From the NCBI GenBank assembly GCA_029866205.1, contig JARWZT010000022.1, forward strand, positions 1-64,000: a stretch of 64,000 nucleotides of DNA, in the 5' to 3' direction. This stretch comes from Rhodoferax sp. (lineage in GTDB: Bacteria > Pseudomonadota > Gammaproteobacteria > Burkholderiales > Burkholderiaceae_C). The notes under the pieces are model-generated. The model had not been told where the DNA came from, searched no databases, and worked only from the letters and a program-made list of their open reading frames with translations. The position numbers and the translations under genes were made by a program. Below, piece after piece: positions 1-64,000 of the stretch. Numbering within the stretch: the first letter of the stretch is position 1; every line of letters begins with the position of its first letter.

Positions 1-546
1 AGTGTCTAAGCTGCCGTTGTCGTTCAGTCGAACGAGGCTGATGTCGCCGATTTCTGTGTATCTGAAATGACTGTAGCCTGCCACTATCAACTTGCCATTG
101 GGCAACAGGGCTACGCCTCTCGCGTGGTCGTAGCCTTGGCCGACTGGCTGAAGCAGCTTCCCCCCGGTACCAAAAGAGCTGTCCAGGCTGCCATCAGAAT
201 TTAGACGGACCAAGCTGAAATCCTGAATACCGGAGCCGTCGTTACTGGCGCCTGCGACGACGATTTTATTGTCCGGTTGGACTAGGACGGAATACGCATT
301 GTTGTAGAGATTTCCCACCTGCAGGGCCAGCGTGCCCACCTTATTGAACGAAGGGTCCAGGCTGCCATCGCTGGTGAGCCGCATCAGGAGAAAGTTGTAA
401 CCGTTGTCACCTGCAACCAGGATCTTGCCTTCGGCCTGAACGACGATGGCGCTGGGGGCGTCGCCACTAGAGCCCAATGATTTGACGAACTGTCCGGTAC
501 GGCGCTGAAATCCAATGACCGGCGCAATATTGCCTGACGCACTCAT
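1..546 (-). CDS. Delta-60 repeat beta-propeller-like protein, partial (C-terminus beyond left edge)
   Basis: The 182 visible codons encode the N-terminal part of a protein built from delta-60 repeats. At least three units are seen, each with a core like V-x-P-D/N-x-K-I-x-V-A-G, then F-x-L-V/M-R-L-x-S/N-D-G-S-L-D, and sometimes SFGTGGK. Such repeats are thought to fold as blades of a beta-propeller and occur in secreted or surface proteins, but the family has no settled function. No signal peptide is visible at the N-terminus (MSASGNIAPVIGF). The ATG overlaps the stop of the upstream small gene as TGATG, so the two are probably translationally coupled. The frame is open to base 1. Base composition is less GC-rich than most of the window. 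Confidence 0.8.
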   Translation of the reverse strand, partial: MSASGNIAPVIGFQRRTGQFVKSLGSSGDAPSAIVVQAEGKILVAGDNGYNFLLMRLTSDGSLDPSFNKVGTLALQVGNLYNNAYSVLVQPDNKIVVAGASNDGSGIQDFSLVRLNSDGSLDSSFGTGGKLLQPVGQGYDHARGVALLPNGKLIVAGYSHFRYTEIGDISLVRLNDNGSLDT

Positions 547-812
547 CACTTCACCACTTTCAAGGTCACTACCGCCAAATCTGTGGGCAGGGCGAAACTC
601 ATATGCCGCAGGTCACCACCGGCACCGGTAGATCCGCCCCACGGCGAGTCGGTGATCAAGCGGCCAGTGGTCAATGAAAACCCACACCATACATTCGACA
701 AAAAGTGGAGCACAGCGCCCATGGCCTGGGCGACGGCCAGACCTGCCGCGCGCACAGCCTGCAGGTGAAAGTGCCCCTCAAAAACAATCTCACAACGGGT
801 GCTTGGAGCCAT
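546..812 (-). CDS. Small hypothetical protein (88 aa) coupled to the delta-60 gene
   Basis: This 88-residue frame ends in a TGA that overlaps the ATG of the delta-60 repeat gene (TGATG). That overlap and its GC-rich third positions are the reasons to believe it. The product has a mildly hydrophobic N-terminal half with a run near residues 19-40 and ends SFALPTDLAVVTLKVVK. I recognise no family. An in-frame TAA lies one codon upstream of the CCC preceding the ATG, which fixes the longest start. There is no convincing ribosome-binding site. Smaller frames on the opposite strand over the same bases look less protein-like. Confidence 0.5.
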   Translation of the reverse strand: MAPSTRCEIVFEGHFHLQAVRAAGLAVAQAMGAVLHFLSNVWCGFSLTTGRLITDSPWGGSTGAGGDLRHMSFALPTDLAVVTLKVVK

Positions 813-1016
813 GGGTTAGTCACTTTCTAATTGATACGGGCTATGCGGCTATGGCGCCCGGTGGCGACGGCCGATAAAGTATAAAAGAGGGTCACGTCAA
901 TTATTGAATTTCTCAATAGAGACCTGTTTACCAAAATATTTATGTCAAACATGTAATTTCTGTGAAATTACGTTGGTCCGCACAGGGATATCGGGCTGTA
1001 CTCTGGCGACACTGAC
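813..1016. promoter_or_regulatory. AT-rich intergenic region with two inverted repeats
   Basis: No gene is seen here. Two perfect inverted repeats occur: TATTGA/TCAATA with a 5-base spacer at 902-918, and GTAATTTC/GAAATTAC with a 3-base spacer at 953-971. A TATACT box lies on the minus strand at 878-883 and could serve the small gene ending at 546. The repeats lie just upstream of the MNT/HEPN pair, where a toxin-antitoxin operator would be expected; that role is inference. Confidence 0.45.
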
Positions 1017-1325
1017 CTGCACCCTGCCATTGCCCAACACCGCGCCGATGTTTCAGCCATTTGTCAGCCACACCAAATCCGCCGACTAGAGGTTTTCGGC
1101 TCGGCAGCCCGTGCAGACGACTTTGATGCCGAGCACAGCGACGCCGACTTATTTGTCGAGTTCTCACCCGAGGCCCCTCCAGATTTGCATCGTTTTTTTG
1201 GCATCAAGTCAGAGCTGGAAAGCCTGCTTGGCCGAGGCGTCGACTTGGTCGAACCCGGTGCCGTGCGCAAACCTTTTGTGCTGGCCAGCATCAACCAGCA
1301 TCGCGAAGCGATTTATGCGGCGTGA
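1017..1325 (+). CDS. MntA-like MNT-domain nucleotidyltransferase antitoxin; start codon anomalous
   Basis: The frame encodes a minimal nucleotidyltransferase. It has the GSAAR motif, the SDADLFVEF metal-binding aspartates and a third aspartate in GVDLVEPGAV, so the catalytic set looks complete. MntA antitoxins modify the HepT HEPN toxin with AMP at a tyrosine. The frame is open only from base 966 and contains no ATG, GTG or TTG before the conserved domain. The CTG at 1017 sits where relatives have their initiator (just before HPAIAQHR) and would give 102 residues, the usual family length. It is either a rare CTG start or a gene that lost its start codon. The 3' end overlaps the HEPN gene by 11 bases. 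Confidence 0.6.
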   Translation: MHPAIAQHRADVSAICQPHQIRRLEVFGSAARADDFDAEHSDADLFVEFSPEAPPDLHRFFGIKSELESLLGRGVDLVEPGAVRKPFVLASINQHREAIYAA

Positions 1326-1560
1326 CCCTCGTGCATTTCTGTGGGATGTGCGAGAAGCGGCGTTGGCAATCAACCCCTTCATAACAGGTATGGACACGCT
1401 TGCCTATCAAAAAAAAGCACTGGTCCAGGCCGACGTGGAGCGCATGTTTGAAGTGATCGGGAAAGCACTTAACCAGCTCTCCAAGGTAGATGTAATCATC
1501 GCAGCGCAACTGCCCGACTTACTTACAGCGGTTCACGCCTTGCTGAGTGAAAAGACATAA
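1315..1560 (+). CDS. HepT-like HEPN toxin with the active-site segment deleted
   Basis: The 81-residue product starts MRRDPRAFLWDVREAA and continues VERMFEVIGKALNQLSKVD, which is typical HepT (DUF86) sequence. In the family the next part carries the FRN-x-L-I-H-x-Y segment (RX4HXY), the RNase active site and the tyrosine modified by MntA. Here the sequence passes from IAAQLPDL directly to LTAVHALLSEKT, so roughly 30 residues including the whole motif are missing in frame. The product is therefore predicted to have no ribonuclease activity. It overlaps the 3' end of the MNT frame, the normal arrangement for this pair. I regard it as a relic; a non-catalytic role cannot be excluded. Confidence 0.7.
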   Translation: MRRDPRAFLWDVREAALAINPFITGMDTLAYQKKALVQADVERMFEVIGKALNQLSKVDVIIAAQLPDLLTAVHALLSEKT

Positions 1561-1564
1561 GCCA

Positions 1565-1577
1565 GGCCTGAAAGGCC
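1565..1577. terminator. Short hairpin between convergent HEPN gene and rluE
   Basis: GGCCT and AGGCC pair around a 3-base loop right after the HEPN stop codon. The stem is short and has no T-run, so termination is only possible. Confidence 0.25.
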
Positions 1578-1605
1578 CCTGCGCATTGAGCTGCGCCACC
1601 ACCCC

Positions 1606-2136
1606 TTAATTCACCTCCCGCCAGCACCCCGGCGCCAGTCCGTCCAGCGCGTAAGGGCCGATAGCCGCTCGTACCAGGCGCAGGGTCGGCAAACCCACTG
1701 CTGCGGTCATACGTCGTACCTGCCGGTTGCGGCCTTCTTTGATGCTCAGCTCCAACCAAGCAGTGGGTTTGTTTTGGCGTACCCGGATAGGCGGATCGCG
1801 CTCCCACAGGCCAGGCGGCGGCTCTATGGCACGTGCGCGGGCCGGCAGTGTGGGGCCATCTTTGAGCAGCACGCCTTGGCACAAGGCGGCCAACGCGCTT
1901 GGGCTGGGCTTGCCGTCCACCTGCACCCAATAGGTTTTTTCCATCTTGAAGCGCGGGTCGGCTATGCGGGCCTGCGCCTGGCCGTCGTCGGTCAACAAGA
2001 GCAGGCCCTCGCTGTCGGCGTCCAGACGCCCGGCGGCATACACATTGGGAATATCGATGAAGTCTCTCAGCCCTCGCCAACGCCCCTCAGGCGTGAACTG
2101 GCTGAGTACGCCGTAGGGTTTGTTGAAGCAAATCAC
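1606..2136 (-). CDS. rluE: 23S rRNA pseudouridine synthase RluE-like
   Basis: The 176-residue protein belongs to the RsuA/RluB/E/F branch of pseudouridine synthases. The catalytic aspartate is in GRLDADSEGLLLLT, and the second conserved block EGRNRQVRRM is present. Overall it matches E. coli RluE, which modifies U2457 of 23S rRNA. There is no N-terminal S4 domain, as in RluE. Translation starts at a GTG (GTG ATT TGC) because an in-frame TGA lies four codons upstream. A near-palindrome CTCTGTCACAGAG sits just upstream at 2142-2154. It converges with the toxin-antitoxin remnant. Confidence 0.9.
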   Translation of the reverse strand: MICFNKPYGVLSQFTPEGRWRGLRDFIDIPNVYAAGRLDADSEGLLLLTDDGQAQARIADPRFKMEKTYWVQVDGKPSPSALAALCQGVLLKDGPTLPARARAIEPPPGLWERDPPIRVRQNKPTAWLELSIKEGRNRQVRRMTAAVGLPTLRLVRAAIGPYALDGLAPGCWREVN

Positions 2137-2167
2137 GCGGCTCTGTCACAGAGCCAAGAGCAAGGCA

Positions 2168-2437
2168 TCACAGTTGTTGCAGTGCGTCTTCAAACTCCGC
2201 CAGCTCAGTCGCAATAGCCGCGTATTTTTTGGACTTGGCCTTGTTGTCGGACCACTCCAAGATGGCAGCTTCGAGGTTTTCTTTGAAGTGCGCCAGCGCG
2301 GCTTTTTTGACCGTTTTGGTGGGCGACCTCCCGGTACTCGACCACAGATCAATCAGGTCGGACAAACCATTGTCAAAATCTTCAAACGATTGCAGGGGGA
2401 TCCACTTGCCGGTTGTATCAAACATTGTTTCTTTCAA
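2168..2437 (-). CDS. Hypothetical protein (89 aa)
   Basis: An 89-residue acidic, largely helical protein is encoded just upstream of rluE with a 31-base gap, so the two may share a transcript. Its middle contains the lysine-rich stretch KTVKKAALAHFKENLE and its end EDALQQL. No signal peptide, membrane segment or metal motif is visible. A second methionine at residue 5 (MFDTTGKW) could be the true start. I do not recognise the family, but the opposite strand offers no better candidate. Confidence 0.6.
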   Translation of the reverse strand: MKETMFDTTGKWIPLQSFEDFDNGLSDLIDLWSSTGRSPTKTVKKAALAHFKENLEAAILEWSDNKAKSKKYAAIATELAEFEDALQQL

Positions 2438-2601
2438 TTACCACCGCCAATTTTATGCGAGGCCCAAGCCTATGGCGCCAAGGGCATTCGCGTGCGCCAG
2501 CGAGCTGACGCGGGGATTCGCGATAATCCAGGGCGATGCACACTTAGGCCAACGAGAACCTGTGTGCAATTTTTTTGAACAATTTTCCGGATCAAACCAC
2601 G

Positions 2602-3240
2602 ATGTCAACCTTGCAAAAAAATCTCGAATGGCGTTATGCCACCAAAAAAATGGACCCGACCCAATCGGTGCCGCAGGACAAGGTGAACCGTATTTTGGAA
2701 GCCGTGCGCCTGGCGCCCAGTTCGAGTGGCCTGCAACCTTACGAGGTGATTGTGGTGACCAGTGCCGCCGTGCGCGAGCAGATCAAGCCCATTGCCTGGG
2801 GCCAAGCGCAGATCACCGAAGGCTCACACCTGCTGGTATTCGCCGCCTGGGACAACTACACCGCCGACCGCATCAACCAGATGTTTGACTTCACCAACGC
2901 CAAGCGCGGCGGCAGCACCGAAGCCGGTGACGCCTATCGCAAAAACCTGCTGGCCAACTACACCGTGCGTGACCCCCAAGTCAACTTTGAGCACGCAGCG
3001 CGCCAAGCCTATATTGGACTGGGCGTGGCACTGGTGGCAGCCGCTTTCGAAGAAGTCGACAGCACGCCGATGGAGGGTTTTGATCCCAAGGCACTGGATG
3101 CGATCTTGAACCTGTCGGCCCGTGGCCTGCGCAGCGTGGCGATCATGCCCTTGGGCTACCGTGAAGCCGACAAAGACTGGTTGGTGAATCTGCCCAAGGT
3201 ACGCCGCCCCAGCGTCGAGTTTGTTACCGAGGTCAAGTAA
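2602..3240 (+). CDS. Nitroreductase family FMN-dependent NAD(P)H oxidoreductase
   Basis: The 212-residue product has the N-terminal signature L-E-W-R-Y-A-T-K-K-M-D-P followed by LAPSSSGLQPYEVIVV, the FMN phosphate-binding region of NfsB/YdgI-type nitroreductases. The C-terminal G-L-R-S-V-A-I-M-P-L-G-Y-R is the second FMN-contacting region. Such homodimers transfer two electrons from NAD(P)H to nitroaromatics, quinones or enones; the natural substrate cannot be told. I place the start at the ATG at 2602, where family members begin; an in-frame ATG at 2575 would add nine residues. Neither has a clear ribosome-binding site. Bases 2438-2601 upstream hold no gene. Confidence 0.88.
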   Translation: MSTLQKNLEWRYATKKMDPTQSVPQDKVNRILEAVRLAPSSSGLQPYEVIVVTSAAVREQIKPIAWGQAQITEGSHLLVFAAWDNYTADRINQMFDFTNAKRGGSTEAGDAYRKNLLANYTVRDPQVNFEHAARQAYIGLGVALVAAAFEEVDSTPMEGFDPKALDAILNLSARGLRSVAIMPLGYREADKDWLVNLPKVRRPSVEFVTEVK

Positions 3241-3261
3241 CTCCCTTACGGCGTCTGAATC

Positions 3262-3540
3262 ATGTCCCACCATGGCAGCAGCCTGATCGCACTGGGCCAA
3301 TCTTTGGCCCAGTTGCGAGCGGATGCCCTCGGGGTGGCTGCGTTTTGCAGCCAGGCACGGGCACAAACCGAGTTACTGGCCGCTCTGCCGCCACGCTACG
3401 CCGAGGTGTGGCTCGGTTTGCTGGACCGGCTCGAATCCAGCGCCCTGTTCAACGAAGAAAGCTGCTCTTTCAGCCAGTCCGCGCTTCTGGACAGTCTGGA
3501 CGTCTGGCTGCAAAAGGCCACCGGGCAACTCGTCGCCTAG
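3262..3540 (+). CDS. Hypothetical protein (92 aa)
   Basis: A 92-residue frame starts 22 bases after the nitroreductase stop and is read in the same direction, so co-transcription is likely. The sequence (MSHHGSSLIALGQSLAQLRAD to the end) is predicted mostly helical, with alternating leucine and alanine residues and two cysteines. No membrane segment or known motif is visible and I cannot name a family. Two alternative frames over the same bases lack any family resemblance and read as arginine/proline-rich shadows. Confidence 0.55.
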   Translation: MSHHGSSLIALGQSLAQLRADALGVAAFCSQARAQTELLAALPPRYAEVWLGLLDRLESSALFNEESCSFSQSALLDSLDVWLQKATGQLVA

Positions 3541-3615
3541 TTTGTCGCCCGCGCGGCACTGTGGCGGCTGCCGGGCAATTTACACTGCAGCAAACAACCC
3601 AGGAGCCTCGCCACC

Positions 3616-4257
3616 ATGATCACGCTTTGCGGCTTTGCCGTGTCCAATTACTTCAACATCGTCAAGCAAGCCCTGCTTGAAAAAGAGATTCCGTTCACCG
3701 AAGAACACGTCCTGACCGGAAGCAAAGATGAGGCGGTGCTGGCCGACTCTCCATTGGCCAAAATTCCGTTTATTCGCACGCCACAAGGCGGTCTGTGCGA
3801 GAGCGCGGTGATTTTGGACTACCTGGAAGCCCAGTTCCCTGCCCACCCGCTGATGCCCAGCGATGCTTTTGAGGCGGCCAAGCTGCGCGAGCTGATCACC
3901 TTTATCAACCTGCACCTCGAGCTGGTGGCGCGCGAACTCTATGCACAGGCCTTTTTTGGCGGCACGGTCAGCGAGGCGGTACAGGCCTTGGTGCGCAAGC
4001 GTCTCGAGAAAAACATTGGCGCGTTCAAACGCATGGCCAAGTTTTCACCCTATGTGGGCGGCGACACCTTTACGCTGGCCGACTGCGTGGCGTTCAGCAA
4101 CCTGCCGCTGGTCGGGATGGCCACGCGCGCCATGTATGGCGAAGACCTGTTGATCGCCGGCGGCGTCGACTACAAGCCCTACATCAAGATGCTGGGCGAG
4201 CGCCCCAGCTCGCAAAAAGTCAACGCCGACCGCAAGGCTGCGCTGACCAAGCCCTGA
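3616..4257 (+). CDS. Glutathione S-transferase family protein
   Basis: The 213-residue protein has the two-domain GST layout. A thioredoxin-like N-terminal domain (about 1-78) opens with GFAVSNYFN and contains ESAVILDYLE, where E-S binds the gamma-glutamyl part of glutathione. A helical C-terminal domain follows, with GGDTFTLADCVAF as the N-capping motif. An AGGAG box lies ten bases before the ATG. The next gene, a flavin monooxygenase, starts 16 bases after the stop, so this GST probably heads a three-gene operon with that enzyme and an esterase. A role in conjugating reactive products of the oxidation is possible but inferred. Confidence 0.9.
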   Translation: MITLCGFAVSNYFNIVKQALLEKEIPFTEEHVLTGSKDEAVLADSPLAKIPFIRTPQGGLCESAVILDYLEAQFPAHPLMPSDAFEAAKLRELITFINLHLELVARELYAQAFFGGTVSEAVQALVRKRLEKNIGAFKRMAKFSPYVGGDTFTLADCVAFSNLPLVGMATRAMYGEDLLIAGGVDYKPYIKMLGERPSSQKVNADRKAALTKP

Positions 4258-4272
4258 ACCGCTCGGCGTCTG

Positions 4273-5781
4273 ATGTTTGACCCGCCGCAAACCGGCGTTG
4301 GCGGCACCGGCCACGCCTTGGTGCACGAGGTGGTGGTGGTGGGAGCCGGCTTTGCCGGCATTGGTGCGGCCATCAGGCTGCAGCAAGCCGGCGTGGAGTG
4401 CGTGGTGCTTGAGAAAGGCGACGAAATCGGTGGCGTCTGGCGCGACAACACCTATCCGGGCTGTGGCTGCGACGTGCCGTCGGCGCTGTATTCCTACTCA
4501 TTTGCCCCCAATCCGCGCTGGAGCCGCTTGTTTGCCAAGCAAGACGAAATCAAAAACTACACGCGTGACACGGCCGCAAAGTTTGGCCTGCTGGACCGCG
4601 TACGCCTGCGCCACGAGTTGACCGAAGCACGCTGGATAGAGCCCCAAAAGTGCTGGCGCTTAACCACCACCGCCGGGGTCTTTTGGGCGCGCTTTGTGGT
4701 CATGGCCTGTGGCCCGATGCACGTTCCGGTATTGCCACGAACCCCAGGGCTCGACACGTTTACCGGCGTGCATTTTCATTCCTCGCGCTGGGACCATGGC
4801 TTTGACATGACGGGCAAGCGGGTGGCGGTGATCGGTTCGGGTGCCTCAGCCATTCAATTTGTGCCGCATATTGCGCAAAAGGTCCGACAGCTCACCCTGT
4901 TTCAGCGCACCGCACCCTGGGTATTGGCCAAGTTGGACGCGCCCATTACACCGCGCTGGCAGTCTTTGTTTGCCCGCTACCCGTGGACCCAATCGCTGTT
5001 TCGAACTGCGCTGTATTTGCAGTTTGAGATGCTCAACGCCAGCTTGAATTACCCGAGGCTGCTTAAACGCATCCAAACCCAGGGCATCAAGAACATTGCC
5101 AGAGGCGTGAAAGACCCTGCCCTGCGCGCCAAGCTCGTGCCGAATTACTCGGTCGGTTGCAAACGAATTTTGCTCTCCAACACCTGGTACCGGGCTCTGG
5201 CCCAGCCCCATGTGCAAGTCGTACCCGACGTGGTCAAAATCGATGGCAACACCGTGGTGGCCAGCGACGGCAGCAGTTGCGAAGTGGACGCCCTTGTTTT
5301 TGCGACAGGCTTTGAAGTGGCCAACCCGCCGATTGCCAACTGCATCATTGGCCGAAGCGGCAAGACACTGGCCAACCAATGGCAGGGCTCGCCCGCGGCT
5401 TATCTGGGCACCATGGCACAGGACTGCCCCAACCTGTTTTTGACCTTCGGTCCGAACCTTTACACCTTTTCTTCCGCGTTCGTGATCATCGAGGCGCAGC
5501 TTAAGTTCATCGTGTCTGCGGTCACCACCGCGCGGCGCCAAGGCATTACCAGCATCGCAGTTCAGCCGGCGCGCTACACCGCCTACAACCAACAAATCCA
5601 AATGGCACTGCAACACACCGTTTGGAACAGTGGCTGCACCAGCTACTTTCTCGATAAAAATGGCCGCAACAGCACCAACTGGCCTTGGACCACGTTTACG
5701 ATGCGCCGGCGTCTGGCCCGCTTTGATGTCCGAGACTTTGACATCGAAAACTCCATCACTGAACCCAGCCCCACACCATGA
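4273..5781 (+). CDS. FAD/NADPH-dependent monooxygenase, Baeyer-Villiger type
   Basis: The 502-residue flavoprotein has a FAD-binding GAGFAG at residues 24-29 and a second Rossmann motif GSGASA near 188-193 for NADPH. Between them, residues 163-173 read FTGVHFHSSRW, an exact match to the Baeyer-Villiger fingerprint FxGxxxHxxxW. Such enzymes insert oxygen next to a ketone carbonyl to give an ester or lactone. The gene overlaps the following esterase by four bases (ATGA), so the likely pathway is ketone to ester, then hydrolysis. Substrate identity, cyclic or linear, cannot be read from the sequence. Confidence 0.9.
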   Translation: MFDPPQTGVGGTGHALVHEVVVVGAGFAGIGAAIRLQQAGVECVVLEKGDEIGGVWRDNTYPGCGCDVPSALYSYSFAPNPRWSRLFAKQDEIKNYTRDTAAKFGLLDRVRLRHELTEARWIEPQKCWRLTTTAGVFWARFVVMACGPMHVPVLPRTPGLDTFTGVHFHSSRWDHGFDMTGKRVAVIGSGASAIQFVPHIAQKVRQLTLFQRTAPWVLAKLDAPITPRWQSLFARYPWTQSLFRTALYLQFEMLNASLNYPRLLKRIQTQGIKNIARGVKDPALRAKLVPNYSVGCKRILLSNTWYRALAQPHVQVVPDVVKIDGNTVVASDGSSCEVDALVFATGFEVANPPIANCIIGRSGKTLANQWQGSPAAYLGTMAQDCPNLFLTFGPNLYTFSSAFVIIEAQLKFIVSAVTTARRQGITSIAVQPARYTAYNQQIQMALQHTVWNSGCTSYFLDKNGRNSTNWPWTTFTMRRRLARFDVRDFDIENSITEPSPTP

Positions 5782-6686
5782 GCATTCAAAACTTCTTTAT
5801 CAACCGTTTTTTGAAATCGCGGCGGGCGAAAAGCCTGCAGCTAGCGCCCGAGCATCGCTTGCGCCAAGGCCGCAAATTCCTGAACCGCGACTACGGTAAG
5901 CCCCACCCCCAGATTGACGTGCGCGCCGACCGGCTCGCGGGCGTACCGGTGGAATGGGTGCAACCCAAAGCACTGCTGAACGACGCGCAGGCGCCCATTT
6001 GCGTCTACTTTCATGGCGGCGGCTATATCGCAGGCAGTCTTAACAGCCACCGGGACATGGCCACGACCTTGGCCCATAAGGCCCAGGTTCGCATGCTGAT
6101 GGTTGACTACCGGCTGGCCCCAGAAAACCCCTTTCCGGCAGCGCACCAGGACGCTATGGCGGTCTACCGGGCGCTGTTGGCACAAGGCGTGAACGCCGAG
6201 CAGTTGCTGCTGGGCGGCGACAGCGCGGGCGGCAATCTGGCACTTGCCACCGCACAGGCGGTACGGGACGCAAATTTGCCCCTGCCGCGTGGACTGGTGC
6301 TCTTCTCTCCGTGGCTGGATTTAACCCACCAGGCTAAATCCATCACGAGCAACTCCGACTCCGACGCCATGCTGCACCGTCAATTGCTGGATGACGCCCT
6401 GGCCATGTACGCGCCCAGTGTGCCGGCCAGCGACCCCCGTATTTCGCCGCTGCTGGGCAATTTGGAACGCTTGCCGCCCTGTTTGACAGTCGTCAGTCAA
6501 TCCGAAATCTTGCGGGACGACTCGCTGCGCTTGCACGATCAGTTGCAAGCGCTGGGCAATGACAGCACCTGCCTCCCATGGAAACACACGCCCCATGCTT
6601 TTCCGGTGATGGCGCGCCTGCTGCCGGAGGCGCGTGATGCGCTGCGCCAAACGGCAGACTTTATGGCCCGCGTGTTGCGCCGCTAA
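5778..6686 (+). CDS. Alpha/beta hydrolase of the hormone-sensitive-lipase esterase family
   Basis: This 302-residue enzyme carries the oxyanion-hole motif HGGG at 79-82 and the nucleophile motif GDSAGG at 147-152 (Ser149), both typical of family IV esterases. The probable acid and base are an aspartate in SEILRDDSLRLH and the histidine in HTPHAFPV. No signal peptide is seen, so it should be cytoplasmic. Its ATG overlaps the stop of the monooxygenase gene, which implies coupled translation and suggests that it cleaves the ester or lactone made by that enzyme. It ends 29 bases before the convergent acyl-CoA ligase. Confidence 0.9.
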   Translation: MSIQNFFINRFLKSRRAKSLQLAPEHRLRQGRKFLNRDYGKPHPQIDVRADRLAGVPVEWVQPKALLNDAQAPICVYFHGGGYIAGSLNSHRDMATTLAHKAQVRMLMVDYRLAPENPFPAAHQDAMAVYRALLAQGVNAEQLLLGGDSAGGNLALATAQAVRDANLPLPRGLVLFSPWLDLTHQAKSITSNSDSDAMLHRQLLDDALAMYAPSVPASDPRISPLLGNLERLPPCLTVVSQSEILRDDSLRLHDQLQALGNDSTCLPWKHTPHAFPVMARLLPEARDALRQTADFMARVLRR

Positions 6687-6715
6687 GGGCGCCCTGCTCC
6701 GCCGCAGCTACCCGT

Positions 6716-8398
6716 TCAAGCCCACTGCACCGGGCTTTTATCGGCGTACCAGCCCTCGACTTTGGGCTCGACCACGCTCTCGATACGGCTGCGCCGGATC
6801 TTCATGGTGGGCGTCAGGCATCCGTTTTCGATCGACCAAGGGTCTTTGGCGACCACCAGCATTTGCAGTTTTTCGTAGTCTGCGACCTGGGCGTTGACTT
6901 GGTTGAGCAATTGCGCAAGCTGTGCCTGCGCATCGGCACGAAACGCCGGGTCGTTTTGTTTGGGACGGAACTCCTCACCCAGCACAACGACCGCATAAGC
7001 CGCCGGTTGGCCCAGACCCGAGACCATGCTGCTTTCCACCAGCGGATGGATGTTGAGCAGATTCTCAATCGGTGCGGGCGCCACGTATTTGCCCTTGGAG
7101 GTCTTGAAAAGCTCTTTCAGGCGTCCGGTCACCTTGAGCTGGCCATCGGCGCTCATCGAACCCAGGTCTCCGGTATGGAAGAAGCCATCGGCAGTAAAGC
7201 ACTCGGCATCCAGATCGGGGCGCTTGTAGTAGCCCACCATCTGGCCTGGCGACTTGATCAGAATTTCGCCCTCTGGGCTGATACGCGCTTGGACGCCAGG
7301 GTTGGCAATGCCCACAAAGCCCGGCTCGCTGAATTCGGGCGTCGCGGTATGGGAGTAGGCAAAGTCTTCGGTCATGCCCAAGCCTTCAAGCAACTGCAAA
7401 CCGAGGCTACGGTACCAGCGGATCAGGTCGGCGGGCAAAGGTGCCGACCCACTGAACGCCAAAACAGCCTGATCCAGGCCGAGACCGGTCAAAATCTTGC
7501 GTGCCACGATCTTGTTAAGCAGCGGTATGCGCAGCAGGAGTGCCAGTTTGCGCGCCGGCATTTTGGCAAATACGGCCTGCTGAAACTTGAGCCAAAGACG
7601 CGGCACCGAAACGAACAAGGTTGGTCGGGCCCGCTGCAGGTCCGCCGCAAAGGTGTCCAAAGACTCCGCAAAAAACACGTGGACGCGTCCCACAACGAAG
7701 GCGTTGCACTCGATCACGGCACGCTCGAACACGTGGGCCAGCGGCAGGTAAGACAGAACGCGGTGCTCCTGCCCATCGGCAACTGCGCCACTCATGTTCT
7801 GACTGGACGAATACTCACAGGCGGCGGTGATGCGCTCGAAGCTGTGCATCACTCCCTTGGGTTGACCGGTAGAGCCCGAGGTGTAAATCAACATGGCCAA
7901 ATCGCTGCCGGCACGCTGGGGGAAGCCCGCCATCGGTGCGGTGCGTCCAGTAATGGCATCCCAAGTGTCGTAGGTCGTGGCGGGCGCCAGCGGAAATGCA
8001 ATACGCGGAATATGCGCGGGCACGCCCGGCATTTGCTCGGGCCAAGTGTCGAGCTTGCCCACAAACAGCAAACTTGCCTCGCTGTGCTCAAGTACAAAGC
8101 GCACGGTGGTCGCGGCTTCGGTCGGAAAAATTGCCACCGTGGTGTAGCCCGCCATCCAAATGGCCAGTTCGGCCATGAAAAAGTGGGCGCAATTCTTGGA
8201 CAGGATGCCAATGCGGGCACCCGGCGCAAAACCCAAGCTTTGCAGATGGGTGGCCATGCGCCGCGCCTGATCCATGGTCTGGGCCCACGAATAGTCGGCC
8301 ACCTGGCCTTGGCCCAAGGGCTGGGTAAGAAACACGGTGTTCGCGAGTTGCTTTTCGTGCTCGTAGATGTAGTCCAACATCAGCTTGGGTGTGTTCAT
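6716..8398 (-). CDS. AMP-binding long-chain acyl-CoA ligase
   Basis: The 560-residue protein is an adenylate-forming enzyme. The AMP-binding P-loop YTSGSTGQPKG lies near residues 172-182, and the GYYKRPDLDAECFTADGFFHTGDLG region with the later GRLKELFKTSKGKYVAP hinge follows. The last part resembles the long-chain (FadD15/ACSBG) branch rather than acetyl-CoA synthetases. It activates a fatty acid to its CoA thioester with ATP. It is the last gene of a minus-strand group with an SDR (93-base gap) and fadH, which suggests unsaturated fatty-acid or similar acyl catabolism. Confidence 0.9.
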   Translation of the reverse strand: MNTPKLMLDYIYEHEKQLANTVFLTQPLGQGQVADYSWAQTMDQARRMATHLQSLGFAPGARIGILSKNCAHFFMAELAIWMAGYTTVAIFPTEAATTVRFVLEHSEASLLFVGKLDTWPEQMPGVPAHIPRIAFPLAPATTYDTWDAITGRTAPMAGFPQRAGSDLAMLIYTSGSTGQPKGVMHSFERITAACEYSSSQNMSGAVADGQEHRVLSYLPLAHVFERAVIECNAFVVGRVHVFFAESLDTFAADLQRARPTLFVSVPRLWLKFQQAVFAKMPARKLALLLRIPLLNKIVARKILTGLGLDQAVLAFSGSAPLPADLIRWYRSLGLQLLEGLGMTEDFAYSHTATPEFSEPGFVGIANPGVQARISPEGEILIKSPGQMVGYYKRPDLDAECFTADGFFHTGDLGSMSADGQLKVTGRLKELFKTSKGKYVAPAPIENLLNIHPLVESSMVSGLGQPAAYAVVVLGEEFRPKQNDPAFRADAQAQLAQLLNQVNAQVADYEKLQMLVVAKDPWSIENGCLTPTMKIRRSRIESVVEPKVEGWYADKSPVQWA

Positions 8399-8491
8399 GA
8401 TGGGTTCTCCTGGATTGTTATGTTGATTTGGATGGGCGACTCTGGACCACCTTGGCGCAGACGTGAGACGCTTATCGGAGTGCTCTTGGAC

Positions 8492-9301
8492 CTATGCCGT
8501 ACCGACTGCACCACCGTCGCAGGCAATCGTCTGGCCCACGACATATTCCCCCGCCCGCGAGCACAGGAATATAGCCAGTCCGGCGATGTCTTGGGCAGTA
8601 CCCACACGCCCGCTGGGGTTGGACTGGCCAATCCGGTCCCAATTCACCCCCTCGGTTTCTCCACCAAACCCGACGCCGGTGCTCAGCATCCAGGTAGGAA
8701 AGGGCCCTGGGGCAATGGTGTTGAACAAGATCCGCTCTTTGGTCAGGTGCGTCGCCATAAAGCGCGTCAGGTGGTGCACTGCCGCTTTGGAGGCGCCATA
8801 GGAAAACGCATCAAAGGCCGAGCTCTTGATGCCGTCAATCGACCCGATATTGATGACCCGGGCAGGACTCGCTCCCTGACCCGACGCCCGCAACAGCGGA
8901 AGCAGTTTCTGCGTCAGAAAAAATACGCCTTTGACGTTGGTGTCCATTACCTTGTCCCAGCCCACCTCAGGAAACTGGTCCAGCGGTGCGCCCCACGAGG
9001 CACCGGCGTTGTTGACCAGAATATCGAGCTTGGGCTCGCGGGCCGCCACCTGACTCGCCAGGCTTTCCACACCGTCCAGTTTGGACAGATCCGCAGGCAA
9101 GGCGACGCACTCGGCGCCATAGGTTTCGCTCAGACGCTGCGCCGTGGCCTGGCAGGCATCTCCCTTGCGGGACGAGATGTACACCTTGGCACCCTGGGAC
9201 AAAAACCCAGCCGCGATCATTTCGCCAATGCCGCGGGAGCCCCCGGTGACCAGTGCTGTTTTTCCACGGATGGAAAAGAGATTGGAAAAGTCTGCAGTCA
9301 T
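8492..9301 (-). CDS. Short-chain dehydrogenase/reductase
   Basis: The 269-residue protein shows the classical SDR pattern: TGGSRGIG at 19-26 for the dinucleotide, VNNAGASWG in the middle, and the catalytic Y-x-x-x-K in FSYGASKAAVHHL. The end, YVVGQTIACDGGAVGTA, is the usual substrate-loop tail. It lies 21 bases downstream of fadH in the same direction, and upstream of the acyl-CoA ligase. A role as a hydroxyacyl or ketoacyl reductase is plausible from that context, but SDR substrates cannot be assigned from sequence alone. Confidence 0.88.
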   Translation of the reverse strand: MTADFSNLFSIRGKTALVTGGSRGIGEMIAAGFLSQGAKVYISSRKGDACQATAQRLSETYGAECVALPADLSKLDGVESLASQVAAREPKLDILVNNAGASWGAPLDQFPEVGWDKVMDTNVKGVFFLTQKLLPLLRASGQGASPARVINIGSIDGIKSSAFDAFSYGASKAAVHHLTRFMATHLTKERILFNTIAPGPFPTWMLSTGVGFGGETEGVNWDRIGQSNPSGRVGTAQDIAGLAIFLCSRAGEYVVGQTIACDGGAVGTA

Positions 9302-9322
9302 GGAGGTTCTCCGTAATAAGAA

Positions 9323-11395
<2,073 letters not shown>

Positions 11396-11555
11396 TCAAA
11401 ACTCTCCGAAAATACAAGAATATTTGGGCGCAGGTTTCAGCGCGGCGCGAGTTTAGGCTAGTGGCGCACACGACAAGATTGCTTTATGCGACAACCGGGG
11501 CGACTTGCCCGCGGGTTACGATGCGGCATTACCTATTTATCGTGAGCGCACCCCC

Positions 11556-12674
11556 ATGAAAACCAAAGCCGCCGTCGCCTGGAAAGCAGGTCAAGCCTTG
11601 ACCATTGAAACCGTAGACCTGCAAGGGCCAAAATTTGGTGAAGTGCTGGTGGAAATCAAGGCTACGGGCATCTGCCACACCGACTACTACACCCTCTCGG
11701 GCGCAGACCCGGAGGGCATTTTTCCGGCCATCCTGGGCCACGAGGGTGCGGGCATTGTGGTGGACGTGGGGCCCGGCGTGACCACCCTCAAAAAGGGCGA
11801 CCACGTCATTCCCCTGTACACCCCCGAATGCCGGGAATGCAAGTTTTGCCTGAGTCGCAAGACCAACCTGTGCCAGCGGATCCGCAGCACCCAGGGCAAA
11901 GGCCTGATGCCCGACGCGAGCAGCCGCTTCAGTCTGGATGGCCAGCCCATTTTTCATTACATGGGCACCAGCACCTTCAGCAACCACACCGTGGTGCCCG
12001 AGATCGCCCTGGCCAAAATCCGCGAAGACGCACCCTTTGACAAGGTGTGCTACATCGGCTGCGGCGTGACCACCGGTATTGGCGCGGTGCTGTTTACCGC
12101 CAAGGTCGAAGCTGGCGCCAACGTGGTGGTGTTTGGGCTGGGCGGCATTGGGCTGAATGTGATCCAGGGCGCAAAGATGGTGGGTGCGGACAAGATCATC
12201 GGGGTCGACATCAACCCGGCACGCCAGGCCATGGCGCGCAAGTTTGGCATGACCCACTTTTTGAACCCCAAGGAGATTGAGGCCGCCGGTGGCAACCTGG
12301 TGGATTCCATCGTGCAACTCACCGACGGCGGGGCCGACTACAGCTTTGAGTGCATCGGCAACACCAAAGTCATGCGCCAGGCGCTGGAATGCACGCACAA
12401 GGGTTGGGGACGCAGCATCATCATTGGCGTGGCCGAAGCCGGCGCCGAAATCAGCACCCGGCCCTTTCAGCTGGTCACCGGCCGCAAATGGGAGGGCTCG
12501 GCCTTTGGCGGGGCACGTGGTCGCACCGATGTACCCAAAATTGTGGACTGGTACATGGACGGCAAGATCAATATCGACGACCTGATCACCCACACCATGC
12601 CCTTGGAGGACATCAACAAAGGCTTTGACCTGATGAAAAGCGGCGAATCCATCCGGGGCGTGGTGCTGTTTTAG
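11556..12674 (+). CDS. frmA: S-(hydroxymethyl)glutathione dehydrogenase / class III alcohol dehydrogenase
   Basis: The 372-residue zinc alcohol dehydrogenase starts MKTKAAVAWKAGQ. It has catalytic-zinc residues in GICHTDYYT and GHEGAG, the structural-zinc cluster CRECKFCLSRKTNLC, and the NAD-binding GLGGIGLN. This is the class III type that oxidises the formaldehyde-glutathione adduct to S-formylglutathione. I chose the ATG at 11556 because homologues begin there; an upstream frame would add 17 unlike residues. No frmR regulator or S-formylglutathione hydrolase gene is adjacent. gshA lies about 1.1 kb downstream on the other strand. Confidence 0.95.
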   Translation: MKTKAAVAWKAGQALTIETVDLQGPKFGEVLVEIKATGICHTDYYTLSGADPEGIFPAILGHEGAGIVVDVGPGVTTLKKGDHVIPLYTPECRECKFCLSRKTNLCQRIRSTQGKGLMPDASSRFSLDGQPIFHYMGTSTFSNHTVVPEIALAKIREDAPFDKVCYIGCGVTTGIGAVLFTAKVEAGANVVVFGLGGIGLNVIQGAKMVGADKIIGVDINPARQAMARKFGMTHFLNPKEIEAAGGNLVDSIVQLTDGGADYSFECIGNTKVMRQALECTHKGWGRSIIIGVAEAGAEISTRPFQLVTGRKWEGSAFGGARGRTDVPKIVDWYMDGKINIDDLITHTMPLEDINKGFDLMKSGESIRGVVLF

Positions 12675-12711
12675 GGCGCCGCGGGCGACCGGTCAGGGTG
12701 CGGCGTCTGCT

Positions 12712-13698
12712 TTAGTCGCTCTGCTGGTCTTCCTGCGCGTCGCGTTCAGCGCGCGTGGCAGGGCGTGGAATTTTTTTCAGCCGTACCAACCGACTGTGCT
12801 CGATATCGTCTTTTTTGAGTTGCCGCTCGGCGTCCATCTTTTGCCCCACCGCCATCCATTGGGCAAATTCATCAGGCGTCTCCAGCGTCACCCGCCCCAG
12901 GCTACCCGCGCGAAAGTCGTAAATAGCGATCTCGGCAGCCTTTTGCAAATTGATGCGCCCACCGGACTGCAAGGCGCCGCGCTTCTTGCCAATGGCGGCC
13001 AAGATTTCTTCGTCGCTCATGCCAGCCACGCCCTCTGCCTTGTAACGCGCCTCAATTTCGTGCGCGTAGTGCTGGCGCAGGTAGTCCAGCAGCTCCAGCG
13101 CCACCTCTTCTTCATTGAACGCATTGCGTCCAATCGCGCCACTGGCCGCCAGGTTGTAGCCGCTCTTGGCCACGATGATGCGCGGCCAAAGAACGCCCGG
13201 CGTGTCGTACAAATAAAAGTCGTCGGCAATCGTGATGCGCTGCTCGATTTTGGTGACACCGGCCTCGTCACCAGTTTTCGCCGAACGCTTGCCCTTGAGG
13301 GTGTTGATCAGCGTGGACTTGCCCACATTGGGAATGCCACAAATCAGCACCCGCATGGGCTTGGCCATGCCGCCGCGGTTGGGCGCCAGGGTATGGCAAG
13401 CCGCCACCAGCGCGCGCGCCGGAGTGCTCATGCTGGCGTCCAGCCCCAGCGCACGCACTCCGGGCATCGCGTTGTAGTGCGCCAACCACTGTTCGGTCCG
13501 CACCGGGTCGGCCAAGTCTTGTTTGTTCAGCACCTTGAGCGCGGGCTTGCCGCTGGTGATTTCGCCCAGCATGGGGTTGGCGCTGGAGCCTGGCAGGCGG
13601 GCATCGAGCAGCTCAATGACGACGTCAATGTCTTTGATGCGCTCGCCAATCGCCTTGCGCGTAAGGTGCATGTGGCCGGGAAACCATTGAATCGCCAT
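12712..13698 (-). CDS. rbgA: Ribosome biogenesis GTPase YlqF/RbgA
   Basis: The 328-residue protein is a circularly permuted GTPase. The G4 motif NKQD (58-61) precedes G1 GIPNVGKS (121-128) and G3 DTPG (165-168). It begins with the family signature QWFPGHMHLTRK. In Bacillus subtilis RbgA helps late assembly of the 50S subunit. The last ~70 residues are helical and charged (LKKIPRPATRAERDAQ), longer than minimal homologues. It lies downstream of gshA on the same strand with an 87-base gap that contains a hairpin, so coupling to gshA is uncertain. Confidence 0.92.
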   Translation of the reverse strand: MAIQWFPGHMHLTRKAIGERIKDIDVVIELLDARLPGSSANPMLGEITSGKPALKVLNKQDLADPVRTEQWLAHYNAMPGVRALGLDASMSTPARALVAACHTLAPNRGGMAKPMRVLICGIPNVGKSTLINTLKGKRSAKTGDEAGVTKIEQRITIADDFYLYDTPGVLWPRIIVAKSGYNLAASGAIGRNAFNEEEVALELLDYLRQHYAHEIEARYKAEGVAGMSDEEILAAIGKKRGALQSGGRINLQKAAEIAIYDFRAGSLGRVTLETPDEFAQWMAVGQKMDAERQLKKDDIEHSRLVRLKKIPRPATRAERDAQEDQQSD

Positions 13699-13753
13699 AG
13701 TTTTATTCTTCTTTCAGTCACCGTCAGGGCCCCGATTGTCCGGCACTTTGTGC

Positions 13754-13773
13754 GCGCCGCTTGCGTGCGGCGC
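13754..13773. terminator. GC-rich hairpin between gshA and rbgA
   Basis: GCGCCGC and GCGGCGC pair perfectly around a 6-base loop between the gshA stop and the rbgA start. No T-run follows on the minus strand, so it may attenuate or protect RNA rather than terminate. Confidence 0.3.
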
Positions 13774-13785
13774 ACCGGCTTCGGT

Positions 13786-15315
13786 TCAGGCGCTTCGGCC
13801 CAGGCGTTCGGGCGACAGGTACTGCGCCAGATACTGGTCAAACGGCAGCGTGTCGGCGGCTTCGATGGCGCGCTGCTGCTGACGTGAGGCCTCGGCCAAT
13901 TGCTCAAAATGGGCCAGCGCATGGGCTTCCAGCGGCACGGCCAATTCTTGGAACTTGACCTGCGCCGAACGGGATTTTGCAAACGCGGCAAAAGAGCCCC
14001 CAAAATCTCGCGCCATCGCCTCTAACACCCGCGCTGAGGGCAGCGTCTGGGGATGGTGCAAAGCGTGTTCGGCGTGGGCTACGGCCTCGGCGTATTCGCT
14101 GCCTCCATGCGCTGCGTCCAAGCTCTGGGCCAGCGGTGCAAACTCTTTCACCAACTGAAGGCCCCAGTCTGTCAGCGCGATCTGGGCATCGCCCCGCTGA
14201 AGCACAAGCCCGGGCTCACGCCCCCGCTCGGCAACACACTGCTGGTTGCGCGACATGGCCGCGATTTCTTGGGGCGAATCATCCGGACTGGGTTGACTCA
14301 GACAATGCAACAAAAAGACATCCAAAAAGCGCAGGGTTCGGGCATGGATGCCCACCGGCTCAAACGGGTCAAGGTCCATCAGCCGGACTTCCACGTACTC
14401 CACACCGCGTTCGCGCAACGCATGCAGCGGACGCTCTCCCTGAAAAATGACGCGCTTGGGCCGGATCGTGCCGTAAAACTCGTTTTCTATCTGAAGCAAA
14501 CTGGTCGTCAGCTGACGAAAGTGGCCGTCTGGGGCCTTCAGGCCAATGGCTTCGTAGGGCGCATAAGGCACCGTCAGTGCCTGGTGCAGCGAGGCAGCGT
14601 AGCCCTCCAGGCTGTTGTAGCTCACGGCCAATGCACTTTGCGCATCGCTTTGGTAACCCAAGCGGCCCATGCGAAGCGATGTAGCGTAAGGCAAACCCAT
14701 GCTGCCGGGGTGCAAAGCCTCCAGGGAATGGTTGCGGCCCGCCACAAAGGACTCGCACACCGCCGGTGACGCGCCAAAGAGGTACAGCAGCAAAAAAGCG
14801 TGCCGACGAAAATTGCGAATCAGCCCAAAGTAGGCTTCGCTGGAGAGCCCCGGCATCGACCAGTTGTAGTGGATGCCCGAGATGGTTTGCATGCGCCGCC
14901 CGTATCGGTAGCCCAGTCCGCGCCGGTACACGGTTTTGGCCTGCCCCACGTTGGAGCTGCCGTAGTGACCCAGCGGAATGGCCTCGTCGGCCGGCAGCTC
15001 ACAGGGCATGCTCGACACCCAAAGCAACTCGTCACCCATGGATTGCAGGGTGTACTTCTGAACCTGGCGCAACTCGTCAATGCAGCTTTGCACACCGATA
15101 TGCACGCCGGTAATCAGCTCGATTTGGGACTCACTGAAATCGGTGGTGATGTGGGGATGCGTGAGCGCCGAACCCAGCTCTGCGGGATGCGGTGTACGCA
15201 CCAAAGACCCCTCTGGATCGCAGCGCAGGCTTTCTTTTTCGATGCCCCGGCGAATGCCCAGCAGGGCTTGCGTGCTCATGCCTTCCAGGGCGGTATTGCT
15301 TTCTGTCATGCCCAT
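13786..15315 (-). CDS. gshA: Glutamate-cysteine ligase
   Basis: The 509-residue protein matches the proteobacterial GshA type (E. coli, about 518 residues), which joins glutamate and cysteine in the first step of glutathione synthesis. It begins with the family block IRRGIEKESLR and contains FSESQIELITG, YGRRMQTISGIHYN and the later YVEVRLMDLDPF motif. A second in-frame ATG two codons in (MTESNTALEG) could also serve. Glutathione is needed by several other products of this window (a GST, FrmA and GloA). It is not linked here to gshB. Confidence 0.95.
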   Translation of the reverse strand: MGMTESNTALEGMSTQALLGIRRGIEKESLRCDPEGSLVRTPHPAELGSALTHPHITTDFSESQIELITGVHIGVQSCIDELRQVQKYTLQSMGDELLWVSSMPCELPADEAIPLGHYGSSNVGQAKTVYRRGLGYRYGRRMQTISGIHYNWSMPGLSSEAYFGLIRNFRRHAFLLLYLFGASPAVCESFVAGRNHSLEALHPGSMGLPYATSLRMGRLGYQSDAQSALAVSYNSLEGYAASLHQALTVPYAPYEAIGLKAPDGHFRQLTTSLLQIENEFYGTIRPKRVIFQGERPLHALRERGVEYVEVRLMDLDPFEPVGIHARTLRFLDVFLLHCLSQPSPDDSPQEIAAMSRNQQCVAERGREPGLVLQRGDAQIALTDWGLQLVKEFAPLAQSLDAAHGGSEYAEAVAHAEHALHHPQTLPSARVLEAMARDFGGSFAAFAKSRSAQVKFQELAVPLEAHALAHFEQLAEASRQQQRAIEAADTLPFDQYLAQYLSPERLGRSA

Positions 15316-15420
15316 AGGCCCTCAAAATCCATTCAACGGCTGTGAAGTTAGCACAGTGGTATGCAAATGAGGTGATAACGGGCTATTACAAGCGCCACCC
15401 CCTTCAAATGCAAGCGACTT

Positions 15421-16329
15421 TCAGGCCAGATGCTGGCTCGCACGGCCAATTTCATGGGCACCTTGGGCGGCGCCGCTGGCCGGCACCGCCGCGCCGGTAC
15501 TGTCGATGACTTGCGCCAACTGCGATTGCAACTTCTCGGGTGCATCGCTGTCCAACCCGATCCAGATACCTTGGGTAAGCGTGATCTGCGCGGCCTCAAC
15601 ACTGCCCGCGCCCGCACACAGAATCGTGCGGGTAGGTGCGTCCTGCGCCACCAGCACCAGCATGGCCGGCACAACGGCTTCCGGCTTCAGGGCTTCCAGA
15701 ATCTGGGGCGGCATCAGGTCTTCGGTCATGCGTGTGGCGGCCGTGGGTGCCAGGCAGTTGACATGGATATTGTTTTTCGCGCCCTCGATCGACAAGGTTT
15801 GCATCAGCCCCACCAGCGCCATCTTGGCCGCGCCATAGTTGCTTTGACCGAAATTGCCATACAGGCCGCTGCTGGACGTGGTCATCAGAATGCGTCCATA
15901 TTTCTGAGCGACCATGTGCGGCCACGCCGCCTTGGTGCAATGCACGGCACCCATCAGGTGCACATCAAGCACCAGGCGGAAATCGTCGATGTCCATCTTG
16001 GCAAAGCTCTTGTCACGCAGGATGCCCGCGTTGTTGACCACAATATCCACCCGGCCCCAGGCATCCACGGCGGACTGCACCATGGCTTGCACGGCCGCAT
16101 AGTCGGTCACCGACGCTCCATTGGCCATGGCCACGCCGCCTGCGGCCTCAATTTCAGCCACGACAGACTGCGCCGCGGTGAGCGAACCACCCGAGCCATC
16201 CCGCGCTCCCCCCAGGTCGTTCACCACCACTTTGGCCCCACGCTTTGCGAGCGCCAGCGCATGCAATCGGCCCAGGCCGCCACCGGCCCCGGTCACAATG
16301 GCTACACGGTCTTTGAAATCCAGGGACAT
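15421..16329 (-). CDS. SDR family protein, (3R)-hydroxyacyl-CoA dehydrogenase-like
   Basis: The 302-residue protein has TGAGGGLGR for NAD binding, NNAGILRDKSF and the catalytic Y-x-x-x-K in QSNYGAAKMALVG. The insertion VVNDLGGARDGSGGS after the second strand is characteristic of the dehydrogenase domain of multifunctional enzyme type 2, so a (3R)-hydroxyacyl-CoA substrate is likely. About 50 residues after the Rossmann domain form a tail (VEAAQITLTQGIWIG to the end) also seen in that group. I chose the ATG at 16329 (MSLDFKDRVA) over one 12 bases upstream. It is divergent from the Nudix gene. Confidence 0.85.
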   Translation of the reverse strand: MSLDFKDRVAIVTGAGGGLGRLHALALAKRGAKVVVNDLGGARDGSGGSLTAAQSVVAEIEAAGGVAMANGASVTDYAAVQAMVQSAVDAWGRVDIVVNNAGILRDKSFAKMDIDDFRLVLDVHLMGAVHCTKAAWPHMVAQKYGRILMTTSSSGLYGNFGQSNYGAAKMALVGLMQTLSIEGAKNNIHVNCLAPTAATRMTEDLMPPQILEALKPEAVVPAMLVLVAQDAPTRTILCAGAGSVEAAQITLTQGIWIGLDSDAPEKLQSQLAQVIDSTGAAVPASGAAQGAHEIGRASQHLA

Positions 16330-16439
16330 AAAATTCTCCAATCAGGGGGCAACTGGCAGCTGGGGCCGCCAAGACAAAGGCCTGACTCTACTGCACACCG
16401 ATTGCAGCCCCGCTCAACCCCGCAACGAATGTGACACGC

Positions 16440-17294
16440 ATGGAACTCAACTCCGAAGTCCCCACCCTCCCCCCCCGTGATGCGGCAACCGTGATCATGC
16501 TGCGCGACGGCGCACACGGACTTGAAGTTTTTTTGGTCAAACGCCATGGCCTGTCGGACGTGTTGGGTGGAGCCTATGTGTTCCCGGGTGGCAAACTTGA
16601 CGCCGCAGACTGTGATGCGGGCCACCACCGCCACTTTGACCGCAGCCCCGCGCTGCTGCACAGCGCGCTGGGCGAGTCTGAAACCGACGAAGCCACGGCT
16701 TGCGGACTTTTTGTTGCGGCCTTGCGGGAGACTTTTGAAGAGTCGGGCGTGCTCTTTGCCACCGCGATCGGTGACACCACGGGTGCTCCACTGCAAGACT
16801 TTCATGCGCGCCTTGCGTCACAGCGATTGCAGTTGCACACCAGCGCCGTACAACCCTGGACCCGGTGGATTACGCCGCGCATGCCGTCGGTGACCAACAA
16901 GCGCTTTGATACCCGGTTTTTCATTGCGGCGATGCCTCATGGGCAACTGGCAGCCCACGATAACGTCGAAGCGACCGAGAGCGCCTGGCTGCCGCCGCGT
17001 ACCGCGCTACAGCACTACTGGGAACGCAAAATCGAACTGGCGCCGCCCCAAATCATGAGCCTTGCGCAGCTGTCCCGCCACGCCACGGTCGCCAGTGCAT
17101 TGGCAGAGGCGTCGAGCCGCCCACCTCCGGTCATCATGCCCGAAGCCTTTAACGAAAATGGTGAACGCGTGATTTGCTACCCCGGTGATTCGCAGCATTC
17201 GGTGGCCCTGCGCGCGATGCCAGGGCCCTCTCGGCTATTCTGGCGCAACAAGCGCTTTGAACCAGAAGGTGGTTTTGAGGCGCTCTTTGATTAG
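16440..17294 (+). CDS. Nudix hydrolase, NUDT19-like
   Basis: The 284-residue protein begins its Nudix domain with VFPGGKLDAAD, and the catalytic half of the box reads LRETFEESGVLF. Between the two lies an insertion of about 40 residues. That split box and the C-terminal half are typical of the NUDT19/RP2p group, members of which hydrolyse CoA and acyl-CoA diphosphates. Divergent orientation next to a probable hydroxyacyl-CoA dehydrogenase gene fits a CoA-related role, but this is inference. The start at 16440 is preceded in frame by a GTG at 16431, which is also possible. Confidence 0.85.
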   Translation: MELNSEVPTLPPRDAATVIMLRDGAHGLEVFLVKRHGLSDVLGGAYVFPGGKLDAADCDAGHHRHFDRSPALLHSALGESETDEATACGLFVAALRETFEESGVLFATAIGDTTGAPLQDFHARLASQRLQLHTSAVQPWTRWITPRMPSVTNKRFDTRFFIAAMPHGQLAAHDNVEATESAWLPPRTALQHYWERKIELAPPQIMSLAQLSRHATVASALAEASSRPPPVIMPEAFNENGERVICYPGDSQHSVALRAMPGPSRLFWRNKRFEPEGGFEALFD

Positions 17295-17437
17295 CCTCAT
17301 CCCCATAGGCAGTCTCAATCATCGGTATTTAACTAGCCAATTAGACGTGGCGCCATGTCGGGGTTAAGCTGGACGCGTCTTTGGCAAATTCTTGTTCAAA
17401 GCAAACGCGTTTTCTTTAACCCTCCAAGGAGATTTCC

Positions 17438-17860
17438 ATGGCAGCACTCAAAGGCTCCAAAACGGAAGACAACCTGAAAGCCGCCTTCGCAGGCGAGTCT
17501 CAGGCCAACCGCCGTTACCTGTATTTCGCGAACAAAGCCGACGTTGAAGGCCAGCCCGACGTGGCAGCACTGTTCCGTTCCACCGCAGAAGGTGAAACCG
17601 GACACGCCCACGGCCACCTCGAGTGGCTTGAGCAGTGCGGCGACCCCGCCACTGGCATGCCTTTTGGCGGCACCCGTGAGAATCTCGCCTCTGCAGTAGC
17701 TGGCGAGACCCACGAGTACACCGACATGTACCCCGGCATGGCTAAGACCGCCCGCGACGAAGGCCACGACGAAGTAGCGGATTGGTTTGAAACCTTGGCT
17801 AAGGCCGAGCGTTCACACGCCAACCGTTACGCCAAAGCATTGGCCGAACTGGTCGATTGA
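17438..17860 (+). CDS. Rubrerythrin (diiron domain only)
   Basis: The 140-residue protein is a ferritin-like four-helix diiron protein. Expected ligands are visible: Glu20 in [12 protein letters not shown], Glu53 with His56 (EGETGHA), Glu90/Glu93 in AGETHEY, and Glu124 with His127 (AERSHA). The C-terminal rubredoxin domain of classical rubrerythrin is absent, so electrons must come from a partner. A strong AAGGAGAT ribosome-binding site precedes the ATG. It is the first gene of a probable operon with an iron-sulfur protein and DUF3501. Rubrerythrins usually reduce hydrogen peroxide; that activity is assumed here. Confidence 0.93.
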
Positions 17861-17870
17861 TTCTGACGCG

Positions 17871-17890
17871 CCAGCCCTGTAGGGGGCTGG
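17871..17890 (+). other. Intercistronic hairpin after rubrerythrin
   Basis: CCAGCCC and GGGCTGG pair around a 6-base loop, ten bases after the rubrerythrin stop. No T-run follows, so it more likely stabilises the upstream message or reduces read-through to the iron-sulfur gene than terminates fully. Confidence 0.45.
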
Positions 17891-17977
17891 CCTCGATGAA
17901 TTGTCTGTGTTGGGCGTTGCGTGCAGCGCCCAATGCAGAACATTTCTCTCCTACCCTCCTCCGAGCAAAGAATCACC

Positions 17978-19327
17978 ATGGCAACCGAAGGCAATCTGCA
18001 GGCCCCCACCCGTCACCCAATCGACTGGAAGGGTCCGGACTATTACAACGAGGCATCGGTTTTTCATGAAATGGAGCGCATTTTTGACATTTGCCATGGT
18101 TGTCGGCGCTGCGTAAGCCTGTGCGGTTCATTCCCCACCCTGTTTGACCTGGTGGACGAGAGCAAAACCATGGAAGTCGACGGCGTGGCAAAGCAAGACT
18201 ACTGGAAAGTGGTCGACCAATGCTATTTGTGCGACCTGTGCTACCTAACCAAGTGCCCCTATGTGCCGCCGCACGAATTCAATCTAGACTTCCCGCACAC
18301 CATGTTGCGGGCCAAGGCCATCAAATTCAAAAAAGGCGAGGTGAGCGCAGGTGAAAAGTTTCTGGCCAGCACTGACCTGCATGGCTCTTTCGCTGGCATT
18401 CCTATCGTGGTGCAAGCGGTCAACGCGGTGAACCAACTAGAGCCCACACGCAAGCTCATGGAATCCACGCTGGGGGTCGACAAAGACGCCTGGCTACCCA
18501 AGCTGGCCAGTAAAAAATTCCGCTCCAGCGCACCTAAAGCCAAGACCACGGTGGTTCAGGATGGTGCAAAGACGCCCGGAAAGGTGGCCATTTTCGCCAC
18601 CTGTTACATCAACTACAACGAGCCCGGAATCGGCATGGATCTGCTCAAAATCCTAGACCACAATGCCGTGCCCTACGTCATCGTTGAAAAAGAGAAATGC
18701 TGCGGCATGCCCAAGCTAGAGCTTGGTGATCTTGAGGGGGTGAACGTCTCCAAAGAAGCCAACATCCCGGTCCTGGCCCGATACGCCAAAGAGGGCTACG
18801 CAATTTTGGCCGCGGTGCCCAGTTGTGCGCTGATGTTTAAGCAAGAAATCCCGCTCATGTATCCGCAGGACGCAGATGTGCAACTGGTGAAAGAGCATAT
18901 GTGGGACCCGTTTGAATACCTCATGCAGCGCAAGCGCGACGGCTTTTTAGAAACCGATTTCAGCACGCCGTTGGGCAATGTGAGCTACCAGATTCCCTGC
19001 CACGGTCGCGTCCAAAACATTGGCAAAAAGACCGAAGAAATGCTTAAGATGGTTCCTGGAACCACGATAAATACCCTCGAGCGCTGCTCAGGCCACGCGG
19101 GCACCTTTGGCGTAAAGAAGACTTACCACCAACAGGCCATGAAAATTGGGAAACCCCTGTTCAAAGCCATGGCCACCATGAAGGACGGCAGTAAACCCGA
19201 CTTCATTAGCTCAGACTGCCCCTTGGGGGGGCACCACATTGCCCAGGGCTTTGAGGTCAACGGCCTGGGTGCGCCCGAACTGCAACACCCCTTGAGCCTG
19301 ATCGCCAAGGCCTACGGACTGAAATAA
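17978..19327 (+). CDS. Heterodisulfide-reductase-like iron-sulfur protein with two CCG-type domains
   Basis: The 449-residue protein has two 4Fe-4S motifs: C39-x2-C42-x2-C45-x3-C49 and C82-x2-C85-x2-C88-x4-C93. Two cysteine-rich domains follow. The first has ATCYINYNEPG and EKCCGMPKLE. The second has IPCHGRVQN and ERCSGHAG, where the usual CCG reads CSG. This layout is shared with GlpC and the glycolate-oxidase and lactate-utilisation iron-sulfur subunits. No flavin subunit is encoded nearby; its neighbours are rubrerythrin and DUF3501. I infer that it passes electrons to the rubredoxin-less rubrerythrin. The start MATEGN at 17978 is chosen because upstream residues look unrelated. Confidence 0.88.
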   Translation: MATEGNLQAPTRHPIDWKGPDYYNEASVFHEMERIFDICHGCRRCVSLCGSFPTLFDLVDESKTMEVDGVAKQDYWKVVDQCYLCDLCYLTKCPYVPPHEFNLDFPHTMLRAKAIKFKKGEVSAGEKFLASTDLHGSFAGIPIVVQAVNAVNQLEPTRKLMESTLGVDKDAWLPKLASKKFRSSAPKAKTTVVQDGAKTPGKVAIFATCYINYNEPGIGMDLLKILDHNAVPYVIVEKEKCCGMPKLELGDLEGVNVSKEANIPVLARYAKEGYAILAAVPSCALMFKQEIPLMYPQDADVQLVKEHMWDPFEYLMQRKRDGFLETDFSTPLGNVSYQIPCHGRVQNIGKKTEEMLKMVPGTTINTLERCSGHAGTFGVKKTYHQQAMKIGKPLFKAMATMKDGSKPDFISSDCPLGGHHIAQGFEVNGLGAPELQHPLSLIAKAYGLK

Positions 19328-19346
19328 CCTGAACCGCGAGACCGTT

Positions 19347-19940
19347 ATGCAATTAACTGGAACCATCACCCCCGAGAGCCTCATGACCTTAGAGGCCTAT
19401 ACCAAGTACCGCAAGACCCACAAACAGGAAGTGATGGCGCACCGCAAGCTGCGCAGCGTTCGGCTTGGTGAAAACATCAATCTCCAGTTCGAGAGCGAGA
19501 CCACCATACGCTACCAAATTCAGGAGATGCTGCGGATTGAAAAGATTTTTGAAGAAGAAGGCATCCTGCAAGAAATCGAGGCCTACGCCCCGCTGATGCC
19601 CGACGGCAGCAACTGGAAGGCGACGATGTTGCTGGAGTACCCCGACGTCAACGAGCGCAAGCGAGAGCTGGGCCGGTTGATTGGCGTGGAGGACCGCATG
19701 TTTGTTGAGGTGGAGGGCCAAAACCGCGTTTACGCCATCGCCGACGAAGATCTAGACCGGGAGAACGATGAGAAAACCTCCGCGGTGCATTTTGTGCGTT
19801 TTGAGCTTACGCCCGCCATGTGCGCTGCCGTCAAGGCGGGCGCGGGAGTCAAACTCGGGTGTGACCACACCAACTACCCCGCCCATACCCAAATTACCGC
19901 AGAGTCATTGGCCTCCTTAGCGGGTGACCTTCGAAGCTGA
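19347..19940 (+). CDS. DUF3501 family protein
   Basis: The 197-residue protein matches DUF3501, a family of unknown function that recurs beside rubrerythrin and this type of iron-sulfur protein. It begins MQLTGTITPESLMTLEAY and contains the charged block RKTHKQEVMAHRKLRSVRLG, then EMLRIEKIFEEEGILQEIEAY. No transmembrane segment or metal-binding cysteine pair is visible; one HTNYP motif lies near the end. It starts 19 bases after the iron-sulfur gene and ends just before a strong terminator, so it closes the operon. Confidence 0.85.
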   Translation: MQLTGTITPESLMTLEAYTKYRKTHKQEVMAHRKLRSVRLGENINLQFESETTIRYQIQEMLRIEKIFEEEGILQEIEAYAPLMPDGSNWKATMLLEYPDVNERKRELGRLIGVEDRMFVEVEGQNRVYAIADEDLDRENDEKTSAVHFVRFELTPAMCAAVKAGAGVKLGCDHTNYPAHTQITAESLASLAGDLRS

Positions 19941-19963
19941 CGCGCAAGACCGCGCGCCCAACA

Positions 19964-19997
19964 AAAAGGGCTTGAACTTCGCAGTTCAGGCCCTTTT
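19964..19997 (+). terminator. Rho-independent terminator of the rubrerythrin operon
   Basis: Arms AAAAGGGCTTGAACT and AGTTCAGGCCCTTTT pair over 15 bases with one G-T wobble around a TCGC loop. The T-run is inside the right arm, and the A-run on the left makes it work in both directions, so it also serves the convergent tctA. Confidence 0.85.
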
Positions 19998-20032
19998 ACG
20001 TTGACGCCCTTAAGCGGCAGACTTGTCCGCGA

Positions 20033-21544
20033 TCAATCCTCTACAAACGCTTCTTCCCGCTTGGCCTTCACCGAGGGCATCAGCACCACCGCCAACAGGA
20101 TTGCGGCGGCGGCCAGCAAGCTTGCCGACAGGGGACGCGTGACGAAAACGCTCCAATCACCCCGCGAGAGCAATAAGGCACGTCGCAAATACTCTTCCAT
20201 CATCGGGCCCAGGATAAAGCCCAACAAGAGTGGAGCGGGCTCTGCACCGAGCTTGATGAAGATATAGCCGATAAATCCAAAAATGCCGACCATCCAAATA
20301 TCGAAGGTGTTGTTGTTGGTCGAATAAACACCAATCGCACAAAACAGCACAATGGAGGGGAAAAGCCAACGGTAAGGCACGCTGAGCAACTTGATCCAGA
20401 TTCCGATCAAGGGCAGGTTCAATATCACCAGCATCAGGTTGCCAATCCACATGGACGCAATCAGGCCCCAGAACAACTCAGGGTTGCTGGTCATGACCTG
20501 CGGGCCGGGTTGGATGTTGTGGATGGTCATCGCGCCCACCATCAAGGCCATCACCGCATTGGGCGGAATACCCAGCGTGAGCAGCGGAATAAAGGAGGTT
20601 TGAGAACCCGCGTTGTTGGCGGCCTCAGGCGCGGCCACACCGCGGATGTTTCCTTTGCCAAACGGCACTTCGCCCGGACGAAGCTTGGTTTTCTTCTCGA
20701 GGGTGTAGGCAGCAAATGCCGCCATCACCGCACCGCCGCCCGGCAAGATTCCGAGAATGGACCCCAGCGCGGTGCCGCGCAGGACCGCGGGGACCATATT
20801 TTTGAAATCCTCTTTGGTCGGCATCAGACCGGAGACTGAAGCGGTAAACACTTCACGCTCGCTCTCGTGCTTGGACAAATTGCTGATGATTTCACCGTAG
20901 CCAAACACGCCCATCGCAATCACGATAAAGCCAATGCCATCGGTCAACTCGGCCACGTCAAAGCTAAACCGCGCCACGCCTGAATTCACGTCCGTGCCAA
21001 CCATCCCGAGCAGCAGACCCAAAATGATCATGGCCACTGCCTTCAGCAAAGAGCCAGAGGCCAACACCACTGCGCCGATCAGGCCCAGAATCATGAGCGA
21101 AAAATACTCTGCCGGTCCAAACTTGAAGGCCAACTCGGTTAACGGCGCCGCAAAAGCAGCCAAGATCAGCGTGCCCACGCAACCCGCAAAGAAAGAACCC
21201 AGACCCGCCGCCGCCAGGGCTGGACCGGCTCGCCCCTGGCGCGCCATCTGGTAGCCGTCGATGACCGTGACCACCGAGGAAGATTCACCCGGCAGATTGA
21301 CCAAAATGGCCGTGGTGGAGCCGCCGTACTGTGCGCCATAGTAAATACCGGCCAGCATGATCAATGCCGCCACCGGCGGCAAGGCATAGGTTGCGGGAAG
21401 CAGCATGGCAATCGTGGCCAGGGGGCCAATGCCGGGTAGAACACCAATCAGCGTGCCCAAAAGGCAGCCGATAAATGCATACATCAGGTTTTGCAGCGTG
21501 AACGCTACGCCAAACCCCAAGGCCAGGTTGTCGAACAAATCCAT
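20033..21544 (-). CDS. tctA: Tripartite tricarboxylate transporter large permease TctA
   Basis: The 503-residue, very hydrophobic protein is the large membrane subunit of a TTT-family uptake system. It begins DLFDNLALGFGVAF and contains the signature GTLIGVLPGIGPLATIAMLLP, then YGGSTTAILVNLPGESSSV. About twelve membrane segments are expected. Together with TctB and a periplasmic TctC it imports citrate or other carboxylates using an ion gradient. The gene lies 12 bases downstream of tctB. No tctC (Bug-family) gene is present in the window, so the binding protein must be encoded elsewhere. The gene ends against the bidirectional terminator. Confidence 0.93.
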   Translation of the reverse strand: MDLFDNLALGFGVAFTLQNLMYAFIGCLLGTLIGVLPGIGPLATIAMLLPATYALPPVAALIMLAGIYYGAQYGGSTTAILVNLPGESSSVVTVIDGYQMARQGRAGPALAAAGLGSFFAGCVGTLILAAFAAPLTELAFKFGPAEYFSLMILGLIGAVVLASGSLLKAVAMIILGLLLGMVGTDVNSGVARFSFDVAELTDGIGFIVIAMGVFGYGEIISNLSKHESEREVFTASVSGLMPTKEDFKNMVPAVLRGTALGSILGILPGGGAVMAAFAAYTLEKKTKLRPGEVPFGKGNIRGVAAPEAANNAGSQTSFIPLLTLGIPPNAVMALMVGAMTIHNIQPGPQVMTSNPELFWGLIASMWIGNLMLVILNLPLIGIWIKLLSVPYRWLFPSIVLFCAIGVYSTNNNTFDIWMVGIFGFIGYIFIKLGAEPAPLLLGFILGPMMEEYLRRALLLSRGDWSVFVTRPLSASLLAAAAILLAVVLMPSVKAKREEAFVED

Positions 21545-21556
21545 GGAATGAAGTCC

Positions 21557-22045
21557 TTAAGGTTTGATAAATGCGGGCCAGACGGGGAACTGCAGCTTGA
21601 GCAGCAAGATAAATGCGGCGTAGCTCATGACCGCCAGAATGACCGCCAAAATGGTCACTTCCTTGAAGTTGAACTCCTCACCCGCATTGCTGGCGATGAA
21701 CGTGAGCGCAAAAATGCCCACGATCAGGCCAAGGGGCGGCAACCCAATACTGGGCAAGCCGCCAAGGCTCGCGCCAAACACCAGATTGGCCGCAATGATG
21801 AAGATCAGAGGCTTCCAGGCGATGCTGCCGATTTTTTCACCATCCACAGTTTCGACCACCAAGGCCTTGAAAGTGATGATGCCCCCCAGAAGTGCCAGCA
21901 GTACGCCCAGCACCAAAGGAAAGTAGCCGGGCCCCATGCGCGCTCCATTGCCGATGGTGTACCCGCTGGCGCCCCAGGCAAAGGCAACCCCTACGGTCAT
22001 AAACATCAGACCCGAGAAAAAGTCCTTTTGGCTTTTGACATTCAC
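21557..22045 (-). CDS. tctB: Tripartite tricarboxylate transporter small subunit TctB
   Basis: The 162-residue protein has four predicted membrane segments, including GLMFMTVGVAFAWGAS near the start and VTILAVILAVMSYAAFILLLKL near the end. It carries the TctB pattern GARMGPGYFPLVLGVLLALLG. The start is a GTG at 22045, preceded by the strong box AAGGAGAC. Neither a binding-protein gene nor a two-component regulator precedes it: the 221 bases up to the speE-like gene hold no frame I believe. Confidence 0.88.
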   Translation of the reverse strand: MNVKSQKDFFSGLMFMTVGVAFAWGASGYTIGNGARMGPGYFPLVLGVLLALLGGIITFKALVVETVDGEKIGSIAWKPLIFIIAANLVFGASLGGLPSIGLPPLGLIVGIFALTFIASNAGEEFNFKEVTILAVILAVMSYAAFILLLKLQFPVWPAFIKP

Positions 22046-22266
22046 AAATCGTCTCCTTGTCTTATTTGATTGGCTTGATTTTGCACCGAAAAAACTGATT
22101 TTCTGGATCTATCGACAATCGCACGACTGAACAGATGCCCGCCCGGGCGAAATTTAAGTCCTGCAGAGATCGCCCAGCAGTGACGCCGCCAAAACGCTGA
22201 AATGTCTTGCCAGAGTGAAGCCTCAATCGCCCAAGGCTTTCTGGACCCTGGTTGACCCTTGAAGAT
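22046..22266. promoter_or_regulatory. Upstream region of tctBA
   Basis: This 221-base gap is more AT-rich than its surroundings next to tctB and must contain the tctBA promoter. I see the AAGGAGAC ribosome-binding site at 22050-22057 but no clear operator or convincing promoter boxes. The bases near 22260 follow the end of the speE-like gene and show no terminator. Confidence 0.4.
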
Positions 22267-23031
22267 TCAGGGCGCAATAGGTTTAAACCCGCGAATCCAC
22301 TTGGCAGCCGGCAGTCCCCAGTGCGTCTCGATGTACTGCGCACGCTCGGTCAGTACCGCACGGCTCGGGCGGCTCGGGGTCCGCTGGGCCAGGACCACGG
22401 TATTGCCCTCGCGTGTTGATTTGAAGGCCCAGATCGCATCCCGCCCGAAAGCGGCGGCAATTTTTTCCACACTGCGGTCAAAACTGGAACTTCGGCCAAA
22501 CAGGTTCACGGTCATACAGCCTTGTTCAGTCAGCACGCTCCGGCAGTCGGCATAGAAGTCCGGGCTGTCCAGCACCGGTGCGGCGGCCTCTTCGTCATAC
22601 AGGTCCACCTGCAAGGCATCGACTTCGCCTAACCAGCGGGCTTTGTTGATCTCACGCGCCGCATCTGCCAAGATCACCTGCATGCGCGGGTTGTCGGCCG
22701 GCAGCTTGAACCAACCCCGGCAGGCGTGCAGCACCTGGGGATTCAGTTCGATAGCGGTGGTTTTCATGCGAATTTCCTTGTGGCAGAACTTGGTCAATGA
22801 CCCCGCACCCAGACCCAGCTGAAGCGCCTGCCGTTGCGGGGCGGTGGCGGGGTCCACCAGCAACAGCCAGGCCATCATGCGTTGGATGTACTCATGCACC
22901 AGCACATAAGGCGCGTCCAGCAGCATGGAGCCCTGGATCCATTCGCTGCCCAAATGAAGATGGCGCACCGGGCCCTCCTCAGAGAAATTCACTTCAGGCA
23001 GGTGGTGTTCTGGGGTCATTTGTTTCGTCAT
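22267..23031 (-). CDS. Spermidine synthase-like protein
   Basis: The 254-residue protein has the class I methyltransferase-like fold of polyamine aminopropyltransferases. The cosubstrate region is ALQLGLGAGSLTKFC, followed by TAIELNPQVLHACRGWF and DALQVDLYDEEAAAP, which stands where spermidine synthases have D-(L/V)-I-x-D-S. The catalytic aspartate region is thus altered (DLYDEE). No S-adenosylmethionine decarboxylase gene is near. Proteins of this kind are often annotated as spermidine synthase without proof, so I leave the substrate open. It is the last gene of a minus-strand series running from the lipoprotein gene at 26850. Confidence 0.75.
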   Translation of the reverse strand: MTKQMTPEHHLPEVNFSEEGPVRHLHLGSEWIQGSMLLDAPYVLVHEYIQRMMAWLLLVDPATAPQRQALQLGLGAGSLTKFCHKEIRMKTTAIELNPQVLHACRGWFKLPADNPRMQVILADAAREINKARWLGEVDALQVDLYDEEAAAPVLDSPDFYADCRSVLTEQGCMTVNLFGRSSSFDRSVEKIAAAFGRDAIWAFKSTREGNTVVLAQRTPSRPSRAVLTERAQYIETHWGLPAAKWIRGFKPIAP

Positions 23032-23037
23032 AGTGGG

Positions 23038-23889
23038 CTATAGCAAGGCCGCCAGCTTGGGCAACGCGGTTTGGGCGTTGCGCCACACGGCGGCCTGAAG
23101 TTCTTGTGTTTCCATGCTTCGCAGATGCGCCAGCACCTGGGCAATGCGCGGAATTTCCGCAGGGGTGTTGCGCGCCTGTGTGGCACCGCTTTGGCGGGCC
23201 TGGGCGGTGGCGTACAGCCAGTGGGGCGGTATGTCGGGGGCGTCGGTCTCCAAAACAATCGCGTCCAACGGCAGGGTTTGCGCCAACCGACGCAGTTGCA
23301 AGGCACGCTCGAAGGTCAGCGCGCCGCCAAAACCCAGCTTGAAACCCAATTCGACAAAGGCCTGCGCTTGCACCGCGCTGCCATTAAAGGCGTGCGCAAT
23401 GCCGCGCCAGCCCGAGGCGGGACGCAAGGCGCGCAGGTACTTGAGCAGTCGGTCGGCGCTGCGGCGCACATGCAAGACAACCGGCAAATTGGCCTGTGCG
23501 GCGATTTGCAGTTGGGCGCAGTAAAAGTGCTCCTGCTTTTCACGCAGGGTCGGTGTGCACAGCGCGGGCACAAAGAAATCCAGACCGATTTCGCCCACCG
23601 CCACCAGACGCGGATCGTTTTGGTGCTCCGCAATTTGCTCTTGAAGCGCCTGCAAATCGGCGTCGCTGGCCTGCGGCACAAACAAGGGGTGAATGCCCAG
23701 GCAATAACTGTCCCCCCAACGCTGCGCCAACGCACGTACCGTGGCCCAATTGGCGGCTGCTACGGAAGGCAGCACGCAGTGGCGCACGCCGGCATCACCG
23801 GCCGCCCGGCGTACCGCATCAGCCTGATCGGGATTGCCAAACTCTGCCGCGTCCAAGTGGCAGTGGGTGTCGATCCAGGCCACCGTCAT
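23038..23889 (-). CDS. tatD: TatD family metal-dependent hydrolase
   Basis: The 283-residue protein begins AWIDTHCHLDAAEF, the H-x-H metal site of TatD, and contains GEIGLDFF, HVRRSADRLLKYL and ETDAPDIPP, the other metal-binding blocks. TatD enzymes are 3'-5' exonucleases or related phosphodiesterases with a TIM-barrel fold. The ATG overlaps the end of the upstream hydrolase gene by four bases, and the speE-like gene starts six bases after its stop, so all three are probably co-transcribed. Which of the paralogous TatD/YcfH/YjjV groups it belongs to is not certain. Confidence 0.88.
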   Translation of the reverse strand: MTVAWIDTHCHLDAAEFGNPDQADAVRRAAGDAGVRHCVLPSVAAANWATVRALAQRWGDSYCLGIHPLFVPQASDADLQALQEQIAEHQNDPRLVAVGEIGLDFFVPALCTPTLREKQEHFYCAQLQIAAQANLPVVLHVRRSADRLLKYLRALRPASGWRGIAHAFNGSAVQAQAFVELGFKLGFGGALTFERALQLRRLAQTLPLDAIVLETDAPDIPPHWLYATAQARQSGATQARNTPAEIPRIAQVLAHLRSMETQELQAAVWRNAQTALPKLAALL

Positions 23890-24719
23890 GGCAGCGGTGT
23901 CGCCGCAATCCAGTCGGTAATGCGCCCTACCGCCTGAGACTCCACGCCAATAAAGCCATGAAAGTGCAAGGCCTCGCAGGGGTTGCCGCTTTCGCCCTCG
24001 CCGCCGCTCAACATCAGCAGGGCGTGCCTGCGGCTGTTGACCAGACCCCGGTCAATGGCGGGCACTTCGTCGGGGCGGCACACGCGGCAGGCGTCTTTTT
24101 CATGGTGCACCACCATCACCGGAATGCTGATTTTGTCCAGCGCCTGCAGAGGCACTGCGCCGGTCGTTTTGGCCGATGTCACGCTGGCGGTCAGCACCAG
24201 GCCGTCGATCAAGCCCTCCTCACGCAGGGCAATGGCCGCCGCGGTGCCTGAGACCGTGCCCCGGCTGGTGCCCACCACCCAAACGGGGCCTGCAAAACTG
24301 CCTCGGACTTGGCGCAGAACGCGGCGCAGATCGTCCATGGCAGGCGCGCTGACGCGAAACGGGTAATCCATGTCGGTCTGATCACTGGGGCGTGCCACGA
24401 TGGCCAGGTTGAAACCCTGGGCGGCAAAAAGGGGCGCGCTGCGCACCAGAAAATTCGGGCTATCCGGCCAGCCCTGTGGTCCGATCTTGCCAATGCCACC
24501 GCTGCCGCCGGGCAGCAGTACCAACGTTCCCTTGGCACCCGGCGCGGCGCGCAGGTAGACCGGAATATCCGCACCCTCGCGGGCCGAGGCCACGCGTTGC
24601 AGCCGTCCCGGTGCCAGCTGTGCCTGAGTCAGGCCCTGAATCGGTTCCGCGGCGCGCACCGAGGGCAAGAAAACAACCATGCACAACACCACACCGATCC
24701 AACGCATCATTTCAGACAC
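23886..24719 (-). CDS. Secreted alpha/beta hydrolase-fold protein
   Basis: The 277-residue protein has a signal peptide (RWIGVVLCMVVFLPSVRA, then AEPI), so it should act in the periplasm. The rest reads as an alpha/beta hydrolase: LVLLPGGSGG near the oxyanion site, the nucleophile in VVGTSRGT, an aspartate in VVHHEKDACRVC, and a late histidine in ALHFHGFIG. Cysteines in DACRVC and GNPCEAL may form disulfides. No substrate can be inferred. It sits between lolD (16 bases upstream) and tatD (4-base overlap). Confidence 0.78.
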   Translation of the reverse strand: MSEMMRWIGVVLCMVVFLPSVRAAEPIQGLTQAQLAPGRLQRVASAREGADIPVYLRAAPGAKGTLVLLPGGSGGIGKIGPQGWPDSPNFLVRSAPLFAAQGFNLAIVARPSDQTDMDYPFRVSAPAMDDLRRVLRQVRGSFAGPVWVVGTSRGTVSGTAAAIALREEGLIDGLVLTASVTSAKTTGAVPLQALDKISIPVMVVHHEKDACRVCRPDEVPAIDRGLVNSRRHALLMLSGGEGESGNPCEALHFHGFIGVESQAVGRITDWIAATPLP

Positions 24720-24735
24720 TCCTCAGGCCGTTTTT

Positions 24736-25431
24736 TTATTCAGTCCGCAGGGGCTGGAGTTGGCCTTGGTCCAGCCGAAGCTGGCGGCTACAGCGTTGCG
24801 CCAGGCTGGCGTCATGCGTCACCAGCACAAATGCCGTGCCGTGTTCGCGGGCCAGGCTAAGCATCAGGTCAAACACGCCGTCAGCGGTGTTGCGATCCAG
24901 GTTGCCGGTGGGCTCATCGGCCAATACGCAGTCGGGCTGGGTCACCAAGGCCCGCGCAATGGCCACGCGCTGACGTTCGCCACCAGAAAGCTCCGCCGGG
25001 CGGTGGTGCAGGCGCTCGGCCAGGCCCACACGCTCTAACATGGCGCGCGCTTTGGCGCTTGCCAGCGCAGGCGCAGCACGGCGAATCGTCAGGGGCATCG
25101 CCACGTTTTCAAGTGCGTTGAATTCAGGAAGCAGATGGTGGAACTGGTAGACAAAGCCCAGGTGGCGGTTGCGCAGACGGCCTTGGGCTCCCGCGCCCAA
25201 CCCCGCCAGCGGCTCGCCGCACAGGCTGACAGTGCCGCCACTGGGGGCATCCAGGCCACCCAACAAATGCAGCAAGGTTGATTTACCCGAGCCTGAGCTG
25301 CCCACGATGGCCACTGTCTCGCCCCGGTGCACCTGCAAATCAATGCCCTGCAGCACCGTCACGTCCAGACGCCCCTCGGTAAAGCGCTTGCGCAGGCCGG
25401 TACATTGCAGAATGGCGTGGGGCTTATTCAT
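24736..25431 (-). CDS. lolD: Lipoprotein-releasing ABC transporter ATP-binding protein LolD
   Basis: The 231-residue ATPase has Walker [10 protein letters not shown] at 44-52, the signature LSGGERQR and Walker B with [12 protein letters not shown]. The phrase [22 protein letters not shown] is diagnostic for LolD. With its membrane partner it extracts lipoproteins from the inner membrane and passes them to LolA. The ATG at 25431 (MNKPHAILQ) overlaps the end of lolC by eight bases, and residues upstream of it in frame look non-coding. Confidence 0.94.
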
Positions 25432-26686
25432 AGCGCAGCGCCTCGGCCGGGTTGATTTGCGAGGCGCGCCAGCTGGGGTACAAGGTGGCAACAAAGGCCA
25501 TCAGCAAGCTGATCAGCCCCACCGGCAAGATGTCGGCCTGCTGCGGATCGCTGGGCATGCGGCTGATCAGGTAGATGTCTTGCGGCAAAAAGGTGGCGCC
25601 CAGCAAACGCTCCAGGGTTGGCACGATCACGTCAATATTAAAAGCCACGCCCAGGCCCAGCAGCAAACCAGCGCCCGTACCAATCACCCCCACCATCGCG
25701 CCTTGCACCATAAAAATGCCCATGATGCTGGCCGGACTCGCCCCCAGGGTGCGCAAGATCGCAATGTCTGCGCGTTTGTCGGTCACCGTCATCACCAAGG
25801 TACTCACCAGGTTGAACGCGGCTACCGCCACGATCAGGGTCAGGATGATGAACATCATGCGTTTTTCCACTTGCACGGCAGCAAACCAACTGCGGTTTTG
25901 CCGCGTCCAGTCGCGCACCAGCAGGTCACCCGTCAAGCGGCGGCTCAGGTCCAGCGCCACCTCGCGCGCTTGGTGCAGGTCGCGCAGTTTCAGGCGCACC
26001 CCCGTGGGGCCTTCCAGGCGAAAGATCTTGGCCGCGTCCTGCCAATGCACCAGCGCCAGCGTGGAGTCGTATTCAAAATGTCCCGAGTCAAAGGTTCCCA
26101 CCACCGTCATCTGCTTGAGCCGGGGTACGACGCCTGCCGGCGTCACCTGACCGCTAGGCGCCACCAGGGTCACCACATCACCCAGGTGCACCCCCATGGA
26201 CCGGGCCAGCTCGGCCCCCAACACCACGCCGAAGCCGCCGGGCTGCAACTGCTGCAAGACGGTCTGTTGTCCGGGTGTGGCGAGGTCGGTGACCTCGGGC
26301 TCAAGCGCCGGGTCAATGCCGCGCACCAGCACGCCCTTCATGTCCTCGCCGCGCGCCAACAGCGCCTGTGCGGCAATAAAGGGCGCAGCGCCAATCACCT
26401 GCGGATGGGCGCGGGCCTGCAGCAGCGTTTGCGCCGGATCGGGCAAAGCCGCGCCACCCAGGGCGTAAATTTCAATATGGGAGACCACGCTGAGCATGCG
26501 GTCGCGCACTTCTTTCTGGAAGCCGTTCATCACGCTCAAAACAATGATCAGCGCTGCCACGCCCAGGGCAATGCCCAGCATCGACACGCCAGAAATAAAA
26601 GAAATGAATCCATTGCGCCGCGTAGAGCGACCTGCGCGCGTGTAACGCCATCCGATTCGCAACTCAAAAGGAAGGTTTTTCAGCAT
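25424..26686 (-). CDS. lolC: Lipoprotein-releasing ABC transporter permease LolC/LolE
   Basis: The 420-residue protein starts [26 protein letters not shown], the LolC/E signature. An N-terminal membrane helix (about 24-46) comes first, then a large periplasmic domain and three C-terminal helices including [13 protein letters not shown]. Only one such permease gene is present with lolD, as in many betaproteobacteria, where LolC and LolE roles are combined in a single LolF-like protein. The stop region overlaps the lolD start. Confidence 0.92.
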
Positions 26687-26697
26687 GAAAGATCAAT

Positions 26698-26850
26698 TCA
26701 GTCGGGCAATACCGCGCCCACCACGGCACCGGCAGCTTTCACACCGGTTTTGACGACCACGGCTCCGGTCGTCACTACGGCATCCGCTACCGCCAACACA
26801 GCACATCCGGAACACCCCGCGCCCAGGGCAAGCGCCAACAACCATTTCAT
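26698..26850 (-). CDS. Small putative lipoprotein (50 aa)
   Basis: The 50-residue product starts MKWLLALALGAGCSGC, a short lipoprotein signal peptide with candidate lipobox cysteines at 13 and 16. The mature part is a repetitive small-residue stretch, VADAVVTTGAVVVKTGVKAAGAVVG. Similar short lipoproteins of unknown role occur in relatives. It lies 11 bases upstream of lolC, so an envelope protein appears to be co-transcribed with the machinery that would sort it. A longer frame extends upstream but has no plausible signal sequence. Confidence 0.65.
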   Translation of the reverse strand: MKWLLALALGAGCSGCAVLAVADAVVTTGAVVVKTGVKAAGAVVGAVLPD

Positions 26851-26944
26851 AAAGTATCCATTCGCATCATTGGCGTGCATTGTCGCAGGGGCGCAACCTA
26901 CGCTGCCCCGACCGTACCCCATGCCGGTGCGAGACAATCGGGCC

Positions 26945-27889
26945 ATGCATCTCGTCATCCCTTTTGCGGCGCCACCTGGACCCGCTTGCCAAGCAGCGCT
27001 TGCAGACCTGCAACTGCCCCACTTGGTCGCCCTGTTGAATGCCCTGACGCCCGTGGAGGCCTTGCCAGGTCAGGACCACGACTTATCGCCGCTGGCAGAG
27101 CGGATCGTGAGCCAGAACGCCTTTGCCGATGGACTGATTCCATGGGCTGCATTGCGCGCTGCCGATCTTGCGGAGCCAGACCCCCAGGCGGCCTGGGGCC
27201 TGATTACCCCTTGCCACCTGATAGTTCACGCCGACCACATCGCCATGCACGACCCCGCCGAGTTGCGCCTCGAAGGTGCTGAATCCCGCGCGCTGCTGCA
27301 GGCGATGGCGCCGTATTTCCTGGAAGACGGCCTGGTTCTGCACTTTTTGCAAGCGGACACCTGGCTGGTTCAGGGCGAGGCCCTTGGGCAGCTGCCCACC
27401 GCCTCGCTTGAACGGGTGCGGGGGCAAAAGGTAGACCCTTGGATGCCCGGCACCGCGGCGGCCCGCGTGCTGCGCCGCCTGCAAAACGAGATGCAGATGC
27501 TGCTGTACACGCACCCGATCAATGATGCGCGCGCGGCGCGCGGCCAGCGCACGGTGAACTCGTTTTGGCTGAGTGGCACTGGGGATCTGCCTCCGGGACC
27601 CCCACCGTTTTTGCAGGCCACCATCGTTGACACCTTGCAGGCACCGGCGCTGCGCGATGACCGTTTGGCCTGGGCTGAAGCCTGGCAGTCGCTGGACAGC
27701 GGCCCCCTTGCGCGGCTGGCGCAAGGGTTGGAGCATCCCAACCGTTCCAGTATTGACACTGGCCCCACCCTCACACTGTGCGGCCCGCAGTGCGCCCGCA
27801 CTTGGCGCCCGCAGCCGCGCAGCCTTTTGCGACGTATTGGCTCCGCACTGCGCAAAACGCCACTGACTGCTTTGCTGACCGACCTATGA
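26945..27889 (+). CDS. Conserved hypothetical protein linked to recJ
   Basis: The 314-residue protein begins MHLVIPFAAPPGPACQAAL and contains WGLITPCHLIVHADHIAMHDPAEL, QADTWLVQGEAL and RLQNEMQMLLYTHPINDARAARG followed by VNSFWLSGTG. Relatives upstream of recJ in Burkholderiales are sometimes labelled phosphoglycerate-mutase-like or regulatory, but I see no RHG motif or other catalytic signature that would support an enzymatic name. No signal peptide or membrane segment is present. Its stop overlaps the recJ start (ATGA), which implies coupled expression and perhaps a linked function. Confidence 0.8.
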   Translation: MHLVIPFAAPPGPACQAALADLQLPHLVALLNALTPVEALPGQDHDLSPLAERIVSQNAFADGLIPWAALRAADLAEPDPQAAWGLITPCHLIVHADHIAMHDPAELRLEGAESRALLQAMAPYFLEDGLVLHFLQADTWLVQGEALGQLPTASLERVRGQKVDPWMPGTAAARVLRRLQNEMQMLLYTHPINDARAARGQRTVNSFWLSGTGDLPPGPPPFLQATIVDTLQAPALRDDRLAWAEAWQSLDSGPLARLAQGLEHPNRSSIDTGPTLTLCGPQCARTWRPQPRSLLRRIGSALRKTPLTALLTDL

Positions 27890-29595
27890 ACATCATTCCC
27901 CGCGACATTCCTCCCCGCAGCGTTTGGGCCCTCGAACAGGCCGGCGTCCACCCGCTGCTGGCCCAGCTCTACGCCGCACGCGGCGTGACCCAGCCCCAGG
28001 AACTCGACAACGCCCTGTCCAAGCTGCTTCCGCCCGATGGCTTGCAAGGCGTGCGTGAGGCCGCCGCCTTGCTGGCCGATGCCATTGGGGCACAAAAACG
28101 CCTGTGTATCGTGGCCGACTATGACTGTGACGGAGCCACCGCCTGCGCCGTGGCGGTCCGTGGTTTGCGGCTGTTGGGTGCGCAACAGGTCAGCTACCTG
28201 GTGCCAGACCGTGTCGTCGACGGCTATGGCCTGACAGCCCCCATTGCCCAGCGGGTATTTGACCAAGGCGCCGACGTGCTTATTACTGTGGACAACGGTA
28301 TTGCAAGCATCGAAGGCGTGGCGCATGCCAAAGCACTGGGCTTGCAGGTACTGGTCACCGACCACCATCTTCCCGCCTCAACGCTGCCGCAAGCCGATGT
28401 CATCGTCAACCCAAACCAGCCCGGGTGTACTTTTGAGAGCAAATCGATCGCGGGTGTCGGGGTCATGTTTTACGTGCTGCTGGCACTGCGCAGTGAGCTG
28501 CGTTCCCGCGGTGTTTTTGACGCAGCGACCCAACCCAAACTCGACGTACTGCTGCCGCTGGTTGCGCTCGGCACGGTCGCCGACGTGGTGCGCCTGGACG
28601 CCAACAACCGCCGCCTGGTGGCGCAAGGCCTCAAGCGGGTACGTGCCTTGGCCATGCCGGAAGGCCTGGCAGCGCTGTTTGTTGTGGCCGGTCGCCAGGC
28701 CGCCAACGCCACCACCTTTGACTTTGGATTTGCCCTGGGGCCGCGCATCAACGCCGCCGGACGCCTTTCGGACATGACTTTGGGCATTGAATGCCTGCTC
28801 ACCGACGACGCGACGCGCGCCAATGACCTGGCGCGCATGTTGGACGCCATCAACCGCGAGCGCCGGGTCATTGAAGGCGATATGCGCGAACAGGCCATGC
28901 AGGTCGCCGAGTCGCTTTTTGACGAGGGCGACGAGCCGCCGCCCGCCATTTGCGTGTTTGACCCCGACTTCCATGAAGGCGTGGTGGGCATCGTCGCCTC
29001 GCGCATCAAGGACAAGCTACACCGCCCCACTTTCGTGTTTGCCGCCAGCCAGGCGCCAGGCAAAGAGCACGAGCTCAAGGGTTCGGGCCGCTCGATTGCG
29101 GGCTTTCACCTGCGCGACGCGCTCGACCTGGTGGCCAAGCGCTACCCCGGCGTACTGCTGCGCTTCGGCGGCCACGCCATGGCCGCAGGCTGCACGATAT
29201 CCGAGGAACATTTAGACACCTTTGAGCAAGGCCTTAGCGAAGTTGCCCACGAATGGCTGGACGCCGCTACCCTGCAACGCCGCCTGGCCACGGACGGACC
29301 GCTGCTGCCCGTCTACCGCCGCGTCGATCTGGTCGACACCCTGCACGAAGCCGTCTGGGGCCAGGGCTTTGCCGCCCCCACGTTCAGCGAAGAGGTCGAA
29401 GTCATTTCGCAACGCCTTGTCGGCGAAAAGCACCTCTCACTCAAACTGAAACACCAGGGCGAACCGGTGGACGCCATCTGGTTCGGCCACACCGAACCTT
29501 TGCCCGCCAAGGTGACCATGGCCTTTCGTCTGGACGCCGACGAGTGGAACGGCGTGCGGCGGGTGAAGTTTTTTGTTGAGGGAGTGCAGGACTGA
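27886..29595 (+). CDS. recJ: Single-stranded-DNA-specific 5'-3' exonuclease RecJ
   Basis: The 569-residue protein has the DHH phosphoesterase motifs IVADYDCDGATAC, ITVDNG and LVTDHHLP, then the DHHA1 domain with GSGRSIAGFHLRDAL and FGGHAMAAG. RecJ degrades single-stranded DNA in RecF-pathway recombination and mismatch repair. The length agrees with E. coli RecJ (577). The ATG at 27886 overlaps the previous stop; an upstream extension in frame has no family similarity. Confidence 0.95.
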   Translation: MNIIPRDIPPRSVWALEQAGVHPLLAQLYAARGVTQPQELDNALSKLLPPDGLQGVREAAALLADAIGAQKRLCIVADYDCDGATACAVAVRGLRLLGAQQVSYLVPDRVVDGYGLTAPIAQRVFDQGADVLITVDNGIASIEGVAHAKALGLQVLVTDHHLPASTLPQADVIVNPNQPGCTFESKSIAGVGVMFYVLLALRSELRSRGVFDAATQPKLDVLLPLVALGTVADVVRLDANNRRLVAQGLKRVRALAMPEGLAALFVVAGRQAANATTFDFGFALGPRINAAGRLSDMTLGIECLLTDDATRANDLARMLDAINRERRVIEGDMREQAMQVAESLFDEGDEPPPAICVFDPDFHEGVVGIVASRIKDKLHRPTFVFAASQAPGKEHELKGSGRSIAGFHLRDALDLVAKRYPGVLLRFGGHAMAAGCTISEEHLDTFEQGLSEVAHEWLDAATLQRRLATDGPLLPVYRRVDLVDTLHEAVWGQGFAAPTFSEEVEVISQRLVGEKHLSLKLKHQGEPVDAIWFGHTEPLPAKVTMAFRLDADEWNGVRRVKFFVEGVQD

Positions 29596-29631
29596 CAGGG
29601 GTCGCCGCTGAAGTGGCACCCCAGCGTGGCG

Positions 29632-30192
29632 CTACTTCCAGCGGATCGGCTCAATCTCGACGGTGGTGCGGTCATCGCTAAGGGTGAGTGCGCCCTCTTG
29701 CACGGTCGCCTGTAATTGCATGCTGCGCTGGGCCAAGGCAATCAGCGCTTGCGATGCCACGGTGGGAATGCGGTAAACGCGCAGGTTTTTAGGGCGGCTG
29801 AGTTTGCTTTCCATGCCGCGCCACCATACCTCGGCCGCATGGTTAAAGCAGTACAACACGACCTGGTCCGCCTTGCCGCAGGCTTTGACGAGGGGTTTGT
29901 CCTCGGGTTGGCCCACTTCCATCCAGAGTTTGATTTGGCCGGTGAAGTCCCGCAACCAGATATCGGGCTCGTCGGGGTCCGATAAGCCGGCGCCAAAGGC
30001 CAGCGTGCCATCGCCGCCGCACACGGTTTGCAGCTCGTGCGCGTGCAAGGCCAAGGCGACCAGGCGCACCATCATGCGCTCATCGGTCTCGCTGGGGTGA
30101 CGTGCCAGCGTCATGGCATGGTCAGCGTAGTAGCCATGGTCGATGTCGGCGATTTGCAGGTGGGCTTTGAAGATTGTTGATTTAATGGCCAT
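29632..30192 (-). CDS. yaeQ: YaeQ family protein
   Basis: The 186-residue protein opens MAIKSTIFKAHLQIADIDHGYY and contains HPSETDERMMVRL, EPDIWLRDFTGQIKLWMEVGQP and VYRIPTVAS, all YaeQ signatures. The family has a PD-(D/E)xK nuclease-like fold, but its biochemical role is unsettled; E. coli YaeQ was once linked to RfaH suppression. The start at 30192 is chosen because residues before it in the longer frame (MVLGAEPIRHNRP) are not conserved. It converges with recJ. Confidence 0.9.
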   Translation of the reverse strand: MAIKSTIFKAHLQIADIDHGYYADHAMTLARHPSETDERMMVRLVALALHAHELQTVCGGDGTLAFGAGLSDPDEPDIWLRDFTGQIKLWMEVGQPEDKPLVKACGKADQVVLYCFNHAAEVWWRGMESKLSRPKNLRVYRIPTVASQALIALAQRSMQLQATVQEGALTLSDDRTTVEIEPIRWK

Positions 30193-30317
30193 AGGTCGAT
30201 TGTGACGGATGGGCTCGGCGCCCAAAACCATCGCGGCGACTGTCAGAATGGTCGGCCGGCGGGATTTTGGCGCCTCCGCTCCCGCCCACCCTTTTTACGT
30301 CGCTTCCAGAAACCGCC

Positions 30318-31076
30318 ATGAACCAACACACCCTCACAATTTTGACCGGCGCCTCGCGCGGCATGGGCCACGCCATGGCCGAACAACTGCTGCAAAGCGG
30401 CGCGCACCTCCTCTGCATTTCTCGCCAAACCAGCGCCGATCTGGCCTCTCTGGCGCAAGAACGGGGCGCAACACTGGAGCAATGGAGCGCCGACCTGGTC
30501 GACACTGCGCCCGTGGCAAAGCGCCTCGCAGCATGGTTGGCGGCCTTGGACCCCGCGGCGATCGCCAGCGCCAGCCTGATCAATAACGCAGGCGTCATTC
30601 CGGCGCTCACCCCGCTGCGCGACAGCAACAGCGCCGACCTTGCCCGCGCCTTGCGCGTGGGTCTGGAGTCGCCCATGCAACTCTGTGCCGCGTTTCTGCA
30701 GGCAACCCAACATTGGACCGCGCCGCGCAAGGTGCTCAATATTTCTTCGGGTCTGGGCCGCCGCGCCATGGCCTCCTCGGCCGCCTATTGCGCTGCCAAG
30801 GCCGGCATGGATCATTTCACCCGCTGCCTCGCGATGGACGAGGCCTTGCAGGCGCACGGCGCCAAAGTGTGCTCACTCGCGCCCGGCGTGGTGGACACGG
30901 ACATGCAGGTGCAACTACGCGGCGCCGATCCCAGGGCATTCCCCGACCTCGCCAACTTTGCCGGGCTGCACGCGCAGGGACAACTCGCCAGCCCGCAGGC
31001 GGCGGCCACGCGGGTGCTGGCGTATTTGGGGCGCGCAGACTTTGGCGCGGAGCCGGTGGCCGACGTACGGGCTTAG
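30318..31076 (+). CDS. Short-chain dehydrogenase/reductase, sepiapterin-reductase-like
   Basis: The 252-residue SDR has TGASRGMG at 10-17, LINNAGVIPAL and the catalytic Y-x-x-x-K in SSAAYCAAKAGMDHF. The region VCSLAPGVVDTDMQVQLRG resembles the yeast YIR035C / bacterial benzil reductase and sepiapterin-reductase group, which prefers NADPH and reduces diketones. This is a similarity call only. The gene is divergent from yaeQ across 125 bases and convergent with ppk2. Confidence 0.85.
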   Translation: MNQHTLTILTGASRGMGHAMAEQLLQSGAHLLCISRQTSADLASLAQERGATLEQWSADLVDTAPVAKRLAAWLAALDPAAIASASLINNAGVIPALTPLRDSNSADLARALRVGLESPMQLCAAFLQATQHWTAPRKVLNISSGLGRRAMASSAAYCAAKAGMDHFTRCLAMDEALQAHGAKVCSLAPGVVDTDMQVQLRGADPRAFPDLANFAGLHAQGQLASPQAAATRVLAYLGRADFGAEPVADVRA

Positions 31077-31141
31077 TTCAACAGCAAACCGTCAAAGCCC
31101 AGCCCAGACGGAGACCGCTGGCCTGCTCATTTGGAGGCAGA

Positions 31142-32044
31142 TCAGTACACCTCAGGTACGACCATGGACTGCGGCACCGGCTGGCGTTCGTAGTCTTCGT
31201 GGCGCACGCGTTCAGGCACCACGACCTGGGGGTGCTCCACCTCCACATAGGGCATTTGCTGCAGCAGGTGGTGAATGCAGTTCAGACGCGCCTTCTTTTT
31301 GTCCACTGCCTGCACGATCCACCAGGGCGCCTCGGGAATATGGGTGCGCTCCAGCATGATTTCTTTGGCGCGGGTGTAGTCTTCCCAGCGGCTGCGGGAC
31401 TCCAGATCCATGGGGCTGAGCTTCCACTGTTTGAGCGGATCGTGAATGCGTCCCAGAAAGCGGGAATACTGCTCGTCGTCGGAGATCGAAAACCAGTATT
31501 TGATGACCTGAATGCCTGAGCGCACCAGCATTTTTTCAAACTCGGGCACGGTACGAAAAAATTCTTCGTATTGCTCGTCATTGCAAAAACCCATGACCCG
31601 TTCCACGCCGGCACGGTTGTACCAGCTGCGGTCAAACAACACGATCTCGCCCGCTGCCGGCAAGTGCGACACGTAGCGCTGAAAGTACCACTGGGTGCGC
31701 TCGCGGTCGTTGGGCGCAGGCAGCGCCGCCACCCGGCAGACGCGGGGATTAAGCCGCTGGGTAATGCGCTTGATGGCGCCCCCCTTGCCGGCGGCATCGC
31801 GTCCTTCAAACAACACCACCACCTTGTGGCCGGTGTGCATCACCCAGTCCTGCAGCTTGACCAACTCGCCCTGCAGCCGGAACAGCTCTCGGAAATACAT
31901 CTTTCGGGCGTCGTTGTCGGCCTGGGTCGGAGCGTCCACGCCGCCGGAATGGCCGTCGTCCAATTCCATTTCCAATTCTTCGTCAAAACTGTCAAGCATG
32001 TCGCTGCGGATGCGGCGGATCAATTCGTCGTTGGTAGGGGTCAT
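31142..32044 (-). CDS. ppk2: Polyphosphate kinase 2
   Basis: The 300-residue protein has the PPK2 fold with Walker A EGRDAAGKGGA (about 80-90), the lid region NPRVCRVAALPAPNDRERTQWYF, and Walker B FDRSWYNRAGVERVMGF at 137-153. PPK2 enzymes use polyphosphate to phosphorylate nucleoside diphosphates or monophosphates, or run in reverse. A single domain and an acidic N-terminal extension (DEELEMELDDGHSGG) fit the one-domain class. It is divergent from bktB with a 182-base intergenic region that has an AT-rich stretch near 32090. Confidence 0.93.
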   Translation of the reverse strand: MTPTNDELIRRIRSDMLDSFDEELEMELDDGHSGGVDAPTQADNDARKMYFRELFRLQGELVKLQDWVMHTGHKVVVLFEGRDAAGKGGAIKRITQRLNPRVCRVAALPAPNDRERTQWYFQRYVSHLPAAGEIVLFDRSWYNRAGVERVMGFCNDEQYEEFFRTVPEFEKMLVRSGIQVIKYWFSISDDEQYSRFLGRIHDPLKQWKLSPMDLESRSRWEDYTRAKEIMLERTHIPEAPWWIVQAVDKKKARLNCIHHLLQQMPYVEVEHPQVVVPERVRHEDYERQPVPQSMVVPEVY

Positions 32045-32226
32045 CGGCTTTTCCAGTCAAATTCGCGGTGCCGAGCAGGCTAACCCTCAAATATTTCAAA
32101 TATGTGTCAGGGCAATGTCTGCACTTTGCCGTGCGCGTAAGCCCGATGTAGCGATTGACCGGCACACTGCCCCGGCTTGGCGCAGGGCGCCTGCTGCAAA
32201 AACCACTTATTAAAGGAAACAAAACC

Positions 32227-33414
32227 ATGTCCCGTGAAGTTGTAGTCGTCAGCGCCGTGCGCACCGCCATTGGTACCTTTGGAGGCAGTCTGAAGGACAT
32301 CGCCCCGACCGATCTGGCCGCCCAAGTGGTGCGCGAGTCCCTGGCCCGTGCCCACACTGAAGGCAAAGACGTCGGCCACGTGGTGTTTGGCCATGTGGTC
32401 AATACCGAGCCCAAAGACATGTACTTGTCGCGTGTGGCCGCCATCAACGGTGGCTGTGCCGAGGGCACGCCCGCTTTCAACGTCAACCGCCTTTGCGGCT
32501 CCGGCCTGCAGGCCATCATCAGCGCCAGCCAAAGCATTTTGCTGGGTGACGCCGATGTCGCCATTGGCGGCGGTGCCGAAAATATGAGCCGTGGCCCCTA
32601 TGCGTCCCTGAATATGCGCTGGGGTGCCCGCATGGCTGACACCAAGATGGTTGACATGGTAGTGGGTGCACTGCACGACCCGTTCCACACCATCCACATG
32701 GGCGTGACCGCCGAGAACATCGCCGCCAAATGGGGTATCACCCGCGAGCAACAGGATGCACTGGCCGTGCAAAGCCACAACCGCGCCCAGCACGCCAGTG
32801 ATTCCGGCTACTTCAAGAGCCAGATCGTGCCCGTCACACTCAAGAGCAAAAAAGGCGACGTCGCCTACGAAACCGACGAACATTTCCGCTCCAACTGCAC
32901 GATGGCCGACATGGCCAAGCTCAAGCCAGTGTTCATCAAGGAAAACGGTACGGTGACCGCAGGCAACGCCTCGGGCATCAATGACGCCGCTGCTGCCGTG
33001 GTGCTGATGGAGGCCAGCGTGGCCAAAGCCCGGGGGCTCAAGCCACTGGCGCGTTTGGTGGCCTATGCGCACGCGGGTGTGGACCCCAAATACATGGGCA
33101 TCGGCCCCGTGCCCGCCACCAAGCTGGCTTTGCAAAAAGCCGGCCTGACCGTCAACGACCTGGACGTGATCGAGGCCAATGAAGCCTTTGCCGCCCAGGC
33201 CTGCGCCGTGACCCAAGACCTCGGCCTGGATCCGGCCAAAGTCAACCCCAACGGATCGGGCATTTCATTGGGTCACCCGATTGGTGCCACCGGCGCGCTG
33301 ATCACCGTCAAGGCCCTGTATGAGCTGGAGCGGATTAACGGCCGTTACGCGCTGGTCACCATGTGCATTGGCGGTGGCCAGGGCATTGCCGCGATTTTTG
33401 AGCGCCAACGCTAA
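32227..33414 (+). CDS. bktB: Beta-ketothiolase BktB (acetyl-CoA C-acyltransferase)
   Basis: The 395-residue thiolase closely follows Cupriavidus necator BktB as I recall it. The nucleophile Cys90 is in VNRLCGSGLQAI, the active-site histidine in SLGHPIGATGA, and the second cysteine in MCIGGGQGIAAIFER. BktB condenses or cleaves 3-ketoacyl-CoA, including C5 units used for polyhydroxyvalerate. The ATG at 32227 follows an AAAGGAAAC box. No phaB or phaC is adjacent. Confidence 0.93.
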   Translation: MSREVVVVSAVRTAIGTFGGSLKDIAPTDLAAQVVRESLARAHTEGKDVGHVVFGHVVNTEPKDMYLSRVAAINGGCAEGTPAFNVNRLCGSGLQAIISASQSILLGDADVAIGGGAENMSRGPYASLNMRWGARMADTKMVDMVVGALHDPFHTIHMGVTAENIAAKWGITREQQDALAVQSHNRAQHASDSGYFKSQIVPVTLKSKKGDVAYETDEHFRSNCTMADMAKLKPVFIKENGTVTAGNASGINDAAAAVVLMEASVAKARGLKPLARLVAYAHAGVDPKYMGIGPVPATKLALQKAGLTVNDLDVIEANEAFAAQACAVTQDLGLDPAKVNPNGSGISLGHPIGATGALITVKALYELERINGRYALVTMCIGGGQGIAAIFERQR

Positions 33415-33430
33415 GCATTGGCAGGGGATC

Positions 33431-33448
33431 GGGCGACTGCGGTCGCCC
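33431..33448 (+). terminator. Hairpin downstream of bktB
   Basis: GGGCGAC and GTCGCCC pair perfectly around a TGCG loop 17 bases after the bktB stop, followed by TGGGTTGTT. The weak T-content makes it a moderate terminator candidate between convergent genes. Confidence 0.5.
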
Positions 33449-33503
33449 TGGGTTGTTCGTCCATCGACCGCGCACGTCTCTGTGACTTGCGCGGTTTTGC
33501 GTT

Positions 33504-34289
33504 TCAGGCGTCCTGAAACCCACCCGCACGCAGGGTGACCACCAGTGTGTCGCGGTAGCCTCCGGCCGCTGTGGGCTGGATCGGCGTGGACTCGTGAATC
33601 ACCCGCGCGTCATCCAGTAGCAAGACCGACCAAGGCTCTGACAGCGTAAACCGTTGACCTTGGGGGCCGTGGGCATCGAAGACCCGGGTTTCTCCGCCCT
33701 TGATGGCATGGCGTGCCACCATGAACACCGCCACCAAATCCACGCCGTCACGGTGGGCGCCTTCCGGCGTGGGTCGACCAATGCCTTCGGCCGTGTCAAT
33801 GCGAAACTGGTGCGCTTCCACAAACCAGGGTTGCGCGCCTTTGAGGCCTGAACCCAGCTGCCCCAGCCAGCGCAGCAACGCGCTCCAGGCGTCGCTTTGC
33901 ACCATGGCGGGCGGCATGGGATCAAAATGGCGCTGCATGCCACCATGCAAGGCGTTGTACTCCAGTGGTTGCCAGTGAGGGCGGTGCGGCGCTTGCGTCA
34001 CGGTGTCACCGTTGACCACGAAACTGGAGTGGCGCCGATGGCGGTAACGTCCACCGTCGCGCAAGTACACGTCGGGCGGCAAATCGTTCCACAGCGGCAT
34101 CCACCCTTCCAGATGTGCAAGGTCCAGGCCACTCAGGGCGCAGACGTCGGCGGCCCCCAGGACCGCCGAACCCAATGACTGCAAAGTTCGCTCCAGCGCA
34201 GCGGGTGGCGTCAGTGGCGGGGCCAGCAGTTCTGGCGCACCCGAGGGGGCCATGCTGGCAAGGTTGGGGTCAAGATGGATTGGGAGCAT
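33504..34289 (-). CDS. 2-oxoglutarate/Fe(II) dioxygenase (PF10014-like, free amino-acid hydroxylase family)
   Basis: The 261-residue protein has the iron facial triad: H179-R-D181 in GAHRDGVDLVAVFMV, and a distal His232 in DDARVIHESTPI. The arginine in YRDTLVVTLR would bind 2-oxoglutarate. RYRHRRHSSFVV and WFVEAHQFRI are other conserved blocks. Characterised relatives include Bacillus isoleucine 4-hydroxylase, which acts on free amino acids. The substrate here is unknown and the gene stands alone, divergent from a medium-chain reductase. An in-frame ATG at 34322 could add 11 residues. Confidence 0.83.
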   Translation of the reverse strand: MLPIHLDPNLASMAPSGAPELLAPPLTPPAALERTLQSLGSAVLGAADVCALSGLDLAHLEGWMPLWNDLPPDVYLRDGGRYRHRRHSSFVVNGDTVTQAPHRPHWQPLEYNALHGGMQRHFDPMPPAMVQSDAWSALLRWLGQLGSGLKGAQPWFVEAHQFRIDTAEGIGRPTPEGAHRDGVDLVAVFMVARHAIKGGETRVFDAHGPQGQRFTLSEPWSVLLLDDARVIHESTPIQPTAAGGYRDTLVVTLRAGGFQDA

Positions 34290-34479
34290 GGTGGTCGATG
34301 GATTGGAGTGGCGCGGATGCAAAAACCGCCGCGCGACAGACCTCGATTATCGGTATGCAGGCTTTGTCACTTGCGCAACTGCCGGGTGGCAATGCAGGCG
34401 CTAGCATCGGTGCCTCTTCTTGCCCACGCCGCCCTTGGCGCTTGGGACTCACGCCATCCACGCACTCGATGTACGCACC

Positions 34480-35529
34480 ATGACCCAGATCGCCCTGAAT
34501 TCACTTGTCAACCACCAAATTCGCCTGGCCGCGCGCCCGGTGGGCCTGCCGACCGAAGCCAATTGGAGCCGTACCTCAGAAGCCGTGGCGGAACCCGCCG
34601 ACGGCGCGGTGGTGCTGCAAACCCTGGCCCTGTCGTTGGATCCGGCCATGCGCGGGTGGATGAACGAAGGCAAAAGCTACATTCCGCCGGTCGCCATCGG
34701 CGAAGTCATGCGCGCAGGCGGCGTGGGCCGTGTGATTGCATCAAAAAACGAAAAGTACGCCGTGGGCGACTACGTCAGCGCCACCTTTGGTGTGCAGGAA
34801 TACCTGAGTCTGGAAGCCGCCGACATGCGGCGCAACGGATTGGTCAAAATTGACCTGCGCCTGGGCACACTCACCCAATGGCTTAACGTGCTGGGCATGC
34901 CTGGCATGACGGGCTACTTTGGGCTCATGGATGTGGGCCAGCCGCAGGCGGGCGAGACCCTGGTGGTCTCCGGTGCCGCCGGAGCCGTAGGCCAAACGGT
35001 GGGGCAGATGGCCAAGATCCGGGGCTGCCGGGTAGTGGGCATCGCCGGGGGCCAAGCCAAATGTGATTGGGTGGTCAAGGAGCTCGGCTTTGACGCCTGC
35101 ATTGACTACAAGGCCGGCCCAAGTGCCGTACGCGAGGGCCTCAAAGCGCATTGCCCGCAGGGCGTGGACATTTACTTTGACAACGTGGGTGGCGACATTC
35201 TGGACGCCGTGCTGGCACGCATCAACCGCAAAGCGCGCATCGTGATCTGCGGCGCCATCAGCCAATACAACGCCACCACCGCCATTGCCGGCCCCAAAAA
35301 CTACCTCAGCCTGCTGGTCAACCGGGCGCGTATGGAGGGCATCGTGGTGTTCGACTACGCCGACCGCTACCACCTGGCCGTAGCCGAAATGGCGGGCTAC
35401 CTGAAAGACGGCCGCATGAAGAGCAAGGAAGACGTGGTCCAGGGTCTCGACCACTTCCCGGCAACCCTGCTCAAGCTGTTCAATGGTGAAAACTTTGGCA
35501 AGCTGGTGCTGGAAGTCGCCAGCGCCTAA
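34480..35529 (+). CDS. NADP-dependent medium-chain oxidoreductase (CurA/leukotriene-B4-reductase type)
   Basis: The 349-residue protein is a zinc-free MDR. It contains LSLDPAMRGWMNEGKSYIPPV, the NADP site VVSGAAGAVGQTVGQMAKI and the strongly conserved IYFDNVGGDILDAVL. Close families reduce alpha,beta-unsaturated ketones and aldehydes at the C=C bond. The length (about 340) is usual. The start ATG 34480 is followed by TQIALNSLVNHQIRLAARP, where relatives begin. It is divergent from the 2OG dioxygenase across 190 bases with no other gene. Confidence 0.9.
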   Translation: MTQIALNSLVNHQIRLAARPVGLPTEANWSRTSEAVAEPADGAVVLQTLALSLDPAMRGWMNEGKSYIPPVAIGEVMRAGGVGRVIASKNEKYAVGDYVSATFGVQEYLSLEAADMRRNGLVKIDLRLGTLTQWLNVLGMPGMTGYFGLMDVGQPQAGETLVVSGAAGAVGQTVGQMAKIRGCRVVGIAGGQAKCDWVVKELGFDACIDYKAGPSAVREGLKAHCPQGVDIYFDNVGGDILDAVLARINRKARIVICGAISQYNATTAIAGPKNYLSLLVNRARMEGIVVFDYADRYHLAVAEMAGYLKDGRMKSKEDVVQGLDHFPATLLKLFNGENFGKLVLEVASA

Positions 35530-35544
35530 GCAGACGGCCCGGGT

Positions 35545-36756
35545 CTAGCCGACAAAAGCGGCATAGACCAGGTTGCGAAACACCGGCCGAAAGTAGTCGC
35601 GTTGGTTGGGTGCCTGCGCCATCAGAATGGCGTAAAAGTCATTGACGGGGTCCACCCAAAAAGTGGTGCCGGCAATGCCGCCCCAAGAATACAAGCCCAC
35701 CGCGCCCGGCAGGGTTTCCATCCCAGGCGCCAGACGGACCGAAAAGCCCAGGCCAAAGCCGGTCCCGCGCCCCAGCATGTCACCCGAACGCTCGGTGGTT
35801 TGCTGGCCCATGCCGCCCAGGTGGTCTGCGGTCATCAAGCGCAGTGAGGCCGGGCTCAGAATGCGCTGCCCCAGTAATTCGCCGCCATTGCTCAAACACT
35901 GCACAAAGCGGGCATAGTCTCTCGCGGTCGAGGCCAGGCCCATGCCACCGGCTTCCATGCGCGGCACCTTTCGGATGTCGATCAATGGCATTTGCGTGCC
36001 ACCGTCCGGATCGTGGACAAAGGGCTCGGCGATGCGGTGCTGCTGGTCCGGCGGTACAGCAAAGCCTGTGTCCACCATGCCCAGTGGCGCCAAAATATTT
36101 TGGTGCAAATAAGTGCCCAGCGTCTGCCCACTGACCGCCTCGACCAGGGCCCCCAACAAATCGGTGGCGCGGCTGTAGGCCCATATGCTGCCGGGCTCAA
36201 ACATCAGGGGCATTTGCGCCAGCGCGCTGGCGAACTCGTGGTTGCTGCGATCCCGCGAACCGAGTTGGGCCTGCGCATACATGCGCTGCACCGGCGCGCT
36301 GCCGGTGATTTCGTAGGTCAAACCCGCGGTGTGGCACAGCAAATCTTGAACCGTCGGGGCGCGGCGTGGCGCCCGCAGAAGCATGCTTTCGCCTTCAAAG
36401 TGCGCGACCTTCACCCCGGCAAACTCCGGCAAATGCTTGGCTACCGCATCACTGAGCAGCAACTGCCCGCGCTCCATCAACTGCATGACCGCGACCGAGA
36501 CGATGGGCTTAGTCATCGAATAAATCCGAAAAATCGCATCCAGTTCCATGGGGGTTCCCATTTGCGGGTCTTGCTGGCCCAGCGCCTGGTGCAACAGTAC
36601 TTTGCCGTGGCGCGCCACCAGCAACACGGCCCCCGGCAAGCGGCCAATGTCCACTTCATGCTGCAGGACGCGGCTGATGTTGTGGCAACGCTGTGCGTCA
36701 AAACCCAGGGTCTCGGGCAAGGCGGTGGGCAGGGCTTGGGGATGCATTCGGGGCAC
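35545..36756 (-). CDS. Serine hydrolase of the beta-lactamase/EstB fold
   Basis: The 403-residue protein has the class C beta-lactamase catalytic SMTK (S-x-x-K) in IFRIYSMTKPIVSV, a YSRATDLLG block carrying the Y-S-x pair, and a late GGIAGTTFWVDP in place of the KTG box. These features fit EstB-type family VIII esterases rather than true antibiotic hydrolases. No signal peptide is visible. It lies 11 bases downstream of an acyl-CoA ligase gene in the same direction, so the two probably form an operon. Confidence 0.88.
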   Translation of the reverse strand: MPRMHPQALPTALPETLGFDAQRCHNISRVLQHEVDIGRLPGAVLLVARHGKVLLHQALGQQDPQMGTPMELDAIFRIYSMTKPIVSVAVMQLMERGQLLLSDAVAKHLPEFAGVKVAHFEGESMLLRAPRRAPTVQDLLCHTAGLTYEITGSAPVQRMYAQAQLGSRDRSNHEFASALAQMPLMFEPGSIWAYSRATDLLGALVEAVSGQTLGTYLHQNILAPLGMVDTGFAVPPDQQHRIAEPFVHDPDGGTQMPLIDIRKVPRMEAGGMGLASTARDYARFVQCLSNGGELLGQRILSPASLRLMTADHLGGMGQQTTERSGDMLGRGTGFGLGFSVRLAPGMETLPGAVGLYSWGGIAGTTFWVDPVNDFYAILMAQAPNQRDYFRPVFRNLVYAAFVG

Positions 36757-36767
36757 TTTCAGACGAT

Positions 36768-38507
36768 TCAGTCAGGGATAGGGGTAGGAACAGGCTTGGA
36801 CTCCTGCTCTTGCAACAGGCGCCACATTACCTTGCCTGCGCCACTCTTGGGCAGGGCGTCAACAAACTGTACCGAGCGGGGCACTTTGTAAACCGCCATG
36901 TTCTCGCGACACCAGTCCATCAACGCTTGCTCGCTCACCGTGCCCCGGTGGCTGGCACGCAGCACCACCACGGCCTTGACCGACTCCCCCCGGTAGCTGT
37001 CCTGCATGGCGATGACGCAGGCCTCCTGCACGGCGGGGTGGCCAAACATCAGCGCCTCTACTTCGGCCGGCCAGACTTTGAAACCCGAGGCATTGATCAT
37101 GCGCTTGAGCCGGTCGGTCATGAAGAAATAGCCATCTTCGTCCCGGCGGCCCAGGTCGCCCGAACGGAAAAAAGGCAGGCCGTCGATGGTGACAAAGGCG
37201 TCAGCGGTGGCGTCGGGGCGTTTCCAGTAGCCCTGAAAAATCTGAGGACCGCGCATGACGATTTCACCCGCCTCGCCCACCGGCATCTCGGCCAAGGTTT
37301 CGGGATCGACCACGCGCGCGTCGACACCCACGAACGGCACACCCAGACACTGCTGCTTGGGCGCATCGGGCGGGTTGCTGTGCGAAGGGGCCGCTGTCTC
37401 GGTCAGGCCGTAGCCTTCAACATAGCGAAGTCCATATTGTTCCCACAGGCGCTGGGCCACCGCCTGCGGCATGGCGGCACCCCCACCGCCAATCAACACC
37501 AGGCTGGACAAGTCAAAACTCGCGAAGTTCGGGCTCCCCATCAGGTCAATCACCATGGTGGGGATATTTGTCCAGTGGGTGACCCGCCACTTCGCGATCA
37601 GGGCACCGGCCAGCTCGCGGTCCCATCGGGGCATCAGAATCATCGTGGCACCGCAATAGATATTGGTGTGCATCAGGCTGACCATGCCCGTAATGTGGAA
37701 CATGGGCACCACCATCAGGGTGACGTTTTCGACGCTGCCATTGCCCCACAGCGCGCTGGCCATGGCGTTGTGCATGATGCTCGAATGCAAGTGCATACAG
37801 CCCTTGGGCAGGCCCGTGGTGCCGCTGGTGTAAGGTAGCAAGGCCAGGTCGTTGGCACCGACCGCCAACGCCGGCGGCGGCACAGGGCAGGCCATCGCAT
37901 CGCTCCACGTGTGCACTTGGCCACCGGTGAGTGCGGGCATGGCGTGCCGCGCCAGCAACCAATCGCTCCAGGCCGGGGGCGGCGCATCGTCGCCCGCCTC
38001 AGGGTCAAAAGCGTCGGTGAAGTGGGTGACCACCAGATGCGCCAATTGCTGCGGAGCGGCCAAAGCATTGCTCGCCTTGGCCAACTCAGCCGCCAGGTCG
38101 GCGGTCGTGATCGCGACGCGGGCATCGGGATCGGTGATGTAGTGCTTGAGCTCTTCGGCCCGGTTCATCGGGTTGACCGGCACCACCACCGCGTTGGCCC
38201 GCAATATTCCAAAGTGCGCAATCACCAATTGCGGGCAGTTTTGCATGCTCAGCACCACACGGTCGCCTTTTTGGACCCCCAGCGAACCCAAATAGGCGGC
38301 AAACGCTTCTGCCTGGCGCTTCAATTCGGCATAACTGACCCTGCGGCCAAAAAACACCAATGCCGTCTTGTCGGGAAAGCGCCGTGCGCTGGTTTCCAGG
38401 TTGTCCCACAACGAGGTGACTGGGACCGTGATGCGCTGCGGCACCCGCTTGGGCCAGAAGCGGTAATGGGGGGCGGTGGGGCGGATTGAAGGTGAAACAG
38501 CAGTCAT
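36768..38507 (-). CDS. AMP-binding acyl-CoA ligase
   Basis: The 579-residue adenylate-forming enzyme has the P-loop LPYTSGTTGLPKGCMH, the core motif YGLTETAAPSHSNPP, and the C-terminal hinge DRLKRMINASGFKVWPAEVE followed by the catalytic lysine region KSGAGKVMWR. It differs clearly from the ligase at 6.7 kb; its GxTE and hinge motifs place it with medium/long-chain ligases. An upstream ATG at 38528 would add seven residues. The gene is divergent from aapJ; the 285 bases between hold no coding frame I accept. Confidence 0.9.
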   Translation of the reverse strand: MTAVSPSIRPTAPHYRFWPKRVPQRITVPVTSLWDNLETSARRFPDKTALVFFGRRVSYAELKRQAEAFAAYLGSLGVQKGDRVVLSMQNCPQLVIAHFGILRANAVVVPVNPMNRAEELKHYITDPDARVAITTADLAAELAKASNALAAPQQLAHLVVTHFTDAFDPEAGDDAPPPAWSDWLLARHAMPALTGGQVHTWSDAMACPVPPPALAVGANDLALLPYTSGTTGLPKGCMHLHSSIMHNAMASALWGNGSVENVTLMVVPMFHITGMVSLMHTNIYCGATMILMPRWDRELAGALIAKWRVTHWTNIPTMVIDLMGSPNFASFDLSSLVLIGGGGAAMPQAVAQRLWEQYGLRYVEGYGLTETAAPSHSNPPDAPKQQCLGVPFVGVDARVVDPETLAEMPVGEAGEIVMRGPQIFQGYWKRPDATADAFVTIDGLPFFRSGDLGRRDEDGYFFMTDRLKRMINASGFKVWPAEVEALMFGHPAVQEACVIAMQDSYRGESVKAVVVLRASHRGTVSEQALMDWCRENMAVYKVPRSVQFVDALPKSGAGKVMWRLLQEQESKPVPTPIPD

Positions 38508-38792
38508 GTTGAACCTGGGCCTATCCATTTAGTGTGCCGACCCTTGGCCGACGAAGTTCCTAACCATAGGGCCTGGCACAGCGCAGACAACCGTACCTTG
38601 TCTCCCGCGCGACGCGCAGCGCCTCTTTTGCGCGCCACCACGTTCAAGCGTAAACCCCGATAGGGCCGTTTTGCAAGTGGCGTTACAGTTCGGGCCACCG
38701 GATCGCGGCGCCCGGGACGCCTGCGGCGCAATGACATGCGTCACAATATTCGCTTTCCTTTGACCGTTTTTTCACCCCATCGGAGTACATCC

Positions 38793-39824
38793 ATGACTTT
38801 CAAACCACTTTCCACACTGGCAATCTCGGTAGCCGCCTTGGGCGCGCTGGCACTTCCGGCCCACGCTGGCAAAACCCTGGACGGCATCAAAGCCCGCGGC
38901 CAGGTGATTTGTGGCGTGCATACCGGTCTGGCCGGTTTCAGCGCCGCCGACTCCAACGGCAAATGGAGCGGCATTGACGTCGATGTTTGCCGTGCCGTTG
39001 CGGCCGCCACCCTGGGTGATGGCGACAAGGTCAAATTCGTGCCACTGGTGGCACAGGCGCGTTTTACGGCCTTGCAATCGGGTGAAGTCGATGTGCTGTC
39101 GCGCAACACCACCTTCACTCTGACCCGCGATGCCTCGCTCGGACTGAGCCAGACCGCTGTGGTTTATTACGATGGCCAGGGCTTCATGGTGCCCGTCAAG
39201 AGCAAGATCAAGAGCGCCAAGCAGCTCAAGGGCCAGACCGTGTGCGTGCAATCGGGCACCACCACCGAGAAAAACCTGACGGACTACTCCAAGGCCAACG
39301 GTCTGAACGTCAAGCCGGTAGTGTTCGAAAAACTCGATGCGGTGGAAGGCGCCTACTTTTCGGGCCGTTGCGTGGCCTACACGACGGACGCCTCGGGCCT
39401 GGCCTCGGTGCGCAACAAGTCGGCCAAAAATCCTGCCGACCACCTGATCTTGCCCGAGCTGATCTCCAAAGAGCCCCTGGGACCCATGGTGCGCCGGGGT
39501 GACGACGAATGGGCTGCCATCGTCAAGTGGACGGTGTACGGTCTGCTGGAAGCTGAAGAATATGGCGTGACGGCCGCCAACGTGGACGACCTGAAGGCCA
39601 ACAGCAAAGACCCGGTGGTGGGACGCATCCTGGGATCGACCGAGGACACCGGCAAACTTTTGGGTCTGGACAAAGAGTGGCTCGCGCGCGCCGTCAAGAC
39701 CACCGGCAACTACGGTGAGATTTTTGAGCGCAATGTCGGCCCCAAATCAGACCTGCAATTGCCCCGCGGTCTGAACAACCTGTGGAACAAGGGCGGCATC
39801 CAGTACGCACCACCGATCCGCTAA
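38793..39824 (+). CDS. aapJ: General L-amino acid ABC transporter, periplasmic binding protein AapJ
   Basis: The 343-residue protein starts with a signal peptide (MTFKPLSTLAISVAALGALA, cleavage likely after PAHA). The mature part, KTLDGIKARGQVICGVHTGL, and the blocks GIDVDVCRAVAAATLGD and VDVLSRNTTFTLTRD are AapJ/BztA signatures. It captures a range of L-amino acids for the AapQM permease. The GGAG at 38781-38784 precedes the ATG. A terminator-like hairpin separates it from aapQ, as expected for a binding protein needed in excess. Confidence 0.95.
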   Translation: MTFKPLSTLAISVAALGALALPAHAGKTLDGIKARGQVICGVHTGLAGFSAADSNGKWSGIDVDVCRAVAAATLGDGDKVKFVPLVAQARFTALQSGEVDVLSRNTTFTLTRDASLGLSQTAVVYYDGQGFMVPVKSKIKSAKQLKGQTVCVQSGTTTEKNLTDYSKANGLNVKPVVFEKLDAVEGAYFSGRCVAYTTDASGLASVRNKSAKNPADHLILPELISKEPLGPMVRRGDDEWAAIVKWTVYGLLEAEEYGVTAANVDDLKANSKDPVVGRILGSTEDTGKLLGLDKEWLARAVKTTGNYGEIFERNVGPKSDLQLPRGLNNLWNKGGIQYAPPIR

Positions 39825-39867
39825 GCGGCCATTTTGCGGGGGGCAGCCCACCCTCCCGCGCCCCACA

Positions 39868-39901
39868 GGGCAGTTGCAACCCCCTTGCGCTGCCCTTTTT
39901 T
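39868..39901 (+). terminator. Partial terminator/attenuator between aapJ and aapQ
   Basis: GGGCAG and CTGCCC pair over a 16-base loop and are followed by six T residues. This intrinsic-terminator-like structure lies between two genes of one operon. It should lower transcription of the permease and ATPase genes relative to the binding protein. Confidence 0.65.
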
Positions 39902-39951
39902 TACGCGCCCTTGCCGGCGACTTCTTACCCTTTTGAAGCCCCCAAAGCACC

Positions 39952-41130
39952 ATGTCCACTGACCGCATCGCACCGCCCAAAAAGAAGTGGTCTTGGCGAA
40001 GCCAGGCCTTCAGAGCACTGGTCTATCAAGTGGTGGCCGTGGCCGTCATCGCCTTGCTGGTGTTCTACCTGGCCAACAACACGGCCACCAATATGCGGGC
40101 CCGGGGGATCCAGAGCGGTTTTGACTTTCTGGGGGGGGCCGCCGGTTTTGACATCGGAGAGAGCCTCTTTGCCTTCGACTCTGGCGAGCCCTACTGGCGC
40201 GCCTACCTGGTGGGCATGACCAACACGCTGCGCGTCGCAGTGCTCGGCATTGTGCTGACCACCCTCCTGGGCACGCTGATTGGCGTAGGACGTTTTTCCC
40301 GCAACGCACTGGTGCGGGGTCTGTGCCTTTGCTATGTGGAGTTTTTCCGCAACATTCCGGTGCTGCTGCAATTGCTCATGTGGTACCTGTTTTTCACTGA
40401 AGTTCTGCCCATCTCCACGGAGGCGTGGCAGTTGGGCCCGTTGTTTTTGAGCAAAGGCGGACTGAACTTTCCGATTCCCGTGTGGGCGACCGGCCAGGTC
40501 ACCGCGGCCTGGGGCCTGGTCGTGGGCCTGGTCGGTGCCTGGTTTTACCGCCATTACGCCCAACGCCGATTTGAAGCCACCGGCCAGGCGCGCAGCACGG
40601 TCTGGGCACCGTTGGCCCTGGCCTTGGCCTGCGGAGTCGCAGGCTGGATCCTGGGCGGCGCACCGACGGAACTGGACCGCCCCATCCAAGGGGAATTCGC
40701 GATTGAAAACGGCGGCGCACTCACACCCGAGTTCATGGCCTTGATGCTGGGCCTGACCGTTTACACCGCCGCCTTTGTGGCCGAAGTGGTGCGCGGGGGA
40801 ATTCAATCCGTGTCGCTGGGGCAATCGGAAGCTGCCAGTGCTTTGGGCCTTAACCGGGGCCAGACCATGCGCCTGGTGATGCTGCCGCAGGCACTGCGGG
40901 TGATTATTCCGCCCCTGACCAACCAGTTCCTGAACCTGACCAAGAACTCCTCGCTGGCAGTCGCCATCGGCTACCCCGACGTGGTGTCGATTGCCAACAC
41001 CGCCATCAACCAGACCGGGCGCGCGGTGGAATGTATCGCCATCATCATGCTGGTCTACCTGAGCACCTCGCTCTCGACCTCCGTGCTGATGAACTGGTAC
41101 AACGCCCGGGCGGCGATCACTGAGCGCTAA
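39952..41130 (+). CDS. aapQ: General L-amino acid ABC transporter permease AapQ
   Basis: The 392-residue membrane protein is of the His/Glu/Gln permease type with long N-terminal and central extensions typical of AapQ/BztB. The first membrane helix is at about 24-44 (ALVYQVVAVAVIALLVFYL). The conserved VEFFRNIPVLLQLLMWY follows helix 3, and the EAA loop reads SLGQSEAASALGLNRGQTMRLVMLPQALRV. It pairs with AapM, encoded 10 bases downstream. Confidence 0.94.
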   Translation: MSTDRIAPPKKKWSWRSQAFRALVYQVVAVAVIALLVFYLANNTATNMRARGIQSGFDFLGGAAGFDIGESLFAFDSGEPYWRAYLVGMTNTLRVAVLGIVLTTLLGTLIGVGRFSRNALVRGLCLCYVEFFRNIPVLLQLLMWYLFFTEVLPISTEAWQLGPLFLSKGGLNFPIPVWATGQVTAAWGLVVGLVGAWFYRHYAQRRFEATGQARSTVWAPLALALACGVAGWILGGAPTELDRPIQGEFAIENGGALTPEFMALMLGLTVYTAAFVAEVVRGGIQSVSLGQSEAASALGLNRGQTMRLVMLPQALRVIIPPLTNQFLNLTKNSSLAVAIGYPDVVSIANTAINQTGRAVECIAIIMLVYLSTSLSTSVLMNWYNARAAITER

Positions 41131-41140
41131 GGCCCCGACC

Positions 41141-42241
41141 ATGACTGCACAAATTTTCAAAGCAATCGCGCCACGACAGGCTCCTGTGCGTACCGAAGGC
41201 CTGATGGCGTGGTGCAAATTCAACTTGTTCAACAGCTGGGGCACTTCACTGGCGACGGTGCTGGTGGGCGCTGCCTTGCTGCTGGCCACAGCCAGGTTGT
41301 TCCAGTGGGCGGTAGTCGATGCGGTCTGGGCTATCGACTACACCATCTGCCATGCCGCCAGCGGCGCCTGCTGGGGTGTGGTTCGTGAAAAGTTCCGCTT
41401 CATCCTGTTTGGCCGCTATCCGTTTGACGAGCATTGGCGTGCACTCATTTGCACCGTCATGCTGCTTGCACTGATCGTGACGAGTTGCACCCGCGCTTGC
41501 TGGAAGGTCTGGCTGGCGCCACTTTGGGTTTTGGTTTTGGGCGCGTACCTGACCCTCATGCGCGGTGGCGTGCTGGGTCTGCGCCTGGTGGAAACTGACC
41601 TGTGGAGCGGACTGCCGTTGACACTGCTGCTGGCTACCTTGTCGATGGCCATGGCTTTCCCCATCGCCCTGGTGATCGCACTGGGACGACGCTCGGGCAT
41701 GCCCGCGATTCGCAGTTTGTGCACGGTCTATGTCGAACTGATCCGGGGCGTGCCCCTGATCTCGGTCTTGTTCATGGCCTCGTTCATGTTTCCGCTGCTC
41801 ATGCCGCAGGGCTTCAACATTGACGTGCTGATTCGGGTGTTGGCTGGAATTACGCTGTTTGCTGCGGCCTATATGGCCGAAGTCATTCGCGGCGGTCTGC
41901 AGGCCATGCCCAAGGGACAAATCGAGGCCGCGGCCACACTGGGCTTGAGTTACTGGCAGACCCAGCGCCTGATCGTGCTGCCCCAAGCGCTGGCCATGGT
42001 GGTGCCCGGCATCATGAACAACTTTATTTCCACCTTCAAGGACACCTCGCTGGTGGCCATCGTCAGCCTGTATGAGCTGACGGGCGCCATGGGCATGGCC
42101 ATGAATTCCGACGCCAACTGGCGTCCCTTTCGTATCGAGGGCTACCTGTTTATCGCCCTGATCTATTTTGGTTTTTGCTTTTCCATGTCCCGCTACAGCC
42201 AGTGGATCGAAAAGCAGGTCAACAAAAGCAAACTTCGCTAA
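41141..42241 (+). CDS. aapM: General L-amino acid ABC transporter permease AapM
   Basis: The 366-residue second permease has an N-terminal cytoplasmic part, a membrane core and the EAA loop [30 protein letters not shown]. The block [18 protein letters not shown] is the usual sequence before it. Its last helix ends [20 protein letters not shown]. Eight bases separate it from aapP. The pair with AapQ forms the heterodimeric channel of the amino-acid importer. Confidence 0.94.
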
Positions 42242-42249
42242 GGACTCCC

Positions 42250-42993
42250 ATGTCAGCACCCATCATCCGCTTCGACAAGGTCAACAAATGGTACGGCGAC
42301 AGCTTTCATGTGCTGCGCGACATTGATCTCGACATCGCCCAGGGCGAACGCATCGTGGTCTGTGGCCCTTCGGGCTCGGGCAAATCGACACTGATCCGTT
42401 GCATCAACCGCCTCGAAGAGCACCAGCAAGGCCACCTCACCGTGGACGGTGTAGAACTCACGGACGATGTCCGGGTGATTGATGATGTGCGTAAAAAGGT
42501 GGGGATGGTGTTTCAACAGTTCAACCTGTTTCCCCATCTGACGGTTTTGGAAAACCTGACCTTGTCGCCCATGTGGGTCGGGAAAATGCCAAAAAAAGAC
42601 GCCGAAGAAAAAGCCATGGAGCAATTGCAACGCGTACGTATTGCGGAGCAGGCCCACAAGTACCCCTTGCAACTCTCCGGCGGCCAGCAGCAGCGGGTGG
42701 CCATTGCCCGGGCGCTGTGCCTCAAGCCCAAGATCATGCTTTTTGACGAGCCCACCTCGGCGCTCGATCCGGAGATGATCAAAGAAGTACTGGACGTTAT
42801 GATCGAGATGGCCAACCAAGGCATCACCATGGTCTGCGTGACTCACGAAATGGGATTTGCAAAAGCGGTCGCGGACCGCGTGATCTTCATGGACCAAGGC
42901 CAAATCGTGGAGCAAAACAATCCCCATGACTTTTTCAACAACCCCCAAAGCGAGCGCAGCCGCGACTTTCTGTCAAAAATCCTAGGCCATTGA
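42250..42993 (+). CDS. aapP: General L-amino acid ABC transporter ATP-binding protein AapP
   Basis: The 247-residue ATPase has Walker [10 protein letters not shown] at 39-47, Q-loop [16 protein letters not shown], signature LSGGQQQR at 142-149 and Walker [16 protein letters not shown]. It belongs to the GlnQ/HisP group. I chose the ATG at 42250 ([16 protein letters not shown]) because the longer in-frame extension overlaps the end of aapM and is not conserved. A flavin reductase gene begins immediately after its stop. Confidence 0.95.
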
Positions 42994-42994
42994 T

Positions 42995-43528
42995 TTGAAC
43001 CCCACCCTCGCCGCCGCTACCGCCCTCCCCACCCGCGCAACTCCCCCCGACTTTTCCCAAAGCCAATTCCGCCACGCGCTAGGGCAATTTGCCACCGGTG
43101 TGACAGTGGTCACCGCCGTCAACCCGGCCGGAGGCCTGGTGGGTTTGACGGTCAGCTCCTTCAACTCGGTCTCCTTGGCCCCGCCTTTGGTGCTTTGGAG
43201 CCTGGCACTGAAATCGGCCTCCATGGTCGCCCTGCTGGCCTGCCGTCACTACGCGATCAATGTGCTGTCTGCGGAACAAACCGCTTTGGCCAACCAGTTC
43301 GCCACCAAAGACATCGACCGCTACGCCGGTGTGCAGTGGCAACCCGGCCAGCATGGCGTGCCCTTGATCACCGGGGCAGTAGCCACCTTTGAATGCTTTA
43401 ACCGCAGTCGCCACGAAGAGGGTGACCACATCATCTTTGTAGGTGAAGTGGAGCGTTGCACCCACGTCGACCAGGCCCCGCCCCTGCTCTACCACGGTGG
43501 TGCTTTCTACACCCAAGGACTGCGCTGA
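42995..43528 (+). CDS. Flavin reductase family protein (FMN-binding split barrel)
   Basis: The 177-residue protein contains FRHALGQFATGVTVVTA, GLTVSSFNSVSLAPPLVLWSL and FATKDIDRYAGV, all typical of the HpaC/ActVB-type flavin reductases that give reduced FMN/FAD to two-component monooxygenases. No partner monooxygenase is adjacent. No ATG or GTG precedes the conserved part, so the start is the TTG at 42995, one base after the aapP stop. It therefore appears to be translated as an appendix of the aap operon, though its role there is unclear. Confidence 0.85.
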   Translation: MNPTLAAATALPTRATPPDFSQSQFRHALGQFATGVTVVTAVNPAGGLVGLTVSSFNSVSLAPPLVLWSLALKSASMVALLACRHYAINVLSAEQTALANQFATKDIDRYAGVQWQPGQHGVPLITGAVATFECFNRSRHEEGDHIIFVGEVERCTHVDQAPPLLYHGGAFYTQGLR

Positions 43529-43545
43529 CCGGCGTGGCACAGTCG

Positions 43546-44439
43546 ATGCAGCGCAAGGAACACCTGGAACCACTCGCCATCGCGCTGCTGCTGGTGTGCT
43601 GTGCGTTTTGGGGCTTTCAGCAAGTGCTGGTCAAAGCCACCTTGGGTGAGATGGCACCTGTTTTCATGGCCGGGATCCGCTTTGCCGGTGCCAGTTTGGT
43701 GCTCTGGCTGTGGTGTTTGTGGCGCGGCATACCGCTGTGGGAGCGCGACAGCTCGCTCTGGCCGGGTCTGTTGGCCGGGACCTTGTTTGCCATGGAATTT
43801 TTGTGTCTGTTTACCGGTCTGCAGTTCACTGCGGCCTCCCGCATCACGGTGTTTTTGTACACCGCGCCTCTGTGGGCGGCCCTGGTATTGCCCTGGTTCA
43901 TCAAGTCCGAGCGGCTTGCTCCTCTGCAGTGGATTGGCTTGCTGCTGGCTTTTCTGGCAGTAGGTTTTACCTTGCGCGAAGGATTTATTGGCGGACAAAC
44001 ACCGCAACAGCACTGGGGAGATCTGCTCGGCATTGGCGGCGCGATTGCCTGGGCGCTCACCACCGTTGTACTCAAGACCACCCGGCTGAACCGCCTGGGT
44101 GCCGAGAAAATCCTGTTTTACCAAGTGGCGGTCAGCGCCGTTGCGCTCCCGCTTTTGTCTTGGGTGCTCAATGAAACCTGGAACTGGCATCTGAGTGGAT
44201 TTGCCCTGGGATCGTTATTTCTGCAAACCGTGGTGGGTGCCTTTGCCAGCTACCTCACGTGGGTCTGGCTTTTGGGGCGCTACCCCGCCACCAAGATGGG
44301 CTCCTTTGCGCTGTCCACCCCCCTTTTTGCGCTGCTGTTTGGCGCACTGTGGCTGGGCGAGGCCGTGACCATCGAGCTGTTGGTCGCCCTGGCTGTGGTC
44401 GGATTGGGCATTACCTTGGTCAACCAGCGTCGCGCCTGA
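43546..44439 (+). CDS. EamA/DMT family transporter
   Basis: The 297-residue protein has ten predicted membrane segments in two EamA repeats. The first repeat begins LAIALLLVCCAFWGFQQVLVKATL with APVFMAGIRFAGASLVL. The second begins WGDLLGIGGAIAWALTTVVLKT and ends VTIELLVALAVVGLGITLVN. Such proteins export or exchange small metabolites; the substrate is unknown. A GTG four codons upstream (43534) is an alternative start. It lies 17 bases after the flavin reductase gene. Confidence 0.88.
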   Translation: MQRKEHLEPLAIALLLVCCAFWGFQQVLVKATLGEMAPVFMAGIRFAGASLVLWLWCLWRGIPLWERDSSLWPGLLAGTLFAMEFLCLFTGLQFTAASRITVFLYTAPLWAALVLPWFIKSERLAPLQWIGLLLAFLAVGFTLREGFIGGQTPQQHWGDLLGIGGAIAWALTTVVLKTTRLNRLGAEKILFYQVAVSAVALPLLSWVLNETWNWHLSGFALGSLFLQTVVGAFASYLTWVWLLGRYPATKMGSFALSTPLFALLFGALWLGEAVTIELLVALAVVGLGITLVNQRRA

Positions 44440-44452
44440 TCACTGGGCAAAA

Positions 44453-44509
44453 AAAACGCCGCACCGGTTGCGATGCAGCGTTTTGCGGAACCAGGCAGCT
44501 AAAGCTGCC
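44453..44509. terminator. Bidirectional terminator region between eamA and ettA
   Basis: Two hairpins lie between the convergent genes: AAAACGC/GCGTTTT at 44453-44484 with a flexible interior, and a perfect GGCAGCT-AA-AGCTGCC at 44494-44509. The first has A- and T-runs that suit termination in both directions. Confidence 0.6.
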
Positions 44510-44517
44510 TCTTGCGC

Positions 44518-46179
44518 TTACTTGAGTGCTTTGTAGCGCATGCGTTTGGGCTTGGCGCCCTCTTCGCCCAAGCGGCGCTTCTTGTCGGCCTCGTATTCCT
44601 GGTAATTGCCGTCAAAGAACACCCAGTGGCTGTCGCCCTCGCAAGCCAGGATATGGGTGGCGATACGGTCCAAAAACCAGCGGTCGTGGCTGATGACCAT
44701 CAGCGTGCCGGCAAACTCCAGCAGCGCGTCTTCCAGAGCGCGCAGAGTTTCCACGTCCAGGTCGTTGGACGGCTCGTCGAGCATCAGAACATTGCCACCG
44801 GCGATCAGGGTTTTGGCCAGGTGCAAGCGGCCGCGTTCACCGCCAGAGAGCGTGCCCACGCGCTTTTGCTGGTCTGCGCCGTTGAAGTTGAAGCGCCCGC
44901 AGTACGCGCGGCTGGCCATCTGGAACTTGCCCACGTTCAGGATGTCCAGTCCACCCGAGACGTCTTCCCAGACGGTTTTCTCGTTTGCCAGGTCATCGCG
45001 GTTCTGGTCGACAAAAGCCATCTTGACGGTTTGGCCGATTTTTACTTCGCCCGAATCGGGCTTTTCGCGCCCGGCAATCATCTTGAACAGCGTTGATTTA
45101 CCCGCGCCGTTGGGTCCGATGATGCCCACAATCGCGCCTGGCGGCACCTTGAAACTCAGGTCGTCAATCAGCACGCGGTCGCCAAAGGACTTGGTCACAT
45201 TGACAAACTCAATCACCTCCTGACCCAGGCGGTCCGCCACGGGGATAAAGATCTCGTTGGTCTCGTTGCGCTTTTGGTATTCAAAGTCGCTCAGTTCTTC
45301 AAAGCGGGCCAAACGGGCCTTGCTCTTGGCTTGGCGCGCCTTGGGGTTTTGGCGCGACCATTCCAGCTCTTTCTTCAGGGCTTTGGCGCGGGACTCTTCG
45401 CCCTTTTGCTCGGCCTCAAGGCGGGCCTGCTTCTGTTGCAGCCAGTCGGAATAATTTCCTTTGTACGGAATACCGGAGCCGCGGTCCATCTCCAGGATCC
45501 ACTCCGCGGCGTTGTCCAAGAAGTAGCGATCGTGGGTAATAGCCACCACCGTGCCGGGGTAGCGCTGCAAAAACTGCTCCAGCCAATCCACCGATTCGGC
45601 GTCCAAGTGGTTGGTCGGCTCGTCAAGCAGCAGCATGTCGGGCTTGGAGAGCAGCAACCGGCAGAGCGCCACACGGCGCTTTTCGCCTCCCGAGAGCACG
45701 CCAATATTGGCGTCCCAGGGTGGAAGCCGCAAAGCGTCCGCCGCAATTTCCAGCTGGTGTTCCGAATCGGTGCCGGCGGTGGCGATGATCGCTTCAAGCT
45801 CGGCCTGTTCGGCGGCCAGGGCATCAAAGTCAGCGTCTTCTTCGCCGTAGGCGGTGTACACCTCTTCAAGACGTGCCTTGGCGCTGAACACCTTGCCCAT
45901 ACCCGCCTCCACGCTTTCGCGCACGGTTTGGGTCGGGTCGAGTTGGGGTTCCTGGGGCAGGTAGCCGATGTTCAGGCCGGCCATGGGAATGGCCTCGCCC
46001 TCAATCTCCTTGTCCAGGCCGGCCATGATTTTCAGCAGGGTGGATTTGCCGGAGCCGTTGGTACCCAGCACGCCAATTTTGGCGCCAGGGAAGAAGCTGA
46101 GGGACACATCTTTCAGAATGTGGCGTTTCGGCGGCACGATCTTGCCGAGCCGGTTCATGGAAAAAACGTATTGGGCCAT
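44518..46179 (-). CDS. ettA: Energy-dependent translational throttle protein EttA (ABC-F)
   Basis: The 553-residue protein has two ABC ATPase domains and no membrane segments. First domain: GTNGSGKST at 39-47, LSGGEKRR and LLLDEPTNHLD. Second domain: GPNGAGKST, LSGGERGR and LMLDEPSNDLD. The interdomain linker (WSRQNPKARQAKSKARLARFEEL) and the start AQYVFSMNRLGKIVPPKR are EttA hallmarks. EttA binds the ribosomal E site and adjusts early elongation to the ATP/ADP ratio. It is convergent with an EamA transporter gene. Confidence 0.95.
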   Translation of the reverse strand: MAQYVFSMNRLGKIVPPKRHILKDVSLSFFPGAKIGVLGTNGSGKSTLLKIMAGLDKEIEGEAIPMAGLNIGYLPQEPQLDPTQTVRESVEAGMGKVFSAKARLEEVYTAYGEEDADFDALAAEQAELEAIIATAGTDSEHQLEIAADALRLPPWDANIGVLSGGEKRRVALCRLLLSKPDMLLLDEPTNHLDAESVDWLEQFLQRYPGTVVAITHDRYFLDNAAEWILEMDRGSGIPYKGNYSDWLQQKQARLEAEQKGEESRAKALKKELEWSRQNPKARQAKSKARLARFEELSDFEYQKRNETNEIFIPVADRLGQEVIEFVNVTKSFGDRVLIDDLSFKVPPGAIVGIIGPNGAGKSTLFKMIAGREKPDSGEVKIGQTVKMAFVDQNRDDLANEKTVWEDVSGGLDILNVGKFQMASRAYCGRFNFNGADQQKRVGTLSGGERGRLHLAKTLIAGGNVLMLDEPSNDLDVETLRALEDALLEFAGTLMVISHDRWFLDRIATHILACEGDSHWVFFDGNYQEYEADKKRRLGEEGAKPKRMRYKALK

Positions 46180-46400
46180 TGCGGTATCCGAGGGGAGTCA
46201 AAAAGGGAGAAGTCACTATTATCGTTTGCGCGTCGCCCCATCGCTTGCAGGCGCCCCAGAGCGGCGTTTTCGGGGTGGCGGCGCAACGTGCGACAATTGG
46301 CGCACTTGCGGAGTTTCAGTTGCCCGCAATGACAGCAACATGCTGGGGACAGCAACCAAAGCGGTTCGTCCCATTTTTGAACCTACCTGCCTATGACTGA

Positions 46401-46461
46401 CCTTTGGTAAACCGCCAAAGGACAGGCCGGTACGCAAGCACCCGCAAACCGGTGCCTCTTT
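46401..46461 (+). promoter_or_regulatory. Structured 5' leader of rhlE
   Basis: A perfect hairpin CCTTTGG-N7-CCAAAGG (46401-46421) is followed by a second stem, AGGC-CGGT with ACCG-GT-GCCT (46424-46457), ending four bases before the ATG. No ribosome-binding site is seen immediately before the start; the only AAGGA lies within the first stem. The whole 46180-46461 gap holds no gene. Confidence 0.5.
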
Positions 46462-48264
<1,803 letters not shown>

Positions 48265-48282
48265 ACGCTTTTGGTCAATACA

Positions 48283-48310
48283 AAAAAAGGGCTCTGCGGA
48301 GCCCTTTTTT
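48283..48310. terminator. Strong intrinsic terminator after rhlE
   Basis: AAAAAAGGGCTC and GAGCCCTTTTTT pair perfectly over 12 bases around a TGCG loop. It works in both directions and ends rhlE and the convergent cupin gene. Confidence 0.92.
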
Positions 48311-48692
48311 ATGCCCGCAAAAACAGCGTTACCAAGGGATCGGGGCCCACTTGGCGGCTCCAATGGCCGTGCACCGCCGCATCGAAGGTGGCACCAACGG
48401 GTAGCACGTCCGCGCTGAAAAAGTGTTCGCCCGGACCAAACACGCGCGACACGCCGCCTTGGATACCGATTTCCATCTGCCCGCCCAAGATAAAAACCCA
48501 TTGCGGCGCGCCGGTGCAATGAAAGCTGCTGCGAAACCCCACCGGGCTGGTGCGCAACTGGTAGCCGCCGCTGGCAAACAATGCGGACAACTGGGTCTGG
48601 GGCGTGCCCTGGTCTAGCGCCACGGATTCTTCTTTGAAGCGGGCGCGGCCGTCCACGTCGGTGAATAAAACGGTTTTGGTGAAATGGGTCAT
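48309..48692 (-). CDS. Cupin domain protein
   Basis: The 127-residue protein has a small beta-barrel pattern: FRSSFHCTGAPQWVFILGGQMEIG, then FGPGEHFFSADVLPVGATF. These correspond to cupin motifs 1 and 2, but the classical metal ligands are reduced (one histidine in FHCTG, GEHFF in motif 2). It may be a binding rather than catalytic cupin. I chose the ATG at 48692 (MTHFTKTVLFTD); a longer frame upstream has no conserved residues. It is divergent from gloA across 120 bases. Confidence 0.75.
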   Translation of the reverse strand: MTHFTKTVLFTDVDGRARFKEESVALDQGTPQTQLSALFASGGYQLRTSPVGFRSSFHCTGAPQWVFILGGQMEIGIQGGVSRVFGPGEHFFSADVLPVGATFDAAVHGHWSRQVGPDPLVTLFLRA

Positions 48693-48812
48693 GGGGGCTC
48701 CGGGCGGCATCAATATTGCAATAAAGGCGGCCATTGTGCTTGACGCGACGCTGTCGCCAAGGCGCCCCCCACCCCGCCCATGGACACCCCCGGCCTGCGC
48801 GACAATGGCGCC

Positions 48813-49205
48813 ATGAAAATCCTCCACACCATGCTGCGCGTTGGAAACCTCCAGCGCTCCATTGATTTCTATACCCAGGTCATCGGCATGAAGCTGCTGC
48901 GCACCTCGGACAACCCCGAATACAAGTACACGCTGGCCTTTGTCGGTTTTGGCAGCAACCCCGACCACGCCGAGTTAGAGCTCACCTACAACTGGGGCGT
49001 GGAGAGCTACGACATGGGCAGCGCCTACGGCCACATCGCCCTGGGCATGACCGACATTTACGCGGCCTGCGAGCGCATCAAGGCCGCTGGCGGCAACGTC
49101 ACACGTGAACCCGGCCCGGTCAAGGGCGGCACCACGCAAATCGCCTTTGTGACCGACCCCGACGGCTACAAGATCGAGTTGATCCAGCGCCTGGGCGCCG
49201 AATAA
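48813..49205 (+). CDS. gloA: Lactoylglutathione lyase (glyoxalase I)
   Basis: The 130-residue protein begins [20 protein letters not shown] and has metal ligands in the usual places: His5, Glu in [10 protein letters not shown], His in YGHIALG and Glu in YKIELIQR. It isomerises the methylglyoxal-glutathione adduct to lactoylglutathione and is the short Ni-type of E. coli. The ATG at 48813 fits the family start; an upstream in-frame ATG adds eleven unlike residues. An EamA transporter gene follows after three bases, so the two may be co-transcribed. Confidence 0.95.
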
Positions 49206-49208
49206 GCG

Positions 49209-50099
49209 ATGAGCACCCGTTCGCTTGACGTGCGCGGCGCGTGGCTGGTCTTTGGGTCGGCCACGGCCTGGAGCTTTGGCGGCGCCATCGCGCGTTTTTT
49301 GACGGTACAAGACAGCTGGGCCGTGGTGTTTTGGCGCTCGGTGTTCGCCGCCAGTTTTTTGCTGGGCTTCATGCTGTGGCAAAACGGTCGCAAAGCCACG
49401 GTGGCGCTGTTTCTGGCCATGAGCTGGCCGGGCGTAGGGGTGGCGGCGTGTTTTGCGCTGGCGTCCACCTGCTTTGTGGTGGCGCTGGCTTACACCACCG
49501 TGGCCAACGTGCTGCTGCTGCAAGCCGGCGTGCCGCTGATTGCCGCGCTGATGGCCTTTTTGTTCTTTCGCGAGCACATACCGCGCGCCACCTGGATTGC
49601 CATTGCCGCCGTGATTTCTGGCGTGGCCGTGATGGTGTCGGAGTCGTTTGGCGGCAATGTATCGCCGATCGGAGACGGCTTGGCGCTGCTGATTGCGCTG
49701 GCCTTTGCTACCGCCACCGTCATCACCCGCCGCCATGCGCACGTGGCCATGATGCCCGCGGTGTGTTTGGGCACCTTCATTGCAGCCTGCGTGTCGGCCA
49801 ATATGGTGAGCGGCTTTGCCGTCAGCCCGACGGACGGGGCTCTGCTGTTTGCGTTCGGCGCATTGAATCTGGGCTTGGGGTTGGCACTCTTTGCCACCGG
49901 TGCGCGGCTGCTCCCCTCAGCGATTGCAGCGCTGATCGGCATTGCCGAGCCGGTGCTGGGTCCGGTGTGGGTCTGGCTGATTCACAACGAAATTCCGAGC
50001 CAGCGCACTGTGCTGGGCGGCGCCATGGTGTTTATGGCGTTGCTCGCGCACATTGTGTGGCAGCTGCGACAGCCGACTGTCGAAGTCGCTTCAGAGTAA
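49209..50099 (+). CDS. EamA/DMT family transporter
   Basis: The 296-residue protein is a second ten-helix EamA permease. It starts RGAWLVFGSATAWSFGGAIARFL and ends with the block GIAEPVLGPVWVWLIHNEIPSQRTVLGGAMVF, which is characteristic of the family. It is unlike the EamA protein at 43.5 kb in sequence. It follows gloA by three bases. An inverted repeat AACCGC/GCGGTT at 50138-50160, between this gene and the convergent DUF3138 gene, may act as a weak terminator. Confidence 0.88.
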   Translation: MSTRSLDVRGAWLVFGSATAWSFGGAIARFLTVQDSWAVVFWRSVFAASFLLGFMLWQNGRKATVALFLAMSWPGVGVAACFALASTCFVVALAYTTVANVLLLQAGVPLIAALMAFLFFREHIPRATWIAIAAVISGVAVMVSESFGGNVSPIGDGLALLIALAFATATVITRRHAHVAMMPAVCLGTFIAACVSANMVSGFAVSPTDGALLFAFGALNLGLGLALFATGARLLPSAIAALIGIAEPVLGPVWVWLIHNEIPSQRTVLGGAMVFMALLAHIVWQLRQPTVEVASE

Positions 50100-50165
50100 G
50101 CGATAGGGATCCATCTGGCGTCATCACGCCGCAGCCAAACCGCAAGGGTGGGCGGCGGTTGTCGT

Positions 50166-51512
50166 TTAGAAGGACAACACCAGAGAGGTACCCCAAGAAG
50201 TCTTCGTCTTGGAGTACGTAGTCGTATCCCCATCGGTTACCTCAAAGTTGTAGCCGCTGGACTGATCCAGCCGGTACTCGGTTTTCCACTGGGTGTTGGC
50301 ATTGATTTGGTAGTTCGTGCCCAAAGTCAACCGGGTGAGATTGGCCCCTGTAGTGGCGTACCCAAGGTCGTCAACCGCAAACTCACCTGCGGCATTTCGC
50401 TCTGGCCCCAACCCATTCAACAGAGCTCCGCCGTTGTCATAGTAGGTGCCACCACCATTGGCACTGTTTTGAATAAAGTCTGCGCGCGCCATCAATTGCA
50501 GTCGCGGAACAATTTTGTAGCTCACAAAGCCAGAAACGCCCGTCCATTGCGCTTTGCCACCGTTGGCCGCTGCTCGGAGCATATCCCCAACGGTAATCTG
50601 ACCGTTGTATTGCCAATCGCCTCGGGTATAACCTGCGTCCAGCGCCATGATATTGAAGGAGCGGTTATTGGAACCATGCAACCCGGACAGCCCAAAGTAG
50701 GTTGCATCATTGGGGTAATAGTCCATCCGGTACGCCACCGCCAAGGTTGACCCGTTTGAGGCAGCGCCGGAGAATGGCTCTTCCGACACAGGATCCGTTC
50801 CAAAGGTGATGGATTTGTCGTCGCTACCCTTGTCAACATTCCCCACCAACCACTTCAGCGCCACCTTGCCACCATTCAAGACGTGCGACATTCCGACGCC
50901 GGTGTAGGCCGTTGCACCCGCCAGGTCATAGAGAGCGTTGTGGGTGATCAACTGATTACCCAAGGTCGACGTCGCGTTGGGGAATACATACTCATACCCC
51001 TGAAAGTCAGGGATTAGACCGGCAATGATCCGGTTTTCTTTGTTCAGGGGAATCGACAATGAGGCCTCATGCACAAAGGGATCCCCACCGGGCATCAGCC
51101 GAAGCGTCCAATCAATACCTTCGCCGTCTTGGGACTCCTTGGTCAGTTGAATCATCCCCACCTCGCCTACGCCATACCCGGCCGATGCGCCGAAATCATG
51201 CTTTTTGTCTACATCGTTGTACTTGTAAGCCGCCTCAATCACCCCATTGATCTTCATTCCCGAAAAGCCGGAGGCTTCGGCGGTGTTTTCCGACAGGTCC
51301 AATTTTTGTTCCAAGCGGTTGACCTGCTGCGACAGGGGCGAGCCGTCCCCGGTGGCCGCACTCAGCACGTCCAGTTTATCCTGCAGCAATTTGAGCTGAG
51401 CCTTGAGCGCGTCAATTTCTTTGCGGGTATCGGCGCTGGTTTGGGCAAACGCGCTGGCCACAGGAAATAGGCTCGCAATAGCCATGACACACAATTTTTT
51501 CTGAAAGCGCAT
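50166..51512 (-). CDS. DUF3138 family outer-membrane beta-barrel protein
   Basis: The 448-residue protein has a signal peptide ending SAFAQ, a short coiled coil (EIDALKAQLKLLQDKLDVLSA), then a beta-rich region ending in aromatic VLSF, the usual outer-membrane insertion signal. The blocks RIIAGLIPDFQGYEYVFPN, THNALYDLAGATAYTGVGM and NGGGTYYDNGGALLNGLGPE match DUF3138, a porin-like family common in Burkholderiales. It probably forms the outer-membrane pore for a nearby solute. It is divergent from the PotF-like gene and preceded by an AGGAGAGA box. Confidence 0.82.
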   Translation of the reverse strand: MRFQKKLCVMAIASLFPVASAFAQTSADTRKEIDALKAQLKLLQDKLDVLSAATGDGSPLSQQVNRLEQKLDLSENTAEASGFSGMKINGVIEAAYKYNDVDKKHDFGASAGYGVGEVGMIQLTKESQDGEGIDWTLRLMPGGDPFVHEASLSIPLNKENRIIAGLIPDFQGYEYVFPNATSTLGNQLITHNALYDLAGATAYTGVGMSHVLNGGKVALKWLVGNVDKGSDDKSITFGTDPVSEEPFSGAASNGSTLAVAYRMDYYPNDATYFGLSGLHGSNNRSFNIMALDAGYTRGDWQYNGQITVGDMLRAAANGGKAQWTGVSGFVSYKIVPRLQLMARADFIQNSANGGGTYYDNGGALLNGLGPERNAAGEFAVDDLGYATTGANLTRLTLGTNYQINANTQWKTEYRLDQSSGYNFEVTDGDTTTYSKTKTSWGTSLVLSF

Positions 51513-51897
51513 ATCTCTCTCCTGTAGGTTAATCACACAATTCGGGGCTGCCGGCGAGCCCAACCCTTATAAGATCGCAAAAACCCTGATTCACGCGTCA
51601 CTTAGACCGAACGCGAAGACCCTGGGACATGCGCCAAAAGTAGCATGCACGATACCACGCCAAGGCTTGGCAGTGCAGATCTCCAACGGCCCAAAGCGCA
51701 CATTTTTCACCCGGGAAAACCCTTGGCTTCCCAAGGAAAAATGAGGCGCCAACGACCCGGTGCAAACCCCTAGGCCTTATTGAACGAATCGCTATTAGTA
51801 TGGTAATTTGGAGCCCTCGGGCCCCAGTCCGTAGTGGTTGTACGCGGGCGGTGTAAACGATTTCCCGGGGCGAGCAAATACTTTCCAGAAAGGTTTC
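51513..51897. promoter_or_regulatory. Divergent control region of the DUF3138 and potF-like genes
   Basis: This 385-base gap contains no gene. For the DUF3138 gene I see GTGAAT (51589-51594) and TATAAG (51566-51571) on the minus strand, 17 bases apart. For the potF-like gene TTGAAC (51780-51785) is followed after 17 bases by a weak GTAATT. An inverted repeat CCTTGG-CTTC-CCAAGG at 51721-51736 is a possible operator. Confidence 0.5.
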
Positions 51898-53001
51898 ATG
51901 ATGGCCAAGTCTGTTTTTCCGCGGATCGTGCGATGGCTGGGTACCGGCTTGCTGTTAGCGGCCACCAGCATGGGCCACGCGCAGGGGACGCTCAAGGTGC
52001 TGAACTGGTCCGAATACATTGGCCCCGAAGTCGTCGCCAAGTTTGAGAAGGCCACCGGCATCAAGGTGATCTACAGCATTTTGGACAGCGACGACACCTT
52101 GCAGGCCAAGCTACTCAGCGGAAACAGCGGCTACGACGTGGTCTATCCGAGTTCAAACTACATGGCAAAGCAAATCAAGGCCGGGGTTTACGAGCCGATT
52201 GATTGGACCAAGATTCCCAACAAACAATACCTCGACCCCATGGTCATGGGCCACACCGCCAAGAACGACCCGGGCAACAAATACGGCGTGCCCTACGTCT
52301 GGGGCAGCGAAGGTCTGATCGTTAACGTGACCAAGGCCAAACAAGCTTGGGGCGGGGAACTTCCACCCCTGAGCTTTGACCTTTTGTTCAATCCAGAAAA
52401 TGCCAAGCGCCTGCAAAAGTGCGGCATTGCCTTGATCGACCAGCCCAGCGAGGCCAGCACGATGTTGGCCTATATGGGCCGTGACCCCAACAGCCCCAAG
52501 ATGTCGGACACCGAAGACGCGTTCAAGGAACTTGCCAAAATTCGGCCTTATGTCAAGATGTTCTCTAACAATGTGATCTTGGACTTTTCGACCGGGGACA
52601 TTTGCATTTCCACGGGCTGGTCTGGGGACTACAACGTCATGAAACGACGCGCCAAGGCCGCAGGCAAAGACTACGACATCCGCTACGCGACGCCCAAAGG
52701 CGCGACCGGCCTGTGGTTCACGTTGATGGGAATACCCAAAGACTCCAACAACAAGGAGGCCGCGCACAAATGGATCAATTTCTTGCTCAGCCCCGAAATT
52801 GCCGCTGAAATCAACAATGAAATCACCTATACCACCGCGGTGTTGGCGGCACGGCCGATGATCAAGCCAGAGTTGTTGAACGACCCCTTTCTGTTTCCCA
52901 CTGAGGCTCAAATGGCGGAGTATTTCACCTTCAAGCCCCAAGAGACCGATCTGCTGCGTGCCACCAACAAGCTGTGGCTGCGCTACAAATCTGGCCGGTA
53001 G
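51898..53001 (+). CDS. PotF-like periplasmic polyamine-type binding protein, altered ligand residues
   Basis: The 367-residue protein has a signal peptide ending MGHAQ, then LKVLNWSEYIGPEVVAKFEKATGIKV, the PotF/SpuD opening. Compared from memory with E. coli PotF, several ligand residues are kept (the serine in YPSSNY, the Asp in GWSGDYN and a tyrosine in NEITYTT). The aspartate of NWSDY is Glu here, and the later aspartate of the FFD motif is Thr (LWFTLMG). These acidic positions hold the amine groups, so specificity may differ from putrescine. Tandem ATGs at 51898 and 51901 follow GAAAGG. It is convergent with the aminotransferase gene rather than joined to its permease genes. Confidence 0.88.
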   Translation: MMAKSVFPRIVRWLGTGLLLAATSMGHAQGTLKVLNWSEYIGPEVVAKFEKATGIKVIYSILDSDDTLQAKLLSGNSGYDVVYPSSNYMAKQIKAGVYEPIDWTKIPNKQYLDPMVMGHTAKNDPGNKYGVPYVWGSEGLIVNVTKAKQAWGGELPPLSFDLLFNPENAKRLQKCGIALIDQPSEASTMLAYMGRDPNSPKMSDTEDAFKELAKIRPYVKMFSNNVILDFSTGDICISTGWSGDYNVMKRRAKAAGKDYDIRYATPKGATGLWFTLMGIPKDSNNKEAAHKWINFLLSPEIAAEINNEITYTTAVLAARPMIKPELLNDPFLFPTEAQMAEYFTFKPQETDLLRATNKLWLRYKSGR

Positions 53002-53026
53002 CAGCGGGGTTTTCTTGGATCGGAGG

Positions 53027-53047
53027 GGGGCCGCACCAGCGGGCCCC
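53027..53047. terminator. GC-rich hairpin between convergent potF-like and aminotransferase genes
   Basis: GGGGCC and GGCCCC pair across a 9-base loop in the short gap between the two stops. There is no T-run, so only weak termination is expected. Confidence 0.35.
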
Positions 53048-53054
53048 GTCGCAT

Positions 53055-54464
53055 TCAGGCTACGGTGTAGCCCAGTTCCACTTCAATGTCGCGCGTGGTG
53101 CGGAGAATGCCCTCGCGCATGATGTCGAACATCTCATCGATCTGGGCGCGGGTAATGATAAGTGGCGGTGAAAAAACGCACTGGTTCACGATCGGGCGCA
53201 GCATCAGGCCCAAGTCCTGGCAATGACGGTCGATCCGGGCACCGAGGTCCACGTCAATCGCCAATAACGCTTCGGGGGACAGACCGCTGTGCTCCACGCC
53301 CCGAACGGTGCACTCCACGCAACCGAGCAGGCCGATGCCCCGGGTGTCAAATACCAAGGGGATGTCGCGCAACGAGCGCAGGCGCTCCTGGAAATGAGGG
53401 GCCAACGCCCGCACATTGCCCAGCAGGTCTTCGCGCTCGATGATCTCGATGTTCTTGAGGGCGGCTACGCTGCACACCGGATGCCCGGAGTTGGTATAGC
53501 CATGAGCGAACGAGCCGCCGCGCGCCTTGTCGCCGCTCACCTGGTCGAATATGCGGTCCGAAACCAAGCACGCGCCCAAGGGTAAATAGCCCGAGGTGAT
53601 GCCCTTGGCACAGGTCACCATGTCGGGCTCCACACCAAAAACCTCTTTGCTGGCGAACCAGTGCCCCAGCCGACCAAAGGCGGTCACCACCTCGTCGGCA
53701 ATAAACAAGACGTCGTGCTTGCGGCAGACCTCCCAGGCGCGCTTGTAATAGCCGTCCGGCGCCACGATGACACCACCCGAGGCCTGGACCGGCTCCGCAA
53801 TGAACGCCCCAACCTTGTCCGCCCCAATTTCAAGAATTTTGGCCTCAAGTTCGGCAATACGTGCATCGCAAAAAGTAGCAATATCCATGTCGGCTGGGCG
53901 GCGCTTGGGGTTCACACTGGACAGCAAATGCACCTGGGCCATGGTGCTGTCCAGGTAGCTTTTGTCGCGGTCCTTGCCGGCCACCATGCCCGTCAGGTAG
54001 CTGCTGCCGTGGTAGGCATCCGCGCGGGAAATGAGGTGTTTTTTTCCAGGGCGGCCCAGCACATTGTTGTAGTAGTGCACAAACCGCAGCGCGGTTTCAA
54101 CCGCCGTGGTTCCGCCGGTCGTGAAAAAAACATGGTTCATGGCGCCCGGCGCCATATGTGCAAGCCGTGCGGCCAATTCAGCGGGAGGGCCCGCGCTGAG
54201 TGCAAACGGATTGACGTAGCTGAGCTTGACCGCTTGCGCCCCTATCGCATCGGCCATTTCCTGGCGGCCATAGCCGATCTGGGTGCACCACATGCCGGCG
54301 GGACCATCGATCATGCGCGCGCCGGTGTCGTCGTGCACGTAAATACCCTCGGCGTGGGCGATGACGGTGCGCTGCGCCGCATGCGCTGTGGGCATGTACT
54401 CCCAAGGGTGCATCCAAAAGGGCTGTGGATCGGCGCCGCTTGCGGCTTGCTGGGGGGGGCTCAT
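53055..54464 (-). CDS. Class III (omega) aminotransferase, putrescine/beta-alanine-pyruvate type
   Basis: The 469-residue PLP enzyme has the class III pattern: FFTTGGTTAVETALRF, DAYHGSSYLTG, IADEVVTAFGR with Asp257, and CAKGITSGYLPLGA with the probable PLP lysine Lys287. It resembles SpuC-like putrescine- or other diamine-pyruvate aminotransferases, but TTGGTTAVE in place of the more common GS-S/A-N-D pattern shows some divergence. It should convert an amine to an aldehyde. The gene sits 45 bases downstream of a polyamine-type permease gene in the same direction and leads to the end of this transcript. Confidence 0.88.
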   Translation of the reverse strand: MSPPQQAASGADPQPFWMHPWEYMPTAHAAQRTVIAHAEGIYVHDDTGARMIDGPAGMWCTQIGYGRQEMADAIGAQAVKLSYVNPFALSAGPPAELAARLAHMAPGAMNHVFFTTGGTTAVETALRFVHYYNNVLGRPGKKHLISRADAYHGSSYLTGMVAGKDRDKSYLDSTMAQVHLLSSVNPKRRPADMDIATFCDARIAELEAKILEIGADKVGAFIAEPVQASGGVIVAPDGYYKRAWEVCRKHDVLFIADEVVTAFGRLGHWFASKEVFGVEPDMVTCAKGITSGYLPLGACLVSDRIFDQVSGDKARGGSFAHGYTNSGHPVCSVAALKNIEIIEREDLLGNVRALAPHFQERLRSLRDIPLVFDTRGIGLLGCVECTVRGVEHSGLSPEALLAIDVDLGARIDRHCQDLGLMLRPIVNQCVFSPPLIITRAQIDEMFDIMREGILRTTRDIEVELGYTVA

Positions 54465-54508
54465 GGTGGCTTCCTCATTCTGGGAATGGATCGAAATAAA
54501 GGGAAAGG

Positions 54509-55384
54509 TCAGGCGGGAGGCGCGTGCGCGAGGCGGCCCTCGCTGCTGTTACTGAGTACGGCCATGCGCAGGTAGCGGGCCTGGCGCTGTTCGCGCTTCA
54601 TCATGTAATAACTATTGACCACCACGCCAAAGCTGACCACCGCAATGATCAGGGTGCCAATGGCGTTGATTTCGGGGTTGAGCCCCAAGCGCATGCGCGA
54701 CAGCAGTACCAAGGGCAAGGTCGTGGTCTCAGGCCCCGACAAAAAGGCGGACATGATTACGTCGTCCAGCGAAATCGTCAGCGACAGGACCCAACCCGCC
54801 ACCAAGGAGGGCGCAATCAGCGGCAGGGTGATATCAAAAAACACCCGCAGCGGTGGCGCCCCGAGGTCGCGGGCGGCTTCGGCCAGCGACTTGTCCATGG
54901 CCGACAGGCGTGCTTGCACGGTAATGGCGACATAAGACACGCAGAGCATGGTGTGGCCAATCCACATGGTCGCCATGCCGCGCCCCTGCGGCCAACCCAG
55001 CGTTTGCTCAAGCGACACAAACAGCAGCAATAAGGAGATGCCCGAGATCACCTCCGGCAGCACCAGGGGCGCGTTCACCATGGCGGCGAACAGCGTGCTC
55101 CCCCGAAACCTTTGGTAGTTGGCCAATACGTAGCCAATCCACGCGCCAATAAAGACCGAACTGCAGGCCGTGGCCAGCGCCAACTCCAGGCTGGTGCGGC
55201 AGGCGTCCAAGATCTCGGTATCGTCCAAGAGCTTGAAATACCACTTCAACGAAAAATGTGTCCACTGGCTCGCAATTACGGACTCGTTGAAGGAATACAC
55301 GACCACGCTGAGAATGGGCAAGTAAAAAAACAGGAACACCAGCGCCAAAAAGCCGCTGCCCAGGTGGCGCCCGATGTTTTTCAT
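54509..55384 (-). CDS. potI: ABC transporter permease, PotI/PotC type
   Basis: The 291-residue membrane protein starts MKNIGRHLGSGFLALVFLFFYLPILSVVVYSFN. It has six predicted helices and the EAA loop DKSLAEAARDLGAPPLRVFFDITLPLIAPSL. The block ISLDDVIMSAFLSGPETTTLPLVLLSRMRLGLNPEINA is diagnostic of spermidine/putrescine permeases. The ATG at 55384 overlaps the previous stop as ATGA, so it is coupled to the PotH-like gene. Confidence 0.92.
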   Translation of the reverse strand: MKNIGRHLGSGFLALVFLFFYLPILSVVVYSFNESVIASQWTHFSLKWYFKLLDDTEILDACRTSLELALATACSSVFIGAWIGYVLANYQRFRGSTLFAAMVNAPLVLPEVISGISLLLLFVSLEQTLGWPQGRGMATMWIGHTMLCVSYVAITVQARLSAMDKSLAEAARDLGAPPLRVFFDITLPLIAPSLVAGWVLSLTISLDDVIMSAFLSGPETTTLPLVLLSRMRLGLNPEINAIGTLIIAVVSFGVVVNSYYMMKREQRQARYLRMAVLSNSSEGRLAHAPPA

Positions 55385-56307
55385 GCGGTCTGCGGCTCGC
55401 GGTTTTGCACGCGCTGAAACCAGACCATGGGCAGCAACAGTAGCGCGACCATCACGCAGGTTGCGGCCGAGGCCAGCGGCCACGCGATGCTGTTAAAAAA
55501 ATCCGACCACATCACCCGGCCGATCATGAGGTCTTGAGAACTTCCCAACAACTCCGGAATCACGTACTCGCCCACCGAGGGAATAAACACCAGCAAGCAT
55601 CCCGCAGAGATCCCGGGAAACGACAGGGGCAAAGTGATCGTGAGAAACACCTCCCAGGGCTTGGCGCCCAGGTCTCGCGCAGCCTCGGGCAGGCTGGTGT
55701 CCATCTTGACCAAAAAGGCGTACATCGGCAGCACCATGTAAGGCAAGTAGGAATAGACCATGCCTACGTACAGTCCAAAGGTGTTTTGCATGAGCGCAAA
55801 TGGGGTGTCGCTGAGGCCCAGGTAGATCAGCAGCCGGTTGGCCAATCCTTGGTCTTTCAAAATGCCAATCCAAGCGTAGACGCGCACCAGATAGGACGTC
55901 CAAAAAGGCAGGATGATGCCCATGAGCAGCAGGTTGCGAAGCGCCGGGCGGGCGTTGGCAATCAACAGCGCGGTGGGATACCCGACCAACAAACACAACA
56001 GTGTCGTAAAAAAGGCCACCTTGACCGAGCTGACATAGGCGGCAAGGTAGATGTCGTCCTCCAATATGGTCCGGTAGCTTTCGAAATTCAGCGAAATCGC
56101 CAGCTTGTCATGCTCCAGCGCCAACAAATGCGTAAATGGCGGGACGTCCATGGTGGACTCGGCAAAGCTGATTTTGAGCACCATTAAAAACGGCACCATG
56201 AAAAACACCAGCAAAAATACAAAAGGAAGTCCAATCGCCCAAGCTTTGCCCGATGGCAACCAGCGCCATAGTGCAAGGTCTGCAGCGGGCTTGCGCGGTG
56301 TCGCCAT
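55381..56307 (-). CDS. potH: ABC transporter permease, PotH/PotB type
   Basis: The 308-residue protein has six helices beginning AIGLPFVFLLVFFMVPFLMVLKISF. It contains LRNLLLMGIILPFWTSYLVRVYAWIGIL, typical of PotH, and the EAA loop DTSLPEAARDLGAKPWEVFLTITLPLSFPGI. It forms the channel with the PotI-like protein. The gene begins one base after the PotG-like stop and overlaps the next gene, which indicates a tight operon. Confidence 0.92.
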   Translation of the reverse strand: MATPRKPAADLALWRWLPSGKAWAIGLPFVFLLVFFMVPFLMVLKISFAESTMDVPPFTHLLALEHDKLAISLNFESYRTILEDDIYLAAYVSSVKVAFFTTLLCLLVGYPTALLIANARPALRNLLLMGIILPFWTSYLVRVYAWIGILKDQGLANRLLIYLGLSDTPFALMQNTFGLYVGMVYSYLPYMVLPMYAFLVKMDTSLPEAARDLGAKPWEVFLTITLPLSFPGISAGCLLVFIPSVGEYVIPELLGSSQDLMIGRVMWSDFFNSIAWPLASAATCVMVALLLLPMVWFQRVQNREPQTA

Positions 56308-56308
56308 G

Positions 56309-57454
56309 TCAGTTCAAGACCACCAGGCTGCGCACCGACCAACGCAGCTGCAAGGTGTCGCCGTAGTCGGGCTCTTGAGAAAAGCCGACCAAAATTTCCC
56401 GCGGCACGTGGACCATCACCACGCGACCCGAACGCAGCCGCAAGTAGTACAGGGTATAGCTTCCCATGTACCCGATTTGCTCCACCACGCCCAAGGCGCT
56501 GTTGTGGACCGGCGGAGTTGTGTCGTCCTCGGGAAAGGACAAGCGAATGCGCTCCGGTCGGATTGACACCTGCACCGCGTGCCCTTGGCGCGCATTGGCC
56601 ATGGCAAAACCGAGTTCCAGAGGCTGCTCTAGCTCGCCGCAATGCAGCGCACTGCCGCCGTCCTGGGCCAGCGTGCCGGTAAACACATTGGTCGAGCCAA
56701 TGAACTCGGCAGCAAAACGGGAGCTGGGCGCCTCATAAACGTTTTCGGGCGTTCCCATTTGCACAATCGCACCCTCACTCATCACCGCCAACCGGTCGGC
56801 CATCGTCATGGCCTCTTCCTGGTCGTGCGTCACCATGACACAGGTCACGCCCACCTTTTGCAAAATCGTGCCGAGCTCGAACTGGGTCTTCTGGCGAATT
56901 TTTTTGTCAAGGGCGGACATGGGCTCGTCCAGCAGCAGCAGCTTGGGGCTTTTCACCAGGCTGCGCGCAAGCGCCACGCGCTGCTGCTGTCCGCCTGAGA
57001 GCTGGGCAGGCATGTGCCCGGCATAGGCCCCCATTTGCACCAGCTCTAGCACTTCGCGCACCCGCTCTTCGCGCTCCGGGCGCGCCACGCCTTCGCGCTT
57101 GAGGCCATAGGCCACGTTGGCGCTGACATTCATGTGGGGAAACAAGGCGTAGGACTGGAACATCATGTTCACCGGCCTGCGGTGGGCCGGCAAATCGGTA
57201 ATGTCTTGACCGTCCAAAATAACGCGGCCGCTGCTGGGCGTCTCGAGTCCGGCCATGATGCGCAGCAGCGTGGACTTGCCGCAACCTGAGCTGCCCAGCA
57301 AAGCAAAAAACTCCTTGCGCCGCACCGACAGGCTCAGCCGGTCCACCACCGTGACTTCGCCAAATTTTTTGCTCACGTCCACGATTCGCAAAAAGCCTTC
57401 TTCCCCCAGCACGGGCTCAGGCGAGCGGTTCGTTGTATTTGGCAGGGTGCTCAT
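56309..57454 (-). CDS. potG: ABC transporter ATP-binding protein, PotG type
   Basis: The 381-residue ATPase has Walker A GSSGCGKST at 54-62, QLSGGQQQR at 151-159, LLLDEPMSALDKKIR and a C-terminal TOBE domain (from about 290). The Q-loop region NMMFQSYALFPHMNVSANVAYGL is typical of PotG/PotA. The start at 57454 (MSTLPNTTNRSPEP) overlaps the end of the acyl-CoA dehydrogenase gene by four bases; the longer in-frame extension is antisense-like noise within that gene. Confidence 0.93.
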   Translation of the reverse strand: MSTLPNTTNRSPEPVLGEEGFLRIVDVSKKFGEVTVVDRLSLSVRRKEFFALLGSSGCGKSTLLRIMAGLETPSSGRVILDGQDITDLPAHRRPVNMMFQSYALFPHMNVSANVAYGLKREGVARPEREERVREVLELVQMGAYAGHMPAQLSGGQQQRVALARSLVKSPKLLLLDEPMSALDKKIRQKTQFELGTILQKVGVTCVMVTHDQEEAMTMADRLAVMSEGAIVQMGTPENVYEAPSSRFAAEFIGSTNVFTGTLAQDGGSALHCGELEQPLELGFAMANARQGHAVQVSIRPERIRLSFPEDDTTPPVHNSALGVVEQIGYMGSYTLYYLRLRSGRVVMVHVPREILVGFSQEPDYGDTLQLRWSVRSLVVLN

Positions 57455-58638
57455 AAGCCAATCATCCCGACCACGCCGCGCTTGAGCAGGCTGCGCGCAA
57501 TGATGAGGCGCTGGATTTCGCTCGTGCCTTCCCAGATGCGGTCCACCCGCAGTTCGCGAAAAAAGCGCTGCGCCGGGTTGCTGCGCATATAGCCCCGGCC
57601 CCCAAAAATTTGCACCACCCGGTCTGCTACCCGGTTGGCCATCTCGGAGGCGTAGAGCTTGGCCATGGAGCAATGGGTGTGGATCAAGGCCAGGTCTTCG
57701 CCCCGGTCTTGCATTGCTGCGGCCTCGTAAGTCATCAGACGCGCGGCCCACAGTTCGGTGATGCTGTCGGCCAGCATGGCCTGGATCAGCTGGTATTGCG
57801 AAATGGGGTGACCCGAGACCACCCGCGATTGCGCAAACGCGCTGGCCAGGTCAATCAAGCGCCCAGCAGCACCGCAGCAGCGCGCGGCAATCATCAGGCG
57901 TTCGCGGCGAAACCAGCTGCGCGTGAAATCCATGCCCGCCCCCGGCGCACCAATGCGGTTGGCAGCAGCCACCCGCACATCCCGGAAAGCATAGGTCGGG
58001 TGGTGTGAGGAATAGGTGTGGCCAAACAGCGGGTTGTCGAGCATCTCAATGCCCGCACTGTCCTTGTCCATGAAAAACAGGGCGTGCTGGCCGCTGGCGC
58101 CGTCGCCCCCGCCCTCGTCCACCACGGCTTGAAAGAACAGAAAGTCGGCCTTGTTGGCACTGGTGACAAACCATTTTTCTCCGCTGATCAAGTAATCATC
58201 GCCCACGCGCCGGGCCACGCTGGCAATGGCGGTGTTGTCTGAACCGGCCTCGGCCTCAGTGATGGCGTAGCACTCGCGGCGCTGGCCTTGCATCATGGGC
58301 AAGATATAGCGCTCAATCTGGTCGGCGTTGCAAGCCTCGAACATCCAGGCGTGCACCTCGGACATGCACCAGCTCAAGGCATTGGTGACGCGCCCGAGTT
58401 GCTCCCACACCACCACCTGCGTCAGCATGGGCAAAGCCAGGCCGCCGTAAGACAGCGGCGCGTCCATCAGGGGAAAGCCCAGTTCCATGGCCGTTTGCTT
58501 GTGGTGCACATACACCGCCGCAGGTAATTCGCCGTCGTTGAACTCCGCCGTTTCCTCGTGGGGCATGAGCACCTCATCGGCAAAGGCGCGGGCGGTGCGT
58601 TGCCACTGGAGCGCTGCGTCAGACAGGGGATAGGCCAT
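57451..58638 (-). CDS. Acyl-CoA dehydrogenase family flavoprotein
   Basis: The 395-residue protein has the acyl-CoA dehydrogenase fold: ECYAITEAEAGSDNTAI, WFVTSANKADFLFF, RRERLMIAARCCGAAGRLID and the C-terminal FGGRGYMRSNPAQRFFRELRVDRIWEGTSEIQRLIIARSLLK. It oxidises an acyl-CoA or possibly a related substrate with FAD. It is the first gene of the transporter operon and overlaps potG by four bases. An acyl-CoA dehydrogenase heading an amine-transport operon suggests that the imported compound is degraded through a CoA thioester. The start MAYPLSD at 58638 is chosen by family length. Confidence 0.88.
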   Translation of the reverse strand: MAYPLSDAALQWQRTARAFADEVLMPHEETAEFNDGELPAAVYVHHKQTAMELGFPLMDAPLSYGGLALPMLTQVVVWEQLGRVTNALSWCMSEVHAWMFEACNADQIERYILPMMQGQRRECYAITEAEAGSDNTAIASVARRVGDDYLISGEKWFVTSANKADFLFFQAVVDEGGGDGASGQHALFFMDKDSAGIEMLDNPLFGHTYSSHHPTYAFRDVRVAAANRIGAPGAGMDFTRSWFRRERLMIAARCCGAAGRLIDLASAFAQSRVVSGHPISQYQLIQAMLADSITELWAARLMTYEAAAMQDRGEDLALIHTHCSMAKLYASEMANRVADRVVQIFGGRGYMRSNPAQRFFRELRVDRIWEGTSEIQRLIIARSLLKRGVVGMIGL

Positions 58639-58856
58639 GGATGAGACTTCCGCAATGCAGGCGCCTGGCGGGTATGCCAATTGCCTATTGTTGAACGACA
58701 GTATAGTAAGACAAGCTCCTGCGTGCCAGCCCATTTTGCACTGGTACAAACCCGTATTGAGCCCCTCTGGGCTTGATATTTATATTAAACAACCGTACAG
58801 TAAGGCCATTCTTCAGCCTGTCGATCCGCGCCAGGCCCGGTCCACGGAGCCCCCGC
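58639..58856. promoter_or_regulatory. Divergent promoter region of the catabolic cluster
   Basis: On the plus strand TTGATA (58773-58778) and TACAGT (58796-58801) are 17 bases apart, a good sigma-70-type pair for the flavoprotein operon. On the minus strand TATACT (58700-58705) with CTGGCA (58724-58729) at 18 bases could serve the acyl-CoA dehydrogenase and pot genes. The short motif TA-T/C-AGTAAG overlaps both -10 areas (58702-58710 and 58796-58804), so one regulator might control both directions. No regulator gene is in the window. Confidence 0.6.
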
Positions 58857-60476
58857 ATGACAAGTTCTTCCCCCGCCCAGCGCCAGCGCTACGACGTGAT
58901 CGTGGTGGGCTCTGGCCACAATGGCCTGGTCAGCGCCGGCTACCTGGCCCGCGCCGGCCTCAAGGTGCTGGTGCTAGAGCGCAATGACTATATTGGCGGC
59001 GCGGCTGTGAGCCGCAGCTTGCACCCGGAATTCACCTACTCCAACTGTTCCTACGTTTGCAGCCTGCTGCGCCCGGAGATCATGCGCGCCCTGGAGTTGC
59101 CCAAATACGGCCTGCAAGTCATTCCCTATGGCGGCGGCGCGGCGCTGACCAAGGACGGACGCCACCTGGCCACTTACCCAGACCATGACGCACAGCGGCG
59201 CGAATATGCCCGCCACTCCAAGCGCGACGCCGAGGCCTACGAGCGCTTTTCGCGCGACGTGATGCGCCAGTGCAAGTTCATCAAGCCCTTGCTCATGCGC
59301 ACGCCGCCAAACCCGACCGCCTTCAAGTCCAGCGACCTGATGGAGCTGCTCTACCTGGGCCAGCGCTTTCACGGCCTGGGTGACGAGCGCATGCACGACA
59401 CCATCCGCTTTTGGACCATGAGCGCGGCCGACTACTTGGATGAGTATTTTGAGAACGACCTGATCAAGGCAACGCTGGCGGGCAGCTCCATCATCGGCAC
59501 CGCCCTGGGGCCGCGCTCACCGGGCACGGCTTATGTGCTGCTACACCACTACATGGGCGATATTGACGACGCTGTGGGCTCATGGGGTTTTGCGCGCGGG
59601 GGCATGGGCGCAGTCACCCGCGCCATGGGCGACTCGCTGCGTGCCAGCGGCGGCGAAATCCGGGTCGAAGCAGGAGTCGAAAAAATCCTCTCGCGCAACG
59701 GCCGCGCCTACGGCGTGGCCCTGGCCAGCGGCGAGGAGTTGTACGCCAGCACGGTGATCTCCAACATGGATGTCAAACGCACTTTTCTGAACACGGTGGA
59801 CGAAAAAGAGCTTCCCAGCGAGTTTGTCGAACTGGTGCGGCGCTTCAAAATTCGCGGCTCCTCGGGCAAGCTCAATATCGCGCTCGACGGCCTGCCCCAT
59901 TTTCCTGCCCTGCCACCAGACTCGCCTGCGATCAAGGGAGATATGCATATCTCGGAGACCATGGACGACATCGAGCGTGGCTACGACGACTGGAAGGCGG
60001 GCCGCTGGTCTAGCCACCCGTATGTGGACATGCTTATGCCCTCCATCATCGACCCCACCATGGCGCCCGAGGGCAAGCACTATATGTCGGTGTTTGTGCA
60101 GTACGCGCCCTACCACCTGGCCGACGGCCCCTGGACTGCCGAGAAACGCCAGGCCTTTGGCGACACCGTCATCAACGCCATTGCCGAGCACAGCCCCAAC
60201 TTCAAAAGCCTGATCCGCCACGCCGAAATCCGCACCCCCTGGGACATTGAAAACGAAGTCGGCCTGACCGAGGGCAATATCTTCCAAGGCGAACTCACCA
60301 TGGACCAGCTGCTTTTCAACCGCCCGATTCCCGGCTATGCGCAATACCGCTCACCCATCAAAGGGCTGTATATGTGTGGTTCGAGCACGCATCCGGGCGG
60401 CGGCGTCATGGGTGCGCCAGGCGCTAACGCGGCGCGCACCGTGCTCAGCGATCTGGGCAGAAAGGCCGCAGCATGA
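58857..60476 (+). CDS. PYROXD2-like FAD/NAD(P)-dependent oxidoreductase 1
   Basis: The 539-residue flavoprotein opens DVIVVGSGHNGLVSAGYLARAG with GSGHNG at 18-23, then LERNDYIGGAAVSRSLHPEF. Its end reads MCGSSTHPGGGVMGAPGANAA. This is the phytoene-desaturase/PYROXD2-like pattern, related to carotenoid desaturases and amine oxidases but without carotenoid genes nearby. No signal peptide is seen, so it is cytoplasmic. It probably oxidises an amine or a C-C bond with FAD. I use the ATG at 58857 (MTSSSPAQRQRYD). The second flavoprotein gene overlaps its stop. Confidence 0.9.
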   Translation: MTSSSPAQRQRYDVIVVGSGHNGLVSAGYLARAGLKVLVLERNDYIGGAAVSRSLHPEFTYSNCSYVCSLLRPEIMRALELPKYGLQVIPYGGGAALTKDGRHLATYPDHDAQRREYARHSKRDAEAYERFSRDVMRQCKFIKPLLMRTPPNPTAFKSSDLMELLYLGQRFHGLGDERMHDTIRFWTMSAADYLDEYFENDLIKATLAGSSIIGTALGPRSPGTAYVLLHHYMGDIDDAVGSWGFARGGMGAVTRAMGDSLRASGGEIRVEAGVEKILSRNGRAYGVALASGEELYASTVISNMDVKRTFLNTVDEKELPSEFVELVRRFKIRGSSGKLNIALDGLPHFPALPPDSPAIKGDMHISETMDDIERGYDDWKAGRWSSHPYVDMLMPSIIDPTMAPEGKHYMSVFVQYAPYHLADGPWTAEKRQAFGDTVINAIAEHSPNFKSLIRHAEIRTPWDIENEVGLTEGNIFQGELTMDQLLFNRPIPGYAQYRSPIKGLYMCGSSTHPGGGVMGAPGANAARTVLSDLGRKAAA

Positions 60477-62035
60477 GCGCCGCCTTTGACGTGATCGTGA
60501 TTGGTGCGGGCCACAACGGCCTGGCCTGCGCACTGGACTTGGCGCGCGCCGGACGCAAGGTGCTGGTGCTCGAATCGGCAGCGCAGGTGGGCGGTGCGGC
60601 CATTACCCGCAGCTTCGCGCCGGGCTTTCAGGTGTCGGCCTGCGCGCACCTGCTGCATGCGCTGCCGCAGTCCCTGCTGCGCGACTTTGCGCTGGAACAG
60701 CACGGTCTGCGCTTTGCCGCCACCGCCATGGCCACGCACGCGCTGTCCGAAACAGGCCCGTGCCTGCGCATCGACAGCGCCACCGTCACCGGCATCAGCG
60801 CGCTGGGCGAAGACGCTGCAAATTACGGCTTGTTTCGCCAGCGCATGGGCCGTTATGCGGCGCTCTTTTTCGCGCTCCTGAGCGTCAAGCCGCCGCGCCT
60901 GAGCCTGCAACGCTGGAGCGAGCGCTGGGACATGCTCAAACTGGCCTTGCGTCTGCGCCTGCTGGGTACCGCGTCCATGCGCGAACTGCTGCGCATTGGC
61001 GGCATGAACGCCTACGACCTGCTTGACGACAACTTCCAAAGCCCCGCGCTCAAAGGCGCCTTGGCCTTTGACGCCACGCTGGGCGCCGAATACGGCCCGC
61101 GCTCGCCCGGCACGGTGCTGACCTGGCTGTACCGCCTGGCCGGCGAACACGGCGCTGGCAGCCTGGGGCTGGCCCAGCCCGCAGGCGGCATGGGCGCGTT
61201 CTCTCAGGCGCTGGCCCAGGCCTGCCGCTCCGCCGGGGTGGAAATTCGCCTGAGCACGCCAGTGGCGCGCATATTGGTGGAGCGAGACCACGCGGTGGGC
61301 GTAGCCCTGGCCTCGGGTGAAGTGGTGGCTGCAGCCACCGTGGTGTCGAGCGCGGCGCTGCGCAGCACTTTCTTGCGCCTGCTGGGCGCCGAACACTTGG
61401 ACGGCGGCTTTGTGCGCCGCATTGACCACTTCCGGGCCAAGGGCCTGGTGGCCAAACTGCACCTGGCGCTGCGCGACTTGCCGCATTTCACGGGGGCCGA
61501 CGCTGCGGCCCTGGGCGGGCGACTGCTCATTAGCCCCAGCATGGATTACTTGGAGCTAGCCTTTAACCCGTCCAAATACCGCGAAATTCCGCAACACCCC
61601 GCCCTAGAAATCACTCTGCCCACGGTGAACGACGCCAGCCTGGCGCCTGCCGGGCAACACGTCTTGTCTGCGCTGGTGCAATTTGTGCCCTATGACCTGG
61701 GCCCAGACCCCACAGCCGCGCGCGCCGCACTGCTGGAAAACACCTTGGCCACGCTGGAGCGCTACGCGCCAGGCATTCGCGCGTTGGTGGTCGCTGCCGA
61801 GTTGCTCACGCCTTCAGACCTAGAGCAGGAATTTGGCCTTGCCGGGGGCCATTGGCACCAGGGCGCGCTGGCTTTTGACCAGTTTTTTGTCAACCGCCCC
61901 CTGCCCCAGAGCCACCAATACCAAACACCCTTGCCCGGCCTGTTTTTGTGCGGTGCGGCCTGCCACCCGGGCGGCGGCGTGATGGGCTTTGCGGGGCGCA
62001 ACGCTGCGCGCTGCGTGCTGCGCCAAGGAGATTGA
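60473..62035 (+). CDS. PYROXD2-like FAD/NAD(P)-dependent oxidoreductase 2
   Basis: The 520-residue protein is a divergent paralogue of its upstream neighbour. GAGHNG is at 11-16, VGGAAITRSF follows, and the C-terminal CGAACHPGGGVMGFAGRNAARCV matches the first protein's CGSSTHPGGGVMGAPGANAAR. The middle domains differ much more, which suggests different substrates or a heterodimer of two subunits. Translation is coupled (ATGA overlap). The order with the GcvT-like and Rieske genes downstream is consistent with one catabolic pathway. Confidence 0.9.
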   Translation: MSAAFDVIVIGAGHNGLACALDLARAGRKVLVLESAAQVGGAAITRSFAPGFQVSACAHLLHALPQSLLRDFALEQHGLRFAATAMATHALSETGPCLRIDSATVTGISALGEDAANYGLFRQRMGRYAALFFALLSVKPPRLSLQRWSERWDMLKLALRLRLLGTASMRELLRIGGMNAYDLLDDNFQSPALKGALAFDATLGAEYGPRSPGTVLTWLYRLAGEHGAGSLGLAQPAGGMGAFSQALAQACRSAGVEIRLSTPVARILVERDHAVGVALASGEVVAAATVVSSAALRSTFLRLLGAEHLDGGFVRRIDHFRAKGLVAKLHLALRDLPHFTGADAAALGGRLLISPSMDYLELAFNPSKYREIPQHPALEITLPTVNDASLAPAGQHVLSALVQFVPYDLGPDPTAARAALLENTLATLERYAPGIRALVVAAELLTPSDLEQEFGLAGGHWHQGALAFDQFFVNRPLPQSHQYQTPLPGLFLCGAACHPGGGVMGFAGRNAARCVLRQGD

Positions 62036-62036
62036 A

Positions 62037-63254
62037 ATGCGATTCGAAGCCATTAATACCGCCTCCAACGCCCACTACCGCCGCCCGCTGCTGCATACGC
62101 CATTTTTTGAGGCCAGCAAGCCCTGGATACAAAACGACACCTTTATCGCCTGGGCCGGCTATTCCACCCCAGACGTGTACTCTTACCCCGAACACGAGTA
62201 CTTCGCCATCCGCAACACCTGTGCCCTGTTTGACCTCACGCCCATGGTCAAGTACCGCATAGCCGGGCCCGACGCCGAACGCTACCTCAACCGGGTGGTG
62301 ACTTGCGACGTGCGCAAACTCAAGGTCAACCGCGTCATCTACACCCTGTGGTGCAACGACGAAGGCCATGTGATCGACGATGGCACGATTTTTCGCTTTG
62401 GCCCCCAAGAATTTCGCATCTGCAGCGCCGAGCGCCAGCTCGACTGGCTTTTAGACTGCGCCATCGGCTATGCCGTGGAAATCAGCGAAGTCACCGCCGA
62501 CATTGCCGCGCTCGCGCTGCAAGGCCCCACCTCGTACACGGTGCTGGCGGCCTTGGGCCTGCAGGGGTTGGAAAACCTGAGCCCCATGGGCATGATGCAG
62601 CAAGAGTTTGAGGGCCATACGGTGATGGTCTCGCGCACCGGGTTTACCGGCGACCTGGGCTATGAGCTGTGGATCGCCCCCGAAGGCGCTGCCGCACTGT
62701 GGACGCGCTTGATGGAAGTGGGCCACCAGCGGGGCATCACGCCCATGGGCTACCAGGCGCTGGAGATGGCGCGCATTGAGGCCGGGTTTATCCTGCCGCA
62801 TGTGGACTTTATTTCTTGCAACCACACCATCCGCCTGGGGCGCGAAAGCTCGCCCTGGGAACTCAATCTGGACTGGACGGTGGCGCTCGAGAAAGGCCAC
62901 TTCAATGGCCGGCGCGCACTGCTGGCTGAAAAAGCACGGGGCGTGCGGCGCAAGCTGGTTGGCCTGGAGCTTGAAGGCAACAAGCCGGCGCACGGCTCGC
63001 TGATTTACGCCGACGAGGCCAATACCCAGCAAATCGGCGAAATCACCGCCGCCCTGTGGTCACCCACCCTCAAACGCAACATCGCCATCGCCAAAATCGA
63101 CGCGCCGCACTATGACAGCAAGGCCAAGATGTGGGTAGACCTCTACCTCAACCGCGAGCTGCAATGGGAGCGCAGAAACGTGCGCAGCTGGATTGTGGAC
63201 CGGCCCTTTTATTCCCCTCCGCGCAGGCGCGCCACGCCGCCGCCGCTGCGATAA
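62037..63254 (+). CDS. Aminomethyltransferase (GcvT/DmdA-like) family protein
   Basis: The 405-residue protein is of the GcvT T-protein fold, which uses tetrahydrofolate to accept one-carbon units. Matching blocks are FAIRNTCALFDLTPMVKYRIAGPDAE, LNRVVTCDVRKL, SRTGFTGDLGYELW and ALEMARIEAGFILPHVDFI, close to dimethylsulfoniopropionate demethylase DmdA and sarcosine-type T-protein relatives. The likely role is transfer of a methyl or methylene group from the substrate to tetrahydrofolate. A CAAGGAG box sits before the ATG at 62037. The sequence ends with an Arg-Pro-rich tail (PPRRRATPPPLR). Confidence 0.88.
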   Translation: MRFEAINTASNAHYRRPLLHTPFFEASKPWIQNDTFIAWAGYSTPDVYSYPEHEYFAIRNTCALFDLTPMVKYRIAGPDAERYLNRVVTCDVRKLKVNRVIYTLWCNDEGHVIDDGTIFRFGPQEFRICSAERQLDWLLDCAIGYAVEISEVTADIAALALQGPTSYTVLAALGLQGLENLSPMGMMQQEFEGHTVMVSRTGFTGDLGYELWIAPEGAAALWTRLMEVGHQRGITPMGYQALEMARIEAGFILPHVDFISCNHTIRLGRESSPWELNLDWTVALEKGHFNGRRALLAEKARGVRRKLVGLELEGNKPAHGSLIYADEANTQQIGEITAALWSPTLKRNIAIAKIDAPHYDSKAKMWVDLYLNRELQWERRNVRSWIVDRPFYSPPRRRATPPPLR

Positions 63255-63266
63255 ACCTTACGCGCC

Positions 63267-64000
63267 ATGAGTACTGAAACAAAAATTGCTTTTCCTAGGC
63301 CCGCAGCTTCTGGCCAAGAGACCGTGCGCGCGGCGCTGGCCCAGTGCCAAGAAGGCCATGCGCTGCCGCGCGCCTTCTACACCGACCCCGCACTGTTTGC
63401 CTGGGACATGCGCCACTTTGTGCTGGCGCACTGGCATTGCGTGGGCCACACCAGCATGGCAGCAAAGCCGGGCGACTTCTTTACAGCAGAGATTGCTGGC
63501 GAGTCGCTGGTGATCGTGCGCGGCGAGGACGGCGCCCTGCGCGCCCTGCTCAACGTCTGCCGCCACCGGGGCTCGCGCGTGTGTACGCAAACCCAGGGCC
63601 ACGCTAGCAATGGCAAATTTGTCTGCCCTTATCACGCCTGGACTTACGACACCCAGGGCGCCTTAAGCAGCGCGCGCTCGATGCCTGAAGACTTTGACCG
63701 CAACAAATTCCCACTCAAGCAGGCGCATTTGCAGGTCGAAGAAGGCATGGTGTTTATCAGTCTGGCCGAGCAGCCCTTGGGCCTGGACCATGTGCGCGAG
63801 GCGTTTTCGGTCTCCGCCAAGGTCTACGGATGGGGCCGGGCCAAGGTGATTGCGCGAAAAACCTACCAGATACAAGCCAACTGGAAGCTGGTGGAAGAGA
63901 ACTACCAAGAGTGCTACCACTGCGGCCCAGCGCACCAGGAATACGCAAAACGCCATACCTATTCCCGCAGCCAAGCCCTGCGCGACGGGCCTGACGACGC
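63267..64000 (+). CDS. Rieske aromatic-ring-hydroxylating-type oxygenase alpha subunit, GbcA-like, partial
   Basis: The first 244 codons are visible; the gene continues past the right edge. The Rieske cluster is C98-R-H100 and C120-P-Y-H123. The mononuclear iron site begins NWKLVEENYQECYHCGPAH, with His218 and His223 and bridging Glu215. The segment ECYHC closely resembles glycine-betaine demethylase GbcA and relatives that oxidatively remove N-methyl groups, releasing formaldehyde. The start at 63267 is 12 bases after the GcvT-like stop, so the genes are in one operon. The second half of the catalytic domain and any reductase partner lie outside the window. Confidence 0.9.
   Translation, partial: MSTETKIAFPRPAASGQETVRAALAQCQEGHALPRAFYTDPALFAWDMRHFVLAHWHCVGHTSMAAKPGDFFTAEIAGESLVIVRGEDGALRALLNVCRHRGSRVCTQTQGHASNGKFVCPYHAWTYDTQGALSSARSMPEDFDRNKFPLKQAHLQVEEGMVFISLAEQPLGLDHVREAFSVSAKVYGWGRAKVIARKTYQIQANWKLVEENYQECYHCGPAHQEYAKRHTYSRSQALRDGPDD

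Follow-up and report, generated by a model that had tools for sequence, protein, structure and literature searches.

A patchily inherited gene cluster of Rhodoferax as a candidate module for the import and N-demethylation of a methylated cation

The gene cluster at the end of the analysed Rhodoferax DNA (the window, 64,000 nucleotides, G000:C11:1-64000) is proposed, with about even confidence, to be a catabolic module that has spread horizontally and serves to break down a methyl-lysine-type cation or a methylated aliphatic (poly)amine. It is highly probable that the module imports and N-demethylates a cationic amine, and the balance favours a demethylation coupled to folate by the flavoproteins PYR1 and PYR2 together with a GcvT-like protein. 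The narrower assignment of the substrate as a methylated di- or polyamine or methyl-lysine is tentative and falls somewhat short of an even chance. Decaying cells release methylated lysines, polyamines and betaines, and to our knowledge bacterial removal of their methyl groups has been described for only a few of them. If true, the proposal would mean a new way of feeding one-carbon units into folate, by means of tandem flavoproteins, a detached folate acceptor and Rieske oxygenases.

Gene organisation and control region

The contig extends beyond the window to position 145,727, and the cluster carries on past 64000. Profile searches confirmed that all genes named in the first-pass annotation of the window, among them the barrel protein (a DUF3138/BBP2 porin), PotG, PotH and PotI family members and an acyl-CoA dehydrogenase, are long open frames of the kinds assigned to them (Table 1). 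They form two divergent operons around one control region of 218 bp, which holds twin 20-bp boxes. On one side lies PYR1-PYR2-GcvT-like-Rieske A-TetR-Rieske B and on the other acyl-CoA dehydrogenase-PotGHI-aminotransferase, with the PotF and porin genes alongside. The gene set, its linkage and the boxes, like the conservation and key residues described below, were observed directly. It had been suggested that the sequence be extended in search of a regulator, a Rieske reductase and folate enzymes. The extension yielded a BetI-like TetR regulator and an adjoining second Rieske oxygenase; FolD and BenC-like reductases are encoded elsewhere in the genome. No Rieske reductase was recognised in the cluster itself.

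Table 1. Features of the cluster (positions of the window, or of the contig where indicated)
Feature	Position	Strand	Remark
Beta-barrel porin (DUF3138/BBP2)	50166..51512	-	start taken at 51512
PotF-like solute-binding protein	51898..53001	+	Thr in place of the distal Asp278; aromatic box and proximal amine site retained
Class III (omega-type) aminotransferase	53055..54464	-	PRK07036
PotI-like permease	54509..55384	-	profile matches
PotH-like permease	55381..56307	-	profile matches
PotG-like ATPase	56309..57454	-	profile matches
Acyl-CoA dehydrogenase	57451..58638	-	accessory, outside conserved core
Shared divergent control region	58639..58856	.
Operator-like box 1, TTGAACGACAGTATAGTAAG	58691..58710	+	covers -10 of promoter-like site, minus strand
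Operator-like box 2, TTAAACAACCGTACAGTAAG	58785..58804	+	covers -10 of promoter-like site, plus strand
PYR1, CrtO/PYROXD2-like flavoprotein	58857..60476	+	most conserved of three core proteins
PYR2, second CrtO/PYROXD2-like flavoprotein	60473..62035	+	37% identical to PYR1
Stand-alone GcvT-like folate-binding protein	62037..63254	+
Rieske oxygenase A	63267..64547 (window ends at 64000)	+	bridging Glu and Tyr203 equivalent
BetI-like TetR	contig 64593-65234		past window end
Rieske oxygenase B	contig 65258-66442		past window end

A pattern derived from the box sites themselves matched twice in the 64 kb with up to three mismatches (0 matches in 100 shuffles), and the twin boxes are kept in relatives. 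The TetR protein scored 119.3 on the BetI model PRK00767 (cut-off 118) and 123.7 on TIGR03384 (cut-off 201.3), and would repress both divergent promoters. Independent regulation of the two arms, named in the first-pass annotation as a ground for giving up a joint pathway, is argued against, as far as sequence can tell, by both arms facing one control region. A third box before potF is not claimed. A 10-base pattern fitted to the sites themselves marks a place upstream of potF at 51797, which an 11-base pattern derived from both main sites, allowing one mismatch, did not pick up; this second pattern gave 2 matches against 0.5 expected, and 8 of 100 shuffles reached 2. A matrix was also built from the box sites in the window and in L008, L009 and L010. 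Its top score ahead of the window potF was only 5.6 bits, and a 13.0-bit place lies ahead of potF in the same-genus relatives G418 and G487.

Distribution and conservation of the module

The phylum-wide survey of 398 genomes gave 53 PYR1 matches, of which 42, with 36-43% identity, were assigned to a different branch and excluded; orthologues at a threshold of at least 59% identity were present in 11 genomes, own included. The ten others, picked by PYR1 alone, all carry PYR2 and the GcvT-like gene contiguous with PYR1 and a TetR gene nearby. A class III aminotransferase was found in nine of them, a polyamine-type ABC transporter in eight and a Rieske oxygenase in seven. Identity of PYR1 is 62-67% in the named Alphaproteobacteria, and the carriers are scattered freshwater, marine and soil bacteria. 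Within the genus the GcvT-like protein was found in 11 of 100 genomes and within the family PYR1 in 2 of 399 (own included in both counts); the second family match, G591, was not used: its contig measures 4.8 kb and its bin has 6% contamination. Also left out of the counts were L011 (3 kb contig) and L016-L022, which are related to the GcvT-like protein at 27-29%. As judged from these comparisons, the core is a patchily inherited, conserved module. A search of the open-access literature, preprints apart, turned up no characterised operon of the same gene content.

The partners of the core are more variable. Aminotransferase and amine oxidase types differ from cluster to cluster, and a flavin amine oxidase (at least 50% identity to each other's reference) is added in seven of the ten survey genomes and in four Phyllobacterium loci; its closest solved relatives include monoamine and putrescine oxidases. 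In the stretches fetched from G327 only TetR-PYR1-PYR2-GcvT was recognised, with no transporter, aminotransferase or Rieske oxygenase, so the PYR flavoproteins may work without these partners.

The acyl-CoA dehydrogenase had initially been taken as an integral step of a CoA-linked breakdown. Here and in L008-L010 it is the first gene of the PotGHI-aminotransferase operon, and in L006 it adjoins potG. Between potG and PYR1 of the two same-genus relatives G418 and G487, however, there is only a short frame with an acyl-CoA dehydrogenase-like beginning (MAYPLS), and no such gene was found beside PYR1 in 18 of 19 cluster loci compared from Alphaproteobacteria or other classes. In the nineteenth (G321) a 35% relative lies about 6 kb from the cluster, and G327 and G008 have 23-24% relatives further off. 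Nor does the module contain a recognisable acyl-CoA ligase or transferase. The gene was rejected as part of the core on account of its absence from these loci, and the route as originally drawn is very improbable.

Transporter and Rieske oxygenases

The PotF-like protein scored 324.9 bits on NF007962 (equivalog cut-off 636), and PotG, PotH and PotI likewise stay below their own equivalog cut-offs. It keeps E39, D247, W37, W244 and W276, that is the proximal site and the aromatic box, and has Thr instead of Asp at the distal position 278. Asp278 is at least 96% conserved among PotF relatives according to the available part of PMC8666671, so that the protein was rightly called an altered PotF. 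Thr278 is confined to the Comamonadaceae copies (3/3 read: window, L009, L010); Asp278 is kept in the PotFs of Fuscovulum and G321 and in the second PotF of L009. Trp244 and Asp247 are kept in all six PotF-family proteins of the clusters (one being the second PotF of L009). The binding protein of the Shinella cluster is weakly PotD-like. A porin relative (62%) stands beside potF in the genus relative G478 (L100).

Rieske A is readable in full (426 aa) because the contig continues beyond 64000. It had been described as GbcA-like; it is a Rieske oxygenase, but its score of 276.2 bits on the GbcA model, and the 128.0 bits of Rieske B, do not reach the equivalog cut-off of 670. The closest solved relatives of Rieske A are 3n0q and 4qup/3vca, the latter two presumably being stachydrine demethylases. 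A search of the open-access literature, preprints apart, on stachydrine (proline betaine) returned nothing.

In CntA, according to the available part of PMC7948474, Glu205 is the bridging Glu and Tyr203 the cation-pi Tyr of a quaternary-amine oxygenase. All ten cluster Rieske proteins (A, B and 8/8 others) have the group V features, namely the Rieske CxH...CxxH motif and Glu, instead of Asp, at the Glu205 place. The residue corresponding to Tyr203 is Tyr in three proteins (Rieske A, L024a, L025a), Asn in Rieske B, Asp in four (L023, L024b, L025b, L026) and Phe in the two SRPBCC-annotated proteins of L024. A quaternary substrate is thus not implied for Rieske B, L023, L024b, L025b and L026. Two other Rieske-type oxygenases of the genome have Asp at the bridge (C10) or both Glu and Tyr (C1, which by the pattern used is without the Rieske motif). 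On this comparison, the two residues are not exclusive to the cluster Rieskes.

GcvT-like protein and tandem flavoproteins

The GcvT-like protein has the GCV_T fold (PF01571, 208.0 bits, gathering threshold 25.6). It was annotated as GcvT/DmdA-like and is nearer to GcvT than to DmdA: TMAO demethylase, by its folate domain, is the best-scoring relative (269.3 bits), followed by the GcvT models (230.8 and 189.4 bits, under cut-offs of 300 and 235.85), but DmdA gave only 123.1 bits (equivalog cut-off 410). Its closest solved relatives are the TMAO demethylase folate domain, GcvT, dimethylglycine dehydrogenase and sarcosine oxidase alpha. The folate-site motifs DDG, SRTG[FY]TGDLGYE and R-x-E are present in 23 of 24 orthologues (Phyllobacterium L014 left out); in the exception, G008, Glu-Glu replaces Asp-Asp and the second motif is changed.

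PYR1 and PYR2 match best the carotenoid ketolase and desaturase families (CrtO, amine-oxidase; NCBIfam/Pfam). The annotation of two PYROXD2-like flavoproteins stands as to their number and CrtO/amine-oxidase-like kind; the PYROXD2 name marks a presumed kinship. The family models would also agree with PYR1 and PYR2 oxidising or hydroxylating the carbon skeleton, the GcvT-like protein moving a methyl group redox-neutrally in the manner of DmdA, to which it shows some likeness. This is quite improbable, as the protein scores far higher on TMAO demethylase and GcvT than on DmdA, and its gene is contiguous with both flavoprotein genes in each survey genome.

In the available part of PMC8109053 the share of variance accounted for by the human PYROXD2 missense variant rs2147896 is 50% for N6-methyllysine, 48% for N6,N6-dimethyllysine and 21% for N-methylpipecolate, and in that of PMC3169529 the PYROXD2 locus tracks urinary trimethylamine and plasma dimethylamine. 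An association of PYROXD2 with missingness of N2-acetyl,N6,N6-dimethyllysine lost significance after diabetes adjustment (PMC13352909). By analogy, and if the presumed family kinship holds, the methyl-lysine genetics would fit a methyl-lysine-type substrate. It is conceivable, with the balance against it, that the PYROXD2 family consists of N-methyl-amine dehydrogenases whose iminium product is caught by a free-standing folate-binding partner, and that bacteria hold a complete methyl-lysine/polyamine pathway. If so, the same chemistry would account for the human orphan enzyme, variants of which determine methyl-lysine levels in blood, and the module could offer an experimentally accessible bacterial counterpart of PYROXD2, which is a human disease gene.

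Proposed route and substrate

We infer the following reactions, their order, the regulator role given above and the substrate class. PotFGHI would import the methylated cation, and Rieske A, perhaps B too, would hydroxylate a methyl group on a quaternary or tertiary nitrogen, the methyl leaving as formaldehyde. The remaining N-methyl groups would be oxidised to iminium ions by PYR1 and PYR2, the GcvT-like protein would hand the carbon to tetrahydrofolate to give 5,10-methylene-THF, and the freed primary amine would pass to the class III aminotransferase. The steps from N-methyl oxidation to methylene-THF would resemble those of dimethylglycine or sarcosine oxidase, though here the subunits are separate and the flavoproteins belong to a different family. 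The import and oxidative N-demethylation suggested in the first-pass annotation gain support from the conserved module, the quaternary-amine features of the Rieske oxygenases, the folate-site residues and the shared control region.

The aminotransferase, whose class III assignment was borne out by PRK07036 (646.2 bits, above the cut-off of 618), is of the omega/pyruvate type. It could turn a demethylated omega-amino acid into a semialdehyde if the substrate were an omega-amino-acid betaine (beta-alanine betaine, gamma-butyrobetaine or 5-aminovalerate betaine), which would also suit the resemblance of Rieske A to betaine demethylases and the loss from PotF of Asp278, a second-amine-end group. 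Such a substrate is unlikely, since eight of the ten survey clusters have polyamine-type transporters, seven add the monoamine/putrescine-oxidase-like enzyme, the Fuscovulum and G321 PotFs retain Asp278, and a scan of recurring gene groups showed no semialdehyde dehydrogenase.

Rieske B is followed on the contig by a LysR-MttB-OYE1-OCD-OYE2 arm. With these directly adjacent MttB, OYE and piperideine-2-carboxylate-reductase genes the cluster might degrade a heterocyclic betaine (homarine, pipecolate betaine). L007 keeps the order up to MttB (LysR-MttB), a 73% OYE2 relative stands near the Shinella cluster L023, and N-methylpipecolate is among the PYROXD2-linked metabolites (available part of PMC8109053). 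OYE2, however, was found in 18 of 20 genus genomes tried: the own genome, 9 of 10 other carriers, always on other contigs (mostly fragmented drafts), and eight of the nine genomes that lack the module, with an identity of only 43% in one of the eight. In L009 a second PotFGHI and aminotransferase come next after Rieske B; in L010 PotI and PotH follow, and then the contig end. Because OYE2 is module-independent, L009 and L010 continue otherwise and the twin boxes are absent from L070, the arm was rejected, with some doubt, as part of the pathway and is regarded as a separate neighbour. As a metabolite, homarine is known mainly from the sea, and the module carriers weighed here are from soil and freshwater. 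A homarine operon, homABCDER, is reportedly described in a preprint, which counts for this substrate; homarine catabolic genes were not found in the open-access literature, preprints apart, nor in the available parts of PMC12817926, PMC9038784 and PMC9723723. A heterocyclic betaine has a marginal chance at most, and a methylated (poly)amine or methyl-lysine-type cation is preferred.

Comparison with known systems

Dimethylglycine oxidase and heterotetrameric sarcosine oxidase likewise combine flavin oxidation of N-methyl groups with a folate-binding GCV_T unit, whose folate-site Asp and neighbouring residues are kept in the GcvT-like protein; they are of the DAO family, whereas the cluster has two CrtO/PYROXD2-like flavoproteins and a free-standing folate unit. 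TMAO demethylase (Tdm), whose C-terminal folate domain is the best-scoring relative of that unit, is one fused protein acting on TMAO; here the folate domain stands alone. The cluster Rieskes share the bridging Glu and the Rieske motif with the group V oxygenases GbcA, Stc2 and CntA, and Rieske A has the Tyr203 equivalent; they differ in their low GbcA scores, the lack of Tyr in Rieske B and the lack of a recognised dedicated reductase in the cluster. The putrescine transporter PotFGHI has the same four subunits and a PotF with the proximal amine site and aromatic box, but Asp278 is Thr in the cluster PotF and all four subunits score under the equivalog cut-offs. Human PYROXD2, an orphan mitochondrial flavoprotein, presumably belongs to the same family as PYR1 and PYR2, and its genetics point to methylated lysines and amines; we know of no operon-like partner set for it.

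Organization of the gene cluster

The first-pass annotation had recognized a candidate gene cluster for uptake and N-demethylation of a methylated amine or betaine, and the cluster itself was borne out, on fuller evidence than the sequence alone had given. Since contig C11 (145.7 kb) of the 3.07-Mb Rhodoferax sp. genome begins with the 64,000 bases of the window, contig and window coordinates coincide. Reading the contig on to 77,000 completed the cluster: the extension past 64000, proposed earlier as a check, completed the first Rieske oxygenase (Rieske A) and revealed a TetR regulator and a second oxygenase (Rieske B). The plus-strand genes from the tandem CrtO/PYROXD2-like flavoproteins (PYR1, PYR2) to Rieske B are separated by gaps of at most 45 bases.

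Features of the cluster on contig C11 and of loci near the module in other stretches
Feature	Position	Strand	Remark
Porin	50166-51512	-	beyond PotF
PotF	51898-53001	+	adjoins aminotransferase end of divergent operon
Divergent operon: acyl-CoA dehydrogenase (ACAD), PotG, PotH, PotI, class III aminotransferase	58638 down to 53055	-	
Box 1, TTGAACGACAGTATAGTAAG	58691		20 bases, between the divergent operons
Box 2, TTAAACAACCGTACAGTAAG	58785		20 bases, between the divergent operons
PYR1	58857-60476	+	
PYR2	60473-62035	+	
GcvT-like protein	62037-63254	+	
Rieske A	63267-64547	+	
TetR regulator	64593-65234	+	
Rieske B	65258-66442	+	
Hydrolase and DMSP-lyase-family places	L025:22533-24984, L067:6652-8412, L068:15882-17561, L012:17756-18970, L024:671-1693		

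A further group of genes occupies C11 66447-74051 (L070:2448-10052) and encodes a LysR regulator, an MttB-superfamily protein, two OYE/TMADH-like flavoproteins and a piperideine/pyrroline-2-carboxylate reductase-like product. The MttB-superfamily frame has no internal stop, so pyrrolysine is not needed. No corrinoid-protein gene was recognized adjoining this locus; the B12-binding_2 domain was found at two places elsewhere in the genome. The group seems to be a locus of its own, found genus-wide.

Control region

Both boxes overlap the -10 motif of a promoter-like site, one in each direction; three such sites were found by the scan versus 0.3 expected from shuffles. The combined 20-base pattern, derived from these same sites, gave two matches with up to three mismatches in the 64 kb and none in 100 shuffles, and a shorter, 11-base pattern was without significance. 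With a matrix built on eight sites from the window and three related loci (L008, L009, L010) the two boxes, being part of it, scored 29.4 bits; elsewhere in the window no place exceeded 10.9 bits, and the top score over seven further stretches of the same genome was 9.5. Slightly altered boxes were present in the related loci L006, L008-L010 and L007. As an independent check, two genomes of the genus scored 29.4 and 27.3 bits (G418) and 29.4 and 23.2 bits (G487); in both, ACAD is lost and PYR1 is faced directly by potG. The retention of the boxes in L006-L010, G418 and G487 and their overlap with promoter-like sites argue that the two operon arms are likely under common regulation. The regulator of the divergent region is, we infer, the TetR protein, which scored just above the 118 cut-off of one BetI model (119.3) and below that of the other.

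Conservation and spread of the module

A PYR1 protein search of 398 genomes of the phylum returned 53 with E <=1e-100, 11 of which, the source genome included, showed at least 59% identity, the next best being 43%. The ten others (the survey genomes) all lie outside the class of the source genome and had been identified without regard to neighbouring genes. PYR1, PYR2 and the GcvT-like gene were contiguous in all ten, each with a TetR gene near PYR1. The fetched surroundings held a class III aminotransferase in 9/10 (the exception being G327, where none was recognized), a polyamine-type ABC transporter in 8/10 and a Rieske oxygenase in 7/10. In G008 one permease adjoins the module and a PotGHI-like set lies 23 kb off; no polyamine-type ABC transporter was seen in the surroundings of G327. 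The G331 oxygenase lies about 23 kb from the cluster and that of G307 is a fragment at the stretch edge; no Rieske oxygenase was seen in the G008 and G327 stretches, and the G055 stretch ends with its contig.

Annotated plasmids of Shinella, Rhizobium SL42, Parasedimentitalea and Fuscovulum carry a like gene set, as do Ensifer, Phyllobacterium, another Shinella and bins of freshwater Comamonadaceae; because the query was GcvT or PYR2, none of these loci was counted as independent. The GcvT-like protein was detected in 11 of 100 genomes of the genus and PYR1 in 2 of 399 genomes of the family. PYR1 identity was 62-67% in named Alphaproteobacteria and 56-67% across the survey genomes. Such patchy occurrence with high identity points to spread of the module by horizontal transfer. 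A 63% PYR1 relative from another genus of the family (G591:C153, L099) sits on a 4.8-kb contig in a bin with 6% contamination and may be a contaminant. In Shinella sp. PSBB067 (L028) the PYR2 alignment is split into pieces at 13423 and 14276, possibly by a frameshift or sequencing error.

Variable genes around the core

ACAD is confined to part of the genus, except that a relative at 35% identity lies roughly 6 kb away from the G321 cluster. The route proposed earlier, import followed by N-demethylation, stood in outline, but its CoA-linked breakdown found no support. The aminotransferase is of the PRK07036 type in the window and in Parasedimentitalea (651.1 bits in the latter); those of Shinella, Ensifer and Rhizobium are 47-51% identical to the window protein, and that of Fuscovulum is GntE/HemL-like; G321 and G008 have relatives of the latter. 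A flavin amine oxidase is added to the module in seven of the ten survey genomes and the four Phyllobacterium loci; it was not seen in the Shinella, Ensifer, Rhizobium, Parasedimentitalea, Fuscovulum, G321, G327, G008 and Comamonadaceae loci. The nearest solved relatives of the G307 copy are amine, monoamine, cyclohexylamine and putrescine oxidases. One genus relative (L009:14406-19860) carries a second PotFGHI set and class III aminotransferase (35-50% identical) right after Rieske B.

A SAM-dependent methyltransferase gene, odd for a demethylation operon, lies between TetR and PYR1 in L027, L028, L059, L062, L063, L064 and L065 (L065:8262-9170), with relatives downstream in L025 and L114. 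In Shinella (L023:16203-16448; no NCBIfam match for this copy) the GcvT-like gene is followed by one for an uncharacterized protein of roughly 80 residues, which has relatives in L012-L015, L026-L028 and L059-L065. Hydrolases of the Amidohydro_3, Amidohydro_2, M20 and histone-deacetylase-like families and a DMSP-lyase-family protein also occur near the module; the hydrolases might release the amine from acylated forms.

Key residues, substrate class and proposed mechanism

Of 24 orthologues of the GcvT-like protein, 23 have the DDGT, SRTG[FY]TGDLGYE and R-x-E stretches; in the remaining one, from G008, Glu-Glu replaces Asp-Asp and the second stretch is altered. In CntA, according to PMC7948474, Glu205 bridges the subunits and Tyr203 holds the quaternary nitrogen. 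All ten cluster oxygenases have Glu at the former position, and Tyr at the latter occurs solely in Rieske A, L024a and L025a. The source genome encodes two further Rieske-type oxygenases, one with Asp at the bridge and the other with both Glu and Tyr, so the pair is suggestive rather than diagnostic of a quaternary-amine oxygenase.

At the pocket positions taken from PMC8666671, the window PotF retains the proximal amine site (Ser38, Glu39, Asp247) and the aromatic box (Trp37, Trp244, Trp276), with Thr replacing Asp278, as in L009 and L010 at the readable positions. Asp278 is kept in the second PotF of L009 and in the Fuscovulum and G321 proteins, the last two having Asp in place of Glu185.

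PYR1 and PYR2 presumably belong with human PYROXD2. According to PMC8109053, the PYROXD2 missense variant rs2147896 accounts for 50% of the variance of N6-methyllysine, 48% of N6,N6-dimethyllysine and 21% of N-methylpipecolate. PMC3169529 links PYROXD2 to trimethylamine and dimethylamine signals, and PMC13352909 to N2-acetyl-N6,N6-dimethyllysine, an association not significant after diabetes adjustment. These human genetics, the polyamine-type transporters and amine-processing enzymes of many clusters, and the PotF carboxylate lost in the window protein all bear on the substrate class. Methylated diamines or polyamines, or methyl-lysines, are tentatively proposed as the substrate; that it is instead an omega-amino betaine seems rather unlikely. 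The Rieske enzyme would be able to begin on a fully methylated nitrogen.

Candidates for the folate enzymes and Rieske reductase that the first-pass annotation had said to look for lie elsewhere in the genome: two FolD genes, the second adjoining one of eight GCV_T domain places (contigs C1, C24, C17 and C11; six in open frames of more than 800 residues), and two BenC-like reductases, which could serve the Rieske proteins. A sarcosine oxidase alpha passes its cut-off (1191.6 vs 1164). From its GCV_T places and second FolD the organism looks like a methylated-amine specialist. Searches of a collection of open-access papers, preprints excluded, gave no paper with the gene set of the module. The module would constitute a folate-coupled oxidative N-demethylase in separate parts, namely flavoprotein, folate acceptor and Rieske enzyme; the solved relatives of its GcvT-like protein are, in ranked order, the folate domain of TMAO demethylase, GcvT, dimethylglycine dehydrogenase and sarcosine oxidase alpha.
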